The notes beneath the pieces are model-generated. The model had not been told where the DNA came from and did no database searches. It worked only from the letters and a program-made list of their open reading frames with translations. From positions 1 to 44,944 of IMG/VR virus record IMGVR_UViG_3300031576_000101: a stretch of DNA of 44,944 nucleotides, one strand, 5' to 3'. Below, piece after piece: positions 1 through 44,944 of this stretch. Within the stretch, counting starts at the first letter, position 1; each line of letters begins with the position of its first letter. A program made the translations under genes and the position numbers. This stretch comes from a virus.

Positions 1-191
1 GATCAGGAACCCCCGCGGCATCACGACCGGGACCCCGGGATCTCCACCACCGCCGAGTAGCCAGGCCAGCAGCCGATCGGCCACCAGATGCAACCGCTCG
101 CCGATCTCGCGATTCCCCGTTGTGCCGTTTCGATCGGCTATCTCAAGCTGCTCGTCCACCTGAGCTCGGATGCACACCGCCATAGCCTGCT
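1..191. repeat. Left copy of terminal direct repeat
   Basis: The first 191 bases are repeated at 44755-44944. The copies are identical except for one extra G here at 64/65 (AGGCC here, AGCC at the right end). The left copy keeps the gene across the junction in frame and the right copy breaks it, so the left copy is probably the correct sequence. This is the signature of a circular or circularly permuted genome whose assembled ends overlap; a true short terminal repeat is less likely because a gene runs through it. Confidence 0.93.
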
Positions 192-651
192 CGTGGCCGT
201 CCTCGAGCCGATAGCGCACTCCACACCCGTTGCAACGTGCGATCCCGACCAGGCGCCCACCGCGCACGGCCTGGCCGACCAGCGACGCCGGCCCGCCGTA
301 GCCGTTGCGATGAACGAACGCCGGTTGATCGGCCGACCCCTCGGGACACGGAAGCGACATCAGGTAGCCGTTGCATGCCGACCACTGGACGAGCCCATGC
401 TCGAGGTCGGCCGGCTGGGAGAACCCCCAGAGTTTCAGGCGGCGATCCCATGCCTCCGTCATGCCCGGCCCGGCGCCGTCCTCGTCCGGCCACGGGAACC
501 GGAACCGGACCACCGCGAGGAGCTCCGGCGTCCAGGGCTCGTAGTCATAGACCCGGTCGCGCTGGTCGAACCGCAGCCCGTATAGATCCTCGCATGTCCC
601 GATCTTCACACGCTCGCCGGTGCCTGTTACGTTCGCGTATTCCCCCATCAT
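1..651 (-). CDS. Unknown phage protein, N-terminal 217 residues (gene continues at 44584-44754)
   Basis: No family recognised. The ATG at 651 overlaps the stop of the preceding gene as ATGA. The frame stays open to base 1, and because base 1 equals base 44755 it continues in frame at 44754 and stops at 44584, giving about 273 residues in total. A CNGCG pair of cysteines near residue 142 could be half of a zinc site, and the middle is rich in Trp and Pro. It is the last gene of the leftward operon that begins at 1286, and a strong hairpin terminator follows its end at 44535-44564. Confidence 0.75.
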   Translation of the reverse strand, partial: MMGEYANVTGTGERVKIGTCEDLYGLRFDQRDRVYDYEPWTPELLAVVRFRFPWPDEDGAGPGMTEAWDRRLKLWGFSQPADLEHGLVQWSACNGYLMSLPCPEGSADQPAFVHRNGYGGPASLVGQAVRGGRLVGIARCNGCGVRYRLEDGHEQAMAVCIRAQVDEQLEIADRNGTTGNREIGERLHLVADRLLAWLLGGGGDPGVPVVMPRGFLI

Positions 652-974
652 CCCCACACCTTCTTCCGGTCGAACCGCTCGACCTTCGTGGCCTCGTACA
701 GGCCGAATGAGCGATACATCTCGTCGACCTTCCCGAAGCCTCGGAGCCATTGGGCCCCGAAGTAGAAGGGCCGGCCGTCACTGAACGGCCCGTCGGGAGC
801 GCCCGCGAAGATGGACTCGTCCTCCGTCGCCACGACGTAGCGCCGCTTTGTGCCGCCCAGGTCGACCGTCACCACGACGGCCGGCCGCGCGTTCATCCGC
901 TCGATGATCCCTAGCAGCACGCGCCGCTCGTCGTCCGTTTCGCACGCCTCAAGCACTGCCGCTATCGTCATCAT
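648..974 (-). CDS. Small phage protein of unknown function (108 aa)
   Basis: Not recognised. I start it at the ATGATG at 974 because a good ribosome site (GGGAGGAT) lies 8 bases upstream; a longer frame to 1046 lacks one. The protein is a mixed alpha/beta soluble protein that begins MMTIAAVLEACETDD and contains GGTKRRYVVATEDES, resembling small phage proteins with a beta-hairpin core. Its stop overlaps the next start (ATGA) and its start overlaps the stop of the gene at 971-1108, so it should be translationally coupled on both sides. Confidence 0.72.
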   Translation of the reverse strand: MMTIAAVLEACETDDERRVLLGIIERMNARPAVVVTVDLGGTKRRYVVATEDESIFAGAPDGPFSDGRPFYFGAQWLRGFGKVDEMYRSFGLYEATKVERFDRKKVWG

Positions 975-1108
975 GGTCGGATCCTCCCTCCGTGATAGCG
1001 GCCACCACAGCGACACTCGCACCGCGGCCCGTGCGCGTTCCAACATGGCGCCGTGCAGGTGACGCGCGAACGGATGCGCGCCACGATCCGACGTAGCTGA
1101 CGCATCAT
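971..1108 (-). CDS. Small cysteine- and arginine-rich protein (45 aa)
   Basis: Starts at the ATGATG at 1108. The N-terminal 17 residues are strongly basic (RQLRRIVARIRSR) and the rest carries four Cys and two His (CTAPCWNAH, CECRCGGRYH), so it may bind zinc and nucleic acid. It ends in a 4-base overlap with the next gene. Its short size and low complexity leave some doubt, but both boundaries fit the operon pattern. Confidence 0.55.
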   Translation of the reverse strand: MMRQLRRIVARIRSRVTCTAPCWNAHGPRCECRCGGRYHGGRIRP

Positions 1109-1131
1109 GCCGTGCCCCCTTCTTCTTCCAT
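1105..1131 (-). other. 8-codon micro-ORF bridging two genes
   Basis: MEEEGGTA followed by TGA. Its ATG overlaps the upstream stop (TGATG) and its stop overlaps the next start (ATGA). The same bases form a purine-rich ribosome site for the gene at 971-1108, so the frame may be coincidental; it is listed because six other junctions in this genome are built the same way. Confidence 0.3.
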
Positions 1132-1286
1132 CAGGCGCGATGCCTCGACGACGAGAGCCGGCCGGGCCCGCACGCTCCCGCGCGCAGCGCCCGCCATCCT
1201 TGTCCATCAACGTGCATCCAGCCCTCGCCGAAGATCGACAGATACAGCCGGACCTCTGCGCCGCAAGCCGCGCAATAGTGCAGCAT
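1131..1286 (-). CDS. Small putative zinc-binding protein (51 aa)
   Basis: The ATG at 1286 follows a GGAGG-rich ribosome site. The protein opens MLHYCAACGAEVRLY, a CxxC knuckle typical of phage zinc-ribbon proteins, with a WMHVDGQGW segment after it; a second CxxC pair is missing, so it may be half a ribbon or dimerise. It is the first gene of a leftward operon that crosses the window junction and ends at 44584. Confidence 0.6.
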   Translation of the reverse strand: MLHYCAACGAEVRLYLSIFGEGWMHVDGQGWRALRAGACGPGRLSSSRHRA

Positions 1287-1333
1287 CCTCCGTTCCTCCC
1301 TTCGGGAGCGCATCCGAACGCCCCACGAGCGCA

Positions 1334-1352
1334 ATCCTACCCCACCTTGGGG
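1334..1352 (-). promoter_or_regulatory. Candidate leftward -10 box overlapped by a small palindrome
   Basis: Read leftward there is a TAGGAT -10-like hexamer at 1339-1334. Immediately upstream, at 1340-1352, lies an inverted repeat CCCCA-CCT-TGGGG that would sit in the -35/-10 spacer, as an operator would. I see no good -35 box. It lies between divergent genes starting at 1286 (minus) and 1446 (plus). Confidence 0.35.
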
Positions 1353-1408
1353 ACATCGCCCGTATCCCGGCCCTGTACGCCTCGCCCGGTCCCATCGTTC
1401 AGCGAGCC

Positions 1409-1445
1409 TTGACAGCCCGGCCCGCACGCCATAGGCTAGGCGTCC
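1409..1445 (+). promoter_or_regulatory. Sigma70-type promoter of the recombinase operon, predicted leaderless
   Basis: TTGACA at 1409-1414, a 17-base spacer, then TAGGCT at 1432-1437. Only 8 bases separate the -10 box from the ATG at 1446, so the transcription start should fall on or next to the start codon, giving an mRNA without a Shine-Dalgarno leader. There is no Shine-Dalgarno sequence before the ATG, which fits. Confidence 0.8.
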
Positions 1446-1763
1446 ATGAGACCGCGACCGATGGCCGCCAGCGAGCGCCGGCAGCTCGCTCGAGCAGTGA
1501 AGGCCCACGAGCGCGCCGGGCGCCGTGTCGACCAGATCCTTGAGGATTTCGCCGCCCAAGCAGTGCGCTACTCCGACCTCGGCGCGGTGCTTGGCGGGAT
1601 CGGGCGCGCGGGCGTGTCCGAGCGCCTGCGTACCATCAGGGCTCGAGCTCGGACGGTCGGCGCGCTCGAGCACGCCGACGAAGGGTCCCTATCCGGAGAG
1701 GCCTCGGTCTCTCGGGGCCCTACGTCCGGGCCCGTTCCGTCAGGCGAGCGTGGCTCCGGCTAG
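1446..1763 (+). CDS. Small basic protein with helix-turn-helix-like segment (105 aa)
   Basis: First gene of the rightward recombinase operon, starting 8 bases after a strong -10 box. Residues about 10-65 are helical and basic, with YSDLGAVLGGIGRAGVSERL resembling a recognition helix-turn-helix; the C-terminal 35 residues are Ser/Gly/Pro-rich and probably disordered. Its stop is 3 bases before the next ATG. Position suggests a recombination accessory factor or a regulator of the operon, but I recognise no family. Confidence 0.7.
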   Translation: MRPRPMAASERRQLARAVKAHERAGRRVDQILEDFAAQAVRYSDLGAVLGGIGRAGVSERLRTIRARARTVGALEHADEGSLSGEASVSRGPTSGPVPSGERGSG

Positions 1764-1766
1764 GAC

Positions 1767-2009
1767 ATGGACACCATGAAGCACGCCTCCATGCTGCAGC
1801 TACTCACCGACGCCCTCGACGCCGAAGGTGGAATCGAAGTCCCCACGAAGCGGATCGCAGCGCGCGCTGGCCTGTTGCGTGAGCACATCGACCACTCGAT
1901 GCTCGCGACTATCCGCCAGCATCTCTACGCGATGATGCTGTGGGGCATCCTCGAGCGACCCGTCCGCCACGGTCGAGAGCTCCTCTGGACGTTCAAGGAC
2001 CAGCGGTGA
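1767..2009 (+). CDS. Small winged-helix-like protein (80 aa)
   Basis: Begins MDTMKHASMLQLLTDAL. The pattern of three helices (VPTKRIAARAGL, then a helix to LYAMM) followed by ILERPVRHGRELLWTF, which reads like a beta wing, suggests a winged-helix DNA-binding fold. The stop codon overlaps the GTG start of the recombinase as GTGA, so the two proteins should be made in linked amounts. A recombination directionality factor is a reasonable guess from size, fold and position; this is inference. Confidence 0.68.
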   Translation: MDTMKHASMLQLLTDALDAEGGIEVPTKRIAARAGLLREHIDHSMLATIRQHLYAMMLWGILERPVRHGRELLWTFKDQR

Positions 2010-2563
2010 CGACCCGAAGGCTTCCACGCCCCTTCACCCGCGACGAGCTCCGCGCTCTCTACCGGACGGCGCGGCCCGATGTCGTGGCCACGATGCGATT
2101 CCTGCACGAGACAGGCCTCAGATCAGCCGAGGCCCTGTCGATCACGACCGCCGAGGCGCGCACCTGGGCCCGGCCGGGGCGGCTCCGGCAACGCTCCCAG
2201 GCCATCCGGATCGTCGGCAAGGGCGACAAGGAGCGGGTCGTGCTGCTCACGAACACCGCACTGCGGGCCGCCAGGACGCTCCTGCGGGGCGGCTACTCAA
2301 ACGGCCACCTGATCCCCTGGTCGGGCCGCGGGCTGCGCTACGTGGTCTCTCAGGCCGGTCAGCGGGCAGGCGTGGCCCACGCGCACCCACACCGCTTCCG
2401 GCACACGTTCTGCTCCGAGCATGCTGAGGCCGGAACCGACATCGCGATCGTCGCGGATCTCGCCGGCCACTCGAGCGTGAACACAACGCGGCTGTACTAC
2501 GAGTCCAGCATCAACCTTCGCCGTCAGGCTGAGCGTCGACGCCGACGCCTGCGTGGGCTTTGA
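2006..2563 (+). CDS. int: Tyrosine recombinase/integrase, catalytic domain only
   Basis: A site-specific recombinase of the lambda-Int/XerD family, which cuts and rejoins DNA through a tyrosine nucleophile. The catalytic set is complete: Arg39 in TGLRSAEAL, Lys72 in GKGDKERVV, His129-x-x-Arg132 in HRFRHTF, His155 in LAGHSS and Tyr164/165 in TRLYYES. I start at GTG 2006 (GTGA overlap with the upstream stop), giving 185 residues. Usual family members are 300-400 residues with an N-terminal SAM-like core-binding domain, which is absent here; the two upstream genes could supply DNA binding, or the enzyme may be a minimal XerC/D-like resolvase. Confidence 0.92.
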   Translation: MTTRRLPRPFTRDELRALYRTARPDVVATMRFLHETGLRSAEALSITTAEARTWARPGRLRQRSQAIRIVGKGDKERVVLLTNTALRAARTLLRGGYSNGHLIPWSGRGLRYVVSQAGQRAGVAHAHPHRFRHTFCSEHAEAGTDIAIVADLAGHSSVNTTRLYYESSINLRRQAERRRRRLRGL

Positions 2564-2579
2564 GAACGGGGGATGGAGC

Positions 2580-3128
2580 TCAACCGCACGTCGGTTCCTT
2601 CCTGGTCTGGTCTGGGTCCTCGCGTTGGGTGTCGATGAAGGCTTGACGGACGATGCGAGCAAGCGAACCACCGTACCGTTCAGCCATGTGGCCAGCGAGC
2701 TCGCCAGCTTCTACCAACCCCTGTACCAGCCTGCGGTGTGAGGCTTGGAGTTCGCCGAGTCGGTCACGCAGCGCCACCATGTAATCCAACCACTCGTCTA
2801 TCGCAGCAAGGCAGAACTCCCGGCCGCCAGGCTCCATCTCACCGACTGCTCGTGTCAGCCCTCCTGCTCGCATCCGGAGTTTGCGTTCAAGCGCGAGCTG
2901 CTTCTCCTCGTCGTCCAGAACGCGGGCGATTGCGAACCTCCGCTCCTCCGCCTCCTCCGCTCGTTCTTCTGCTTGGTGGAGGCGGGCGCGAAGAACATGC
3001 AGAGTGCGAATCGCCGCACTGGCCGAGCCTGGGTATCCCGTGCGCTCGTAACGCTCGAACCACTTCTCAACCAGGTCCCAGCCTTCACCCCTCTCTACAG
3101 CTTCATCTGTGCTGGTCGGATCGCTCAT
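2580..3128 (-). CDS. Coiled-coil protein, paralogue of the 3125-3508 product (182 aa)
   Basis: Starts MSDPTSTDEAV at ATG 3128 after a GGAGGAAGG site, overlapping the upstream stop as ATGA. Long charged heptads (LHQAEERAEEAEERR, residues about 50-90, and LGELQASHRRLVQGL later) predict coiled coils. The same two motifs occur in the next gene (LYQAEERAEAVEAELQ and LEAKHRRLVEAVEVL), so the two are tandem duplicates. The first codons and the ribosome site lie in a 60-base exact direct repeat. Last gene of the long early operon; it converges on the recombinase gene with a 16-base gap. Function unknown. Confidence 0.8.
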   Translation of the reverse strand: MSDPTSTDEAVERGEGWDLVEKWFERYERTGYPGSASAAIRTLHVLRARLHQAEERAEEAEERRFAIARVLDDEEKQLALERKLRMRAGGLTRAVGEMEPGGREFCLAAIDEWLDYMVALRDRLGELQASHRRLVQGLVEAGELAGHMAERYGGSLARIVRQAFIDTQREDPDQTRKEPTCG

Positions 3129-3155
3129 CCTTCCTCCTGTTGGCTGTCGGTGAGG
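3096..3155. repeat. 60-base exact direct repeat, copy 1
   Basis: Identical to 3728-3787. On the minus strand it encodes the end of one protein (LTDSQQEEG, stop), the ribosome site, and the start of the next (MSDPTSTDEAV). Confidence 0.95.
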
Positions 3156-3508
3156 GCTTGGCGGAGTTTCAACAAGTCGTTCGGCACCACGCTCCATATC
3201 CGTGCGTTCATGCAGAGCACTTCCACCGCCTCTACCAGCCTGCGGTGCTTGGCTTCAAGCCGGGTGAGTTGAGCTTCTAGCGAGGCGATGCGACTGGTGT
3301 AGGTCTGTAGATGTGGCACGGGAACCCGCAGTGTCCGTTGCAACTCAGCCTCAACCGCCTCCGCTCGTTCTTCTGCTTGGTAGAGGCGTTCGAGGAGGGA
3401 GTCGAGGGCATTACGACCACCCACTTGCAGGAATGGTGAGGCGAATGGTGTCAATGCCGACTTCAACACCGCCACCGCTTCAGCTACAGCTTCATCTGTG
3501 GTGGTCAT
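3125..3508 (-). CDS. Coiled-coil protein with MTTTDEA leader (127 aa)
   Basis: The ATG at 3508 overlaps the preceding stop (ATGA). The N-terminus MTTTDEAVAEAV shares its first seven residues and underlying bases with the gene at 3757-4002. Residues 40-100 form two coiled-coil stretches homologous to those of the neighbour at 2580-3128. The last nine residues LTDSQQEEG are encoded in the 60-base repeat and reappear at the end of the 3757-4002 product. No enzyme motif is visible. The gene looks assembled from a common head, a variable middle and a common tail. Confidence 0.8.
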   Translation of the reverse strand: MTTTDEAVAEAVAVLKSALTPFASPFLQVGGRNALDSLLERLYQAEERAEAVEAELQRTLRVPVPHLQTYTSRIASLEAQLTRLEAKHRRLVEAVEVLCMNARIWSVVPNDLLKLRQALTDSQQEEG

Positions 3509-3711
3509 CGCCGCATCATGGCCTCTGGTCCCGCAGCCCACTCGGCCTCAGTCATCGTTCGTCTGATGACCGCTTCTATGCACCGATGAAACTCGGCCTG
3601 TTCCGCCTGGTGCCGAGAGCAGCGTCGTTGCAACTGGCGGTAGCGCTGCTCCAAGTCGTCGTCTGAAAGCAGACACATCACGGCTGGTTCATGCAGCGGT
3701 GTTCTCCGCAT
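3505..3711 (-). CDS. Small helical protein (68 aa)
   Basis: Starts MRRTPLHEPAVM at ATG 3711. One long charged helix (DDDLEQRYRQLQRRCSRHQ and on) covers most of the protein, and the tail is MTEAEWAAGPEAMMRR. The stop overlaps the MTTTDEA start of the next gene. It may be a short relative of the neighbouring coiled-coil proteins, but the similarity is too weak to be sure. Confidence 0.65.
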   Translation of the reverse strand: MRRTPLHEPAVMCLLSDDDLEQRYRQLQRRCSRHQAEQAEFHRCIEAVIRRTMTEAEWAAGPEAMMRR

Positions 3712-3712
3712 C

Positions 3713-3760
3713 TCACCTCACCCCCATTACAGCTTCATCTGTGCTGGTCGGATCGCTCAT
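3713..3760 (-). pseudogene. 15-codon remnant of a duplicated gene start (micro-ORF)
   Basis: MSDPTSTDEAV is identical to the start of the 2580-3128 gene because it lies in the second copy of the 60-base repeat, but the frame ends after MGVR. It overlaps the upstream stop (ATGA) and ends one base before the ATG at 3711. It is either a scar from a deleted gene or a functional translational relay. Confidence 0.6.
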
Positions 3761-3787
3761 CCTTCCTCCTGTTGGCTGTCGGTGAGG
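3728..3787. repeat. 60-base exact direct repeat, copy 2
   Basis: Identical to 3096-3155, spanning the tail of the 3757-4002 gene, a ribosome site and the truncated second MSDPTSTDEAV start. Confidence 0.95.
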
Positions 3788-4002
3788 TGTCCCAGTCGCG
3801 ATGGACAAGCGCAATAACAGCCCGCCGTGTGCCCGCAATACGTGCAAACCGTCCGTCCCTCGAGACGCTCCACGGCTTCCTCGACGCCCGCAGCGAATCC
3901 TGCTACGAACTCGTCTGAGTAGTCGCTGAGGTCTACTCCTACCTCAGCGACGGTCCGCAGCACCCGTGCCCACGTTGCGCTAGCTTCATCTGTGGTGGTC
4001 AT
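3757..4002 (-). CDS. MTTTDEA-leader protein with cysteine knuckle (81 aa)
   Basis: Begins MTTTDEASATW and ends LTDSQQEEG, sharing both ends with neighbouring genes. The centre has an acidic helix (DYSDEFVAGFAAGVEEAVE) followed by CTYCGHTAGCYCAC, a cluster of five cysteines and one histidine suited to zinc binding. Start at ATG 4002 overlaps the stop of the 3999-4172 gene. Function unknown. Confidence 0.75.
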   Translation of the reverse strand: MTTTDEASATWARVLRTVAEVGVDLSDYSDEFVAGFAAGVEEAVERLEGRTVCTYCGHTAGCYCACPSRLGHLTDSQQEEG

Positions 4003-4172
4003 CGGGTCAGCTCATCAGCCGTCGATACCGAGAGGAGCATCCATGACACATGTGCTTCTGGCTCCTCCTCCGTCCCGATCTGATGGATAACTTGGAGCCA
4101 TTCATCAGTAGGAACGGCACCCTCGTAGACCTCTTCGCCGCATTCCGAACAGAACAGCGTGATGTCATTCAT
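3999..4172 (-). CDS. Small putative zinc-binding protein (57 aa)
   Basis: Starts MNDITLFCSECGEEVYEG at ATG 4172, overlapping the upstream stop (ATGA). A CxxCG knuckle with a following EVYEG turn is the first half of a zinc ribbon; the second half has no Cys pair. The stop overlaps the next start. Many small CxxCG proteins occur in this operon; their role is unknown. Confidence 0.68.
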   Translation of the reverse strand: MNDITLFCSECGEEVYEGAVPTDEWLQVIHQIGTEEEPEAHVSWMLLSVSTADELTR

Positions 4173-4576
4173 CCCGAGCACCCCCAAGCATCCCAGCCGA
4201 AGCGGTCGACCATCCTCATGGTGACGATAGCCTGGGCGCGGGCGTTGTAGATCCCGTGACCGACCTCCCACGTCCGCCAGATCCACCGACGAGCCCGCGA
4301 GGGCCACGCTGACCGTACATGCTGATACAGGCCACCGTAGGCTCCCCCATCGGCGTCGGGCCTCTGTCCTGACTCGCAGGCCGCGACGCGCAGCGCCGTA
4401 TCGACATCGACGTTCCAGCGCCGAGCCGCGCAGCGGATGAGGTCTCGGACCGGGGCCTTGTGGCCTTCGGAGTAGGCGAGGCGCCAGTGGATCGAGCAGG
4501 GACCTCGCTTGTGATGAGCTTCGGCGGGGGTCGGGAGCGCGACGGTCAGGACCGCCACGACGGCAAGGACCCTCAT
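4169..4576 (-). CDS. Secreted transglycosylase-like peptidoglycan hydrolase (135 aa)
   Basis: Residues 1-20 form a signal peptide (MRVLAVVAVLTVALP then AEA at the cleavage site). The mature part has the features of lysozyme-like lytic transglycosylases: VAACESG with Glu68 as likely catalytic acid, GGAYGGLYQH matching the conserved G-L-F/Y-Q motif, and a C-terminal YNARAQAIVTMRMV...GWDAW helix. It should cleave the glycan backbone outside the membrane. It is in the early operon beside a DNA methyltransferase, far from the lysis genes, so remodelling the wall during infection or blocking superinfection is as likely as lysis. ATG 4576 chosen for the ATGA overlap. Confidence 0.8.
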   Translation of the reverse strand: MRVLAVVAVLTVALPTPAEAHHKRGPCSIHWRLAYSEGHKAPVRDLIRCAARRWNVDVDTALRVAACESGQRPDADGGAYGGLYQHVRSAWPSRARRWIWRTWEVGHGIYNARAQAIVTMRMVDRFGWDAWGCSG

Positions 4577-5394
4577 CTGCGCCACGATGCGATCTCGCCG
4601 AGCATGAGTTGGCCGAGCGGTGGGCCCGGCGCTTCCAGGTCGCGCTCAGCGGCCAGGCACACGTCCAGGGCGAGCGCCGGCGGGATCTTCGCCCGCATGG
4701 CCGCGATCACGCGCCGATTCCAGGTCCCCGCGAGAGCCGCATCCTCATGGGCCCGTCGCCTGAGCGGATGCAATCCGTCGCGCTCAAGCCATTCGCGCAC
4801 GCGCGGATGCTTGTTCTCGATGGTCGTGTCTGACTGAATCGTTGTCCTCGACCCCCGGGGCGCCGGAACGTGACATGACTGCCCCGGGCGGCACCGCGGT
4901 CGGAACTCGAGCGACGGCGGGAAGGCGCCCCAGAGGTCGGTGGGCTTGCGCCACGGCGCCCCGTACTGGCAATACGTCACGGTCCGGCGGTAGAACGGCG
5001 CCATCGGGGGGAGCCGGCGGAGCTTTCCCACAGGGTTCTCCACGATCCAGAACCGCGGCTCGAGTGCCGCGATCAGGTCGACCGTCGCCTGGACAAGGCG
5101 CACGGCTTCGCGCGCCTTGTCGTTGCGTGGCTGATGGTCCCGTGTCCAGTTCTGGCCGATCCTGAGCACGCTGAACGCCTCGCACGGGGGCGAGGCGAGC
5201 ACGATGTCGAAGGGTCCAGCCAAGTCTGCCGCGTCCAGCTCGAACACGTCCGCGTGCAGGTCGACATCGAATCGCTCGTCGATGTCCACCGAGCAGACCT
5301 CGTGGCCGCGTTCGCGGAACGGCGCCGACCATCCCTCGAGGCCCGCGAACAGGTCGAGCACCTTGAGCGGCGCGGAAGCGGCGCTCGGCGTCAC
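4573..5394 (-). CDS. DNA (cytosine-5-)-methyltransferase
   Basis: Transfers a methyl group from S-adenosylmethionine to C5 of cytosine. Motif I DLFAGLEGW (residues 14-22) binds the cofactor, motif IV ASPPCEAFS holds catalytic Cys71, motif VI is ENP (119-121), and CQYGAPWRKPTDLWG (142-156) matches motif VIII. Residues 236-252 (KIPPALALDVCLAAERD) fit motifs IX-X. At 273 residues it is compact, with a short target-recognition region. The GTG at 5394 follows GGGAGGAGG and overlaps the upstream stop. No restriction enzyme gene is adjacent, so it is probably an orphan enzyme protecting phage DNA from host cleavage. Confidence 0.92.
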   Translation of the reverse strand: MTPSAASAPLKVLDLFAGLEGWSAPFRERGHEVCSVDIDERFDVDLHADVFELDAADLAGPFDIVLASPPCEAFSVLRIGQNWTRDHQPRNDKAREAVRLVQATVDLIAALEPRFWIVENPVGKLRRLPPMAPFYRRTVTYCQYGAPWRKPTDLWGAFPPSLEFRPRCRPGQSCHVPAPRGSRTTIQSDTTIENKHPRVREWLERDGLHPLRRRAHEDAALAGTWNRRVIAAMRAKIPPALALDVCLAAERDLEAPGPPLGQLMLGEIASWRR

Positions 5395-5690
5395 GAGGCC
5401 TCCTCCCAGCGGATCCGAACCGTCGCGCCCATCTTCCGCGCGAGAGCAGCCAGGGCCTCGACGCATGTCCATGGCGATGAGGCCGGGCCGCGGGCCTCGG
5501 CCGACCAGAGCGGGCCGCCCATGTGCTGCGCCTTCGCCCACCACGTGATTATCTCCCCAGGCTCGGGATCCCGCTCCTGGTCGAGGCCGTCAAGGAAGAA
5601 CCCGAACTCGGTCGTCTTGGCGCCGAGCTTATGGATGACGGCGAGGATCTCGGTCATCGCCTGCTCGGCGGTCGCATGCTTGGGGGACAT
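5391..5690 (-). CDS. Conserved-looking phage protein of unknown function (99 aa)
   Basis: Starts MSPKHATAEQAMTEIL at the ATG in a TGATG junction at 5690 (a GTG one codon earlier is possible). Predominantly helical with several Trp (EIITWWAKAQHMGG). The end RKMGATVRIRWEEAS overlaps the methyltransferase start. No family recognised. Confidence 0.72.
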   Translation of the reverse strand: MSPKHATAEQAMTEILAVIHKLGAKTTEFGFFLDGLDQERDPEPGEIITWWAKAQHMGGPLWSAEARGPASSPWTCVEALAALARKMGATVRIRWEEAS

Positions 5691-5926
5691 CACGTCGCCA
5701 TCCCGGTCTCTTTGGCCATCGCCACGATCGCTCGCACGATTGGCACCATCTTGTCGGGTGGCGTCCCGATGAAGTCCATGTCGACCTCCCGAGGGTCGGT
5801 CTCTGAGACCCACACCGTCGCCACCAGCAGGCCGTCGCAGCGACGGCCCGGCTTCGGCGGGAGCGCCTGCAGGACCGAGTCGTACAGACGGGTCAGGTGC
5901 TCGGTCCGGTCAGGCGGATCGTTCAT
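5690..5926 (-). CDS. Unknown protein (78 aa)
   Basis: MNDPPDRTEHLTRLYDSVLQAL at ATG 5926, ATGA overlap with the upstream gene. Mixed alpha/beta with LLVATVWVSETD as a central strand pair and an amphipathic C-terminal helix (KMVPIVRAIVAMAKETG). Not recognised. Confidence 0.7.
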   Translation of the reverse strand: MNDPPDRTEHLTRLYDSVLQALPPKPGRRCDGLLVATVWVSETDPREVDMDFIGTPPDKMVPIVRAIVAMAKETGMAT

Positions 5927-6147
5927 CGGTGCTCCGGGAGGATCGCCACCAGCCGCGAGCGGTCGAACTCGAGCAGCGACACATGCTCAAGCACGCCGTC
6001 GTCACGTCGGGGGCGCTCCTCGTCTCGCAAGCAGATCGCCTCAATCAGCAGGAGCACACGCTGCCCCTTGACGACCCGGAGGCCGGACGTGAGATCACGG
6101 ATCGGACGGGACTCGAGTACCTCACGCAACGTCGCCACCATCCACAC
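5923..6147 (-). CDS. Unknown protein (about 74 aa)
   Basis: Two starts are possible: GTG 6147 or ATG 6141 two codons inside; neither has a clear ribosome site, and translation probably depends on coupling with the 6122-6313 gene, which it overlaps by about 26 bases. The sequence is strand-rich and basic (LRVVKGQRVLLLIEAI, VSLLEFDRSRLVAILPEHR). No family recognised. Confidence 0.62.
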   Translation of the reverse strand: MWMVATLREVLESRPIRDLTSGLRVVKGQRVLLLIEAICLRDEERPRRDDGVLEHVSLLEFDRSRLVAILPEHR

Positions 6148-6313
6148 GTCTCAGTCGGCGCCGTACCACCACACGCACGGACCCATCGACGAACCGCACG
6201 AGCTGAGCACCGCGACCCACGACGCACTTGCCATCTGGACGGCGGATCGGCTCGCAGGGCTGACCACGGAGTGCCGGCGCGGTCCCCGTGGCGCCCAGGT
6301 AGACGTACCTCAC
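6122..6313 (-). CDS. Small basic beta-rich protein (63 aa)
   Basis: GTG 6313 overlaps the whiB stop (GTGA). MRYVYLGATGTAPALRG followed by RRPDGKCVVGRGAQLVRFVDGSVRVVVRRRLRRV reads as a small beta-barrel with a basic surface, as in nucleic-acid-binding or SH3-like folds. Unassigned. Confidence 0.62.
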   Translation of the reverse strand: MRYVYLGATGTAPALRGQPCEPIRRPDGKCVVGRGAQLVRFVDGSVRVVVRRRLRRVDGGDVA

Positions 6314-6807
6314 GCCACGCCCGCCCACGCCACCGGTGCCTCGCGCACATGTCCGCGCCCCGGTCCCGCCACGAAAGCCGTTTTGACCTGCGGATATTCC
6401 TCTGAGCGAACGATCCTCCACGGCCCCTTCGTCGCTTGCCGTTTCGCGAACGCCAGTGCGTTCAGCAGCCTCGAGGCTCGAGACGTGATGTGCATGAACC
6501 GACGCCGCTCAAGCTGCGTGAGACCGCCCCAGATCCCCGGCTGGTCGAGCCGGAGACCCTGCTCGAGACAGGGAGCACGCACCGGGCAGAACGAGCACAC
6601 GAGCCGCGCCTGGCGGATCGGCCACTTCTCCTCGGACTCTCGATGCGGCACGAACCATGCAGGCGGGATGTCAGGATCGGCGCACGAGGCCTCCTCGCGC
6701 CACGTCTGCTCAACATGCTCACGCCGTAGGCGGTCGAGGAGCTCGCGCTTGGTGGCCACGATGTCCAGACCAGAGGCCGTCCGCGGGGTCGCGAGTGCTT
6801 CAACCAT
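6310..6807 (-). CDS. whiB: WhiB-like iron-sulfur transcription factor (165 aa)
   Basis: WhiB-like proteins bind a [4Fe-4S] cluster and usually act with the host primary sigma factor. The four cluster cysteines are Cys42, Cys71, Cys74 and Cys80 (ASCADPD, VCSFCPVRAPC), followed by the diagnostic G-[VI]-W-G-G turn GIWGGLTQLERRR (91-103). Typical members are 80-120 residues; this one adds about 50 C-terminal residues rich in basic and aromatic groups. The ATG at 6807 has a GGAGGG site. Phage WhiB proteins such as WhiBTM4 of mycobacteriophage TM4 are known to repress host whiB2 and cause superinfection exclusion; a similar role here is inference. Confidence 0.94.
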   Translation of the reverse strand: MVEALATPRTASGLDIVATKRELLDRLRREHVEQTWREEASCADPDIPPAWFVPHRESEEKWPIRQARLVCSFCPVRAPCLEQGLRLDQPGIWGGLTQLERRRFMHITSRASRLLNALAFAKRQATKGPWRIVRSEEYPQVKTAFVAGPGRGHVREAPVAWAGVA

Positions 6808-6825
6808 TTACGCCCTCCGTCTCAC

Positions 6826-7266
6826 TCATCGGGTGTCGCCCGGCCTCCGCTTCGTGGCACCGGGCTCGCCGACTTCCCACACGACGTATGGGTCCTCGCC
6901 GTCGCCGTGGTGGGGCGCGTAGGGACGCTCGCCGTCGATCTTGAACCACTCACAGCTCTCATGGATGACCACGTCACAGTAGCGGTCGAACAGCCACCGC
7001 TGCCACGAGCGACGGTCATAGGCCGCTGCCGGGACCGGGAACATGTGCAGAACTCGGTACTCCCGGCCCTGCTCCGGGTGATAGGTGTCGAACGTCTGCG
7101 TGAGGATGTTCAACCTCAGTCCCGAGCACCCCTGGCCCCGACGGCGGCCGTCATCGAGGTAGACCATCCAGTCCTTCTCGAGCTCGCAGTGCTCCACGAG
7201 GTCGGCGAGCGGCTGCGGGAACGGCGCTTCCTGGATGTTCGTCTGCGCGGTCGCCGAGTCGCTCAC
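6826..7266 (-). CDS. Phage protein of unknown function (146 aa)
   Basis: Starts MSDSATAQTNIQEAPFP. Two conserved-looking blocks are visible: LVEHCELEKDWMVYLDDG and RYCDVVIHESCEWFKIDGERPYAPHHGDGEDPY, the latter rich in Cys, His and Asp and so a possible metal site. It is a soluble mixed-fold protein. No enzyme family recognised. It lies just upstream of whiB, with an 18-base gap that carries the whiB ribosome site. Confidence 0.75.
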   Translation of the reverse strand: MSDSATAQTNIQEAPFPQPLADLVEHCELEKDWMVYLDDGRRRGQGCSGLRLNILTQTFDTYHPEQGREYRVLHMFPVPAAAYDRRSWQRWLFDRYCDVVIHESCEWFKIDGERPYAPHHGDGEDPYVVWEVGEPGATKRRPGDTR

Positions 7267-7269
7267 CCT

Positions 7270-7542
7270 TCAAACCTCCGTCACGCAAAGAGCAACTATC
7301 CGAGGGCCGAGGATAGTCGAGCGCGGCAGGATCCTGCGCTCGAGCCGCCGGACCCGGAACTCAAGGCAGTCCAGCTCGTTCGACGCTTCCCGCAGCCGCG
7401 AGCCGAGCACGGACACCTGAGCTTCGAGCACCGCGACCCTCTCGGGCACCGAGCCCTCCTCATCGGCCGTTACCATCGCCGGCAGGAGAGCCCACACCAC
7501 GGCCAGCCAAGCGAACAGGATGAACACAGCGAGCTTCTTCAC
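7270..7542 (-). CDS. Single-pass membrane protein with coiled coil (90 aa)
   Basis: GTG 7542 overlaps the upstream stop. MKKLAVFILFAWLAVVWALLP is a transmembrane segment or signal peptide (a TADEE cleavage-like site follows). Residues 30-75 are a coiled coil (ERVAVLEAQVSVLGSRLREA). The layout resembles small membrane-anchored phage proteins such as spanin- or exclusion-like factors, but there is no lipobox or specific motif. Confidence 0.72.
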   Translation of the reverse strand: MKKLAVFILFAWLAVVWALLPAMVTADEEGSVPERVAVLEAQVSVLGSRLREASNELDCLEFRVRRLERRILPRSTILGPRIVALCVTEV

Positions 7543-7976
7543 GTGCGGTCTCCTTCCGGTAAGGCGAGCTGCTGGTCGAGGTACAGGTCGTAGACGGTCC
7601 GGCCGTCGCCCGTCGCCATGTACGGCAGCATCACCTGGTCGAGCGTGACCATCTCGGTCCGCAGCAGCGCGAGCTGGGCCTCGACCCAATCCTTGAGGAT
7701 TCGCCAGCCCACCCGATCGGCCTGCTCAGTGCTCGCGTAGCGTGGCTTCACCCGGTCTCGCTCAAGCACTGCCAGCACGCGCTTGGTCTGAACGGGGAGC
7801 GCGTAGCCCCGCATCCCGTGTGGCGTCTCCACCGAGAACGACAGTCCGACGACGGCACCGCCCGCGTCGTAGTCGGCCACGATTGACCGGGCACCGGCCT
7901 TCGCGAGGAGCCCCTGGATCTCATGGACCGTCCGCGCGACAGGGACCTCGGTCGTGTAGTTGAGGATCGGGCTCAC
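7539..7976 (-). CDS. Conserved phage hypothetical protein (145 aa)
   Basis: Starts MSPILNYTTEVPVARTVHEI at GTG 7976 (GTGA overlap). The type of sequence, with ILAKAGA-like, IVADYD, GLSFSV and GYALPV blocks, is one I associate with a widespread phage hypothetical family found among replication and recombination genes; its activity is not known to me. It follows the RuvC-like gene directly and may act with it. Confidence 0.78.
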   Translation of the reverse strand: MSPILNYTTEVPVARTVHEIQGLLAKAGARSIVADYDAGGAVVGLSFSVETPHGMRGYALPVQTKRVLAVLERDRVKPRYASTEQADRVGWRILKDWVEAQLALLRTEMVTLDQVMLPYMATGDGRTVYDLYLDQQLALPEGDRT

Positions 7977-8539
7977 GCTGGCGCCCCCTCCTTCGGCCAC
8001 TCAACCTTCTCGATGGCTTCCCTCGCATACTCGGGCAGATTGTCGTGCCTGTGGGTGGCACCCAGCCCCATGAGTCGGAGCATCCAGGCATCGGCCGCGT
8101 TGTTGTCATCCCCCTCGAACGCCCATCGCCGGATCGCCGCGGCGAGCATCTGGTCCTTCGAGGCGTTGCCCTTGCCGGTCGTGAACTTCTTGAGCGTGGC
8201 TGGCGCGACGATCGCCACGGGTGTCGCGTGCTCGTAGAGCGTGAGCCGGATCACTCCGCCGAGCTCCCCGACGTCGAAGATCGCCCGCCCCTTCGACCCG
8301 TACGAGTAGCCCTCTAGCACCACGAGAGGTCGGCCAGCGCCCGCAGGCAGCTCTGAGGGAAGCCCGCCGTGCTCGTCAGGCTCAGGTTCTTCCGGCCAGA
8401 ACATCCGGTAGAACAGCGTGTCGCGGATCCCGGCGAGGCGTTCCGGCCCGGTGACGCCCCGGGTCCGGATCACCATCGCGCCACGCTCGTCGGCGTAGCC
8501 CGTGGCCTGCAGCGACAGGTCGACGCCGCACACCCTCAC
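7973..8539 (-). CDS. ruvC: RuvC-like Holliday-junction resolvase
   Basis: An RNase H-fold endonuclease that resolves branched DNA before packaging. Acidic residues match the family: Asp7 in CGVDLSLQATG, Glu76 in PLVVLEGYSYG, and Asp144/145 plus Asp150 in GDDNNAADAW; KGNASKDQM (123-131) is the usual helix before the last motif. At 188 residues it has the normal family length. GTG 8539 overlaps the upstream stop. It is one of three recombination genes in the operon with recT and the O-like initiator. Confidence 0.9.
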   Translation of the reverse strand: MRVCGVDLSLQATGYADERGAMVIRTRGVTGPERLAGIRDTLFYRMFWPEEPEPDEHGGLPSELPAGAGRPLVVLEGYSYGSKGRAIFDVGELGGVIRLTLYEHATPVAIVAPATLKKFTTGKGNASKDQMLAAAIRRWAFEGDDNNAADAWMLRLMGLGATHRHDNLPEYAREAIEKVEWPKEGAPA

Positions 8540-8769
8540 TCGGTGCCCTCCGGCAGGGTGCCTTGCACCGCTGGCTCCTCGACGGTGTCGATGACGAAGC
8601 TCTTGGGGTCGATCGTGAGGACGTGCGTCACGCTCCCGTCCTTGAACTTCTCGGTCTTGCTCGAATAGGCCGCCGTCGCGTGGAACGTGATTCGGGCCTG
8701 TTCCTGCTGCTCGAAGCCATCGGCGTCGATCGTGCCGGCGATCCCGAACGTGATGATCTCCTTGCCCAT
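8536..8769 (-). CDS. Unknown beta-rich phage protein (77 aa)
   Basis: MGKEIITFGIAGTIDADGF at ATG 8769 with an upstream GGAAAGGGGAAGG site. Alternating strands and polar loops (ARITFHATAAYSS, VTHVLTIDPKSFVID) suggest a small all-beta fold such as an OB domain, which would suit its place among recombination genes. Not assigned. Confidence 0.75.
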   Translation of the reverse strand: MGKEIITFGIAGTIDADGFEQQEQARITFHATAAYSSKTEKFKDGSVTHVLTIDPKSFVIDTVEEPAVQGTLPEGTE

Positions 8770-8790
8770 GGTGCCTTCCCCTTTCCTGGC

Positions 8791-9090
8791 TCAGACTTCC
8801 AGCCGGACCAAGAGCCGGTCCAGCTGCTCGTGCATGTGGTTGAGCTGATCTGAGACCTTCTCGAGCCGCTCGATCGCGGTCACCGGAGACTCCTCGCGCT
8901 TCTCGCTCACGTCCCACGGCTGCTCCGGCGACAACACAGACTCGAGACGACCCTGCAAGTCGTTCAGGCGCGCCTTCACCCGTTCGAGACCCCCGTCGAC
9001 GTCATCTAGCGCCGACCACACGCCGAGTTGACGGGTTGGCGCATCTACCGGCTGCTCAGCCCTGTATCCCTCCCTCCCCATCGCCATCAT
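8791..9090 (-). CDS. Coiled-coil protein (99 aa)
   Basis: ATG 9090 follows GGGGGAAGGGGAAGG. The protein is mainly two coiled-coil helices (VDGGLERVKARLNDLQGRLE and ERLEKVSDQLNHMHEQLDRLL) joined by a Pro/Glu-rich linker. No catalytic motif. Confidence 0.7.
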   Translation of the reverse strand: MMAMGREGYRAEQPVDAPTRQLGVWSALDDVDGGLERVKARLNDLQGRLESVLSPEQPWDVSEKREESPVTAIERLEKVSDQLNHMHEQLDRLLVRLEV

Positions 9091-9111
9091 GCCTTCCCCT
9101 TCCCCCGGCCG

Positions 9112-9723
9112 TCAGACGCGGCCGGCAGCTTGTTCGGCCTCCCACCAGGCCTTGTGGCCCAGCGTGGCGATCATCCTTCCCGCAGCCCAGTGCATATCGA
9201 CCAGCTCGCGCGTGAGACCCCCGACACGCATGATGGCCGTGGTCGCAGCGTTGGCCCAGATCGTGTTCGTGGCCTCACCCTTCGGGGCCCCAGCCGCGCC
9301 GGACACGAACTCGTCGGCCACATGCGAGGCTTGCGCCGGGACCGCCTCCGACATCCACATCAGAGCCGCGATCAGCTCATGCCCGAGCGGCTCCCTGTCC
9401 GGTAGCGCCCGCTCGACCTCGAGCACGGCGTCGTGGCGCCAGAACCGCTCGACCTCCGAGACCTCATACTCGCGATCGGTCTGCATGATGTGAGGCGAGT
9501 GTCCCTCTCCGGCGAGGCGGATGCGGAACGCCTGGCGGAATCGCGGGACCGTGAGCGGTGCCGGGCCCTCGTCCATGTTCGACTTGATGACACCCTTCGC
9601 GCAAGCGTGACATGAGCACGTGAGGATCTCGGCCGTCAGCTCGGCGACCCACTCCGGCTTCGGTGCCCTCTGGTGACGATCGAACATCTGCTCCACGAGC
9701 GCCTTGACCTCCGGCTCGTTCAC
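9112..9723 (-). CDS. Unknown helical phage protein (203 aa)
   Basis: MNEPEVKALVEQMFDRHQR at ATG 9723, overlapping the methyltransferase stop (ATGA). A CSCHACAKG cluster (residues about 36-44) may bind metal; the second half is helical with conserved-looking Trp/Arg. I do not recognise the family. Confidence 0.75.
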   Translation of the reverse strand: MNEPEVKALVEQMFDRHQRAPKPEWVAELTAEILTCSCHACAKGVIKSNMDEGPAPLTVPRFRQAFRIRLAGEGHSPHIMQTDREYEVSEVERFWRHDAVLEVERALPDREPLGHELIAALMWMSEAVPAQASHVADEFVSGAAGAPKGEATNTIWANAATTAIMRVGGLTRELVDMHWAAGRMIATLGHKAWWEAEQAAGRV

Positions 9724-10928
9724 CCCGTCACCTCCGCCGCGACGTTGAACAGCGGGGCATCGTCCGCGATCCTGCGCCGCGCCATCTCCGCGTACTCGGG
9801 GTTCAGCTCGATGCCGACGAACGAGCGCCCGAGACGGAGCGCTACCACGCCGACCGTGCCGGAGCCACAGAACGGATCCAAGACCAGGCTGGGGATGGGT
9901 TCCGCCTCGTGGTCACACGTAGGAGCCCATCCAGTCGTGGTCGTTTCCTTGTTCAGCCGAGGTAGTCCTGCGCCGTCCCAGCCATTCGCACCGGACGCCT
10001 CATGTCGGCCGACGACGGATCCCGCTCCATGAACGGGCGACTTCACGTATTCAACGCTCGTCTCGCGCCTCCACGGCGCGCCGCACTCCGGACAGCATCC
10101 CTTCTCGCTCGTTCCCGCCTTCACGCAAGGCACCACGAGGGCCTTAGGGAACGTGGCGAAGTGCGCCTCGGGGAAGGGCTCGGTGGCTATCGTCCAGACG
10201 TCGCGGAGGTTGCGGCCACCACCCGGTTCCCACTGCTCCTCTGCACCACGGTCGCCATAGCTGAGACGATGCGGACAGATGAACCCGTTCCCACTCGGGC
10301 GACCGTGGTCGGCCTCCCTCACCGCGTCCGCGTCGTAGAAGTAGCGAGCTGACTTCGTTAGAAGCAGGATGTACTCGTGAGCCTTGGTCGGACGGTCAGT
10401 CACCGACTCGGGCATCGGGTTCGGCTTGGCCCAGATGATGTCCGAACGGAGCCACCAGCCGTCGGCCTGGAGTGCGAAAGCAACGCGCCAGGGGAGCCCG
10501 TACAAGTCCTTGGGCTTGAGCCCTGACTCCCGGCCCGGATAGGTCCGAGTGGTCACGGCTCGCTCAGCCCAACCTGAGGGCGCATTCTCCAACTCTGGTC
10601 GCGCCTTGGGTTCGGGCCGATCGCGACGGATGCTGAGCGGAAGCTCTCCTGCCGCGCTCTGACGTCCACCCTGGCCGCTGACATAGCTGTCCCCCAGGTT
10701 CAGCCACAGCGTCCCGTCCGGCCGCAGCACGCGGCGGACCTCACGGAACACTTCGACTAGGCGCGCGACATAGGCCTCGGGGGTTGGCTCTAGGCCTATC
10801 TGACCCTCGACGCCGTAGTCCCGGAGGCCCCAGTAAGGAGGGCTCGTCACCACGCATTGCACGCTCTCGTCGGCGAGTTCGGCGAGGCCGGCCATGACAT
10901 CGGTGCAGATGATCCGCCAGCTGTTCAC
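9720..10928 (-). CDS. DNA N4-cytosine/N6-adenine methyltransferase, beta class
   Basis: The catalytic motif TSPPYWGLRDYG (residues 28-39) precedes the cofactor-binding motif DPFCGSGT (about 351-358), the order that defines beta-class amino-methyltransferases. WLNLGDSY and GIELNPEYAEMARRRI are further family motifs. The central target-recognition part contains a CCPECGAPWRRE zinc-ribbon-like insert, common in phage members. N4 versus N6 specificity cannot be read from SPPY alone. No cognate nuclease is nearby, so it is probably an orphan anti-restriction or regulatory enzyme. Length 402 residues is usual. Confidence 0.92.
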   Translation of the reverse strand: MNSWRIICTDVMAGLAELADESVQCVVTSPPYWGLRDYGVEGQIGLEPTPEAYVARLVEVFREVRRVLRPDGTLWLNLGDSYVSGQGGRQSAAGELPLSIRRDRPEPKARPELENAPSGWAERAVTTRTYPGRESGLKPKDLYGLPWRVAFALQADGWWLRSDIIWAKPNPMPESVTDRPTKAHEYILLLTKSARYFYDADAVREADHGRPSGNGFICPHRLSYGDRGAEEQWEPGGGRNLRDVWTIATEPFPEAHFATFPKALVVPCVKAGTSEKGCCPECGAPWRRETSVEYVKSPVHGAGSVVGRHEASGANGWDGAGLPRLNKETTTTGWAPTCDHEAEPIPSLVLDPFCGSGTVGVVALRLGRSFVGIELNPEYAEMARRRIADDAPLFNVAAEVTG

Positions 10929-11623
10929 GCGCCCTCCCCTCGAATCAGCCGCATCCGCCGCTCGTAGGCGTCGTCGGGCCCATCGACCTCGTCGAGCCAG
11001 CCGTCGGCGTTCAGCCAGGTCCCGGCGTAGGGAATCCTGTCCGTCGGCCGACGCCGGAAGTCGGGGAGCGCTCGCTCAAGGCCCGTGTAGATTGCCTCGG
11101 CGGTCTCCTTGGCGTGAGAGAGTCCCCCGCGCTTCAAGGCTGCGAGGTACGCACGTCGTGCGGCAGCCTTCGAGCGTTTGCGAGGCCAGCGGATCCAGAA
11201 CTCCTCGAACGCAAGATCGGCGAAGGGTGACAGCTCCCCCCCGGACCCCCCCTGAGTGGGTGTTCCTACAGAAATAGCTTGAGTACTGCGGGGTAGATCT
11301 AGTTCCTTAGGTTCGGGTGCAGATTCCCGCCGCACACCTGCACCCGTGCAGATTCTGCACCCCCCTGCCCGAAGGTGGAGCCCGTAGAGGTTCGTGCCGT
11401 GCTTGCCAGCGTTAGGCTGGATGTGAAGCTCACCACGCGCCTCGGCTCGGCGTAGGCAGTCCTGCACCGCCCGACGAGACATCCGTGTGTCGTGCGCGAG
11501 TCTGTCGATGGACGGCCAGGCTCCGTCCTCGCCGTAGTAGTTCGCAAGCACGAGCAGGACGAGCCGCGTCGTTCCGCCCGTCTCGGATCGTTGCAGTACG
11601 TCGGTCATCGCCTGAACGCTCAC
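10925..11623 (-). CDS. O-like replication initiator with winged-helix domain (232 aa)
   Basis: N-terminal residues 15-70 form a winged helix (LVLLVLANYYGEDGAWPSID, then MSRRAVQDCLRRAEARGEL). The C-terminal part FEEFWIRWPRKRSKAAARRA ... IPYAGTWLNADGWLDEV matches the F-x-x-FW-x-x-x-P-K ... P-x-TWLN-x-x-xW pattern of phage replisome-organiser proteins. The role is to bind the origin and recruit host helicase. Residues between the domains are encoded by DNA with dyad repeats and an AT-richer stretch, as in lambda O. GTG 11623 overlaps the upstream micro-ORF stop. No phage helicase, primase or polymerase was found, which makes this the key replication gene. Confidence 0.82.
   Translation of the reverse strand: MSVQAMTDVLQRSETGGTTRLVLLVLANYYGEDGAWPSIDRLAHDTRMSRRAVQDCLRRAEARGELHIQPNAGKHGTNLYGLHLRAGGCRICTGAGVRRESAPEPKELDLPRSTQAISVGTPTQGGSGGELSPFADLAFEEFWIRWPRKRSKAAARRAYLAALKRGGLSHAKETAEAIYTGLERALPDFRRRPTDRIPYAGTWLNADGWLDEVDGPDDAYERRMRLIRGEGA
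11252..11360. other. Candidate replication origin inside the initiator gene
   Basis: Four GTGCAG half-sites in alternating orientation lie at 11317-11322, 11338-11343 (inverted), 11346-11351 and 11355-11360 (inverted). They form two perfect dyads, CTGCAC-CC-GTGCAG (11338-11351) and GTGCAGA-T-TCTGCAC (11346-11360); GTGCAGATTC also occurs as a direct repeat at 11317 and 11346. The adjacent 11252-11316 is visibly AT-richer than its surroundings. Iterons plus an AT-rich stretch in the linker of an O-type gene is the lambda arrangement. Direct evidence is the repeat structure; function is inferred. Confidence 0.6.
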
Positions 11624-11724
11624 AGGAGCGATTCTCCCGTTCTCAGAAGGGCTCCCGCGTGGGGTACACCGGAGACCGCCCGTGCGTAGCTGTGCGCTTT
11701 ACCCGTACATGCGCGTTGGCTCAT
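11620..11724 (-). CDS. 34-residue micro-protein bridging two genes
   Basis: MSQRACTGKAHSYARAVSGV and on. Its ATG at 11724 overlaps the stop of the zinc-finger gene (ATGA) and its stop overlaps the GTG of the initiator (GTGA), filling what would be a 97-base gap. It may be a real small protein or act only to deliver ribosomes to the initiator start. Confidence 0.5.
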   Translation of the reverse strand: MSQRACTGKAHSYARAVSGVPHAGALLRTGESLL

Positions 11725-11936
11725 CTGTGACGCTCTCGACCCGTCGCGACGCGGAACCAGTCGAGGCTCCGTCGCCAGACCCCTCGGCTGTCTAGCGAGT
11801 AGCCCTTGGCGGTCATCTCCTCGGGTGTGGCGCAGGTCTCTCCCTTCTGGTGCCAGACGAACGTGCGCAGCGCAGCGAAGTGATGCCCGCACTCCGAGCA
11901 CGTCAGGCCGGGGGGATCGTCGCGCCCGCACGTCAC
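11721..11936 (-). CDS. Small zinc-finger protein (71 aa)
   Basis: GTG 11936 overlaps the upstream stop. CSECGHHFAALRTFVWHQKG followed by ETC gives C-x2-C-x11-H-x5-C spacing (residues 13-35), close to a C2H2/C2HC finger with the aromatic core positions filled. The rest (RGVWRRSLDWFRVATGR) is basic and aromatic. Probably nucleic-acid or protein binding. Confidence 0.72.
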   Translation of the reverse strand: MTCGRDDPPGLTCSECGHHFAALRTFVWHQKGETCATPEEMTAKGYSLDSRGVWRRSLDWFRVATGRERHR

Positions 11937-12076
11937 CGATCCTCCCTGACGCGGCCCCACCGAGCCCGTCGCTGTCCCTCGCGGTAGCCGAGTTGGTAGG
12001 CGACGATCCCGACGACCACGATCGCCACGATGGACGCCACGAACGAGACGGCGTAGAGGGTCGCGAGATGCGTCAT
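11933..12076 (-). CDS. Single-pass membrane micro-protein (47 aa)
   Basis: MTHLATLYAVSFVASIVAIV then VVGIVAYQLGYREGQRR: one transmembrane helix (about residues 5-29) followed by a basic cytosolic tail. ATG 12076 shares a base with the preceding stop (TGATG). Its stop overlaps the next gene (GTGA). Function unknown. Confidence 0.7.
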   Translation of the reverse strand: MTHLATLYAVSFVASIVAIVVVGIVAYQLGYREGQRRARWGRVREDR

Positions 12077-12108
12077 CACGGACCCGGTGTCCAGGGCGTC
12101 TCGCTCAT
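12076..12108 (-). other. 10-codon micro-ORF bridging recT and the membrane micro-protein
   Basis: MSETPWTPGP then stop. ATGA overlap with the recT stop and TGATG overlap with the next start, which has no Shine-Dalgarno sequence of its own. Likely a translational relay. Confidence 0.5.
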
Positions 12109-13277
12109 CGGCCTGTCGCCATCGACCGGGTCTCAAGGCAGCCCGCCACCGTGCAGATCTCGAGCCGGGCGTCGACCTTCGACAGAGCCCACAGGTGAAC
12201 GTGTGTGGTGGCGGCGGGTTCCTTCCCCGTGTCGGTTGTCTCCCCGACGGTGTGTGCTCGTTCAGCCCCCGCCGCCACCAACCCATCCCACTGACGGACG
12301 AGTTCCGCAGCGGTGCGTTGGTCAAGATCGTTGAAGCTCGCCACCCTCGCCTCGGCGTGACGCTGCTCGTCGTCCCAGCCGAGCTTCCCCGCGAGGATGG
12401 CGAGGGTGGCCTTCTGCCGCGCCGTCGCCCGCTTGGAGGAAGGCGGCGGGGCAGTCCCCGTACCAACCCCACCGCCTTCCAACCCGGAGGCCTCGCGCGC
12501 GCCCCGAGGAGAGGCCGACGCCGGCGCGACTGACGGTTCGCTGTCGGCTTCCGTATGTGGGTGTCCAGCCTCCGGGATCTCTACGTCGACCGCAGGGCCG
12601 TTCTCAACCACGGCAGCGACATCGAGGATCTCGCCTGTCGCGGTGTCGACCGCGCGGCCGTTGACCTCGACGGTGCTGCTCGCAGCCCGCGCCTCTGCGA
12701 GCTCCTCCGCCGTGGCGTCGGGGTTGAAGTAGGCGTTGGCCTCGTCGTCGGCCATGATCTCGCCCTCGACGTAGACGCGGGCGCCCACCACGTCGGGGCA
12801 GAACCACGCGACACCGTTGGACATCGCCCGGGCGAACAGCATGTTGCGTGGGTAGGTCGTCCAGGGCGTCGGCTTCCCGTCCTTGGAGACGAACCGTAGG
12901 ATGGCCGTCTTGGCGTCCTCGAGAGTGAACACCGATGTCCCCTGCGGGATCCAGTGCTCACCGTCGTCACGCTGCAGGAACTCGATCTCGGCCCGCTCGT
13001 TGTCCAGATGCTTGACCCGATAGTCGTAGCGGGGATCGGCCTTCACGCGCTGGGCAAGCAGGTCTGCCGACAGCTCGACCTTGCCATCCATGACGTGCAG
13101 GGAGCGCATCGACTCGACCGGCGACAGACCAAGCTCGCGACCGGCGAGCACCTTCACCGCAGCCTGGGCCCGGCTCTTGATGTCGGGGAACAGCCCCGAA
13201 GCCTGCAGCAGCTCTCCGACGAGTGCAAGGTTCTTGAGATCCTTCTCCCGCAGGACGATCGCGGTGTCGGTGCTCAT
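12105..13277 (-). CDS. recT: RecT-family single-strand annealing protein
   Basis: Binds single-stranded DNA and anneals complementary strands during phage recombination. Residues about 10-210 carry the actinophage RecT/Bet signature (LVGELLQASGLFPDIKSRAQ, GRELGLSPVESMRSLHVMDG, SADLLAQRVK, YPRNMLFARAMSNGVAWFCP). The C-terminal third has a low-complexity linker, then ARQKATLAILAGKLGWDD and a short Cys/His tail (HVHLWA...CTVAGC), so at 390 residues it is longer than classical RecT (about 270). ATG 13277 overlaps the upstream stop. No RecE/lambda-Exo-type nuclease is recognisable nearby. Confidence 0.88.
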   Translation of the reverse strand: MSTDTAIVLREKDLKNLALVGELLQASGLFPDIKSRAQAAVKVLAGRELGLSPVESMRSLHVMDGKVELSADLLAQRVKADPRYDYRVKHLDNERAEIEFLQRDDGEHWIPQGTSVFTLEDAKTAILRFVSKDGKPTPWTTYPRNMLFARAMSNGVAWFCPDVVGARVYVEGEIMADDEANAYFNPDATAEELAEARAASSTVEVNGRAVDTATGEILDVAAVVENGPAVDVEIPEAGHPHTEADSEPSVAPASASPRGAREASGLEGGGVGTGTAPPPSSKRATARQKATLAILAGKLGWDDEQRHAEARVASFNDLDQRTAAELVRQWDGLVAAGAERAHTVGETTDTGKEPAATTHVHLWALSKVDARLEICTVAGCLETRSMATGR

Positions 13278-13414
13278 GCTCCGACCCCCCGTGCCTTGCT
13301 GCGAACGTCGATGCAGTGGTCGTCGTCGCATGGAGACGTGAACCCCTCGTGCGTCGTCAGCCACCATGCGAGGCGAATCACGACGGGCCGAAGCAGCCGA
13401 GCGACGAACCTCAT
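13274..13414 (-). CDS. Small basic/amphipathic protein (46 aa)
   Basis: MRFVARLLRPVVIRLAWWLT at ATG 13414 (ATGA overlap). The first 20 residues form an amphipathic, possibly membrane-associated helix; the tail has CDDDHC, a possible metal site. It ends in an ATGA overlap with recT. Confidence 0.6.
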   Translation of the reverse strand: MRFVARLLRPVVIRLAWWLTTHEGFTSPCDDDHCIDVRSKARGVGA

Positions 13415-13470
13415 GCCCTGGCCCCGATCGGTAGCTCCGTTGCCGGGCCCGTGCCGTTGGGTTCGTTCAC
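13411..13470 (-). other. 19-codon micro-ORF bridging two genes
   Basis: MNEPNGTGPATELPIGARA then stop. GTGA overlap upstream and ATGA overlap downstream, exactly filling the 52-base gap between the genes at 13467 and 13414. Confidence 0.5.
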
Positions 13471-13676
13471 GTCTTGTCCCCGAGCCAGGGGATGGCGTCC
13501 CACTCGTCGCCGGGCAGCTCGGCCACCGCCTCATCCTCGAGCGGCGTCGCCTCGTGCCCGCACTCCGAGCACAGTAAGAATCGGCTACCGTCGTCGAGGG
13601 CCCACACCCAATGGTGCCCACCCGTGAGACGGCACCAGCGCACGCGGCGCCACATCCTGAACCGCAGCCAGATCAC
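13467..13676 (-). CDS. Small zinc-knuckle protein (69 aa)
   Basis: GTG 13676 gives a GTGA overlap. N-terminal basic/aromatic stretch (MIWLRFRMWRRVRWCRLTGG), then HHWVWALDDGSRFLLCSECGHEATPLED: a CxxCGHE knuckle like other small proteins of this operon. Acidic C-terminus. Function unknown. Confidence 0.66.
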   Translation of the reverse strand: MIWLRFRMWRRVRWCRLTGGHHWVWALDDGSRFLLCSECGHEATPLEDEAVAELPGDEWDAIPWLGDKT

Positions 13677-13984
13677 GTGCCGTAGCCCTCTCCAAGTGCA
13701 TTGCAAGGCGGACAATCCCACCGATCCTCCGATGGATGGGCCGGGCAGCGGTCCTCGTCGACGCTGGGCAGCCCGACCACCGGGACCGGAAGAACGACGA
13801 CAGACTCGAGGACTCGGAGCGGCCGACGAAGCCCACGGGCAGGGTGTGTCGCCTTCGCCCGTGCGATCTCCGGGTAGATCTTGTGCCCGGACTTCGGACA
13901 CGGACTCTGGTGGAACCAACCGCCACCGGAGGGTGAGACCGTCCAGTGAGGCGTGCACATCGGGCAGCTCGGGATCCGGGCCAT
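13673..13984 (-). CDS. Cysteine-rich small protein, probable zinc ribbon (103 aa)
   Basis: MARIPSCPMCTPHWTVSPSG at ATG 13984 (TGATG junction). CPMC at residues 7-10 and CPKSGHKIYPE further on form one potential ribbon, and CPAHPSEDRWDCPPC near the end another Cys/His cluster. Between them is a proline-rich hydrophobic segment (RVLESVVVLPVPVVGLP). Confidence 0.68.
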   Translation of the reverse strand: MARIPSCPMCTPHWTVSPSGGGWFHQSPCPKSGHKIYPEIARAKATHPARGLRRPLRVLESVVVLPVPVVGLPSVDEDRCPAHPSEDRWDCPPCNALGEGYGT

Positions 13985-14217
13985 CAGGGCCGATCCATCA
14001 GTGACGTCACTGTCCGCAGCGATTCGACCCTTCGCTCGAGCGAGGCGATGCGCTTCTCAAGCTCGAGGCACGACGCCGCGATCGCCTTCATCATCGCCAG
14101 GTGCTCGCCGGATATCTTGCCGATCGTGGCCCCGGTCAGGGGCATCCCGTCGAGCTTGGCGGCGTCCGTGCAGTCGTCCATCACCATCGCGAGGCGCTCC
14201 CGCGTACTCAGCGCCAT
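13984..14217 (-). CDS. Small helical protein (77 aa)
   Basis: MALSTRERLAMVMDDCTDAA at ATG 14217, overlapping the upstream gene by 10 bases. The C-terminal half is a coiled coil (SCLELEKRIASLERRVESLR). Unknown role. Confidence 0.7.
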   Translation of the reverse strand: MALSTRERLAMVMDDCTDAAKLDGMPLTGATIGKISGEHLAMMKAIAASCLELEKRIASLERRVESLRTVTSLMDRP

Positions 14218-14378
14218 CGCTGGCTCCTCTCTGCCTGATACCAGCCGGCCGTGAACTCTGCCTCGTCGAGGCGCTCTCCGCCCTCGTCGCGTGTGAAGGC
14301 CTCAGCGTCGAGGTAGTCCTCGTGGGCCTCCGCAGCCTTGTTCCGCGGTTCCTCCGGCTCGTATCGGTCGGGGTTCAT
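14208..14378 (-). CDS. Small acidic protein (56 aa)
   Basis: MNPDRYEPEEPRNKAAEAHE at ATG 14378 (ATGA overlap). Highly acidic and helical throughout (DYLDAEAFTRDEGGERLDEA). Strongly acidic early phage proteins can be DNA mimics or inhibitors, but there is nothing specific here. Confidence 0.66.
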   Translation of the reverse strand: MNPDRYEPEEPRNKAAEAHEDYLDAEAFTRDEGGERLDEAEFTAGWYQAERSQRWR

Positions 14379-14746
14379 GTCACGACCCCGGCCCGCATGC
14401 AGATCGCCACGAGCTCGGCGCGCTTGTGGGAGCCGAGCTTCGTCCGGGCTCTCGCGGCGTAGACCTTCGCGGTGTGTGCGGAGATCCCAAGAGACGCGGC
14501 CCACGCCGGCGTCGAGTACCCATCGGCCCACGCTTGCACGAGCGAGGACTCCCGGTAGGTGAGACTCGCCACGGGTGACTCCCTATCGTCGCTCACCGCC
14601 GGCAGGTGGTCGAGGATCACGGCCTTGCCCGCTCGGACGTGCCGCCACCCCTGAGCTGCATACCAGGCTACCGGCCCACCGCAGTCTCCGCAGAATCCGT
14701 CGGCCGACATGGCTCCCCGTGCTGACTCCCCGACGGCGGGTTTCAT
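14375..14746 (-). CDS. LuxR-type helix-turn-helix regulator with zinc knuckle (123 aa)
   Basis: N-terminus has FCGDCGGPVAWY (Cys19, Cys22), a half zinc ribbon. Residues about 58-118 are a LuxR/GerE-type HTH: SLTYRESSLVQAWADGYSTP, WAASLGISAHTAKVYAARAR then TKLGSHKRAELV, with the conserved T-x-[RE]-E-x-x-[VL] start and H-T/V-K recognition helix. Second gene of the early operon, coupled to the MerR-like gene by ATGA, so it is likely an early transcription regulator of phage or host genes. Confidence 0.85.
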   Translation of the reverse strand: MKPAVGESARGAMSADGFCGDCGGPVAWYAAQGWRHVRAGKAVILDHLPAVSDDRESPVASLTYRESSLVQAWADGYSTPAWAASLGISAHTAKVYAARARTKLGSHKRAELVAICMRAGVVT

Positions 14747-15066
14747 GCGACCCGGCCCTCAAGAGACCGGAGCGCGCCCCGGACCTTTACCGCCAAGCTC
14801 GAGATGCCCTTCCAGAAGTCCGACCGGGTCGCCTCGCGGATCTTCTGCAGCGGAATCCCGACGTGCACCAAGGTCATGATGGCTCCCACCCGGTCGCGAT
14901 CCTCCACCGAGTAGAGTCGGGTGCTTCCAGATCCCCGAGCTGACCGGATCGAGGGTGTCACGAGCCCGGTCCGATCCCAATAATCGAGCTGGCGGAAGGT
15001 CGCACCCGTCGCGTGCATCAGATCGTATGTGCGGTACGCCTGAGGGACGGGGGCAGGAGCGGTCAC
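14743..15066 (-). CDS. MerR-family helix-turn-helix regulator (107 aa)
   Basis: YDLMHATGATFRQLDYWDRT then GLVTPSIRSARGSGSTRLYS is a MerR winged HTH (residues about 13-55), followed by RVGAIMTLVHVGIPLQKIRE, the usual second helix pair. The C-terminal dimerisation helix is short and no effector domain is present. First gene of the leftward early operon; the GTG at 15066 lies 8 bases after a -10 box and has no Shine-Dalgarno, so it is probably translated from a leaderless mRNA. It may autoregulate this promoter. Confidence 0.87.
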   Translation of the reverse strand: MTAPAPVPQAYRTYDLMHATGATFRQLDYWDRTGLVTPSIRSARGSGSTRLYSVEDRDRVGAIMTLVHVGIPLQKIREATRSDFWKGISSLAVKVRGALRSLEGRVA

Positions 15067-15103
15067 GACGGCGAACGTTACACCCGTGCGACCATCGGTG
15101 CAA
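15067..15103 (-). promoter_or_regulatory. Early leftward promoter, predicted leaderless
   Basis: Read on the minus strand: TTGCAC (15103-15098), 17-base spacer, TAACGT (15080-15075), then 8 bases to GTG 15066. Same geometry as the recombinase promoter at 1409-1445. Confidence 0.75.
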
Positions 15104-15115
15104 GCCTATCCGTGA

Positions 15116-15661
15116 TCAGCTTCCGAGATAGGTCGCCATCAGGTAGGTCGCTGTGACGCCGCTGATGACGTCACGGGCCTCGGTCTGGGAGTCGAAGAAC
15201 GCCTCGACGTGGTCTTCCACGGCCAACAACCCCTGCCACTTCACGAGACCGGACTGCAGGTTCGCGTGGACGGAGTGATCCTTGCTCTCGAGGGGGGTGC
15301 CACCGCCGCCAGCACCAGACGCATTCTTGCGAAGCGACAGAATCATCCGTCCGTTGTGGTTGGCCGTGTCTGCGTTGACCTCGGCCGCGAAGGTCATCGC
15401 CCAGAATCCGGCGAGCTGCGCCGGGACCACGATCCGCGAGTTGTTCGAGGCCGTGTCATGCAGGGTGTCGGTGTCGTAGTCCTCCGTGTTGAAGCTCATC
15501 ACGTCGTTGTTGCCGATGCCCACGGTCTGATTGGCCGACTTATACAGCCGACAGCCGTGGTGGTGGCGCAGGAAGTTGAGGTTGTCCCGGATGTGAAGGT
15601 TCAGCTCGCCCGAGGGGAGGCGCTCCGCCACATGCCACGTACGAGGCTCGGTCCAGCCCAC
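15116..15661 (-). CDS. C1q/TNF-like fibre or receptor-binding tip protein (181 aa)
   Basis: N-terminus MGWTEPRTWHVAERLPSGEL and NLHIRDNLNFLR is the short trimer-adaptor seen in many actinophage minor tail/fibre proteins. Residues 45-175 read as a C1q-like beta sandwich: alternating strands in FNTEDYDTDTLHDTASNNSR, VVPAQLAGFWAMTFAAEVN, GRMILSLRKNA and a final SGVTATYLMATYLGS. GTG 15661 directly follows the TAG of the upstream gene. Probable role is host recognition at the particle surface. It is 3' to the holin-like gene and next to the endolysin. Confidence 0.72.
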   Translation of the reverse strand: MGWTEPRTWHVAERLPSGELNLHIRDNLNFLRHHHGCRLYKSANQTVGIGNNDVMSFNTEDYDTDTLHDTASNNSRIVVPAQLAGFWAMTFAAEVNADTANHNGRMILSLRKNASGAGGGGTPLESKDHSVHANLQSGLVKWQGLLAVEDHVEAFFDSQTEARDVISGVTATYLMATYLGS

Positions 15662-15835
15662 CTACTCGACGGGCGGGGCGTTCGGTACCTGCCGGAGCAC
15701 CAAGGCTCCCACGAACGCTGAGCCTGTCCCGAACAGGTCGTTGACGCTGATCTCGCCGTCCGCTGTGAGGGAGATTGCCACGGCCACCGCAGCGCCGAGC
15801 GCCACGAGGAACTTCCGGTACTTCGCGACGTCCAT
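15662..15835 (-). CDS. Holin-like small membrane protein (57 aa)
   Basis: MDVAKYRKFLVALGAAVAVA then ISLTADGEISVNDLFGTGSA: a lysine-rich start, a transmembrane helix at residues 8-24, an acidic turn and a second hydrophobic stretch (FVGALVLRQVPNAPP). The K-Y-R-K-F start and P-N-A end are typical of a small actinophage membrane family encoded next to lysins. ATG 15835 has AAGGGGAAG upstream. It is placed between a fibre gene and a divergent endolysin, so a holin or lysis accessory role is likely but unproved. Confidence 0.68.
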   Translation of the reverse strand: MDVAKYRKFLVALGAAVAVAISLTADGEISVNDLFGTGSAFVGALVLRQVPNAPPVE

Positions 15836-15867
15836 CTTCGGCTTCCCCTTCTGTCTGCGTGAGGGCC

Positions 15868-15928
15868 ACGATACCGACCGCGGTCAAGCCTGCTAGCGCG
15901 TGACACGAGTGGGGGGTATGCTCGCTGC
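15868..15928. promoter_or_regulatory. Divergent promoter region for endolysin and fibre genes
   Basis: On the plus strand TATGCT (15917-15922), preceded by a run of six G, lies 6 bases before GTG 15929, predicting a leaderless mRNA; no good -35 box is visible at 16-18 bases. On the minus strand TATCGT (15873-15868) could serve the gene starting at 15835, which has a normal ribosome site. Confidence 0.45.
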
Positions 15929-16699
15929 GTGAAGCGATATCAGATCGGGGCGGACGGCACGTTGGAGCGGTCGAAGCTCTACGCCCAGGCCGACAAGGTC
16001 ACCGACGACCTCGTCTCCGCGATCCGACGGGCGAACGGTCGTGGCGAGACGTCGTGGCGCGAGGACGACGGGTCGGTCCAGATGTTCCCGACGGTCGCTC
16101 TCGCTGTCCGGTCGATGCTCGCGGCGGCTGGCAGAGGCACCAGGGCCCGCCAGTTCCGCACCGTCGCAACCAAGAACGATCCGGCCGTCTACCTGCACGT
16201 TCTGTCAGGCTCTCCCGCGAACCTTGGTGCCTCGATCCCGCCGGCGGCCCTCGGGGCGAACGGTCCGGCGATCCGACGGACGCTCGCGTTCCACGAGGAG
16301 CTGTCCCTCGTGTTCGAGGACTACAAGAGCCTCGGCCTCTATGCTCCCCGGCCGATCCGGGCCGAGACACCGCAGGGATGGGACCAGGGCGACCCGTGGC
16401 CCGCAGGAGCCTACGCCTCGGAGCACGCCTGGGCCTGTGCCGACGACGCTGGGAAGGGGAAGGGCAAGCCCTCCGGTGGGTACGACACCGGTCCGACGCT
16501 CAAGCCGTCTCTCGCGAAGATCACGACCTACGTGCTCGCGAACCGACAGCGGCTCGGGATGGTCGACCACATCTTCGACCGGCACCGCTGGCAGGCCCCG
16601 ACCTACCGCCGGGAGGCGTACACCGGCTCCGATCCGCACGACACCCATACGCACTCGGCCTTCGGCGACCACGACGGCCGTAAGCCTCCCTGGCTGTAA
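15929..16699 (+). CDS. Putative endolysin (ARB-07466/M15-like C-terminal domain)
   Basis: 256 residues from GTG 15929. The C-terminal half (from about 165) has AGAYASEHAWACADD, then LGMVDHIFDRHRW and YTGSDPHDTHTHSAFGDHDG. This W ... YTG-x-x-P-H-x-x-H-x-H arrangement is typical of lysin/resuscitation-type peptidase domains of actinobacteria and their phages, with the histidines as likely metal or catalytic ligands. The N-terminal part has no recognised domain and no signal peptide, so a holin would be needed for release. Only large plus-strand gene in the morphogenesis half, with its own promoter. A structural role is an alternative. Confidence 0.6.
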   Translation: MKRYQIGADGTLERSKLYAQADKVTDDLVSAIRRANGRGETSWREDDGSVQMFPTVALAVRSMLAAAGRGTRARQFRTVATKNDPAVYLHVLSGSPANLGASIPPAALGANGPAIRRTLAFHEELSLVFEDYKSLGLYAPRPIRAETPQGWDQGDPWPAGAYASEHAWACADDAGKGKGKPSGGYDTGPTLKPSLAKITTYVLANRQRLGMVDHIFDRHRWQAPTYRREAYTGSDPHDTHTHSAFGDHDGRKPPWL

Positions 16700-16714
16700 G
16701 TGTTGTCTAGGGAG
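16686..16714. terminator. Hairpin between convergent genes
   Basis: CTCCCTGG (16686-16693) pairs with CTAGGGAG (16707-16714) through 8 pairs including one G-T, with a 13-base loop. It spans the ends of the endolysin (16699) and the minus gene (16707) and could stop transcription from both sides. No T-run. Confidence 0.5.
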
Positions 16715-17144
16715 AGCCCTTCACCGCGTCCTCGATCCGCTCCAACCGGGCCAGAACCTCACGCAACGCCCTGCGTGCTCGCTCATCCGCGGTTTCGTTG
16801 ACCCCGTTCACCGCAGTCTGGATCAACGCCTGCATCGCCGGAGGCACCTTCTCCCCCATGACCAGGCCGCGAAGCTCATCGTTCTTCTCCGTGAGATGGC
16901 GGATCTCCCCCTCGAAGTGAACGATCTCGCCGCGGTGCTTTATCCGGTCGTCGTTCAACTCGCCGAGCAGGTCGGAGCGAACCGCCTCGCAGATGTCCAG
17001 TCGTCCCCTCACGTCGGCCAGCTCGCGGCGCCGGGTGCCGACCTCGCTGGCCAGCTCGCGGCGCCGAGTGCGGACCTCGTTGCCGATGAATCCCGCCAAC
17101 ATGACGAGCAGCGAACCGACGGCGATCCACGCGGCTTGGTTCAT
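16707..17144 (-). CDS. Membrane-anchored coiled-coil protein (145 aa)
   Basis: MNQAAWIAVGSLLVMLAGFI is an N-terminal membrane anchor. A tandem repeat RTRRRELASEV / GTRRRELADVR follows, then a coiled coil to about residue 90 and a basic helical tail (ERARRALREVLARLERIED). This architecture is common in holin- or Rz-like proteins of the lysis region, and it lies opposite the endolysin. ATG 17144 overlaps the stop of the 895-residue protein. Confidence 0.75.
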   Translation of the reverse strand: MNQAAWIAVGSLLVMLAGFIGNEVRTRRRELASEVGTRRRELADVRGRLDICEAVRSDLLGELNDDRIKHRGEIVHFEGEIRHLTEKNDELRGLVMGEKVPPAMQALIQTAVNGVNETADERARRALREVLARLERIEDAVKGSP

Positions 17145-19828
17145 CCGATCACTCGCTCGCGGAGTCTGACCCGCAGGAGGCCTTCCCCACGGCGAAGGTA
17201 GAACGTGTCCGGGTTCTCCACCGTGACGACCCGGACCTGCCGCTCCTCGGGGATCCGCGTCGAGTAGGCATCCTCGAACTCGACCATGCCGCCACCATCG
17301 GCCAGGGCCAGGACGTACGCCACGCCGGCCGAGCCCGGGAGCTGCTTGCCGTCGAGGTTCCATACGGCCGTCTGATCGGCACACAGCAGCAGGAGCTCCC
17401 ACGACTTCTCCCACACCTGCGAGAGAGCGAGCACGTCGTAGGAGTAAATCACGGGTGTCTGCGCGGCGTCGGTCGTGAACAGGCGGACCTCGGTCTGCAG
17501 GTAGGAGAGCGCGACCTGAACGTCCGGCGCCGCGATCTGCACCCCTCCCGAGCCCGTGAACGTTCCCCCGAGGGTGAGGGTTCCATCGTCGGTCGCGTAC
17601 CAGACCTCGGCCGACGTGCCCGCAGGGAACGAGCCGGTGAGCAAAATCCCGAGCAGCTGCTTCTCCTCGGCCACACCGTAGGCGTAACGCGACGACCGGA
17701 GGGAGCCGTAGCCGGAGGTCGGGTAGGTCTCGCGCGAAAGATAGGGGGCACCGACGCGCCAGACCATGATGCGGTCCCGGTGGTTGATGGCGATGCCGCC
17801 TGCGGCACCCGCCGCCTGCCCCTGATCGGTGGTGATCTCCTGCTCGAGGAACGCGGCTATCGGGGTACGAAGCGAGATCCGCCACAGTCGCATCCGCTTG
17901 TTCGTGGCACCGACGGCCGCGACCTCGGTCTGGATGAACAAGTCAGTCGCGTAAAGCTGGATGCCGACCACGGTGGTCGACGGGTCCCCTTCCCGCCAGA
18001 GCTGGACCTCGACCTCGAGCGGCACACCATCTGGCGCGATCTGGAATACGCTCGGGCGTCGACGTGTCGTGCCGTCGGTATCGGGAGCCGGTAGCGATCC
18101 CGCGAGCCACGTCTGGCCTTGAGCGTGCGCGATCGCTTGGCCCCGGTAGCCTCGGGGCATCTGGGCCAGCGCCACGCCCGCGACGCCGTCCCACTGGTAA
18201 ACCCAGCAGTCGGGACCCTGGTTGGCGAAGAACACGCAGCCGTTCTTGGTCCCTGCCATCCGGTGAGGCACATCTGGATTTGGGTCCTCGACGCCTTTGT
18301 TGCCCACCGAATAGACCGGGGTGCCGAGCGCGAGGGGAGGAGTCCCCTCGAGCTCGTACGAGAAGATCTCTGAGCCTAGAGCTTTGCTCTCAGAAAGGAC
18401 GAGCAGGCGGTTCCCCCCGACAGCCAGACCTGTCCCGGTCCCGGGGAACCCGGCGTTGATGTACTCCGTGATGGTCGAAGGGAGACTCGCTCGGTACACA
18501 AGATCGTTGCTGGCGATGACGAACTCGAAGCTCTCGGAATGAGCGAGCGCGATCGCTTTCACGCTGGCGCTCGCGAAGTTCGCGACCGCATCCCACTCGT
18601 TGTTCTGGGCGTCGTAGACGAACACGCCCGGCGTGCCACCCGAAAGGACGTCGACGAGCCAGAACCGGTCGCCTTGCCCCAGCTCACAGATCCGCGGATC
18701 GTCCATCGCGATCGTCGTGTAGACGACCTTGTCGACGCGCATCTTCCGAGAGGCACCGGTGTCACGCTCGACGCGGAATCGCCGGGTCAGCGGACCCCCG
18801 GTGATGACGATGGTCGCCGACGCCACCTTGACGCCGGCGGCCACGACCCCGTTCAGGTCGGCCGTACCCGATGCGAACACGGTCGAGGCGGTGTCGCGGA
18901 CCTCCCAGAGATAGCCTTTCGCGTCCTTCTCGTCGACGGTCACCTTGTCGAACACCACCGCGGTTGCCGAGCCCATGTCGGTCACCTTGACGAAGTAGCG
19001 GTAGGTCTTGCCCGCGAGGGCCTTGAAGGCCAGCGTCCCGCCCCAGATGCCGGTGAGCGGGTGGGCACCGAAGGTGTTCTGCTTGACGACGGCCCCGTTG
19101 GCGACGTTCACCACCGAGCACTTGACCAGCGGCGGCTCGTTCCCGATGGTGCCGGAATAGTTCGTGGTGCCGGCGAAGATCAGGTCCAAGTCGCCGTCGA
19201 TCGGGTTCTGCGTGACCGTTCGGACTTCGGCGTTCTTCGCCTTGAGGAGTTTGTCTGTCGCCGAATCAGAGGTTGGGCCCTGGACCTGGACGAAGGCGTT
19301 GCCCTCGATGACAGGCGCGCCCTCCATGTACCCGTAGAAGTCGATCTGCCACGTCCCGTTCGCGAGGGAAGCGTCCGTGCGTACGCGGTCTCCGACGTTG
19401 TTCAGCGTCGTGTCGTTCCCGACGTCGGTCGAGACGCCGATGTCATCGGTCCACGTGTTGCCCTCGATCGTGGTGGGCGCGGCGCCGGTGAGACCCATCT
19501 GCACCATCTGTCGGGCCAACCGGATCTCCGATGGTCGGGCGAGTGACACGGCGAGCGACGACTCGAACCGGCGGAAGCTCGCGTCGGAGGCCGGGTCGAT
19601 GACCGCCTGACCCTCGCCGCCCTGCCACGAGGTCTGCAGCCACCGCAGGTCGTCCTCCCGGACGTTCTCGATGCCCGGCGCCCCCTGGATGGAGGCACGC
19701 TCGGCGAACAGAGAGCGCCACGGTCGGCGCATCCCTCGAAGGCCGGTCTGGGCGAAGAACTGCTCGTTGTCGGCGAGTTTGAACCACCGCTCCCCGATGC
19801 GAACGTCCCCGAGATCTCCCCTGCTCAC
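17141..19828 (-). CDS. Large tail/appendage protein with beta-propeller-like centre (895 aa)
   Basis: Starts MSRGDLGDVRIGERWFKLAD at GTG 19828 (GTGA overlap). The first 120 residues are polar helices; about 120-350 read as beta-sandwich domains (TWTDDIGVSTDVGNDT, IVITGGPLTRRFRVERDTG); about 360-800 contain recurrent four-strand blade-like blocks (FWLVDVLSGGTPGVFVYDAQ, VGGNRLLVLSESKALG, KNGCVFFANQGPDCWVYQWD, QTWLAGSLP) as in propellers. The family of such proteins forms tail hubs, nozzles or fibres. Largest gene of the tail block and last but one of the operon. Exact role unknown. Confidence 0.78.
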   Translation of the reverse strand: MSRGDLGDVRIGERWFKLADNEQFFAQTGLRGMRRPWRSLFAERASIQGAPGIENVREDDLRWLQTSWQGGEGQAVIDPASDASFRRFESSLAVSLARPSEIRLARQMVQMGLTGAAPTTIEGNTWTDDIGVSTDVGNDTTLNNVGDRVRTDASLANGTWQIDFYGYMEGAPVIEGNAFVQVQGPTSDSATDKLLKAKNAEVRTVTQNPIDGDLDLIFAGTTNYSGTIGNEPPLVKCSVVNVANGAVVKQNTFGAHPLTGIWGGTLAFKALAGKTYRYFVKVTDMGSATAVVFDKVTVDEKDAKGYLWEVRDTASTVFASGTADLNGVVAAGVKVASATIVITGGPLTRRFRVERDTGASRKMRVDKVVYTTIAMDDPRICELGQGDRFWLVDVLSGGTPGVFVYDAQNNEWDAVANFASASVKAIALAHSESFEFVIASNDLVYRASLPSTITEYINAGFPGTGTGLAVGGNRLLVLSESKALGSEIFSYELEGTPPLALGTPVYSVGNKGVEDPNPDVPHRMAGTKNGCVFFANQGPDCWVYQWDGVAGVALAQMPRGYRGQAIAHAQGQTWLAGSLPAPDTDGTTRRRPSVFQIAPDGVPLEVEVQLWREGDPSTTVVGIQLYATDLFIQTEVAAVGATNKRMRLWRISLRTPIAAFLEQEITTDQGQAAGAAGGIAINHRDRIMVWRVGAPYLSRETYPTSGYGSLRSSRYAYGVAEEKQLLGILLTGSFPAGTSAEVWYATDDGTLTLGGTFTGSGGVQIAAPDVQVALSYLQTEVRLFTTDAAQTPVIYSYDVLALSQVWEKSWELLLLCADQTAVWNLDGKQLPGSAGVAYVLALADGGGMVEFEDAYSTRIPEERQVRVVTVENPDTFYLRRGEGLLRVRLRERVIG

Positions 19829-20979
19829 GCGACGCCTCGCGAGACCCGACGCCGGCGATGGTCCTCAGCGGCCATGAGTCTCTGCGAGAGCCGATTGCGG
19901 GCGTCGATGAAGCTCTGCCACTCGATGATCCCGGCGCGCGCTCGAGAGCCCGGCTGGATCGACCCATGCAGCAACCCCGCGTCAGGAGCAGAGGCGGCCG
20001 ACTCCTCAAGCAGCTGCAGGCGAGCGAGGACCCCGAACTCGACCAGAGACCGCAGCTCCTCCGTCAGATTCCCGAGCGTGGGCCGGGCCCGATACATGAC
20101 GCGGATCGTTGACGTGTCGAGCGCGTGCGGCATGACGAGGACCCCATTCGGGAAGTTCGCCTCGTCAGCCAACGTCGGCGGGAGATAGCTTGCATGAAGG
20201 CCCCAGATGTCGCCGGCAACGACCTGGTACGCGAACACGACCTCCTCGATGTCGGCCACCGGGGAGGCGTAGTAGGAGTTCGCGGCCTGATACGCCACGC
20301 CGACCTCGCCAGCGACCCATACGTGCGGCCAGCACTCGAGTTCCGTGACCTGGCGCCCCACGTCGAGGATCTGCCCCCGGCGTAGGCGTGGCTCCACGAG
20401 TACCGCGGTGTTCTGCACGTGGGATCGTCCCGATGTCCCGTCCTGCCCGCGCGCGACAGCCACCGTGCCAGCCGACGGATCCCCCGGGCCGGTCGATATG
20501 GCGATCTCGTCGGTGCCGTCGTCGAACTCGAGCCAGACGCCGGCATGCGGGACACGAGCCGCGTCACCGACCACGGTGGCCGTGATGACCAGGGTGCCCG
20601 CCGCGAGCGGGTTGTCGGTGATGTAGAACCGCGACGGGCGATCGCCCATCATCCGACGCACGGTCCGCACAAGCTCGCGTCGGGCATCGGAGCGGACGGA
20701 GAAGAACCCGAACTCTGTGGTGGCCGGCGTTCCGGTCGTGACCCACTTGACTTCGTACGTTCCGACGACGGCCGAGCCCGCGAGCGCGTGGTCGTAGTGG
20801 TAGTGGCCAACGGAGTCCTTCGTGATGTCGGCCGGGGTCGGGTAGTTCTTCGTGGTGACCGTGCCCGCCGGGTCTGTGATCGTCAGGACGATGGTGGCCG
20901 GATCGGCGAACACACCGGCCGCTTGGAAGGCGACCTCGAGGCGAACGACGTCGCCGGCGTCGTAGACCACGTCAGGCAT
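19825..20979 (-). CDS. Tail/connector structural protein with Ig-like N-terminus (384 aa)
   Basis: MPDVVYDAGDVVRLEVAFQA then GTVTTKNYPTPADITKDSVG reads as an Ig-like/BppU-type domain (residues 1-95). A mostly-beta middle contains VPHAGVWLEFDDGTDEIAIS and RGQDGTSGRSHVQNTAVLVE, a pattern often seen in phage structural proteins, and the C-terminal 150 residues are helical. Probably a neck or tail-surface protein. Overlaps the repeat-protein gene by 8 bases and is coupled to the next gene by GTGA. Confidence 0.75.
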   Translation of the reverse strand: MPDVVYDAGDVVRLEVAFQAAGVFADPATIVLTITDPAGTVTTKNYPTPADITKDSVGHYHYDHALAGSAVVGTYEVKWVTTGTPATTEFGFFSVRSDARRELVRTVRRMMGDRPSRFYITDNPLAAGTLVITATVVGDAARVPHAGVWLEFDDGTDEIAISTGPGDPSAGTVAVARGQDGTSGRSHVQNTAVLVEPRLRRGQILDVGRQVTELECWPHVWVAGEVGVAYQAANSYYASPVADIEEVVFAYQVVAGDIWGLHASYLPPTLADEANFPNGVLVMPHALDTSTIRVMYRARPTLGNLTEELRSLVEFGVLARLQLLEESAASAPDAGLLHGSIQPGSRARAGIIEWQSFIDARNRLSQRLMAAEDHRRRRVSRGVA

Positions 20980-21664
20980 CGGTGCTCACCCCGCCCGTCG
21001 AGCGTGTCCGCGCCTGGGCTCGACCGATGGCGCGAGAACTCGAGCCGACCGTGGAGATGCGACGTGAGGATGCTCCACTCCTGCCCACCGCTCGGAAGCT
21101 CACGGCTGATTGATACAGCGGCCGGTCAAGCAAGGCTACGGTTCCCGGCTGGCCGGGCCCTGCGGCGACGGAGACGGTGAGGGCGAAGGCGGTGTCGGTC
21201 TCGAGGGCTTGACCCAGAACCTTGGTCTTGGCTCTCCCGAGCGCGAGGGCGGTGTCAGTCTCGAGCGCCTGCAGGAGCACCCGTGTCTTGATGCGAGCCA
21301 GCGCGAGGGCGGTGTCAGTCTCGAGCGCCTGCCCAATCGCCTTCGCCTTGGCCTTGCCGAGCGGGAACGCGGTGTCGGTCTCGAGCGCCTGCCCGAGCGC
21401 GATCTTGATCGGCCGGACCTCGATGACGAAGGCGGTGTCGGTCTCGAGCGCCTGGCCGAGCACGCGGGTCTTGATACGGGTGAGTGCGAAAGCCGTGTCG
21501 GTCTCAACGACCTGTCCGAGAGCCCGGACCTTCGCTTTGCCCAGAGCAAATGCGGTATCGGTCTCGACGGCCTGACCCAGTGGGATCGTCTGCGGCCCGG
21601 TCGCCGCCTGCAGCTGTGCGGCAGCTGCGGCCGGGTTGTACCAGACGGCGGCCGGACCACTCAT
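20972..21664 (-). CDS. Seven-repeat structural protein (230 aa)
   Basis: Residues 29-169 consist of seven copies of a unit of about 20 residues, LGQALETDTAFALxRxKTKV, six with 20 residues and one with 21. Similar G-Q-A-x-E-T-D-x-A repeats occur in actinophage and phage minor tail proteins. The N-terminal 28 residues are Ala/Gln-rich; the C-terminal 50 are Ser/Arg-rich (RAVGRSGASSRRISTVGSSS). A stiff beta solenoid-like spacer on the particle surface is a reasonable guess. ATG 21664 directly follows the TAG of the previous gene. Confidence 0.8.
   Translation of the reverse strand: MSGPAAVWYNPAAAAAQLQAATGPQTIPLGQAVETDTAFALGKAKVRALGQVVETDTAFALTRIKTRVLGQALETDTAFVIEVRPIKIALGQALETDTAFPLGKAKAKAIGQALETDTALALARIKTRVLLQALETDTALALGRAKTKVLGQALETDTAFALTVSVAAGPGQPGTVALLDRPLYQSAVSFRAVGRSGASSRRISTVGSSSRAIGRAQARTRSTGGVSTDA
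21158..21580. repeat. Tandem coding repeats (about 60-base unit, seven copies)
   Basis: DNA encoding the seven protein repeats. Adjacent units near 21240-21335 are almost identical over about 30 bases (GAGGGCGGTGTCAGTCTCGA and on), implying recent duplication or gene conversion. Confidence 0.85.
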
Positions 21665-22021
21665 CTACGCGATCTTCCGGATCGAGGCGTCCCAGGCGCG
21701 GTCGGTCCCGGCGACCTTCTGCAACGTCATGTCCCAGCCGTTGATGAGGATCAGCATCGGTGCCACGAAGTTCTCCGACTGGGCGTCCGAGAGCGTCGCT
21801 TTGAACACGACCCGCTTCGTGCCGCCGGTTCCCTCGACCTTCTCGTAAATCCGGATGGCGAACTCGTCGGCCTTCGCCATCGCGGCCCCGACCGGATCGA
21901 GCCAGAGCTGGTAGACCCCGTCATCGGTGATGGTCTGCAGCGTCGTCGTCCCCGAGACGATCGAAAGCTCCGTCGCGCCGACCGTCACACCGTCGAGCTC
22001 ATATGGCTCAGAGATCGCCAT
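21665..22021 (-). CDS. Structural-block protein, unknown (118 aa)
   Basis: MAISEPYELDGVTVGATELS at ATG 22021 (TGATG junction). Beta-rich, with IYEKVEGTGGTKRVVFKATL and a C-terminal WDMTLQKVAGTDRAWDASIR. In this position it probably forms part of the neck or tail. Confidence 0.75.
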   Translation of the reverse strand: MAISEPYELDGVTVGATELSIVSGTTTLQTITDDGVYQLWLDPVGAAMAKADEFAIRIYEKVEGTGGTKRVVFKATLSDAQSENFVAPMLILINGWDMTLQKVAGTDRAWDASIRKIA

Positions 22022-22236
22022 CAGGGGAGCTCCCACGGATCGGTCGAGGTCCGCTCCTCGACCAGGACGCGCAGCCGGTAGACACCCTCGTCAGGATCGA
22101 ACCCCACGACCTCGTAGACCCGCACGAGGCCGTCGTTGGCGAACCGCCAGGACTCGCCGCCTCTGTCGAGCCTCCCGGCCGCTTCGTACTCGGCTATCCG
22201 CTCGACCCCTATCGTCACCAGCCCGCCTACCGACAT
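22021..22236 (-). CDS. Structural-block protein, unknown (71 aa)
   Basis: MSVGGLVTIGVERIAEYEAA at ATG 22236, preceded by GAGGAGGACGAGG. Mixed fold with RFANDGLVRVYEVVGFDPDE. Ends in a TGATG junction. Confidence 0.72.
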   Translation of the reverse strand: MSVGGLVTIGVERIAEYEAAGRLDRGGESWRFANDGLVRVYEVVGFDPDEGVYRLRVLVEERTSTDPWELP

Positions 22237-22247
22237 CCTCGTCCTCC

Positions 22248-23096
22248 TCAGCTGACCGCGTGCAGAGCCGCCCCGTACTGAGAATCCACCCCACCAGAGG
22301 CCGACGCGCGCATGGTCATACGGGTTCCCGACGGGACATCCTTGAACACCGGCATCGAGGGCCAGGGGCCGCCCATCGACTCCAACTGGTCGAGCGGGTA
22401 CCAGAAACCCTCGCCGATCATCTCCTCCGTCGCCGCACCTTCGCCGATGTCGACGGCGATGTTCTTCCACGGCGAGGTCGTCGTGTCGCCCTGAACCTGC
22501 AAACTTGGGAACCAGGCGAAGTGATCCTCCGTGGTCGAGGCGACTATCTCGGTCCACGACCCCTCGGCGCCCGAGGCCCCGGGCACGATGGTCGTGCCGT
22601 TCGGTACGGTCCCAATGCCGTATGTCGTGATCTTCGAGCCCACCCGGAATGGCGGCACGCCGTCGCCGCCGTACAGGTACACGGCGACTCTCATCGCCGT
22701 CGAGAGTCGCGCCCCGGCCACCTGCGCCGCGATACGTGATCCTGCGGGGATGTAGAGGGGGAACTCCCAGATCTTGCCCCCCAGCGTGTTCACCGACGCC
22801 GAGGCGTGGGAGCCGCCGCAGTAGCCCATCAGCAGATTCGGTATGAGCACCTCCTCGGTGGCTGCGCCCGTCAAGATGTCCAGACACCCCGCCGATGCCA
22901 CGGCCGAGGCTCCGTATAACGAGGCGTAGATCGCGATCCAATAGGCGTCGAACGCGGTGGACGCGAACAGCGCGACCGGGGTTCCCTTCGTCGAGGACGC
23001 AGCCCCGGTCGTGACGGAGGAACCCGGTGTCGTCGAGCCGACACCACCCGTATTGTGTTCGACCCGCAGGTCGCCCTTCTCGGGGACCCACAGCAT
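22248..23096 (-). CDS. Probable tail/fibre structural protein (282 aa)
   Basis: MLWVPEKGDLRVEHNTGGVG followed by Ser/Thr/Gly-rich strands. YIPAGSRIAAQVAGARLSTA, KITTYGIGTVPNGTTIVPG and TSPWKNIAVDIGEGAATEEM read as beta-sandwich modules like those of phage minor tail or carbohydrate-binding proteins. No enzymatic motif. Its ATG follows the upstream TAG by one base. Confidence 0.72.
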   Translation of the reverse strand: MLWVPEKGDLRVEHNTGGVGSTTPGSSVTTGAASSTKGTPVALFASTAFDAYWIAIYASLYGASAVASAGCLDILTGAATEEVLIPNLLMGYCGGSHASASVNTLGGKIWEFPLYIPAGSRIAAQVAGARLSTAMRVAVYLYGGDGVPPFRVGSKITTYGIGTVPNGTTIVPGASGAEGSWTEIVASTTEDHFAWFPSLQVQGDTTTSPWKNIAVDIGEGAATEEMIGEGFWYPLDQLESMGGPWPSMPVFKDVPSGTRMTMRASASGGVDSQYGAALHAVS

Positions 23097-23097
23097 C

Positions 23098-23301
23098 CTA
23101 GGCCGTCCGCTCCATCATCAGGTTGTCCCGCACGTTCCACGAGTGCCCGTTGAGACAGGTGAAGCTCGCGTCGACCATCAGGTGCAGGTGCTTGCCAATC
23201 TGCTCCCCTGCTTCCCTGACGGCCGCATCTCCCTCAGGGACCGCGATCTCGGTGCTCAGGCCTAGCCCGTCGATCGGGCAGGTGAACAGGATGGAGCTCA
23301 C
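23098..23301 (-). CDS. Small structural-block protein (67 aa)
   Basis: MSSILFTCPIDGLGLSTEIA at GTG 23301 (1-base overlap, TAGTG). The C-terminal part ASFTCLNGHSWNVRDNLMME with FTCP near the start gives C...C-x2-H; a small zinc- or disulfide-stabilised unit is possible. Confidence 0.7.
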   Translation of the reverse strand: MSSILFTCPIDGLGLSTEIAVPEGDAAVREAGEQIGKHLHLMVDASFTCLNGHSWNVRDNLMMERTA

Positions 23302-23753
23302 TACCCCGCCGCCCGGTAGAAGCCGTTCGCGCCCGTCTGACCGGTGATGTCCGAGCCGTCCGGGGTGACGTCGAAGCTGTGCTTGGACATGGGGATGATG
23401 TTCGCGTCGGTCCCGGTGGTCGTGTCTCCGTCCCAGCAGATGAGCGCGGCGGCCAGGGGGTTGCCGGTCGCGGCCACCCAGGTCTGATCCGGAGTGTCGA
23501 TGTCGGTACGTTCGTTCGTGTCGTCGACCGTTACGGTCGCCGAGGTCGAGGATTTCCGGCCCATGGTGGTCTGCTCGTTAGAGGTCCCGGCGAGCAGCGC
23601 CGCGAGCTCGTTGTGATCTCGCAGGGCGGCGTCAGCCTCGAGCCCCGTCGCCTCAAGTGGCACCCAGACGACCGCGTCGTTCGCTGCAGCCAACTGCGTG
23701 AACTCCGCGACCCGTCCGAGCGCGATGTTGATGGGGATGTTCGCCCCGGTCAT
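23301..23753 (-). CDS. Structural-block protein, unknown (150 aa)
   Basis: MTGANIPINIALGRVAEFTQ at ATG 23753 (ATGA overlap). Contains NDAVVWVPLEATGLEADAAL and a Thr/Asp-rich middle. The beginning INIALGRVAEF resembles small phage structural proteins from the neck region. No family assigned. Confidence 0.73.
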   Translation of the reverse strand: MTGANIPINIALGRVAEFTQLAAANDAVVWVPLEATGLEADAALRDHNELAALLAGTSNEQTTMGRKSSTSATVTVDDTNERTDIDTPDQTWVAATGNPLAAALICWDGDTTTGTDANIIPMSKHSFDVTPDGSDITGQTGANGFYRAAG

Positions 23754-24181
23754 GCGGTCACCAGCTGCCCGACGTAGAAGCGGTCGACGCGGTAGCCGAC
23801 CGGGTGACCGGGGTCGCCGAGCTCCGGGCGTGCCGGGGTTGGCCCTGCGGCGGGATCCTCGTGGTGGCCGGCGCGCGACGTGACCCGATAGACGGTGTCG
23901 CCGCCGATGGTCTTGAGCTTGATGAACGAGCCCTCGACCCAGACGAGCCCGAGGGACTCGCCCCAAGGCGGCGGCCGGAAGGGCTCGTCGAAGGCGAGCT
24001 CGCCCTCCATCTCGAGCCAGCCCTCGGCGACCCCGCGCATCAACCAGCTCGTCGGGAACTCGTGGACCTGAGGAAGGTCCCCGTCAATCGCCAGGCCGAG
24101 CAGCGGCAGCGCGCCGTCGGGACCGCGCGGGCCCGGCCCTGCGAGCTTGTGAACCGTGAGCAGCGACCGGATCCCGCTCAC
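23750..24181 (-). CDS. Structural-block protein, unknown (143 aa)
   Basis: MSGIRSLLTVHKLAGPGPRG at GTG 24181 (TAGTG junction). LPLLGLAIDGDLPQVHEFPT and WVEGSFIKLKTIGGDTVYRV are strand-rich blocks; the C-terminus has GHPVGYRVDRFYVGQLV. Probably a particle protein by position. Confidence 0.73.
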   Translation of the reverse strand: MSGIRSLLTVHKLAGPGPRGPDGALPLLGLAIDGDLPQVHEFPTSWLMRGVAEGWLEMEGELAFDEPFRPPPWGESLGLVWVEGSFIKLKTIGGDTVYRVTSRAGHHEDPAAGPTPARPELGDPGHPVGYRVDRFYVGQLVTA

Positions 24182-24630
24182 TAGAGATCGTACTCCGCGA
24201 CCAAGATGCTCCCCACGCCGTAGTTCGTGTTCGCCCCGATCCCGAGCGTGACGGTCCGCAGCCGCCATCCGACCTTCATGACGATGTCCCGCGCCATCGG
24301 GCACCCAGCGCGAGAATCCGGGGTCGTGCCGATCAGCGCCGCATCACGCGGCAGGTCGTGACCCCAGGTGAGCGCGACGGTGGTGGAAGCCGCCACCGCG
24401 AAACCGAGTGGATACTCCTGCAGGACATTGGCCCCATCGTCGATGACGAGGATCGGTCGTGGGGTCTGGGTGATGCCCTGCACGAGCACCACGAAGAACC
24501 CGAGCAGCTCCCAGAGCTTGCCGGCAGGCACCGTATGGGAGAGCTCCGCGTTTGCACCTGGGTCGGCGGTTGCGACACGGACGATGTCGACCCTCTTGGC
24601 ACCAGCGACGAGCAGATCCGGTATAGGCAT
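24181..24630 (-). CDS. Structural-block protein, unknown (149 aa)
   Basis: MPIPDLLVAGAKRVDIVRVA at ATG 24630 (TGATG junction). Predicted beta sandwich: AELSHTVPAGKLWELLGFFV, VALTWGHDLPRDAALIGTT. The pattern 'threshold for strands around VPAGK' is common in small phage capsid-decoration or adaptor proteins, but I cannot assign a family. Confidence 0.73.
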   Translation of the reverse strand: MPIPDLLVAGAKRVDIVRVATADPGANAELSHTVPAGKLWELLGFFVVLVQGITQTPRPILVIDDGANVLQEYPLGFAVAASTTVALTWGHDLPRDAALIGTTPDSRAGCPMARDIVMKVGWRLRTVTLGIGANTNYGVGSILVAEYDL

Positions 24631-25100
24631 CAGGCGACCCCCTGTAAGGCTCGGTTGGCGCGATCGGCACGGAACGCCTCCTGCGTGGCGTCTGAGATCC
24701 GCTTGGCTGCTTCGATGTCCCGGCGTCTGGTGGTCTGGGGCTGCGAGCCCTCGTGACGGACCTTGGCGTAGTCCTCGAGCCGCGAGTCCCAGCGGCGGGA
24801 CTTCTCCGGGTCGATCTGCCCGGCGCCAGCGGTGCGGGTGGGCGCGAACGCCGTGTTGACCGTGGATATCCGTTCCCGCCAGTGCTCAGCGCACTCGCGA
24901 CCGTTCACGGTCGCCGGCGCTCCGCAGGCGCAGGTGGATTCCATCGCGCTCATGCTGTCCACCGGCGTCAAGCCGGGAGCATGAAGCTCGCACCAGAACT
25001 CGCCGGCGCGCAGGACGAGCCCGCTCGTCGCCCAGCACCGGCAACACCAGACGGATGCACGGACGAACGAATCGGAGAAGCCGTAGCGGGCCCACATCAT
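24630..25100 (-). CDS. Cys-rich protein with basic helical tail (156 aa)
   Basis: ATG 25100 (ATGA overlap) or the second ATG at 25097. The first half has a CCRCW cluster, CELHAPG and CACGAPATVNGRECAEHW, so two zinc-ribbon-like units. The second half is charged and helical (DYAKVRHEGSQPQTTRRRDI, AKRISDATQEAFRADRANR). A start at MSAMESTC near 24955 would give a one-ribbon protein. Function unknown. Confidence 0.7.
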   Translation of the reverse strand: MMWARYGFSDSFVRASVWCCRCWATSGLVLRAGEFWCELHAPGLTPVDSMSAMESTCACGAPATVNGRECAEHWRERISTVNTAFAPTRTAGAGQIDPEKSRRWDSRLEDYAKVRHEGSQPQTTRRRDIEAAKRISDATQEAFRADRANRALQGVA

Positions 25101-25456
25101 CCGTCGATCCACCCCGGAAGGTCGGTGCCCAGGCGCGTGTCGTCGACCTCGGCGATCCGGGCGACGTATCCGGCGGTCGTGATGGCCGTGACCTCGGCCG
25201 ATGTGAGAGGCCCGTTCCAGTAGCCGCCCCGGTACTTCGTCGCGCCAGCGGTGTCGGGTTCGACCACCACACCTGCGGCCGTTATCCAGATGTCCCGCCC
25301 GCGGCGTGTGCCGAAGAACAGCTGTCGGAACTTCGGGGTCTGCCCGGCGTAGCGATTCGTGACGAAGGTACGACGCACGATCGAGGTCGCGGGCTCGATC
25401 GGCGGGAAGAAATACTTCTGCAGCGTCATCGCGTCCAGCGTGGTCAGGCAGGTCAA
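25097..25456 (-). CDS. Structural-block protein, unknown (119 aa)
   Basis: The TTG at 25456 overlaps the stop of the upstream micro-ORF as TTGA, matching the ATGA/GTGA pattern elsewhere, so I prefer it; the ATG at 25429 (MTLQKYFFPPIEP) has no clear ribosome site. The body is beta-rich (RRGRDIWITAAGVVVEPDTA) with a final PLTSAEVTAITTAGYVARIA. First sizeable gene after the capsid terminator. Confidence 0.68.
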   Translation of the reverse strand: MTCLTTLDAMTLQKYFFPPIEPATSIVRRTFVTNRYAGQTPKFRQLFFGTRRGRDIWITAAGVVVEPDTAGATKYRGGYWNGPLTSAEVTAITTAGYVARIAEVDDTRLGTDLPGWIDG

Positions 25457-25533
25457 GCCAACAACGACAGCGGCCAGCGGTTGAACTTCCGCGCGTTACA
25501 CGTGGTCTCCCCACACCGGGAGCAGCGTTTCAC
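25453..25533 (-). CDS. 26-residue cysteine micro-protein leading the tail operon
   Basis: MKRCSRCGETTCNARKFNRW then PLSLLA. GTG 25533 lies 7 bases after a -10-like TAGTCT, so it would be leaderless, and its stop overlaps a TTG start. K-R-C-x-x-C-G-E is a common beginning of tiny phage zinc-knuckle proteins. It may act mainly as a ribosome entry ORF for the tail genes. Confidence 0.5.
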   Translation of the reverse strand: MKRCSRCGETTCNARKFNRWPLSLLA

Positions 25534-25546
25534 GTGACCCAGACTA
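25534..25546 (-). promoter_or_regulatory. Candidate tail-operon -10 box, predicted leaderless
   Basis: TAGTCT at 25546-25541 with 7 bases to GTG 25533, just downstream of the capsid terminator. No good -35 box. Confidence 0.4.
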
Positions 25547-25562
25547 GCGGGCCCTAACGACA

Positions 25563-25607
25563 CGAGAAGGCCCCCGGGAGGGGTGTGCCCCCCAGAGGGC
25601 CTTCTCG
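25563..25607 (-). terminator. Capsid-gene terminator hairpin
   Basis: Perfect 11-base inverted repeat, CGAGAAGGCCC (25563-25573) and GGGCCTTCTCG (25597-25607), with an inner G/C hairpin. It lies 12 bases after the major capsid gene and has no T-run, as is usual in high-GC genomes. Confidence 0.85.
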
Positions 25608-25619
25608 CTCAGGCTAACC

Positions 25620-26582
25620 TCAGTTAGCGCCGATAGATGATGCGCTCTCGTAGCGCGTGAGCGAGTTCTCCCGGATCCGGCCGTAGCCCAGGAGGCCATA
25701 CCAACCGACCGAGATGAACCGCTGCAGGTCGTCGAACGGGCCCGCGATGACCACGTGCTGCGGGTCGCCGACGCCCTCACCGAGCGCCTGCCGTCCCGCG
25801 AACACCGTCGCGTACACGTCGACGGTTCCGCCGACTCCTGCGTCGGCGAAGATCCTGCTGTTGGCGTTCTCCACGATCCGTACGCCGCCGAACGTGCCGA
25901 TCTCTCCCATGTAGAGAGCGGCCGTGTCGACGTTGCCGTGCGGGTAGGACCACGCTTGCTGCCCGGTCTCGGCCTGCAGGTCGTAGTCCACGTCTGGGTG
26001 GATGAACGACACGTAGGCCATCGAGCCGGGCGGTGGGGGCGTGTTCTTCCCCGCGAGGAACGCTCGGGCTCGCCGGACGTTGTTGCCGATGAGCGTGTGC
26101 GTCGCGGCCACCGTTACACGCGAGGTCGCTGCGCCCGCGTAGATCACGTTGGTGCCGGCGACCAGGACATCGCGAGCGATGAGGTCGACCGACTCCTCCA
26201 TGTTCTGCGTGATCTCCTCCGGCACGCTCAGGTCGAGCGACAGGAACGAGGTCAGGCGGAGCTTCCGGGTGTGCTTGACCGCGTTGCCCTGCTCCACCAG
26301 GGTCACGGTCTTCTGGGTGTCCGCCATGTTCACCGGGGTCGGCTCGACCGTCTCCGAAAGAGCGGTCGTCGCTGGCACGAGCGCCGAGATCTGGGTGAAC
26401 GTGACGGCGTTGCCGGGCATCGGCTCGGCCCCACGGCCGCCCGCCCACTTCACGTCGGCTACCCGACGGAACACGAAGGCTGCGCGGAAGGCCATGAGCG
26501 CCGCGGTGTTGAACACCGTCTTGACGGTGTCACCACCGATGAACCCGGCACCGTCGGTGGTTGCCATCGACGGAGCTGGCAT
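25620..26582 (-). CDS. Major capsid protein, N4-gp56 type
   Basis: HK97-fold shell protein. The pattern matches the N4-gp56 family: EPMPGNAVTFTQISALVPAT, NAVKHTRKLRLTSFLSLDLS, EEITQNMEESVDLIARDVLV then GTNVIYAGAA, MAYVSFIHPDVDYDLQAETG, and GTFGGVRIVENANSRIF near the C-terminus. 320 residues is normal. ATG 26582 has a GGGAGAGGAG site. It directly follows the scaffold gene and is followed by a strong terminator, so this two-gene unit can be transcribed at high level on its own. Confidence 0.92.
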   Translation of the reverse strand: MPAPSMATTDGAGFIGGDTVKTVFNTAALMAFRAAFVFRRVADVKWAGGRGAEPMPGNAVTFTQISALVPATTALSETVEPTPVNMADTQKTVTLVEQGNAVKHTRKLRLTSFLSLDLSVPEEITQNMEESVDLIARDVLVAGTNVIYAGAATSRVTVAATHTLIGNNVRRARAFLAGKNTPPPPGSMAYVSFIHPDVDYDLQAETGQQAWSYPHGNVDTAALYMGEIGTFGGVRIVENANSRIFADAGVGGTVDVYATVFAGRQALGEGVGDPQHVVIAGPFDDLQRFISVGWYGLLGYGRIRENSLTRYESASSIGAN

Positions 26583-26622
26583 ATCTGGCTCCTCTCCCTC
26601 GAGGAGTCAGACGCGGGCCGTT

Positions 26623-27183
26623 CTACGTCCCGGTGCCTTCCGCCTCGAGGACTCGTCGTTGCTCCTCGAACTGGATGCGCTTAATCTCCTCCCACGCCTG
26701 CTGCGGCGGGTTCTTCTCGATCGCCCCGAGGATCCGGGTCTCGATCGGGTCAGCACCTTTCGGCGGAACCGGGTAGGGGGCCTCGCCCCCGCCGGTCATC
26801 GCGTCCTGCGCTGCCTGCGTTGCCGTGGGTGGGGCATCGACCGGGGGGCCGGCGGATGGCGGCTGGGCCGGTGGTGCCTGGCCCGGCTGCGGCTCGCCAG
26901 ACGGAACCGCTGGGGGCGGAGCGGCGGCCTTGGCCTCGTCAGCGAGCTTCGTCGCGTACTCGCCCTGCTTGTCGAGCGGCTGAGCGGCGATGAGCTCAAT
27001 CTGCGTCGGCGTCAAGCCGTGCGTGCTCCCGAGCGCCTGCGCCTGTAGCTCCCGGTTCTTCGCCCGGAGATCGGCGTTCTCCTTCTTGAGAGCATCATCG
27101 GCTCCTGGGGGAGGAGTCCCCGTCGCGCCTTCACCTGGGCCTTCTCCGCCTTGCGGATAGACCGTCGGATCGGTCTGTGACAT
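26623..27183 (-). CDS. Probable scaffolding protein (186 aa)
   Basis: MSQTDPTVYPQGGEGPGEGA at ATG 27183 after AAGGAGG. Layout is typical of scaffolds: disordered N-terminus, coiled coil (ALKKENADLRAKNRELQAQA), Pro/Ala-rich linker (residues 85-125) and a C-terminal helix (WEEIKRIQFEEQRRVLEAEG) that would bind the capsid subunit. It sits immediately upstream of the capsid gene. Confidence 0.8.
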   Translation of the reverse strand: MSQTDPTVYPQGGEGPGEGATGTPPPGADDALKKENADLRAKNRELQAQALGSTHGLTPTQIELIAAQPLDKQGEYATKLADEAKAAAPPPAVPSGEPQPGQAPPAQPPSAGPPVDAPPTATQAAQDAMTGGGEAPYPVPPKGADPIETRILGAIEKNPPQQAWEEIKRIQFEEQRRVLEAEGTGT

Positions 27184-27262
27184 GCACCGGCCTCCTTGCG
27201 GCTGGTCGCCGGGCTTCCCGGCGGGGCGGTCGTTCCGTCCTCGGGAGAAGGGTCGCGCGGTG

Positions 27263-27316
27263 TGTCAAGCCGCTTCCGATTCTGCCCCCTCATCTGAGGG
27301 GCTGAAATCGGAAGCG
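27263..27316. terminator. Nested hairpin upstream of the scaffold gene, with a TTGACA hexamer
   Basis: CGCTTCCGATT (27271-27281) pairs with AATCGGAAGCG (27306-27316), enclosing a second hairpin CCCCTCA-TC-TGAGGGG (27286-27301). It lies between the end of the upstream operon (27335) and scaffold. On the minus strand TTGACA follows at 27268-27263, as a -35 box of a capsid promoter would, but I find no -10 box at the right distance. Confidence 0.7.
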
Positions 27317-27334
27317 CGAAACTGACCTTTCTGC

Positions 27335-27538
27335 CTAGCGGGGTCGATGACCGCCGTTCTGGGAGCGCCGCCACTCCTCGACACGCTCACGCCGAGCCCG
27401 GATCGCGTCCCGGATCTGCGAGAGCAGCCGGCGCCACCATGGCGGGAAGCGTTCCGTGAGCCCGTAGAGGTAGCCAGCAAGGAATGCGGCCATGACGACC
27501 GTGAGCCAGACCCACAGGCCGATGTCGAACAAGCTCAC
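27335..27538 (-). CDS. Single-pass membrane protein (67 aa)
   Basis: MSLFDIGLWVWLTVVMAAFL then AGYLYG is a transmembrane helix (residues 5-26); the rest is basic and Trp/Arg-rich (PPWWRRLLSQIRDAIRARRE). GTG 27538 overlaps the NlpC/P60 stop. A holin-like or DNA-ejection role is possible. Confidence 0.72.
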   Translation of the reverse strand: MSLFDIGLWVWLTVVMAAFLAGYLYGLTERFPPWWRRLLSQIRDAIRARRERVEEWRRSQNGGHRPR

Positions 27539-28824
27539 AGACCTTCGCGCGCGGGCCCGTAGAGAGGTTGGCCGGCGGCGGCACCGACGAGACGCTGGCC
27601 GACGAGAGCGGAGCGGTTCCGTTGCAACTGCTCGAGGATCCCCCGCTTGTTCTCGGGGTCGGCACCCGATTCGAGCACGGCGAGGTAGGCGTCGGTGATG
27701 CCAGCGGCTCGGAGCTCGGGGGCGATGAAGTCCTTCACCTGCCGGATCTGCTGCACGAGCGTCGGGAGGTCGACAAGCTCCCCGTGGGCACCAACCTGCT
27801 TCGAGGCGGCGACGGCGCTCTTGGCGTCGATCGCGAGGCCCTCGGCGGACTGCAGGGAGGCGGCCTCGTAGATGTTCGCGATCCTCGCGTTCGGATTGCC
27901 AGCGACATAGTCGGCCCACTCCTTCTTCCCAACCTCGTCCTGGCCCATCGCCTTGAGCGTGGCCGAGAGCGCCCGACGGAATGGCTCCCGCACCTTCGCC
28001 TCGCGGATCACCATGGCCTCGAACGCCCACTCGTCGGGCGACTTGTTGTTGGCCACGAGCGCCCCGATGAGGTGGCGGTCGACCTTGACCCCGAACTCCT
28101 TGGCGATGTCGGCGTAGCCACCAGGGCCGTACGCGAGACGCACGTACTCCGCCGCCGTCATCTTGAGCGAGCCGTCGGCGTTGAAGATGCCCGGGAACGT
28201 GCGCTTGAAGATGTCGGAGTCGTAGATCGCGGCCTCCATCTCGTACTCGGTCCACTGGCCACGGATCGCGTCTTGGATCAGCGGCATGAACATGTCGGGT
28301 GCCAGCCCGAGGCCTCGGAGGATGCCACGCAGCTCGCCCCGCGTCAGATCGTCACCCCCCGAGGCCCAAGCCGGCGTCGCCCCACCACCTGAGACGTTGA
28401 GGTTCTGGATCGCCCCGGAGATCTCCGCTTGTGAGGAGTGCGAGAGCGACGCGACGCGACCACCGCCGATGTAGTGCGACCAGTCGACGGCCCGAGCGAC
28501 GACTTGATCCTCGGAAGAGGACGCGTCGATCATCTTGCCACCGCCGATGTAGATGCCGACGTGGTCCGCCTGTCCGGCACCGAGCCGGCCGTAGTTGAAG
28601 AACACGATGTCCCCGGGGCGCAGGCTCTTCCGGGCGACGCCCGGGAGGGTCTGGTAGTAGCCGTTGGCGGTCGATCGGGGGATGTTCAGTCCGGCTCGAG
28701 ACAGGCCGAACCACACGAGGCCCGAGCAGTCGAATTGGCTGGGGCCCTCCGAGCCGAACGTGTACCCGTTCCCGAGCTGCCTGCGCAGGATCCGCAGGAA
28801 TCGAGCGACGGTCGCGTCAGCCAT
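27535..28824 (-). CDS. Virion NlpC/P60 peptidoglycan peptidase (429 aa)
   Basis: An N-terminal NlpC/P60 cysteine peptidase (residues 5-120) cuts peptide stems of peptidoglycan. Cys33 in QFDCSGLVWFGL and His88 in ADHVGIYIGGGKMIDA are the catalytic pair, and LRPGDIVFF is the usual strand between. The remaining 300 residues are helical, with YVRLAYGPGGYADIAKEFGV and DFIAPELRAAGITDAYLAVL. Location between the giant protein and the capsid genes indicates a structural enzyme that opens the wall for DNA entry. ATG 28824 lacks a good ribosome site and is overlapped by a micro-ORF. Confidence 0.88.
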   Translation of the reverse strand: MADATVARFLRILRRQLGNGYTFGSEGPSQFDCSGLVWFGLSRAGLNIPRSTANGYYQTLPGVARKSLRPGDIVFFNYGRLGAGQADHVGIYIGGGKMIDASSSEDQVVARAVDWSHYIGGGRVASLSHSSQAEISGAIQNLNVSGGGATPAWASGGDDLTRGELRGILRGLGLAPDMFMPLIQDAIRGQWTEYEMEAAIYDSDIFKRTFPGIFNADGSLKMTAAEYVRLAYGPGGYADIAKEFGVKVDRHLIGALVANNKSPDEWAFEAMVIREAKVREPFRRALSATLKAMGQDEVGKKEWADYVAGNPNARIANIYEAASLQSAEGLAIDAKSAVAASKQVGAHGELVDLPTLVQQIRQVKDFIAPELRAAGITDAYLAVLESGADPENKRGILEQLQRNRSALVGQRLVGAAAGQPLYGPAREGL

Positions 28825-28852
28825 CTACGTGAACACGTCCCACGTTGTTCAT
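28817..28852 (-). other. 11-codon micro-ORF leading into the NlpC/P60 gene
   Basis: MNNVGRVHVDG then stop. It overlaps the upstream stop (ATGA) and its own stop lies just past the ATG at 28824, so it could deliver ribosomes to a start without a Shine-Dalgarno. Confidence 0.4.
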
Positions 28853-29232
28853 CCCGTTCTCCTTCCCATCGCCCGAGAGATCACGTCGGCGTATTCGGCG
28901 CCTTTGTCGCGCCAGTATTGCGTTCGGCGCACGCCTTCTCCGCCTGAGAGCAGCTGATCGTGGATCTCGAAGTCCGATAGGTGCTGGACCGACTCCCACC
29001 AGTTCTTCGGCGGCAGGCGCCCCCAGACCTCGTAGTAGATGCGCTCGGCGCGGACCTTGTCGGGGTCCTCGGGCTTCGTGCCAGCAGTCGCCGCAGCGAT
29101 GATGTCGAGGACATCCTGCGGGATCTCATAGCCGGTGGTGGTGGTCGTGGCACCAGCAGCAGCCTCAGCGGCCTGCTGAGCCTCGAACTCTCGTTGGCGG
29201 ATGGCCTCGATATCGGTGGAAGGTACGCTCAC
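28849..29232 (-). CDS. Small virion-block protein (127 aa)
   Basis: MSVPSTDIEAIRQREFEAQQ at GTG 29232 (GTGA overlap with the giant gene). Ala/Thr-rich helix first, then YEVWGRLPPKNWWESVQHLS and RDKGAEYADVISRAMGRR. It may accompany the giant protein in the particle. Not recognised. Confidence 0.72.
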   Translation of the reverse strand: MSVPSTDIEAIRQREFEAQQAAEAAAGATTTTTGYEIPQDVLDIIAAATAGTKPEDPDKVRAERIYYEVWGRLPPKNWWESVQHLSDFEIHDQLLSGGEGVRRTQYWRDKGAEYADVISRAMGRRTG

Positions 29233-32200
29233 GCCGCCACCGCCTCTGATCCCCCGATCCGATACCAGATCGGCGGCATGAACACTTCGATAGCCGCCTC
29301 CGGGCCGGTCTGACGGTCGAGCCAGTTCCACTCAGCCGCGAACTCCGGCGAGACCTGAGAGAGCTCGTCGACGTGGGCCATCAGCGAGTCACGGAGCGCC
29401 CTGTACGCGATGGCCTTCGCCGCCGTGTCGCTCAGCCCGTGCAGGTCGTAGGCCTCCACCACAACTTGAACCTGACGCACCGCGTCAAGCAGGGCGTCCC
29501 ACGAGGGACGAGCCTCGGCAGACCCGAGGAAGCCCCACGTGTCGTCACGGCGGTCGAGCACCTGCTCGAACGCGAAGCCCCATGTGTTCGCGTGGGCGAC
29601 CTGCTCTGCGAACGCGGGATCGGCGGCTGTCTGGGAGCGCACCCAGACATCGAGCGCCGCGTAGGCCCGCGTCGAGGAGAACGCAGGATCGCTCGCCTCC
29701 TGCTGAGAGATGAACAGGCGGATCTGCTCGTAGGTTCCCCAGGCCTCCTCAGCCGCCGGCGACGTCGACTCTCCGAGGATCGTCTCCCGGTCGAACCGGC
29801 TGTTGTACTGGTAGGCGCGGCGGACAAGCGAGACGAGGTAGCTCTCCTTCTCCGTTGGGTTGCGCGTCCCCCACCACAGGATCATCGGGTTCTCGTCGGC
29901 GGGGAACGCATCGTAGGAACTGTTCACCCACGTTCTCACGGCGGCGTAGGCGGCGGAGAGCTCCTCCTCGGGCCCGGCCACGTCGATTGCCGCACGACGG
30001 GTCTCGAACGTCGACCACCACGGGTTGATGTCCTTGTCGAAGGTGGACTCCGAGATTCCGTCGATGAGCCGGTCGCCTACCGTCCGAACATCGGCACGCA
30101 GGGCGTCATCGAAGAACAGGCGGAACGCCTGCTCTCCCTGCGGGAACACACCGCCCAACACCTTGAGGCCGTCCTCCCACATCTTCACGATCCCGAGACG
30201 CTCGGCCGTGGTCGAGCTCAACGTACGCAGGTTCGCCTCGGCCAGGGCATCGCGCGTCCGGTCGTACAGCGGGAGGAAGCCCTGCAACCAGCGCCCGACC
30301 TCGGTGCGCCCGAACATCTTGTTGCGGGCCAGCTCGCGCGCGACGCCGAGCACGCGGGGGGAGACGCCCTCGTCCTGCTGGGTCTTGTAGTCGGTCCACC
30401 ACGCAGGGTAGAGGCCGCGGAGCCGCTGCAGCTCGTCGTCGCGCTCGCCCGCCAGGTCGTCCCAGCCCGGGTCTCCCTCACCGAGGCCCTGATCCTCGAG
30501 CGTGGCGAAGCTCGCCCGGTAGTCCTCGTCGAGGTCGAAGTACCCGTCCCAGCCGGCCTGACGTTGACCCTCCGCGATGAACTCGCCCGGCGAGCGCACC
30601 GCCCGGGCACCGGACGCGATCTGCGCGAAGAAGATGCCTGGGTCGAACTTCCCCTCGGCCAGCTCGTTCGGGATGATGGCCCAGACCCACTCAGGATAGC
30701 GTTGGGCGAACTCGCGAGCGCCCTTCGTCGCCAGCAGCTCGGCCACCAGTCGATTCGCCGGGATCGGCAGCGGCGAGCGGAACGGGTCGTCGGGGTCGGT
30801 CGCGTCCCACATCGTTCGTGCGATGGTGATGAGCCGGTTCTCGGGGTGGTCGATCAGGAACTTCTCGCGCCCCTCGAGGGGCCCATACGTCTCGATCAGA
30901 TCACGGTACTCGTTCTCGAGGTCGACCGTGGGGAACTCGATCTTGGGAGCGGCCGGGAACACCCACGCGAAGAACATCCGCAGGGTGGAGAACTTCCACG
31001 CCTGGTTCGCGGCGAGCTCCGGGTCGGGCTCGAGGCCCATTGCCTCCTGCAGCTGCAGGAAGTGGGTCCGGTTGAGGTTGGCGGAGTCGGCGAGCAGCTC
31101 AGGGAAGGCCGCTTCGAGGCCGTGGCGGAGCCACGATGGCAGGAGCCCCTGCGGCTGGGTGACCGAGATCTCCCCGAACTGGAACAGCCACGATTCGATG
31201 CGAGACTTGAGCCGCGCGTCGATGGTCGAGGACGCGAGCCAGTTCTGCATCACGCCCTGCAGCGGCGGAGCGATCGACGGGATCGGGATGGGGAACTCCG
31301 TGCCGGCGAAGCCACCGAGGTTCACCGGGAAGGCACCTTGGGCGAACAGGTTGAACGCAGAGAGGTTCGCCGACAGCTCCCATCCACCCCCGGCACCGGG
31401 CTTGAGAGCACCGCCCGTGGCCATCGCGAGCAGCGGAGCAGCGCCCGCCCACCAGGACAGCGGAATCACCAGCTCGCCCGTTTCCTCGTCCCGCCGCACG
31501 AAGCCCGACTCCATGGCGTTGCGGCCCAGCCGGATCGCGTGTCCGATGACCTCGGGCCGTTGACGGATGATCCGCGACCACACGAGCGGGAACTCGAGGA
31601 ACGGCTGCACGAAAACGAGGCCGTACCGCGTCATCTCCTCGACGCGCCCGGTCCGGGAGAAGTCGAACATGATCCGGCGCACCTGGGCGATGCCCTGCTG
31701 CCGCGCGGTCTCGCGGAAGCCTGGGAGTGCCGCCTTGATGGCGTCGGGCGCCCAACCGGAGGCCTTGGCGTTCTCCACGAGCGACCGGTAGGTGAGGTCG
31801 TACCAGTGACGGAAGTAGGGCTGGCGCGACAGGCGGTTCGTCGGCTCCTGCAGGATCCACCGGCCGAAGAAGTCCCTGAACTTCTTGAGCCCGCCGATCT
31901 GGCCTGAGAACAGCTCGGCCATCTCCGGCCCGTGAACGTACAACGGCTTCTCCGCGGGCGGGATCGTCCGAAGGACCGACGGGTCCAGCTCGTTTCGTGC
32001 CGCGGCAGCGGCGAACTCCGGGTGGCCAGCCGTGATGTCGTCGGCGTAGCGCACGGCGATGCGGACCTGATACTCGAGCGCCTCGTCGGTGATGTCGTCG
32101 ACGCCGTGCAGGAGCCTCCTCGCGTACGTGGGACCTTCGCCCCGGGTGTCGCGGAGCCAAGTCATGATCTCCCCGATGAGACGCTCTGGGTCGCGCTCGG

Positions 32201-35200
32201 CGGCCACGCCCAGCAGAATCCGGTTGCCCATCGGGTCCATCCCGTACTGGTGAACGAGCGCGTTCCACCAGAAGTCGTCGAAGTGGTCCTCGTCGCGCGC
32301 GATCCGCAACCAGCGGCCCGGGCGTAGGCTCGCGAGCTCCTTGGCGACGGCCGACGACGAGTCGAGCAACAGGTGGGCGGCGCCTCTCCCGGCGTTCACG
32401 AGGGGCTCTGGGCCCACACCCGTCCGGCGGAACGTCATCACGCCGTCGTCGATGAGACGCTGGCGTCCGAGGGCCGCCGCGGCCGTGGTGGCCGCGTCAC
32501 CGCGGATCTTGAGCTTCGTGGCGACGATCCCGACACTGGCGAGCTGGGTCGGGTACGCGCTCGCGATCTCGAGGGCGCGTTGGCGCATCAGGTCGTCCCA
32601 GATGCCCCCGTGCAGGATGACTTGCGCCAGAGCTTCTGCCTCGTCGCGGTGCTCGGCGGTGAACCCGACGCCGTCGATGATGCCGTGCGCGGCCCGGTCG
32701 TTCAGGAACAGGATGGAGTCCTCGACCGTGGCGACGTTCCCCTTGCCGACACGCTGGCCGACACCCTCGGGGAGCTTGAAGCCCACCTTGATCTGGACCG
32801 GCTTCGACAGTCCGAGGCGCTCGAGCAGCGGCCCCGAGCGCTTACCGGCGGCGAGGCGGTTGAAGATGCCGACCGTGGCCAGGAACCGCGACTGCTCCTC
32901 GAGCCCGACCACGCGGAGCACGTAGGCCGGACGAAGGACCGCCAGCGGCTTCCAGATGGCCAGGAACAGGTCTTGGATCAACGTCTCCGCGATCCGGTCG
33001 GCCGCCGCTCGGGCCGGGATGATGGCCTTGCCGGTGAACTGTGGGATCCCGCCGAGGGCCGACGACTGGGCGTTCAGCCACTTCCGCCAGGTGCCCATCG
33101 TCTCGGCGATCCCGAGGCGGTAGAGGACAGGGTCAATCATCTCGGCCGTGTTGTCGAACTGTGACGCGAGGAACGGCTTCCCGATCTCGGTCACGTCAGC
33201 AGCGCCGGTCCCGTGCTCGAGGTCGCGGATCGCACTCTCGAGTGCCGCGCGATCCTCCGCTCCGAGGTTGGAACGAGCAAGGGTCCGACGGAGGCCCCGA
33301 GCTTGGATCCGCTGAGCCTCGGTCCCGGCGAACGCAGCGAAGGTCTGACGGTCGCCCGCATCGAGGCCACCGAACCGGCGGCCAAGCCGCGTCTTGATGA
33401 GCTTCCGCATCGCGGCATCGACCCCGTAACGGGTGTCGATCCTGTCGAGGATCTTCGCGTTCAGCTCGCTCACGATCCGCTTGAAGTCCATCTCGCGTGT
33501 CGGGTTCGACCGCTTAATCGCGTTCGCGAACCCCTGCTTGGCCAGCGAGACCTCCTCGGGCGTGAGGACGACCTGCGACCGGAGCATCGCGCGCTCGAAG
33601 TCGCGCACGACCTCGGCGTCCTCGATCTCGAGCACGATACGCGCGCCGAAGCGGCGAGGGAGCGTCTGGAACACCGATCGCATGACGCGACCGATCTCGG
33701 AGTCGGCCAACCCAGAGGTCCGCAGCCAGTTGTTGTACCGGGTGAGCGAGACCCCCGTGAGCCGGCCACCGGTGATGTGCGGGATCTCGAGCATCCGCTG
33801 GATGCCGCCGGCGACGTCGGCCGCAGCGTCGTCGAGCACGCTGAGAGCCTGCTCGGCCTCGCGCGTCTGGCGCTGCACGATGGCAAGTTCAGAGCCGGGC
33901 GTCAGGCTCGAGCCGGTCGCCCCGACCCGCTCGGAGATCTCCGCCACGATGGCATCCGTGCGCGACGCGCGCGCGACCCGGTCGAGCTCGGCGATGTCCT
34001 CTGCGAACGAGCCGAAGGATGGCGGAACCATCATCGCGGCACCGAGCAGCTCGCGGACGGCGGCCTCGATCTTCGGGACGCCGACGCCGAGCTTGCGTGA
34101 GCTTCGGGCGTACTCGAAGATCGAGGCCGCCGTCTTGTAGTCGATGCCCGACCCGGCCCCGAAATACCTGCGGAAGTTGTTCACCGCGCGGTCGAAGTAG
34201 GTGCCCGGGTTCCGGGCACGCAGAGCCTCGCGCGTGAGGTACTGCGCGATGGTCAGCTCTCTCAGGTCGCCGATACGGCGCACACGCTGGTCGAGGAAGC
34301 GCGTCACGTCGGCGATGGTGTCGGCGGCTCGCCCGGTCGCGGCGGTGTTCGTGATGAGCAGGCTCGCCCGGACACCAGAGCGCCACTTGAGGGTCCACAT
34401 GAGCGGGTCGAACTTCGCTCCGATGGCGAGGTCGACGAGCGCGGTGGCCCACAGTGGCACTCCCTCCTTGGCGAACTCCGCGTAGACGTTCGTGCGGCCT
34501 CGAAGGATGTCCCACGAGTCCTTGAGCGCCTCGCGGCCACCCTCCTCGAACACGTAGTTGGGATCGGCGATCTCCCGCACGAGGGAGATCGGCAGCGCGA
34601 ACACGATCCTCTCAAGGGCTCCGACGGGGCGCGAGATGGCGTCGAGCACCCCGACGAGTCCGCGACCGACGACCGTGTCGCCGAACGGAAGCGCGATCCG
34701 GTCCTCGAGCTCCTTGGCGGCGGCAACGTAGTCGGACTGGGCGTCCTCGAGCACCGAGAGCCAGTCGCCCGGATCGGCGAGACCGGCGGTGACGACATCG
34801 GCGAACTCCGCCTCCGCTGCGAGCGTTCCCAAGCTGACCTGTTGCGTCCGTGCACCCTCTCTGGCTATCTCGGTGGCCGCACGCTGAGCGGCGATCTGCG
34901 GCGAAACCGTCTCGGTCCGCTCACGGCGCTTCGGACCAGGGCCCGGTTCCACGAGCCCCAGGATCTTCCCTTCGTGGCGGGCCAGCAGATCCTCGAGGTT
35001 CGGAGCCAACGCCGTCGCCACGTCGGCGAGCGTGCGAACCTGCTGGCCCCTGGCCGCCGCCTGGTGAGCCGCCGCGATCTGGGCCGGCGTATCGAGTCCC
35101 GGGAGCTTCGATGTGAACTCGAGGTTGGCCCTGAACAGCTTGAGGTCGACATCAGACCGGGCGATGGTGACAGCGGCTCCCATCGCTGCAATCAGGGGGA

Positions 35201-35660
35201 ACTCGGTGCCCGTCACCGGAGCGAACGCTTTCAGCACTCGCGAGACCCGGTTCGGGTCGACATCGTCCCCGAGACCGACCGGTCCACGGGGGCCATAGGC
35301 GACGTGTGTCCGCACGGCCCCACGCAGCATCTTCTTCACGATCCGAGGCTCGATGATGCCCATGAGCCGACGCGCACTCTCGAAGGACAGAGGCCCGCCG
35401 GTGACGGGATCCGTGTAGACGCTCGAGAGCGGAGCCCGACCCGGGATCTGATACGGCTCGAACAGGCTGGACGGATCCATGTCAAATCGCCTCGCGAGCA
35501 GCTTCGAGGCGCGGGTCAGGTCGAGATCGGACCAGCCCGACTGCGCGAGCGAGAGCACCATCGTCGAAGGAAGGGTCCCGTAGGACGCGCGCTCGACGTC
35601 GACGATGCGTTTGGGCGTCTCGGAGTAGAACTCGGAGCCGCCCTCGTCCAGGAGGGGCAC
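29229..35660 (-). CDS. Giant 2143-residue protein, probable internal/ejection protein
   Basis: Uninterrupted 6.4-kb frame, the longest gene here. Almost entirely helical with long charged segments. Hydrophobic stretches near residue 345 (VLDAISRPVGALERIVFALP) and near 1400 (WWAGAAPLLAMATGGAL) could insert in membranes. Near residue 1330, FDFSRTGRVEEMTRYGLVFV precedes QPFLEFPLVWSRI; a D-F-S-R-x-G then hydrophobic pattern also occurs in large polyvalent phage proteins. I found no convincing polymerase, protease or lysozyme motif. Position between portal genes and an NlpC/P60 peptidase suggests a protein packed inside the capsid and ejected with DNA, as in podoviruses. Function is inferred. Confidence 0.8.
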   Translation of the reverse strand: MPLLDEGGSEFYSETPKRIVDVERASYGTLPSTMVLSLAQSGWSDLDLTRASKLLARRFDMDPSSLFEPYQIPGRAPLSSVYTDPVTGGPLSFESARRLMGIIEPRIVKKMLRGAVRTHVAYGPRGPVGLGDDVDPNRVSRVLKAFAPVTGTEFPLIAAMGAAVTIARSDVDLKLFRANLEFTSKLPGLDTPAQIAAAHQAAARGQQVRTLADVATALAPNLEDLLARHEGKILGLVEPGPGPKRRERTETVSPQIAAQRAATEIAREGARTQQVSLGTLAAEAEFADVVTAGLADPGDWLSVLEDAQSDYVAAAKELEDRIALPFGDTVVGRGLVGVLDAISRPVGALERIVFALPISLVREIADPNYVFEEGGREALKDSWDILRGRTNVYAEFAKEGVPLWATALVDLAIGAKFDPLMWTLKWRSGVRASLLITNTAATGRAADTIADVTRFLDQRVRRIGDLRELTIAQYLTREALRARNPGTYFDRAVNNFRRYFGAGSGIDYKTAASIFEYARSSRKLGVGVPKIEAAVRELLGAAMMVPPSFGSFAEDIAELDRVARASRTDAIVAEISERVGATGSSLTPGSELAIVQRQTREAEQALSVLDDAAADVAGGIQRMLEIPHITGGRLTGVSLTRYNNWLRTSGLADSEIGRVMRSVFQTLPRRFGARIVLEIEDAEVVRDFERAMLRSQVVLTPEEVSLAKQGFANAIKRSNPTREMDFKRIVSELNAKILDRIDTRYGVDAAMRKLIKTRLGRRFGGLDAGDRQTFAAFAGTEAQRIQARGLRRTLARSNLGAEDRAALESAIRDLEHGTGAADVTEIGKPFLASQFDNTAEMIDPVLYRLGIAETMGTWRKWLNAQSSALGGIPQFTGKAIIPARAAADRIAETLIQDLFLAIWKPLAVLRPAYVLRVVGLEEQSRFLATVGIFNRLAAGKRSGPLLERLGLSKPVQIKVGFKLPEGVGQRVGKGNVATVEDSILFLNDRAAHGIIDGVGFTAEHRDEAEALAQVILHGGIWDDLMRQRALEIASAYPTQLASVGIVATKLKIRGDAATTAAAALGRQRLIDDGVMTFRRTGVGPEPLVNAGRGAAHLLLDSSSAVAKELASLRPGRWLRIARDEDHFDDFWWNALVHQYGMDPMGNRILLGVAAERDPERLIGEIMTWLRDTRGEGPTYARRLLHGVDDITDEALEYQVRIAVRYADDITAGHPEFAAAAARNELDPSVLRTIPPAEKPLYVHGPEMAELFSGQIGGLKKFRDFFGRWILQEPTNRLSRQPYFRHWYDLTYRSLVENAKASGWAPDAIKAALPGFRETARQQGIAQVRRIMFDFSRTGRVEEMTRYGLVFVQPFLEFPLVWSRIIRQRPEVIGHAIRLGRNAMESGFVRRDEETGELVIPLSWWAGAAPLLAMATGGALKPGAGGGWELSANLSAFNLFAQGAFPVNLGGFAGTEFPIPIPSIAPPLQGVMQNWLASSTIDARLKSRIESWLFQFGEISVTQPQGLLPSWLRHGLEAAFPELLADSANLNRTHFLQLQEAMGLEPDPELAANQAWKFSTLRMFFAWVFPAAPKIEFPTVDLENEYRDLIETYGPLEGREKFLIDHPENRLITIARTMWDATDPDDPFRSPLPIPANRLVAELLATKGAREFAQRYPEWVWAIIPNELAEGKFDPGIFFAQIASGARAVRSPGEFIAEGQRQAGWDGYFDLDEDYRASFATLEDQGLGEGDPGWDDLAGERDDELQRLRGLYPAWWTDYKTQQDEGVSPRVLGVARELARNKMFGRTEVGRWLQGFLPLYDRTRDALAEANLRTLSSTTAERLGIVKMWEDGLKVLGGVFPQGEQAFRLFFDDALRADVRTVGDRLIDGISESTFDKDINPWWSTFETRRAAIDVAGPEEELSAAYAAVRTWVNSSYDAFPADENPMILWWGTRNPTEKESYLVSLVRRAYQYNSRFDRETILGESTSPAAEEAWGTYEQIRLFISQQEASDPAFSSTRAYAALDVWVRSQTAADPAFAEQVAHANTWGFAFEQVLDRRDDTWGFLGSAEARPSWDALLDAVRQVQVVVEAYDLHGLSDTAAKAIAYRALRDSLMAHVDELSQVSPEFAAEWNWLDRQTGPEAAIEVFMPPIWYRIGGSEAVAA

Positions 35661-35666
35661 GGGCGG

Positions 35667-36044
35667 CTACCTGCCTTCTCGGATCTTCGCGATGTAGGGG
35701 CCCAGGCTCGGAGCATCCGACGTGGACAGCTCATCGGCCACACGCAGCATGAATGTCCGGTCGTCCTCCGAGGGCAGGCGCACGAAGTTCGGGCCCGGCC
35801 CGAACGGGGCGCCGGCGGTGATCGGCTCGTCGGGCCGCGACGTCGGCGACATGATGACCTCGTCGTAGCCGTCGTTCAGCTCTTGGACCGGCCCTCCGGC
35901 CGGACCCTCGTTCTCAGGCGAGCCGGGCGGTCCCAGCGGTGGCTGGTCCGGGACGGAGGATGCGAGGCGGGCCAGACCCGCCGACGTTCCATGCGGAGCC
36001 TCGGCTCCCGCGCGGATCGGCGGTGTCTGACCCGGTCTCGGCAT
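35667..36044 (-). CDS. Small virion-block protein, proline-rich (125 aa)
   Basis: MPRPGQTPPIRAGAEAPHGT: residues 1-85 are Pro/Gly-rich and probably disordered; the C-terminal 40 (DRTFMLRVADELSTSDAPSL and GPYIAKIREGR) form a helix. Tightly packed between its neighbours (1- and 6-base gaps). Unknown role; such proteins often bridge portal and internal proteins. Confidence 0.72.
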   Translation of the reverse strand: MPRPGQTPPIRAGAEAPHGTSAGLARLASSVPDQPPLGPPGSPENEGPAGGPVQELNDGYDEVIMSPTSRPDEPITAGAPFGPGPNFVRLPSEDDRTFMLRVADELSTSDAPSLGPYIAKIREGR

Positions 36045-36045
36045 C

Positions 36046-36480
36046 TCAGGCGACGCGACGGATGTGCTCGACGATCATCGAGAACTGCTCGGCGCAGGCC
36101 TCACAGTCGGGGTCGAACCCCTCGGGTGCGTGTGCCGCCTCGGCCGAACGATGGGCACCGCACGCGACCGGCGCGTAGGGCACGCCGTTGTAGACGAACT
36201 CCATCGCCCCGCTGTCCGGCACATCGCGCAGCTTGAACGGCCCGCCGTCCTCGGCGGTCGGGTCCTCCTTGGGAACGTCCGCGGCCGTGACGTGGCGCGC
36301 CAGGTCGATCTCACCATCGATGCCGCGCTCGGTAGCCTCCTCCACCCTCACCTGAGCGTTCTCCGGGTGAGCGCCCTCAGCGACCGCGATCGCTGCCTCA
36401 AGGTCGGCCTTGCTCATGCCGGACCGGCCCTCGATCTCGAGCTCCCCGGCTCTGACCCTCAGCTCCTCAACCGTTGCCAT
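36046..36480 (-). CDS. SAP/Rho-N-like domain protein (144 aa)
   Basis: Residues 1-34 (MATVEELRVRAGELEIEGRS then GMSKADLEAAI) match the helix-turn-helix of SAP, HeH or Rho N-terminal domains, which bind nucleic acid. The C-terminus has CGAH and CEACAEQF, a likely zinc site. The ATG at 36480 follows GGAAGGAG inside the end of the portal gene. Position after the portal suggests a head-completion or DNA-binding virion protein. Confidence 0.75.
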   Translation of the reverse strand: MATVEELRVRAGELEIEGRSGMSKADLEAAIAVAEGAHPENAQVRVEEATERGIDGEIDLARHVTAADVPKEDPTAEDGGPFKLRDVPDSGAMEFVYNGVPYAPVACGAHRSAEAAHAPEGFDPDCEACAEQFSMIVEHIRRVA

Positions 36481-36484
36481 GTGC

Positions 36485-38320
36485 TCATCTCCTTCCTGCT
36501 CTCAGGAGTGCCGGTGGCGGCAATGGGACCGCCGGCGACTCCGCTTCCGGTGGCCCGAGGGCCGCCGCTGGATTCGGTGCCCCCGATGCCGCGGGACCAG
36601 CTCCACCGACGACCGGGGGCACCGCAGATGTCTCTCTGGCCTTGGCCGCTAGGGTACGACGCACGAAGTCCGCGAGGGGGACGCCCTCGTCGAACGCGAG
36701 CAGCGCCTCCCCAGCCGCGGACAGGCCTTCCGACGCGACCTGACCGATGAAGCCGTCGGCGAGCGTCTGCATGCGGATCCGGGACAGCTCCTCCGCAGCT
36801 TCCTCGATCCCGGGGTCCTGTTCGATGGCAGTCTCGCGGCTCATCATCCCAATCTGGACCTTGTTCTGGTTCAACACCGTATGGGTCGGCAGGTCCAGGC
36901 CCGAGGCGGGCCCGTAGGAAACCCAAGTCGCCGTGTCGGTGATGTCGCGGCTCGGCGTGTAACGGTCGGCGAAGCGCCTGCCTCGAGCGATGCCGGAGAT
37001 CTCCTTGCCCTCGGCCTCGCACCAGGCCTTGTCCTGCTCGAACGCGATCTCGTTCAGCCGTTGCTTCGTCATGGCGAACTGGTCGTGCAGGGCCATCACG
37101 AGGTCGGAGAGCTTGCCCTGCGCGCGCGTGAGGAACGCCGCGGTCGACTTGTTGAGGTTGACCTCCCCCTCGCGCGCGCTCGGCTTCACGGCACCCTCGC
37201 GGCCTTCGGACTCGAGCTGCGCGATGACCTGCATCGCCGCGACCGACGGCGAATCCGGCCCGATCTTCTTCATGTAGGCGTCGGGCCCGAGCGCCCAGAA
37301 CGTCTGATTGGGGCCGCGATCGGTCGGGTTCTTGACCTGCCATACGAGCGTCCCGCCGTAGACCATCTGCACGAAGTAGTCGAGGAGCATGTGCCAGTAC
37401 CGGTTCCGCGTCTGGATCGGGCCCTTCGAGTCGTCCAGGAGACCCTGTGGCTCCGCGCCCCACGTAGGCCGGTAGGAGATCTGCACGGGGCAGAGGCCCG
37501 TCGGGTTCGGGAGCCACACGAGCAGCTCGCACTCCGCCTTGCCCGGCTCGTGCTTGTAGATCGCGGCCTTGCCGATGAACTCACACGAGTACCAGTCCAC
37601 GATCGTCACCTTCGGCACACGGATCTCTCGAGCGGCCGCCGACATCCGCTGCAGGTCGTAGCCGTAGGCGGCCCCACGGATCTCGTCCGACGAGAGACGC
37701 GCGGCCAGCGCGGCATGTTGGGCCGGGAACACCTTCTCGAGCTTGGACAGGGGCCACTCCTCGGTGATGGCGGCGTACTCGGTCGGCCGGTCGGGAGCCC
37801 AGAGCTCCTCGGGAAGCACGCACAGCGGATCGAGCCGGCGGAACACCGGGAACCGCTGGGCGCCGGAGTAGCCCTTCTCCGGCCAGACCTTGACGGCCGT
37901 GTACCCGGCTGCGGGGTAGTCCATGCCGTGCAGCGCAAGGGCGTTGCGAAGATGGGAGCGCTCGTCATAGCCCACGGCGATCCGCTCGCGGAGCTCAGCA
38001 CCGCGAGGATCGGTGTCGTCGGTGTGGTCACGTGCGAACACCCGAGTCGTGGGCATGATCTTGGCGAAGAGCCGGCCGATGTCCTCGACCTGATCGCGGA
38101 AGAAGTTCGCAATCATCGGCAGGTTGGAGTCGGAGACCTCGCCTCGGTAGACATCGCCCCAGCGGTTCTCCACGAGCGAGCGGATGTCGTGCTGTCGCCC
38201 TCGCAGACCGACCCACTTGTTCTCGAGGAACTGGTACCGCTCCTTGATCTCGCCCGCGATGATGTGGGCGTCGTCTGGGAGCGTGATCGACGACGAGGGG
38301 TAGGTGACCATCGACGGCAT
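36485..38320 (-). CDS. Portal protein (611 aa)
   Basis: Forms the ring through which DNA is packaged and ejected. MPSMVTYPSSSITLPDDAHI, ERYQFLENKWVGLRGRQHDI then RSLVENRW is the usual helical start; IVDWYSCEFIGKAAIYKHEP is a wing strand; RNRYWHMLLDYFVQMVYGGT and AFLTRAQGKLSDLVMALHDQ are stem-like helices, and the last 60 residues are Pro/Ala-rich. The call rests on overall pattern, length and its place directly after the terminase. Three bases separate it from the terminase stop. Confidence 0.82.
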   Translation of the reverse strand: MPSMVTYPSSSITLPDDAHIIAGEIKERYQFLENKWVGLRGRQHDIRSLVENRWGDVYRGEVSDSNLPMIANFFRDQVEDIGRLFAKIMPTTRVFARDHTDDTDPRGAELRERIAVGYDERSHLRNALALHGMDYPAAGYTAVKVWPEKGYSGAQRFPVFRRLDPLCVLPEELWAPDRPTEYAAITEEWPLSKLEKVFPAQHAALAARLSSDEIRGAAYGYDLQRMSAAAREIRVPKVTIVDWYSCEFIGKAAIYKHEPGKAECELLVWLPNPTGLCPVQISYRPTWGAEPQGLLDDSKGPIQTRNRYWHMLLDYFVQMVYGGTLVWQVKNPTDRGPNQTFWALGPDAYMKKIGPDSPSVAAMQVIAQLESEGREGAVKPSAREGEVNLNKSTAAFLTRAQGKLSDLVMALHDQFAMTKQRLNEIAFEQDKAWCEAEGKEISGIARGRRFADRYTPSRDITDTATWVSYGPASGLDLPTHTVLNQNKVQIGMMSRETAIEQDPGIEEAAEELSRIRMQTLADGFIGQVASEGLSAAGEALLAFDEGVPLADFVRRTLAAKARETSAVPPVVGGAGPAASGAPNPAAALGPPEAESPAVPLPPPALLRAGRR

Positions 38321-38323
38321 CGT

Positions 38324-40525
38324 CTAGCGGGCAGTCAACCCGAGGAGCCGTTTCTCGGCCCATTCGGGCGGCTTCCCATTGAGACGTTCCGCGATCCAGC
38401 TCGGCGTCTCATCGCCGTAGTCGTCGTCCGCTTCCTCCGCCAGATACATCACCAGGAGCGAGTCCGCGCGGAAGGCGTAGAACCACTGGCCCATGACGAG
38501 GTCCCACGTCGAGCCCTCCGGCCAGGCGCAGGCCTCCTTGATGAGCGCATCGGCGAACGCGCGCTCCTCACCGCCTCCGTAGGGCAGCTTCATCCGGCCG
38601 AACTCGTACATCGGTCCGAGCATCTCGACGCCGCGGTCCGGGTCCGGCTTGGTCTGCTTGGTGGTGGAGTGAGGCACGAGCGAGACGCCCCGCTCCGCGC
38701 ACCACGTCGTGACGAACTCGTACTGCATGAGCCACCGCTGTTGAGCCTGGGACTCGACCACGAGGTAGGTGGGGGCGTTGCCCTCCTCGCGCGCCGCGGA
38801 GTACCACTCGTCCAGAAGGCCCGTGTAGACGCCGTCGGCGCCGCGATAGATCAGGTCGGGGGCCTGCATGATGCGGCGGGCGCCACGATAGACCTGCGAG
38901 AACCGATCCGGCCATCCGACGACGTGCTGGACCGACCACCACTTCGCGCCGGAAGGGTCCACGGTGAACATCGAGATCCCCGGTGCGTCGTCGCGGTAGA
39001 GCTGACCGAACCGGACCTCACGCTCGAGGCAGCCGGGCGCGATCGCGCCCTTGGAGTCACGGCCACCCTCGAACCAGGCGCGCTGAGCGAGGTTCCCAAC
39101 AGGGTCGACATCGCCCTGCTGCCACACGAGCTCGAACCGCCGCGAGTTCTTCTGAGCCTTGCGGATCCGCCGGATCGAGGTCCGCACGGGATCGAGCAGG
39201 CACCCGTCGGGCCAGGGGCCACCGTGGGTGACTGTGACTTTCCCGTCGATATTATCGACCGACCGCTCACACTTGGTCTCGTCGTGCGCCGGCAGAGCGA
39301 TGTGCTGATACATCGGCCGCGGGCGCCCCAGGTCGTCCAACTCCTCCTCATCGAGCTCCTGGCGGACGTGCCATGAGAGATCCTCGGGGCTGTATCGGGC
39401 GTTGGACAGAACCATCAGCCCGTCGGGCTCAAGGCGAGTCTCGGCGTCCTGCTCCCACCAGTCCACGACCTTCTCGCGGGCATCGGCGTTGCCGGAGTTC
39501 GACCGGTCGATGAGGTCATCCCACACGCAGACGTTGGCTCGGATCGAGAGCAGCGACTTCTCGTAGGACACCGCGTTGAACGTCGCCTCCTTCTCCGTCA
39601 GGCCCGCCCACGCCAGAGGTTCCACGTCGAGCTGGTCGTTCGACCATCGGGCACCCTGGCGCTCGGGTCGGAACCGGCCGTAACGGCGGATCAGCTCCGC
39701 GTTGGTCTCCATCGTCCGTCGGAGACGGTGGATGTAGAGCTTAGCCTTCGCGTCGGACCGGTGGCCGAGAGAGAACACAAGCTCGATTCCCTTCGCCCGC
39801 GCCTGCGTCTCGAGCCACAGCACCCAGTCATGGGTCACCACTGTCGATTTCCCGAGCCCCGGGTTGAAGTTCACGACCGCATACTGCTCCCCGGCCATGA
39901 AGTAGAGCTCAGTGAGCTCGGTCGCCGTCATCGTCGCCCACGGGGGAGACTCGCGGCCGAGGACCCGCGGGCGGAACAACGCGAAGTCGTCGAGGGTCTC
40001 GCGATCCCCGCGCTCAAGCTGTTCGTAGGGGATCGGCTCGGACCCGCCGACGAACGCCAGACCCCGCGTCGAGCGAGCGGACTGCTCCTCCGTGGTCAAG
40101 GCGAGGATCCCTTCCTCTCGCCAGCGGGCACGCCATCGCTCAACGGTGTCCGGAGTCATCGTGAGCACGTCGGCGACGTAGCGGGCGGTGTGGCCCTTGC
40201 GGAGGAGCTCGAGAACCTCCGGTTTCAGCTCGACCGCTCGCTCCCGGGTGAGCAGTGCTCGCCGACCTCTCGGTCTGGGTGCAGGGATGGTCAGAGGCAC
40301 AGGCGGCAGATCGGTCGGGTTGGGAGGGATCGGGACCGCAGGCTGGTAAAGCCGGTTGACGAGATCGAGTTCGCCCCGCGCCTTCGCGATCCCGACCCAC
40401 TTCTGAGCACTCGACATCGCGCACTGCTCGGAGAAGCTCGTCATCCAGATCTTGTAGAGGACACCCTGCGTCCCCTCCTCGGCCACCGCCCTCAGCAAAC
40501 GATCGCGGACCTCGCGCTTCGTCAT
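38324..40525 (-). CDS. terL: Terminase large subunit with N-terminal DNA-binding extension (733 aa)
   Basis: Motor that pumps and cuts phage DNA. ATPase: Walker A NPGLGKST (221-228), Walker B VCVWDD (332-337), coupling segment MVLSNARYSP. RNase H-like nuclease: FTVDPSGAKWW, YLVVESQAQQRW and STWDLVMGQWF supply acidic residues. Residues 1-180 are extra compared with the usual 450-550: AVELKPEVLELLRKGHTARY then VADVLTMTPDTVERWRARWR is a helix-turn-helix at about 97-137. No separate small terminase is recognisable, so recognition may be built into this protein. ATG 40525 follows directly on the upstream TAG. Confidence 0.92.
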   Translation of the reverse strand: MTKREVRDRLLRAVAEEGTQGVLYKIWMTSFSEQCAMSSAQKWVGIAKARGELDLVNRLYQPAVPIPPNPTDLPPVPLTIPAPRPRGRRALLTRERAVELKPEVLELLRKGHTARYVADVLTMTPDTVERWRARWREEGILALTTEEQSARSTRGLAFVGGSEPIPYEQLERGDRETLDDFALFRPRVLGRESPPWATMTATELTELYFMAGEQYAVVNFNPGLGKSTVVTHDWVLWLETQARAKGIELVFSLGHRSDAKAKLYIHRLRRTMETNAELIRRYGRFRPERQGARWSNDQLDVEPLAWAGLTEKEATFNAVSYEKSLLSIRANVCVWDDLIDRSNSGNADAREKVVDWWEQDAETRLEPDGLMVLSNARYSPEDLSWHVRQELDEEELDDLGRPRPMYQHIALPAHDETKCERSVDNIDGKVTVTHGGPWPDGCLLDPVRTSIRRIRKAQKNSRRFELVWQQGDVDPVGNLAQRAWFEGGRDSKGAIAPGCLEREVRFGQLYRDDAPGISMFTVDPSGAKWWSVQHVVGWPDRFSQVYRGARRIMQAPDLIYRGADGVYTGLLDEWYSAAREEGNAPTYLVVESQAQQRWLMQYEFVTTWCAERGVSLVPHSTTKQTKPDPDRGVEMLGPMYEFGRMKLPYGGGEERAFADALIKEACAWPEGSTWDLVMGQWFYAFRADSLLVMYLAEEADDDYGDETPSWIAERLNGKPPEWAEKRLLGLTAR

Positions 40526-40981
40526 CTACGTCCAGAGCCCCCGATCGTGGAGCTGGCGATTCATGGCGATCCAGAGATTGTGGAAGATGTAGGCGAAGGC
40601 CTCCTCGTCCTCGGTCGCGCTTTCCCCGAAATCGGCGGACCGCCACACGGAGTCCCGACCCCTCTCCCGGTAATAGGTCAGCGCCGCATGGACCAGCTCG
40701 TGAACCACGATGTACGGTTCAAGGTGCTCCCGGTTCAACAGGATGAAGCCGATCCGCGGCTCGACCCGAACCACGTTCTTGTCGCTGTCCACCAGCCACT
40801 CGGTCCGAGGGCTGCAGAACGCCAGGGCATCGTCGCCGAACCCCGGGAAATGTCCGACGCCCAGGATGCGAGACCGGCCGTAGTGACGTCGCATCCCGGC
40901 GAGAGTGTCGAACACGCGGACCTCGAAGTACATGTGCCCGCCACCGTCGTCGTACCCGACCCGGAAGCGCTCGTCTTTCAC
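40526..40981 (-). CDS. Metalloprotease-like protein (HExxH) (151 aa)
   Basis: VVHELVHAALTYYRERG contains an HELVH zinc-peptidase motif (His94, Glu95, His98), and EDEEAFAYIFHNLW about 30 residues later could give the third ligand (Glu126/127), as in SprT-like and gluzincin folds. The N-terminal half is beta-rich. GTG 40981 overlaps the preceding stop. It lies just before the terminase, so cleavage of a virion or host protein during assembly is possible. Confidence 0.75.
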   Translation of the reverse strand: MKDERFRVGYDDGGGHMYFEVRVFDTLAGMRRHYGRSRILGVGHFPGFGDDALAFCSPRTEWLVDSDKNVVRVEPRIGFILLNREHLEPYIVVHELVHAALTYYRERGRDSVWRSADFGESATEDEEAFAYIFHNLWIAMNRQLHDRGLWT

Positions 40982-41127
40982 CGCTTGGTCTTGCCCTCAG
41001 CCGCTCGAGCCTTCGAGGCCTGGATCGCCCGGCCCTGGCGATCGGCCTTGGCCTTCGCCCCCTTGCCGGTGTAGGTCTTGCCGGACTTCCCGTACCTGTA
41101 GCCCGAACCGGCCTTCTCCGTAGGCAT
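40978..41127 (-). CDS. Small very basic protein (49 aa)
   Basis: MPTEKAGSGYRYGKSGKTYT then GKGAKAKADRQGRAIQASKA: Lys/Gly-rich and probably nucleic-acid binding. ATG 41127 follows an ideal GGAGGGACT site. Similar tiny basic proteins are common near phage terminase genes. Its stop overlaps the metalloprotease-like gene (GTGA). Confidence 0.75.
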   Translation of the reverse strand: MPTEKAGSGYRYGKSGKTYTGKGAKAKADRQGRAIQASKARAAEGKTKR

Positions 41128-41155
41128 CAGTCCCTCCTTGATCGAACGCTACTTC

Positions 41156-41653
41156 TCAGTCGCACACCGTCCAGTTGCTCGTCAGCGATTGCGTGGCCGA
41201 CGTCCAGTTCCCGCCCGAGTAGGTGACGTAATACTTCCACGTCGTCTTGCTCTGCCATTGCTCGATACCGGAACCGGCACTGAACACGGCCGTGGACTGC
41301 TCCCTGGGCCCGTTCGAGAAATCATAGCTGGAAGGATAGACCGTCTGTAGAAGCTCCTTGTCCGTGTGCGAACCGCAGTTATCATCGAGCCAGATCTCGA
41401 TCGACTGGCTGATGACGTTCGTCTCTACGCCCGGAGGGGGTCCGTTCGGATTGAGAAGTGTCACCTCCGTGAGCCCTTCGTGGTACTGGAAGACCGTGCC
41501 GTTGACGCGAACACACATCTGGGCATCGGCCGTGGTGGGGCCGAGGTTCGAGTGGGTCACGCAGGTGAAGCTGGTCTCGTGAGCAGCCGCCAGCGGGGCT
41601 GCGAGGACCACCATGGACAGTGCGAGGACAACGAGTGTCGCGATCTTCCTCAT
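41156..41653 (-). CDS. Secreted protein with signal peptide (165 aa)
   Basis: MRKIATLVVLALSMVVLAAP then LAAAHE is a clear signal peptide with an A-x-A site near residue 26. The mature protein is beta-rich, with Cys residues that could pair (FTCVTHSN, MCVRVNG, DDNCGSH, NWTVCD) and many Trp/Tyr (WKYYVTYSGGNWTSATQSL). There is no enzyme motif. An exported, probably disulfide-bonded protein in a terminase operon is unusual for a phage; surface modification or exclusion of other phages is possible. ATG 41653 overlaps the upstream stop and has AAAGGGG. Confidence 0.82.
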   Translation of the reverse strand: MRKIATLVVLALSMVVLAAPLAAAHETSFTCVTHSNLGPTTADAQMCVRVNGTVFQYHEGLTEVTLLNPNGPPPGVETNVISQSIEIWLDDNCGSHTDKELLQTVYPSSYDFSNGPREQSTAVFSAGSGIEQWQSKTTWKYYVTYSGGNWTSATQSLTSNWTVCD

Positions 41654-41841
41654 CTGATTCCCCTTTCCGCTCGTTCCCACGCCGCACGTGCGACGGGGTC
41701 TCCTGTGCTACGCCCGAACGCATCGAGCGCCTCGGGAGCCTGCTCGGTGATCAGACGCACGATCCGCCGATGTTCGGTGCGGGTGGCGGGGCGACCCATC
41801 CTGACGGCGAACCGCGCCAGCTCCTCCGCCAGCATGCTCAC
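41650..41841 (-). CDS. Small helical protein (63 aa)
   Basis: MSMLAEELARFAVRMGRPAT at GTG 41841 (GTGA overlap). Three helices, basic (RTEHRRIVRLITEQAPEALD). Could be a small DNA-binding protein; a small terminase is conceivable from position, but 63 residues is short. Confidence 0.7.
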   Translation of the reverse strand: MSMLAEELARFAVRMGRPATRTEHRRIVRLITEQAPEALDAFGRSTGDPVARAAWERAERGIR

Positions 41842-42080
41842 ATCCGCCTCGCGTGCTCGTGACGGTCTCGACGCGACGCCCGATGGGTACCGTGGGCCTT
41901 CGCTCGCATTCCGATCGCGTGGTTCTCGGAGGCGATCTCGGCATCGAGCTCGAGCCGCCGGAACACGCCGTAGGCGGCCTGATCGCGCAGCGCCGCGTCG
42001 CGCGTGGCGAAGAACTCCTCGGCACCGATCCACTCCACGGCGACTCCCGCCTCGGCCGCTAGCTCGGTCCGCTCATTCAT
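41838..42080 (-). CDS. First gene of the late operon, unknown (80 aa)
   Basis: MNERTELAAEAGVAVEWIGA at ATG 42080 with a GGTGAAGGAG site 6 bases upstream. Helical, with ATRDAALRDQAAYGVFRRLE and a His/Arg-rich tail (HGTHRASRRDRHEHARRM) likely to touch nucleic acid or metal. Unassigned. Confidence 0.7.
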   Translation of the reverse strand: MNERTELAAEAGVAVEWIGAEEFFATRDAALRDQAAYGVFRRLELDAEIASENHAIGMRAKAHGTHRASRRDRHEHARRM

Positions 42081-42350
42081 GCGCGCTCCTTCACCGGAGC
42101 GGTGTGGGTCCGACCACCGGGGGCCCTCATGCCGGCCCGGGGACCCGACGGTGAGCGCATGCCCACCGCGGGCCCTTGGCCCGTACCGGACTTCGGGTGT
42201 CTCCGGCGCCCGGACCCCACCACCGCTCGCGACCGATGAACGCTCGGGACCGGGTCACAAGGTTCGAGAACCTCGCGCCGGCCTGAACGCTCGAACGCTC
42301 AGACAGCTCCCGCCTCCTTCGTGCTCACCATGTGGTCGCACACCGGAGGC
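42081..42350. promoter_or_regulatory. Divergent intergenic region with GAACGCTC repeats
   Basis: No gene seen. GAACGCTC occurs three times: 42238-42245 and, in tandem, 42285-42292 and 42293-42300. Between them 42261-42272 is the near-palindrome GGTTC-GA-GAACC. The cluster lies between the late leftward operon and the small rightward operon, so these are candidate operators. I see no convincing leftward promoter. Confidence 0.4.
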
Positions 42351-42386
42351 TAGACAGGTGCGTCAACCCGGCGTAGGGTCGGCGAC
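42351..42386 (+). promoter_or_regulatory. Promoter of the three-small-gene operon, predicted leaderless
   Basis: TAGACA (42351-42356), 17-base spacer, TAGGGT (42374-42379), 7 bases to ATG 42387; no Shine-Dalgarno. Confidence 0.7.
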
Positions 42387-42554
42387 ATGAATGCTCGCTT
42401 CGACGGCCCTACGTGGGACACGGTGGTCGTGATCGCGTGGGTGCTGTTCCTCATCGCGGCCGTGGTGATGATCGTGCTTTCAGCGATGACCGGCCTGTCC
42501 CCATCCTCCGGCGAGGGCTCCTACCCGCAGGGCCCCCCGGTCGGCGGGGGGTAG
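42387..42554 (+). CDS. Single-pass membrane micro-protein (55 aa)
   Basis: MNARFDGPTWDTVVVIAWVL then FLIAAVVMIVLSAM is one transmembrane helix (residues 12-34), followed by a Ser/Pro/Gly-rich tail. It begins 7 bases after a -10 box. First of three tiny genes in an operon facing away from the late genes; membrane-based exclusion or regulation is a guess. Confidence 0.72.
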   Translation: MNARFDGPTWDTVVVIAWVLFLIAAVVMIVLSAMTGLSPSSGEGSYPQGPPVGGG

Positions 42555-42555
42555 G

Positions 42556-42708
42556 TTGGACGCCCTCGCGCCCTTCGAGCTGCGGATGGGTTGCCCGTGG
42601 CCCGATCGCTGTCTGTGGGGAGACCTCGAGCACGGCCACCTGTACGAGAACGGGCAGGAGACCGGCGTCGACATCATGTCGGTCCGGGGGCCTGTCGAGA
42701 CCGACTGA
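42556..42708 (+). CDS. Small protein (50 aa), TTG start
   Basis: MDALAPFELRMGCPWPDRCL then WGDLEHGHLYENGQETGVDI. TTG 42556 lies two bases after the upstream stop and behind GGCGGGGGG; an internal ATG at 42586 is an alternative. One Cys pair (C-x5-C). Ends in TGATG. Confidence 0.6.
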   Translation: MDALAPFELRMGCPWPDRCLWGDLEHGHLYENGQETGVDIMSVRGPVETD

Positions 42709-42806
42709 TGTGGTTCTGGATCATGTGGGTGCTCGGCCGTCTCCCGCTCATCGGTCGCCGACTCAGGGAGTGGGACCTACGCCGGCGGATCCGGCCGCTC
42801 GAGTAA
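42708..42806 (+). CDS. Membrane-active-looking micro-protein (32 aa)
   Basis: MWFWIMWVLGRLPLIGRRLR then EWDLRRRIRPLE: a Trp-rich hydrophobic helix followed by a strongly basic helix. ATG 42708 overlaps the upstream stop (TGATG). The composition resembles small membrane-anchored toxins or exclusion peptides; no homology claim is made. Confidence 0.6.
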   Translation: MWFWIMWVLGRLPLIGRRLREWDLRRRIRPLE

Positions 42807-43082
42807 CCAGAGAGGGGCCGGTCCTCCCGGAGGTTCGCCGCTGTACGGAGAGGAGACTTCGGCCAGCCTTGCTCGGAACTAGCGGTGACGTGCGGCGCTC
42901 GAGGCTGACGACCGGCCCACGCGGATCATCTTCCAACTTTTTCCGGTGGATCGCTTGCAACCGGGCTCGGCGTGGTGTTGGGTGGTCCTCCATGACTCAG
43001 AATCCTGCAGTGTCCGGCAACGGGGGATCAGCGCCAGGTCGCGAGGGCCTGGTCCGCGCCAAGCGCGGGGAGTGAAGAAGAG

Positions 43083-43100
43083 CCCGGGGTGACGCCTGGG
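43083..43100 (+). terminator. Small hairpin related to 43221-43249
   Basis: CCCGGG (43083-43088) pairs with CCTGGG (43095-43100) with one G-T pair on the plus strand. The flanking sequence aligns with the 43221-43249 element (both have GTGACGC in the loop and end in CCTCCGCC). Confidence 0.4.
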
Positions 43101-43220
43101 AGAAGGCCCCTCCGCCAGTAGGACCGCAGGAAACATACCCCCCCGCTGTCTACCTCCGAGGCGTGTCTTGAAGGGTCCCCCACGATCCACCATCCCACGG
43201 CGTAGGTGAGTGAACGACGA

Positions 43221-43249
43221 AGGCCCCCGGAGTGACGCTCCGAGAGCCT
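43221..43249 (-). terminator. Leftward hairpin terminator
   Basis: On the minus strand AGGCTCTCGGAG (43249-43238), loop CGTCA, CTCCGGGGGCCT (43232-43221): 12 continuous pairs, two of them G-U that exist only in the leftward RNA. It lies about 35 bases after the predicted start of the 43319-43291 promoter. Confidence 0.65.
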
Positions 43250-43283
43250 CCGCCCACCCTGCAGTGCGACCGGGGGAGATCGC

Positions 43284-43319
43284 GGGAACCACGATATCGT
43301 CAAGGAACCTTACCGTCAA
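43284..43319 (-). promoter_or_regulatory. Leftward promoter without an obvious downstream gene
   Basis: TTGACG (43319-43314), 17-base spacer, TATCGT (43296-43291), predicted start near 43284. The transcript would reach a hairpin terminator after about 60 bases, which suggests a small RNA or an attenuated leader. Confidence 0.6.
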
Positions 43320-43524
43320 GTCCGTGTCGGGTAGAGAGCGAGGCGTAGGGATTAGAGGGGCAGGGGAGCAGGGGGTCCACCCGGGGTCGCGCTCGAGGCT
43401 CGCGGTTCATCGGGGGAACGCCTGCGGTGCAGCGCATGACGGGGGACACTGCCTGAGCCTGTGACCCGTGTACTGCCACCTTGAGAGGGATGCGGACATC
43501 GCCCGAGACACCGTCGACGGTCAC
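43300..43524 (-). CDS. Possible small protein (74 aa)
   Basis: MTVDGVSGDVRIPLKVAVHG from GTG 43524. Third codon positions are clearly GC-rich, unlike the competing frame 43352-43546, which supports coding. There is no ribosome site; it starts 18 bases after the HTH gene. The second half is Pro/Arg-rich. Its end overlaps the promoter at 43319-43314. Confidence 0.4.
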   Translation of the reverse strand: MTVDGVSGDVRIPLKVAVHGSQAQAVSPVMRCTAGVPPMNREPRARPRVDPLLPCPSNPYASLSTRHGLDGKVP

Positions 43525-43542
43525 CTACAAGCGCAGTACAGC

Positions 43543-43632
43543 TCACCGCCGAAGTAAGGCCGGCCAGATCACACGTTGCGCCGTCTTGACGGTCACGCCG
43601 AACCGCTCCGCGTAGTCGCTGTCCCATGCCAC
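43543..43632 (-). CDS. Short HTH reading frame (29 aa), possible frameshifted end of the preceding gene
   Basis: MAWDSDYAERFGVTVKTAQR then VIWPALLRR is one helix-turn-helix. GTG 43632 has GAAGGGG 8 bases upstream. It overlaps the end of the 43593-43838 frame by 40 bases in the -1 frame and has much better third-position GC there, so it may be the true C-terminus of that gene after a shift at the GGGG run near 43640. Confidence 0.55.
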   Translation of the reverse strand: MAWDSDYAERFGVTVKTAQRVIWPALLRR

Positions 43633-43838
43633 CGGCCGACCCCTTCGGCGCCAGATCCGTTCGGGTGATTGTGCGCCCGTTCCCGGACAGCGACCGTAAG
43701 GAACGGCCGGGCGGCCACCGCGTCGAACCTCGCCGACTCCTCACGGCGCGACCGCTCACGTGCGGCGGCGCGCCCGACCTCGAGACAGCACGCCGACCGA
43801 CAACCGCGCTTGTACGCACTGAACGTGCCGTGAGTCAT
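43593..43838 (-). CDS. Phage HGT-Y-GCR protein, possibly frameshifted (81 aa)
   Basis: MTHGTFSAYKRGCRSACCLE has the H-G-T-x-x-x-Y-x-x-G-C-R-x-x-C-C pattern of a common small actinophage family, followed by a basic helix. ATG 43838 overlaps the upstream stop (ATGA). The last 20 residues (GAEGVGRWHGTATTRSGSA) lose the coding bias while a -1 frame gains it and reads as an HTH, so the gene may be longer by frameshift or mutation. Confidence 0.65.
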   Translation of the reverse strand: MTHGTFSAYKRGCRSACCLEVGRAAARERSRREESARFDAVAARPFLTVAVRERAHNHPNGSGAEGVGRWHGTATTRSGSA

Positions 43839-44023
43839 CGCGCACCGCCGATGACCGTGGCCACGTACTCAAGCTGACCGATGATGCTCGCAACGGTCGG
43901 CTTGACGCTCGCGTACGCCACGTCGTCGCCCGCGTGCCACAACAGGCTCTCGACGTTCTGCAGGTGCGCGACGGCGCCCGCTAGCGCCGCCTCGACATCT
44001 TCGCGGTCCTCGGGCCCTAACAT
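43835..44023 (-). CDS. Small helical protein (62 aa)
   Basis: MLGPEDREDVEAALAGAVAH then LQNVESLLWHAGDDVAYASV. All-helical; ATG 44023 lies inside the end of the upstream gene, so coupling is likely. Stop overlaps the next start. Unknown. Confidence 0.68.
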   Translation of the reverse strand: MLGPEDREDVEAALAGAVAHLQNVESLLWHAGDDVAYASVKPTVASIIGQLEYVATVIGGAR

Positions 44024-44250
44024 GCGGGACCTCGCAGACCGACCACCTGCACGTCACGGTAGCCGCGTCGGACTGTCGCATCGGGTTGATGCACCGCAGT
44101 GACGACGCGGACCGACCCTCCGCCCGCTGCCATCACACGAGCGACCGTCTCGGCTGCGTCGCGTGAGTCCACCGTCCGCAGGTCGCGCCATGGCGACCAT
44201 GGACCTTTGCCCCGTTCGGCTTTGTGCCGAACCTGTATCACGTAGGCCAT
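44017..44250 (-). CDS. Small alpha/beta protein (77 aa)
   Basis: MAYVIQVRHKAERGKGPWSP at ATG 44250 with GGGGG 6 bases before it. A beta-alpha-beta order is visible (AYVIQVRHK, DSRDAAETVARVMAAGGGSV, RVVTAVH). First gene of the leftward operon that has TTGACA/TACGGT about 65-100 bases upstream; an ATG at 44301 in the same frame would add 17 basic residues. Confidence 0.7.
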   Translation of the reverse strand: MAYVIQVRHKAERGKGPWSPWRDLRTVDSRDAAETVARVMAAGGGSVRVVTAVHQPDATVRRGYRDVQVVGLRGPAC

Positions 44251-44313
44251 CACGGCCCCCGTTCTGGGCCCTATCCGCCGGGCCCATCGGCGCCACGGCA
44301 TCCGAACCGCGAC

Positions 44314-44349
44314 ACCCCCAACCGTACAGGACGCCTGAACGGCTGTCAA
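44314..44349 (-). promoter_or_regulatory. Leftward sigma70-type promoter
   Basis: TTGACA (44349-44344), 17-base spacer, TACGGT (44326-44321); start near 44314, about 64 bases before ATG 44250. Unlike the leaderless promoters here, this one leaves room for a leader. Confidence 0.72.
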
Positions 44350-44436
44350 GCCCATCCGCGCAGGTTGCCGATTACTTCTCGAGTGCGCCGTTCGGTCGAC
44401 CCGTCCGGAGCCCGCCGTCGAGGCGTCCCACGGCTG

Positions 44437-44470
44437 TACCTACAGGCCTGTACTTACACCTGTGTACTGC
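44437..44470. promoter_or_regulatory. Palindromic operator-like cluster
   Basis: TACAGGCCTGTA at 44441-44452 is a perfect 12-base palindrome, flanked by related half-sites (TGTACC on its left, TTACACCTGTGTAC on its right). It lies about 90 bases upstream of the 44349 promoter and after the terminator of the previous operon. Confidence 0.55.
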
Positions 44471-44534
44471 TTGGACGCGTCCGGGCGTTGGAAGAGTCGC
44501 CGACGCGTCGCCAGCAAGGCCCCCGGGAACGCGG

Positions 44535-44564
44535 GACCCCCCGACGCCGAAGCCCCGGGGGGTC
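44535..44564 (-). terminator. Strong intrinsic-type terminator with TTCG tetraloop
   Basis: GACCCCCCG (44564-44556 read leftward) pairs with CGGGGGGTC (44543-44535), enclosing GC-TTCG-GC. It begins 20 bases after the gene end at 44584. No T-run. Confidence 0.85.
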
Positions 44565-44583
44565 GGATGTGCCCCGCGCGGAC

Positions 44584-44754
44584 CTACTCGACGATCGCCC
44601 GAACCAGATCGAACCTCGCCTCAGCGATCGACTTGACCTCTCGAGCGCGCGCCCAGGACCGGTACGGCCCGCCCTCGACCCTCACGAGCGCGTTCACCCG
44701 GAGCAAGAACCACGTAGGCGCGTAGCCGTCGCGGTCACGGTCGTCGTCCCGCAC
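44584..44754 (-). CDS. C-terminal 56 residues of the junction-spanning gene
   Basis: Continues in frame from base 1 of the window (base 1 equals 44755). Reads VRDDDRDRDGYAPTWFLLRV and on to DLVRAIVE, then stop at 44584. The copy of the upstream part at 44755-44944 is out of frame because of the one-base deletion relative to 1-191. Confidence 0.75.
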   Translation of the reverse strand: MRDDDRDRDGYAPTWFLLRVNALVRVEGGPYRSWARAREVKSIAEARFDLVRAIVE

Positions 44755-44944
44755 GATCAGGAACCCCCGCGGCATCACGACCGGGACCCCGGGATCTCCA
44801 CCACCGCCGAGTAGCCAGCCAGCAGCCGATCGGCCACCAGATGCAACCGCTCGCCGATCTCGCGATTCCCCGTTGTGCCGTTTCGATCGGCTATCTCAAG
44901 CTGCTCGTCCACCTGAGCTCGGATGCACACCGCCATAGCCTGCT
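44755..44944. repeat. Right copy of terminal direct repeat
   Basis: Repeats 1-191 with one base missing near 44819. See the left copy. Confidence 0.93.

Follow-up and report, generated by a model that had tools for sequence, protein, structure and literature searches.

Predicted leaderless messages at the heads of a few transcription units in a GC-rich temperate phage

In the temperate phage described here, three or so transcription units quite probably begin with a gene that is directly abutted by a housekeeping promoter, an arrangement predicted from the sequence to give a leaderless mRNA with a start codon free of any Shine-Dalgarno (SD) site. The pattern of promoters placed at start codons is real, and it is partly conserved in the closest relative of the phage, G001. 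The positions of the transcription starts and the leaderless mode of translation are what we infer from it.

Results

The window (the whole stretch of DNA that was analysed) comprises 44,944 bases of viral record IMGVR_UViG_3300031576_000101, with a GC content of 67%. It carries genes for terminase, portal, major capsid protein, RecT, a MerR protein and a tyrosine integrase; the phage is temperate, with its tyrosine integrase and MerR-type regulator. A search with the first 25 kb found no close DNA relative among 50,697 phage records. By protein, the nearest isolates are Streptomyces phages (capsid ~41%, portal ~24% identity). The contig G001 (43.4 kb) is a colinear relative with 87% identity in the capsid; G002, G004 and G003 are more distant. 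Bacterial genomes, scanned twice with capsid and portal alignments, yielded no prophage relative. With no host identified there, an actinobacterial one can only be surmised: judged from the sequence, the host is probably a high-GC actinobacterium. The large MCP family (~45% identity) was dropped as a comparison; the seven examined had GC contents of 0.48-0.58 and were almost devoid of the leaderless signature.

An initial annotation had listed five operon starts with a -10 hexamer just ahead of the first codon: ATG 1446, GTG 15066 (minus strand), ATG 42387, GTG 15929 and GTG 25533 (minus strand). The hexamers, start codons, strands and gaps (8, 8, 7, 6 and 7 bases, respectively) read as described, the first T of TANNNT lying ~10-14 bases before the start codon at all five sites, and so do the -35-like boxes placed at exactly 17 bases for the first three (TTGACA, TTGCAC and TAGACA). 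As operon starts, 1446, 15066 and 42387 are firm, 15929 is a single-gene transcription unit, and 25533 is doubtful (26 aa, with a further in-frame GTG 30 bases upstream). Promoters were scored as a TTGACA/TANNNT pair ending 4-10 bases upstream of a start, using a matrix taken from general knowledge and not fitted to these phages. Sites were ranked against 491 first-in-frame ATG/GTG codons, each opening at least 25 codons, and the p-values refer to the full set of 2547 ATG/GTG trinucleotides in the window. Sites 1446, 42387, 15066, 25533 and 15929 ranked 1, 2, 3, 4 and 6, and all five fell inside the top six when the -10 box was scored alone. Since the five were chosen by eye, their p-values carry that selection; the start-blind test and the comparison with G001 (see below) are free of it.

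Both boxes, a 17-base spacer and the lack of any longer in-frame start come together at 1446, 15066 and 42387. Promoter 1 (1409-1437, plus strand) has the top promoter score of the window (p=0.0004), with TTGACA at 1409-1414, matching the consensus at 6/6 positions, TAGGCT at 1432-1437 and a gap of 8 to ATG 1446. The gene that it abuts, at 1446-1763 (105 aa), is the first ORF of the integrase operon, followed by an ORF at 1767-2009 and by the integrase at 2006-2563 (Pfam PF00589, phrog_216). Its orthologue in G001 gives a weak match to a sigma-70 region 4-like HTH (E=0.003, under the Pfam cut-off). Downstream of the integrase lies a 1.6-kb stretch (2564-4168) almost without predicted genes, in which a 40-base direct repeat of 90% identity occurs at 2945-2984 and 3349-3388.

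Promoter 2 (15075-15103, minus strand; p=0.0016) is intergenic, between two genes on the same strand. Its -35 box, TTGCAC (15103-15098), is weak, matching the consensus at 3/6 positions with TTG intact; TAACGT occupies 15080-15075, and the gap to GTG 15066 is 8. The ORF at 14743-15066 encodes a MerR-family regulator of 107 aa (Pfam MerR_1 at residues 11-81) and is a head gene of the leftward early block, to which recT (12105-13277) also belongs. Starting this gene at 14889, the alternative with an SD, would remove most of the MerR domain. Promoter 3 (42351-42379, plus strand; p=0.0012) consists of TAGACA (42351-42356, 5/6) and TAGGGT (42374-42379), with a gap of 7 to ATG 42387. It precedes a predicted small membrane protein of 55 aa (42387-42554), 44% identical to the product of G001 35990-36148. 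At both 1446 and 15066 the gene finder, which gives a bonus to SD sites, failed to call the likely start.

The remaining two sites are weaker. Sought at 16-18 bases, a -35 box was present at 1446 and 42387; that of 15066 was weak, and 15929 and 25533 had none. At 15929 the box TATGCT (15917-15922, plus strand; p=0.0098) stands without a credible -35, with a gap of 6 to the GTG. The gene (15929-16699, 256 aa) has a high coding score and no longer in-frame start; it has no accepted family match, and a search found no relatives of its protein. At 25533 the box TAGTCT (25541-25546, minus strand; p=0.0043) lies at a gap of 7 and has a weak -35 match, TTCTCG. It is followed by a 26-codon ORF with three Cys (25453-25533, minus strand), upstream of 25097-25429. 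A terminator-like hairpin at 25556-25612 (minus strand; -40.8 kcal/mol, z=-5.3) separates the major capsid gene from this fifth promoter, and since so strong a hairpin precedes it, 25533 is supported as a new transcription unit. The hairpin is very stable and has no U tract; a similar hairpin-like sequence is found at the same place in G001. At the place of 25533 itself, G001 has no such promoter and carries an SD-led gene instead. The ORF at 25453-25533 may be non-coding or may be translated as a leaderless upstream ORF, speculatively one like those known from mycobacteria (PMC4633059).

The listed starts had been said to lack an SD that internal genes often have, and the counts bear this out: the longest SD match is at most 3 bases at 1446, 15066, 42387 and 15929, and 25533 has no SD by reading of the sequence, against a match of at least 4 bases at 83/128 internal genes of the window and four relatives. 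Position, missing SD, first-in-frame starts and G001 together make leaderless initiation the best reading for 1446, 15066 and 42387, and a possible one for 15929 and 25533.

The proposal that nearly every operon of the phage is entered in this way did not hold. Most operon-first genes of the window do not have the leaderless layout, and many have an SD; those at 974, 27183, 41653 and 42080 (all minus strand) have SD sites and no -10 box at leaderless distance. The promoters ranking second and third in the window (hits 44326 and 43296, both minus strand) are not followed at leaderless distance by any ORF that reaches 25 codons. The former, absent from the initial annotation, is TTGACA-17-TACGGT at 44321-44349. 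A GTG at 44315, 5 bases past it, opens only 14 codons, so the gene downstream is likely leadered, and the 14-codon ORF is a candidate leaderless upstream ORF. About 60 bases past 44315 a plausible gene begins MAYVIQVR..., inside the ORF 44017-44355. The third-best promoter, TTGACG-17-TATCGT, opens a region (43060-43319, minus strand) that contains a large, GC-rich hairpin and lacks any long ORF; a small RNA is possible there, and the region folds no better than its shuffles (z=-1.15) and has no Rfam match. Predicted leaderless heads number 3-5 among ~17-20 operon starts, or ~3-5 of some 60 genes.

Across five related contigs, a promoter with p<0.01 stands at leaderless distance before 8/85 operon-first genes versus 1/128 internal genes; 1446 and 15066 are left out of the 8/85, the gene finder having placed their starts elsewhere. 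In a start-blind test of the same contigs, intergenic promoter-like sites were picked regardless of start codons, and starts opening at least 45 codons were binned per 5 bases. A start fell 5-9 bases downstream in 9 of the 23 sites, the seven other 5-base bins holding 0, 1, 2, 3, 0, 4 and 1; with a stricter cut-off, 8/13 had a start at 5-9 bases. A held-out set of five more distant recT-bearing contigs, which are fragments, gave 0/74 operon-first matches with annotated starts, which limits the generality of the pattern. One of them, the GC-rich contig L142, nevertheless has a clear leaderless layout, TTGACA-16-TATACT-7-ATG before an 87-codon ORF (3208, minus strand), which lies outside that count.

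Among control phages, Pseudomonas phage B3 has no gene that passes the promoter score. In Pseudomonas phage D3 a single operon-first gene passes, that of the cI repressor; its SD match is just 3, which makes it a sensible positive control for the scorer. phiC31 and FlowerPower have one match each, that of phiC31 being accompanied by an SD; the signature is therefore not shared by all actinophages. Two other motif searches were discarded. A generic sigma-70 scan with TATAAT-like matching of the first 20 kb missed the TANNNT promoters and gave 1 match, under the shuffle mean. An extended -35 motif, GGCTTG, occurs at several promoters, but across the window and three relatives GGCTTG[AC] is found ~60 times, often within coding sequence.

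Both 1446 and 42387 have orthologues in G001 that keep the layout, which is lost or not clear in G004 and G002. The G001 orthologue of gene 1446 (40209-40508, 43% identity) starts at ATG 40209 behind TTGACG-18-GAGAAT-7, and that of 42387 opens with GTG 35990, TAGGAT lying at a gap of 6. Leaderless heads account for three of the four best promoter matches in G001 (7169 on the minus strand, 40196 and 7250 on the plus strand), two of them being divergent HTH regulators: a C1/Cro-type HTH gene at 7156 (minus strand; TTGCAT-16-TAAACT-7-GTG), which heads the recT block, and an HTH gene at 7261 (plus strand), also with the leaderless layout. Adjoining this pair, G001 (L030) has a second integrase-like gene (7650-8471), besides the integrase at 40882. 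In G002 the recT block is headed by an HTH gene at 6040 (minus strand; TTGCCA-17-TACCTT-9-ATG), with a MerR gene further down. The likely counterpart of gene 1446 in G004, located before the integrase, looks leadered, since its promoter-like site is ~50 bases upstream and it has an AGGAG.

Discussion

We propose that the host's housekeeping RNA polymerase would read the phage at ordinary TTGACA/TANNNT promoters, a few of which lie so near a gene that the predicted transcription start is the ATG or GTG itself or a few bases off. The 5' end of the mRNA would then be the start codon, and the ribosome would initiate there without an SD. The units concerned would be small and regulatory or accessory (the head of the integrase operon, the MerR head of the early block and the gene for a small membrane protein), internal genes relying mostly on ordinary SD starts.

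Chance might have produced such a pattern: ATG and GTG are many, some TANNNT will fall at the right distance, and the five sites were picked from the sequence. TANNNT occurs with a gap of 6-8 before 14 of the 2547 ATG/GTG, five of these being the sites discussed here, so some must be expected by chance; 15929 and 25533 lack a good -35, and the distant contigs show no excess. The start-blind excess at 5-9 bases, the contrast between operon heads and internal genes and the layout conserved in G001 all speak against coincidence, which we consider very improbable. Genuine promoters might instead yield very short leaders, or translation might begin at internal codons. Gaps of 7-8 bases do allow a few bases' slack, and in gene 1446 the gene finder prefers a further ATG, in frame at 1461. 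However, ATG 1461 has no SD, the MerR domain requires the GTG 15066 start, and the G001 orthologues begin at the equivalent leaderless codon, making this an unlikely account.

The opposite extreme is a phage-wide strategy, with every operon leaderless so as to keep expression going under host stress. Several leaderless heads in one phage would fit it, and oxidative stress in E. coli is reported to enhance leaderless translation (review PMC9031893). Many operon starts here are SD-led without a leaderless promoter, however, two of the three best-scoring promoters do not lead into a leaderless gene, and other laboratories failed to reproduce the MazF "stress ribosome" model (PMC9031893); we find such a strategy barely credible. 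Nor did reporters in M. smegmatis separate the two kinds of message by rate: leaderless and sigA-leader translation rates were similar, the leaderless message appearing less transcribed (PMC7148126).

Predicted leaderless starts at a few small units would belong to a habit already known in actinobacteria and their phages, since the -10 signature is recognised and leaderless heads have been predicted in Cluster O. A TANNNT -10 box is a mark of leaderless genes and turns up often in Actinobacteria, ~19% of whose genes are leaderless by prediction (PMC3160421). In mycobacteria a 5'-end ATG or GTG is necessary and sufficient for leaderless initiation, and nearly a quarter of transcripts are leaderless (PMC4633059), about the share of operon starts seen here. 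The sites of the window resemble these bacterial genes in having TANNNT ~12 bases before an ATG or GTG and no SD (PMC3160421, PMC4633059); they differ in belonging to a phage genome and in their lower per-gene rate. Closer in kind are the Cluster O mycobacteriophages (the Corndog group; PL1, PR2, PL2), for which leaderless operon heads, including a divergent pair, were predicted from SigA-like promoters, transcription being placed at the opening base of the start codon (PMC4351075); those are different phages, and in both cases the reading is a prediction. In mycobacteriophage Adephagia a putative promoter likewise predicts a leaderless transcript, there of a single gene, gene 90, in a HicAB-like system (PMC11373665). 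With cI of the lambda type (lambda in PMC3160421 and PMC9031893; D3 cI as scored here) the present sites share a temperate-phage regulator, a promoter set directly against the start codon and the lack of an SD; there, however, one repressor is involved, and here several units with MerR/HTH and membrane-protein heads.

The occupants of the recT-block head are unrelated (MerR in the window, a Cro/C1-type HTH in G001, an HTH in G002), each standing directly at the promoter. Leaderless initiation may need only a 5' RTG, so one regulator could be swapped for another without rebuilding a ribosome-binding site. That the leaderless promoter serves as a plug-in cassette for regulators in this phage lineage is a tentative idea, and on the sequences at hand we hold it to be rather doubtful.

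The general picture of phage gene expression is unchanged by these observations. For small regulatory genes, which ordinary gene finders miscall, they point to the likely start codons and sites of transcription initiation; they also add a further example, conserved in one relative, of actinophages that would use leaderless messages for regulators as their hosts do.

Follow-up and report, generated by a model that had tools for sequence, protein, structure and literature searches.

Most of the podoviruses for which ejection proteins are described infect Gram-negative bacteria; the phi29-like phages of Gram-positive hosts lack such proteins, according to a review. The internal core proteins gp15 and gp16 of phage T7 are large, Cys-free products of the structural module, and the wall-degrading activity of T7 resides within gp16. 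Phage N4 carries a giant, Cys-free virion RNA polymerase (vRNAP), gp50, together with gp51 and gp52. In the available part of PMC2784036, which cites Kazmierczak 2002, the lack of Cys is suggested as a possible aid to cell entry by N4 vRNAP; we found no papers extending this idea in a limited literature search.

Closer to the system described here are the Streptomyces phages of cluster BF (Beephvirinae). The parts of the reports available to us describe Abafar (PMC11536984) and FlowerPower, Fabian, Geostin, RetrieverFever, and Vorvolakos (PMC9753666) as podoviruses by TEM. They also give the BF phage Destructrice a tail of 16 nm and state that, like other BF phages, it has no identifiable tape measure (PMC13097060). 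Manuel gp10 and Dennebes gp9 are Cys-free proteins of 1635–1646 amino acids from this group. Proteins of the Manuel type are encoded in 29 phage records, including those of all six phages imaged by TEM, and are annotated as hypothetical in 29 of 29. A limited literature search found no published function for the family.

Here we analyze a stretch of 44,944 nucleotides from a viral record (IMGVR_UViG_3300031576_000101), hereafter the window, that encodes a distant, 2143-residue member of this family (P0001). Since this giant protein has no Cys, like known ejected podovirus proteins, it probably belongs to the apparatus that injects DNA into Gram-positive soil hosts.

Results

A giant gene between portal and capsid genes

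The head region of the window contains the following genes.

38324–40525, minus strand: terminase large subunit (TerL) with an N-terminal helix-turn-helix (PHROG E 4e-23; Pfam)
36485–38320, minus strand: portal protein, 608/611 aa (similarity to annotated BF portals)
36046–36480, minus strand: 144-aa protein with 3 Cys (sub-threshold Rho_N-like match)
35667–36044, minus strand: 125-aa Cys-free protein (weak similarity to Dennebes gp7 and Manuel gp8)
29229–35660, minus strand: giant protein, 2143 aa, proposed ejection/pilot protein (frame and codon statistics)
28849–29232, minus strand: 127-aa Cys-free protein, its start overlapping the stop of the giant gene by 4 nt (GTGA)
27535–28824, minus strand: NlpC/P60 peptidase, 429 aa, one Cys (C33), proposed partner of the giant protein (Pfam E 2e-20)
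26623–27183, minus strand: scaffold-like protein, 186 aa (by position; no family match)
25620–26582, minus strand: major capsid protein (MCP), N4-gp56 family (TIGR04387, 119.5 bits against a cutoff of 60)

The original prediction, made from the window alone, was of a single frame filling one seventh of the genome, and this is what we find: the gene begins with GTG, 6 bases past the end of its upstream neighbor, and takes up 6432 of 44944 nucleotides (14.3%). Its GC content by codon position is 0.68/0.48/0.88, with third-position values of 0.82–0.92 in each 600-base block. Over 2115 codons aligned with its closest homologue, L044, 28%, 22%, and 46% of codon positions 1, 2, and 3 have changed; the concentration of changes at third positions identifies this frame as the coding one. 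The same pattern ruled out an 844-aa open reading frame (ORF) on the opposite strand as coding.

The predicted location, between portal-proximal genes and a peptidase and upstream of scaffold and capsid genes, was borne out by matches to the neighbors or by their position, as was the N4-gp56-type capsid. In phmmer comparisons the portal matched the annotated portals of Dennebes (E 1e-16) and Manuel (E 4e-14). Among 28 window proteins scanned with PHROGs, none was assigned to a tail-tube, chaperone, or tape-measure family, in line with the predicted lack of a tape-measure gene. The N-terminal region of TerL scores against HTH_29/HTH_23.

Outside the head region, the window encodes a WhiB transcription factor (6310–6807), as annotated in Dennebes, which suggests an actinobacterial host. 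There are also two DNA methyltransferase genes, of N6/N4 type and C5 type (9720–10928 and 4573–5394), and genes for a RecT-like annealing protein and a replication-initiation protein (12105–13277 and 10925–11623; PHROG). No tRNA genes were found in the whole window record, unlike the five BF phages in the available part of PMC9753666, which have 16–21 each.

A long, divergent member of the phrog_10618 family

The single significant PHROG match of the giant protein is phrog_10618 (E 7.4e-7, residues 1142–1378), labeled as function unknown, and the protein is a long, divergent member of that family. Pfam, NCBIfam, and PDB sequence searches returned nothing above chance, the PDB-chain search giving chance rows only, and tblastn against 50,697 phage records found weak similarity in four Streptomyces phage records. 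The only close homologue that we found is L044 (contig IMGVR_UViG_3300019458_000014), with 63% identity. A direct search of viral contigs revealed no close relative, a search of viral contigs with the two-row alignment recovered the L044 contig again and nothing else, and no close relative in genome contigs was confirmed by tblastn.

More distant relatives were gathered as loci in a capsid-based scan (at least 80) and in giant-based scans (79 and 65 more). The 64 representative giants range from 1068 aa (truncated at a contig end) to 2635 aa, are mostly 11–19% identical to the window protein, and come from loci of 38–68% GC. An HMM of 20 giants, built without the window protein and L044, matched L044 at E 9e-24 (Z 1e6). 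Comparison of the window protein with 63 relatives, again leaving both out, gave an hhalign E of 3.5e-32 over residues 1130–1858; reversed-profile controls, run on smaller profiles, gave E of at least 0.03. The conserved parts lie as follows.

34404–34463, minus strand: N-terminal motif, residues ~400–419 (D410 and P419 kept in 94% of 65 rows)
32886–32954, minus strand: W-x-P...Y..R motif, residues 903–925 (R916 in 65/65 rows)
30087–32273, minus strand: conserved core, residues ~1130–1858, common to the whole family
31647–31664, minus strand: D-F-S-R-T-G block, residues 1333–1338, inside the most conserved block
29232–30077, minus strand: C-terminal extension, residues ~1862–2143, aligning with L044 only

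In the 65-row alignment D410, P419, W903, Y913, and R916 are conserved in 92–100% of rows. This suggests that the giants are collinear outside the core too, where the outer parts are not significant by profile comparison alone. Columns conserved in at least 85% of rows hold mainly Gly, Pro, and aromatic residues with a few Arg and Asp. The D-F-S-R-x-G block that had been predicted near residue 1330 is present, but its wording is not kept in distant relatives; it is lineage-specific within a conserved block and is not a family-wide motif.

The protein owes its length partly to the C-terminal extension. Alignment occupancy past residue 1900 is 0–7%, and the family profile did not match the extension significantly. 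Residues 2085–2118 resemble the family C-terminus, but a duplication of the C-terminal module did not reach significance (E 0.05, against 0.07 for the best of five shuffles). Other members are long as well: the L205 member (L205:1–7905) has at least 2635 aa in a frame that runs off the start of its locus and contains no Pfam domain, and no Pfam domains explaining the extra length were found in L205, L180, L204, or L176. The giant and peptidase profiles had no ORF hit in common, and thus no fusion of the two was evident. A 1132-aa ORF in L058, downstream of its capsid gene, is unrelated and was left out of the family.

Predicted structure

AlphaFold2 models were obtained for residues 950–2143 (mean pLDDT 68.7, pTM 0.50) and, at low confidence, for residues 1–1190 (mean pLDDT 55.1). 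Helix makes up ~68% of residues in both, in line with the helical protein originally predicted, the N-terminal value coming from the low-confidence model. Seven BFVD models, that of the Manuel protein among them, match the C-terminal model at E ≤ 2e-10; the predicted fold thus backs family membership while it is silent on function. A Foldseek search of PDB with the C-terminal model gave no match at E ≤ 0.001 (best 0.11), and neither did a search of BFVD with the N-terminal model (mean pLDDT 55). A second look at the fold (VIA) returned mostly HEAT-like helical rows with Z ≤ 6.1, which we treated as common helix packing.

Two possible membrane segments had also been proposed. In a Kyte-Doolittle scan the best 19-residue windows scored 1.42 (residues 149–167) and 1.47 (1397–1415), under the usual cutoff of 1.6. 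The scan thus revealed no clear transmembrane segment and no C-terminal transmembrane helices like those of T7 gp16. No match to the T7 gp16 fold was detectable, with half of the giant protein modeled at low confidence. At the profile level, hhalign of the family against gp16, as a single sequence, gave E 0.43, and hmmsearch gave no match.

Gene order is kept across the family

The giant is encoded in the head/tail module, as expected of ejection proteins; podovirus morphology is known from its relatives only. Among the matches listed, the order terL, portal, giant, nlpc, mcp holds as far as contigs reach in the 173 loci with a giant, a redundant set in which repeated contigs and the window's own piece are counted. 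One set of loci was chosen by capsid and the other two by the giant alone. The portal lies upstream and the peptidase and/or capsid downstream in 116 of the 173, and none shows a conflicting order or an opposite-strand giant, again among the matches listed.

The cultured carriers of the giant are the cluster-BF phages. Manuel gp10 and Dennebes gp9 share with the window a homologous core, the same gene order, the lack of Cys, and a podoviral setting; they differ in that the similarity is distant, they are shorter than 2143 residues, and they lack the C-terminal 280 residues. In Manuel and Dennebes the giant is followed by more such genes than in the window, namely a peptidase and its paralogue annotated as a glycosylase.

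Cys is almost wholly excluded from the giant and the neighboring peptidase

For counts of Cys, every protein was cut at its first Met if this lay within the first 120 residues, a rule of thumb that treats all protein classes alike and may drop a few true N-terminal residues. The trimmed giants contain a single Cys in 104,459 residues, and 63 of the 64 representatives are Cys-free; the stop-to-stop frames before trimming contain 19 Cys in 105,721 aa, with 51 of 64 Cys-free. The computed pI of the window protein, which has 0 Cys, is 5.4.

The neighboring peptidase family (76 ORFs) retains 13 Cys after trimming, and 13 of 13 lie in the motif [DN]CSG, the catalytic motif of NlpC/P60 enzymes. The sole Cys of the window peptidase is C33 in FDCSGLV, the expected catalytic residue. 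From these sequences the peptidase seems to have been purged of Cys save the catalytic one. Similarly, Dennebes gp5–gp13 and Manuel gp6–gp14 each contain a single Cys, at peptidase position 33. Portals of giant-bearing loci contain 4.04 Cys per 1000 residues, and none of the 38 portals of at least 500 aa is Cys-free; the values for TerL and MCP are 11.15 and 2.30.

Known ejection proteins show the same bias. In T7, N4, P22, phiKMV, SP6, and P-SSP7, 16 of 19 are Cys-free (6 Cys in 15,197 aa), compared to 9 of 43 other virion and packaging proteins of the same six phages (145 Cys in 20,872 aa; Fisher p 5e-27, a residue-level test that ignores relatedness). Among proteins of at least 600 aa, 11 of 11 ejection proteins but 0 of 11 others lack Cys. 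The ejection proteins that contain Cys are T7 gp14 (1) and two small P-SSP7 proteins (4 and 1). Epsilon15, which we kept apart from the six-phage count, is a mild exception, with 2, 1, 2, 1, and 1 Cys in gp13–gp17; Cys exclusion is not universal in the ejection module. Conversely, the lambda tape measure gpH is Cys-free, which fits its passage through the tail, and short MCPs and scaffolds can be so too; Cys-freeness therefore does not single out ejection proteins. The exclusion of Cys, which the window protein shares, is a marker that we propose for ejection proteins and no classical definition of them.

An analogous arrangement occurs in Bacillus phage Pony (Pagevirus), which has a related capsid and, next to an NlpC/P60-SLT protein, a 1679-aa protein free of Cys. 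Pony gp18–gp20 (L004:17676–24879) are 417, 246, and 1679 aa long and contain no Cys, and one is annotated as lytic. Unlike the window protein, to which it has no detectable similarity, gp20 occupies a different genome place, and Pony is Cys-poor overall. It is possible that gp18–gp20 are an unrelated ejection module, in a phage that is Cys-poor in general.

Discussion

The giant is likely, in our view, to be an internal virion protein that serves DNA ejection (a pilot protein), encoded by a podovirus lineage infecting Actinobacteria. This reading is supported by the podoviral relatives, the invariant place beside portal and peptidase genes, and the Cys exclusion common to ejection proteins; composition is the strongest clue to the giant's role. 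Counting against it, the giant resembles neither T7 gp14/15/16 nor N4 gp50–52 in sequence, has no convincing fold match in PDB, and shows no clear transmembrane segment. The giant would work like an ejection protein in the T7/P22 sense and yet falls outside the T7 gp16 and N4 vRNAP families by our tests, which makes it a variant of known ejection proteins. It differs from the T7 system in the location of its gene between portal and capsid genes, in its Gram-positive host, and in the placement of an NlpC/P60 domain in a separate gene nearby.

The gene's location between portal and scaffold/capsid genes and the lack of membrane segments would also suit a head-internal or portal-associated assembly protein, a core or inner scaffold retained in the capsid, and N4 gp57, the N4 MCP, and the scaffolds of P22, SP6, and phiKMV are Cys-free as well. 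These Cys-free controls are short, however, and no virion or packaging control of at least 600 aa is Cys-free (0/11). Moreover, Cys is excluded in the same way from the adjoining peptidase, an enzyme that has to work on the cell wall, and we regard an assembly protein as unlikely. Length, helicity, and a lack of Cys, as in lambda gpH, could instead indicate a tail tape measure, and tape measures do appear among the sub-threshold Foldseek rows, weakly (E ≥ 0.04). Tape measures scale at 0.15 nm per residue, which gives ~320 nm for the window protein and 247 nm for Manuel gp10; the reported tail length of Destructrice, in the part of that account available, thus excludes a 1600-residue tape measure in the BF group. 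Together with the lack of any tail-tube, chaperone, or tape-measure family among the 28 window proteins scanned, this leaves a tape measure scarcely credible.

The original prediction had offered, besides an ejection or pilot protein, a polyvalent multi-enzyme protein. Such an effector, delivered along with the DNA to counteract host defenses, would account for the giant's size, and Cys exclusion would be expected of it too if it passed the portal. Nevertheless, Pfam, PHROG, NCBIfam, and PDB searches revealed no such enzymatic or polyvalent-associated domain, either in the window protein or in the relatives scanned, and no Pfam match reached a curated cut-off in sets of 12, 7, 6, and 4 relatives (best E 0.0048 to 0.1). 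The columns conserved in at least 85% of rows contain no evident catalytic set, and the gene's position is fixed in the head module. We consider this part of the prediction very improbable, whereas the ejection candidate is supported. An RNA polymerase of the N4 kind is the least probable identity. The N4-gp56-type capsid, giant size, and lack of Cys recall gp50, but the suggested profile comparisons with N4 vRNAP and T7 gp16 gave no similarity: the 65-row profile resembled none of four overlapping gp50 pieces, and we found no polymerase evidence in the giant. T/DxxGR strings occur four times in it, a motif too short to mean anything.

For an ejection protein we envisage the following route. 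Within the head, copies of the giant would be packed at the portal. They would leave by way of portal and short tail, ahead of the DNA or together with it. They could then join the NlpC/P60 peptidase, whose gene lies two places downstream, and perhaps small nearby proteins in building a passage by which DNA crosses peptidoglycan and membrane. Cys may be selected against because the chain passes a tube a few nanometers wide and an oxidizing envelope, and must avoid disulfides. A peptidase traveling with the giant could retain its catalytic Cys alone, as seen. The idea that a lack of Cys aids entry was proposed earlier for N4 vRNAP.

Whether podoviruses of Gram-positive, here actinobacterial, hosts possess an ejection apparatus of their own, built from an unrelated giant and a Cys-purged peptidase, with Cys exclusion as a general signature of portal passage, seems to us evenly balanced. 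If so, Gram-positive podoviruses would have an ejection system of which some members, those of Streptomyces cluster BF, are in culture and grow easily. The Cys signature could then be used to find ejection modules that have diverged beyond sequence recognition, offering a sequence-independent route to the annotation of such proteins, which are now mostly labeled 'hypothetical'.
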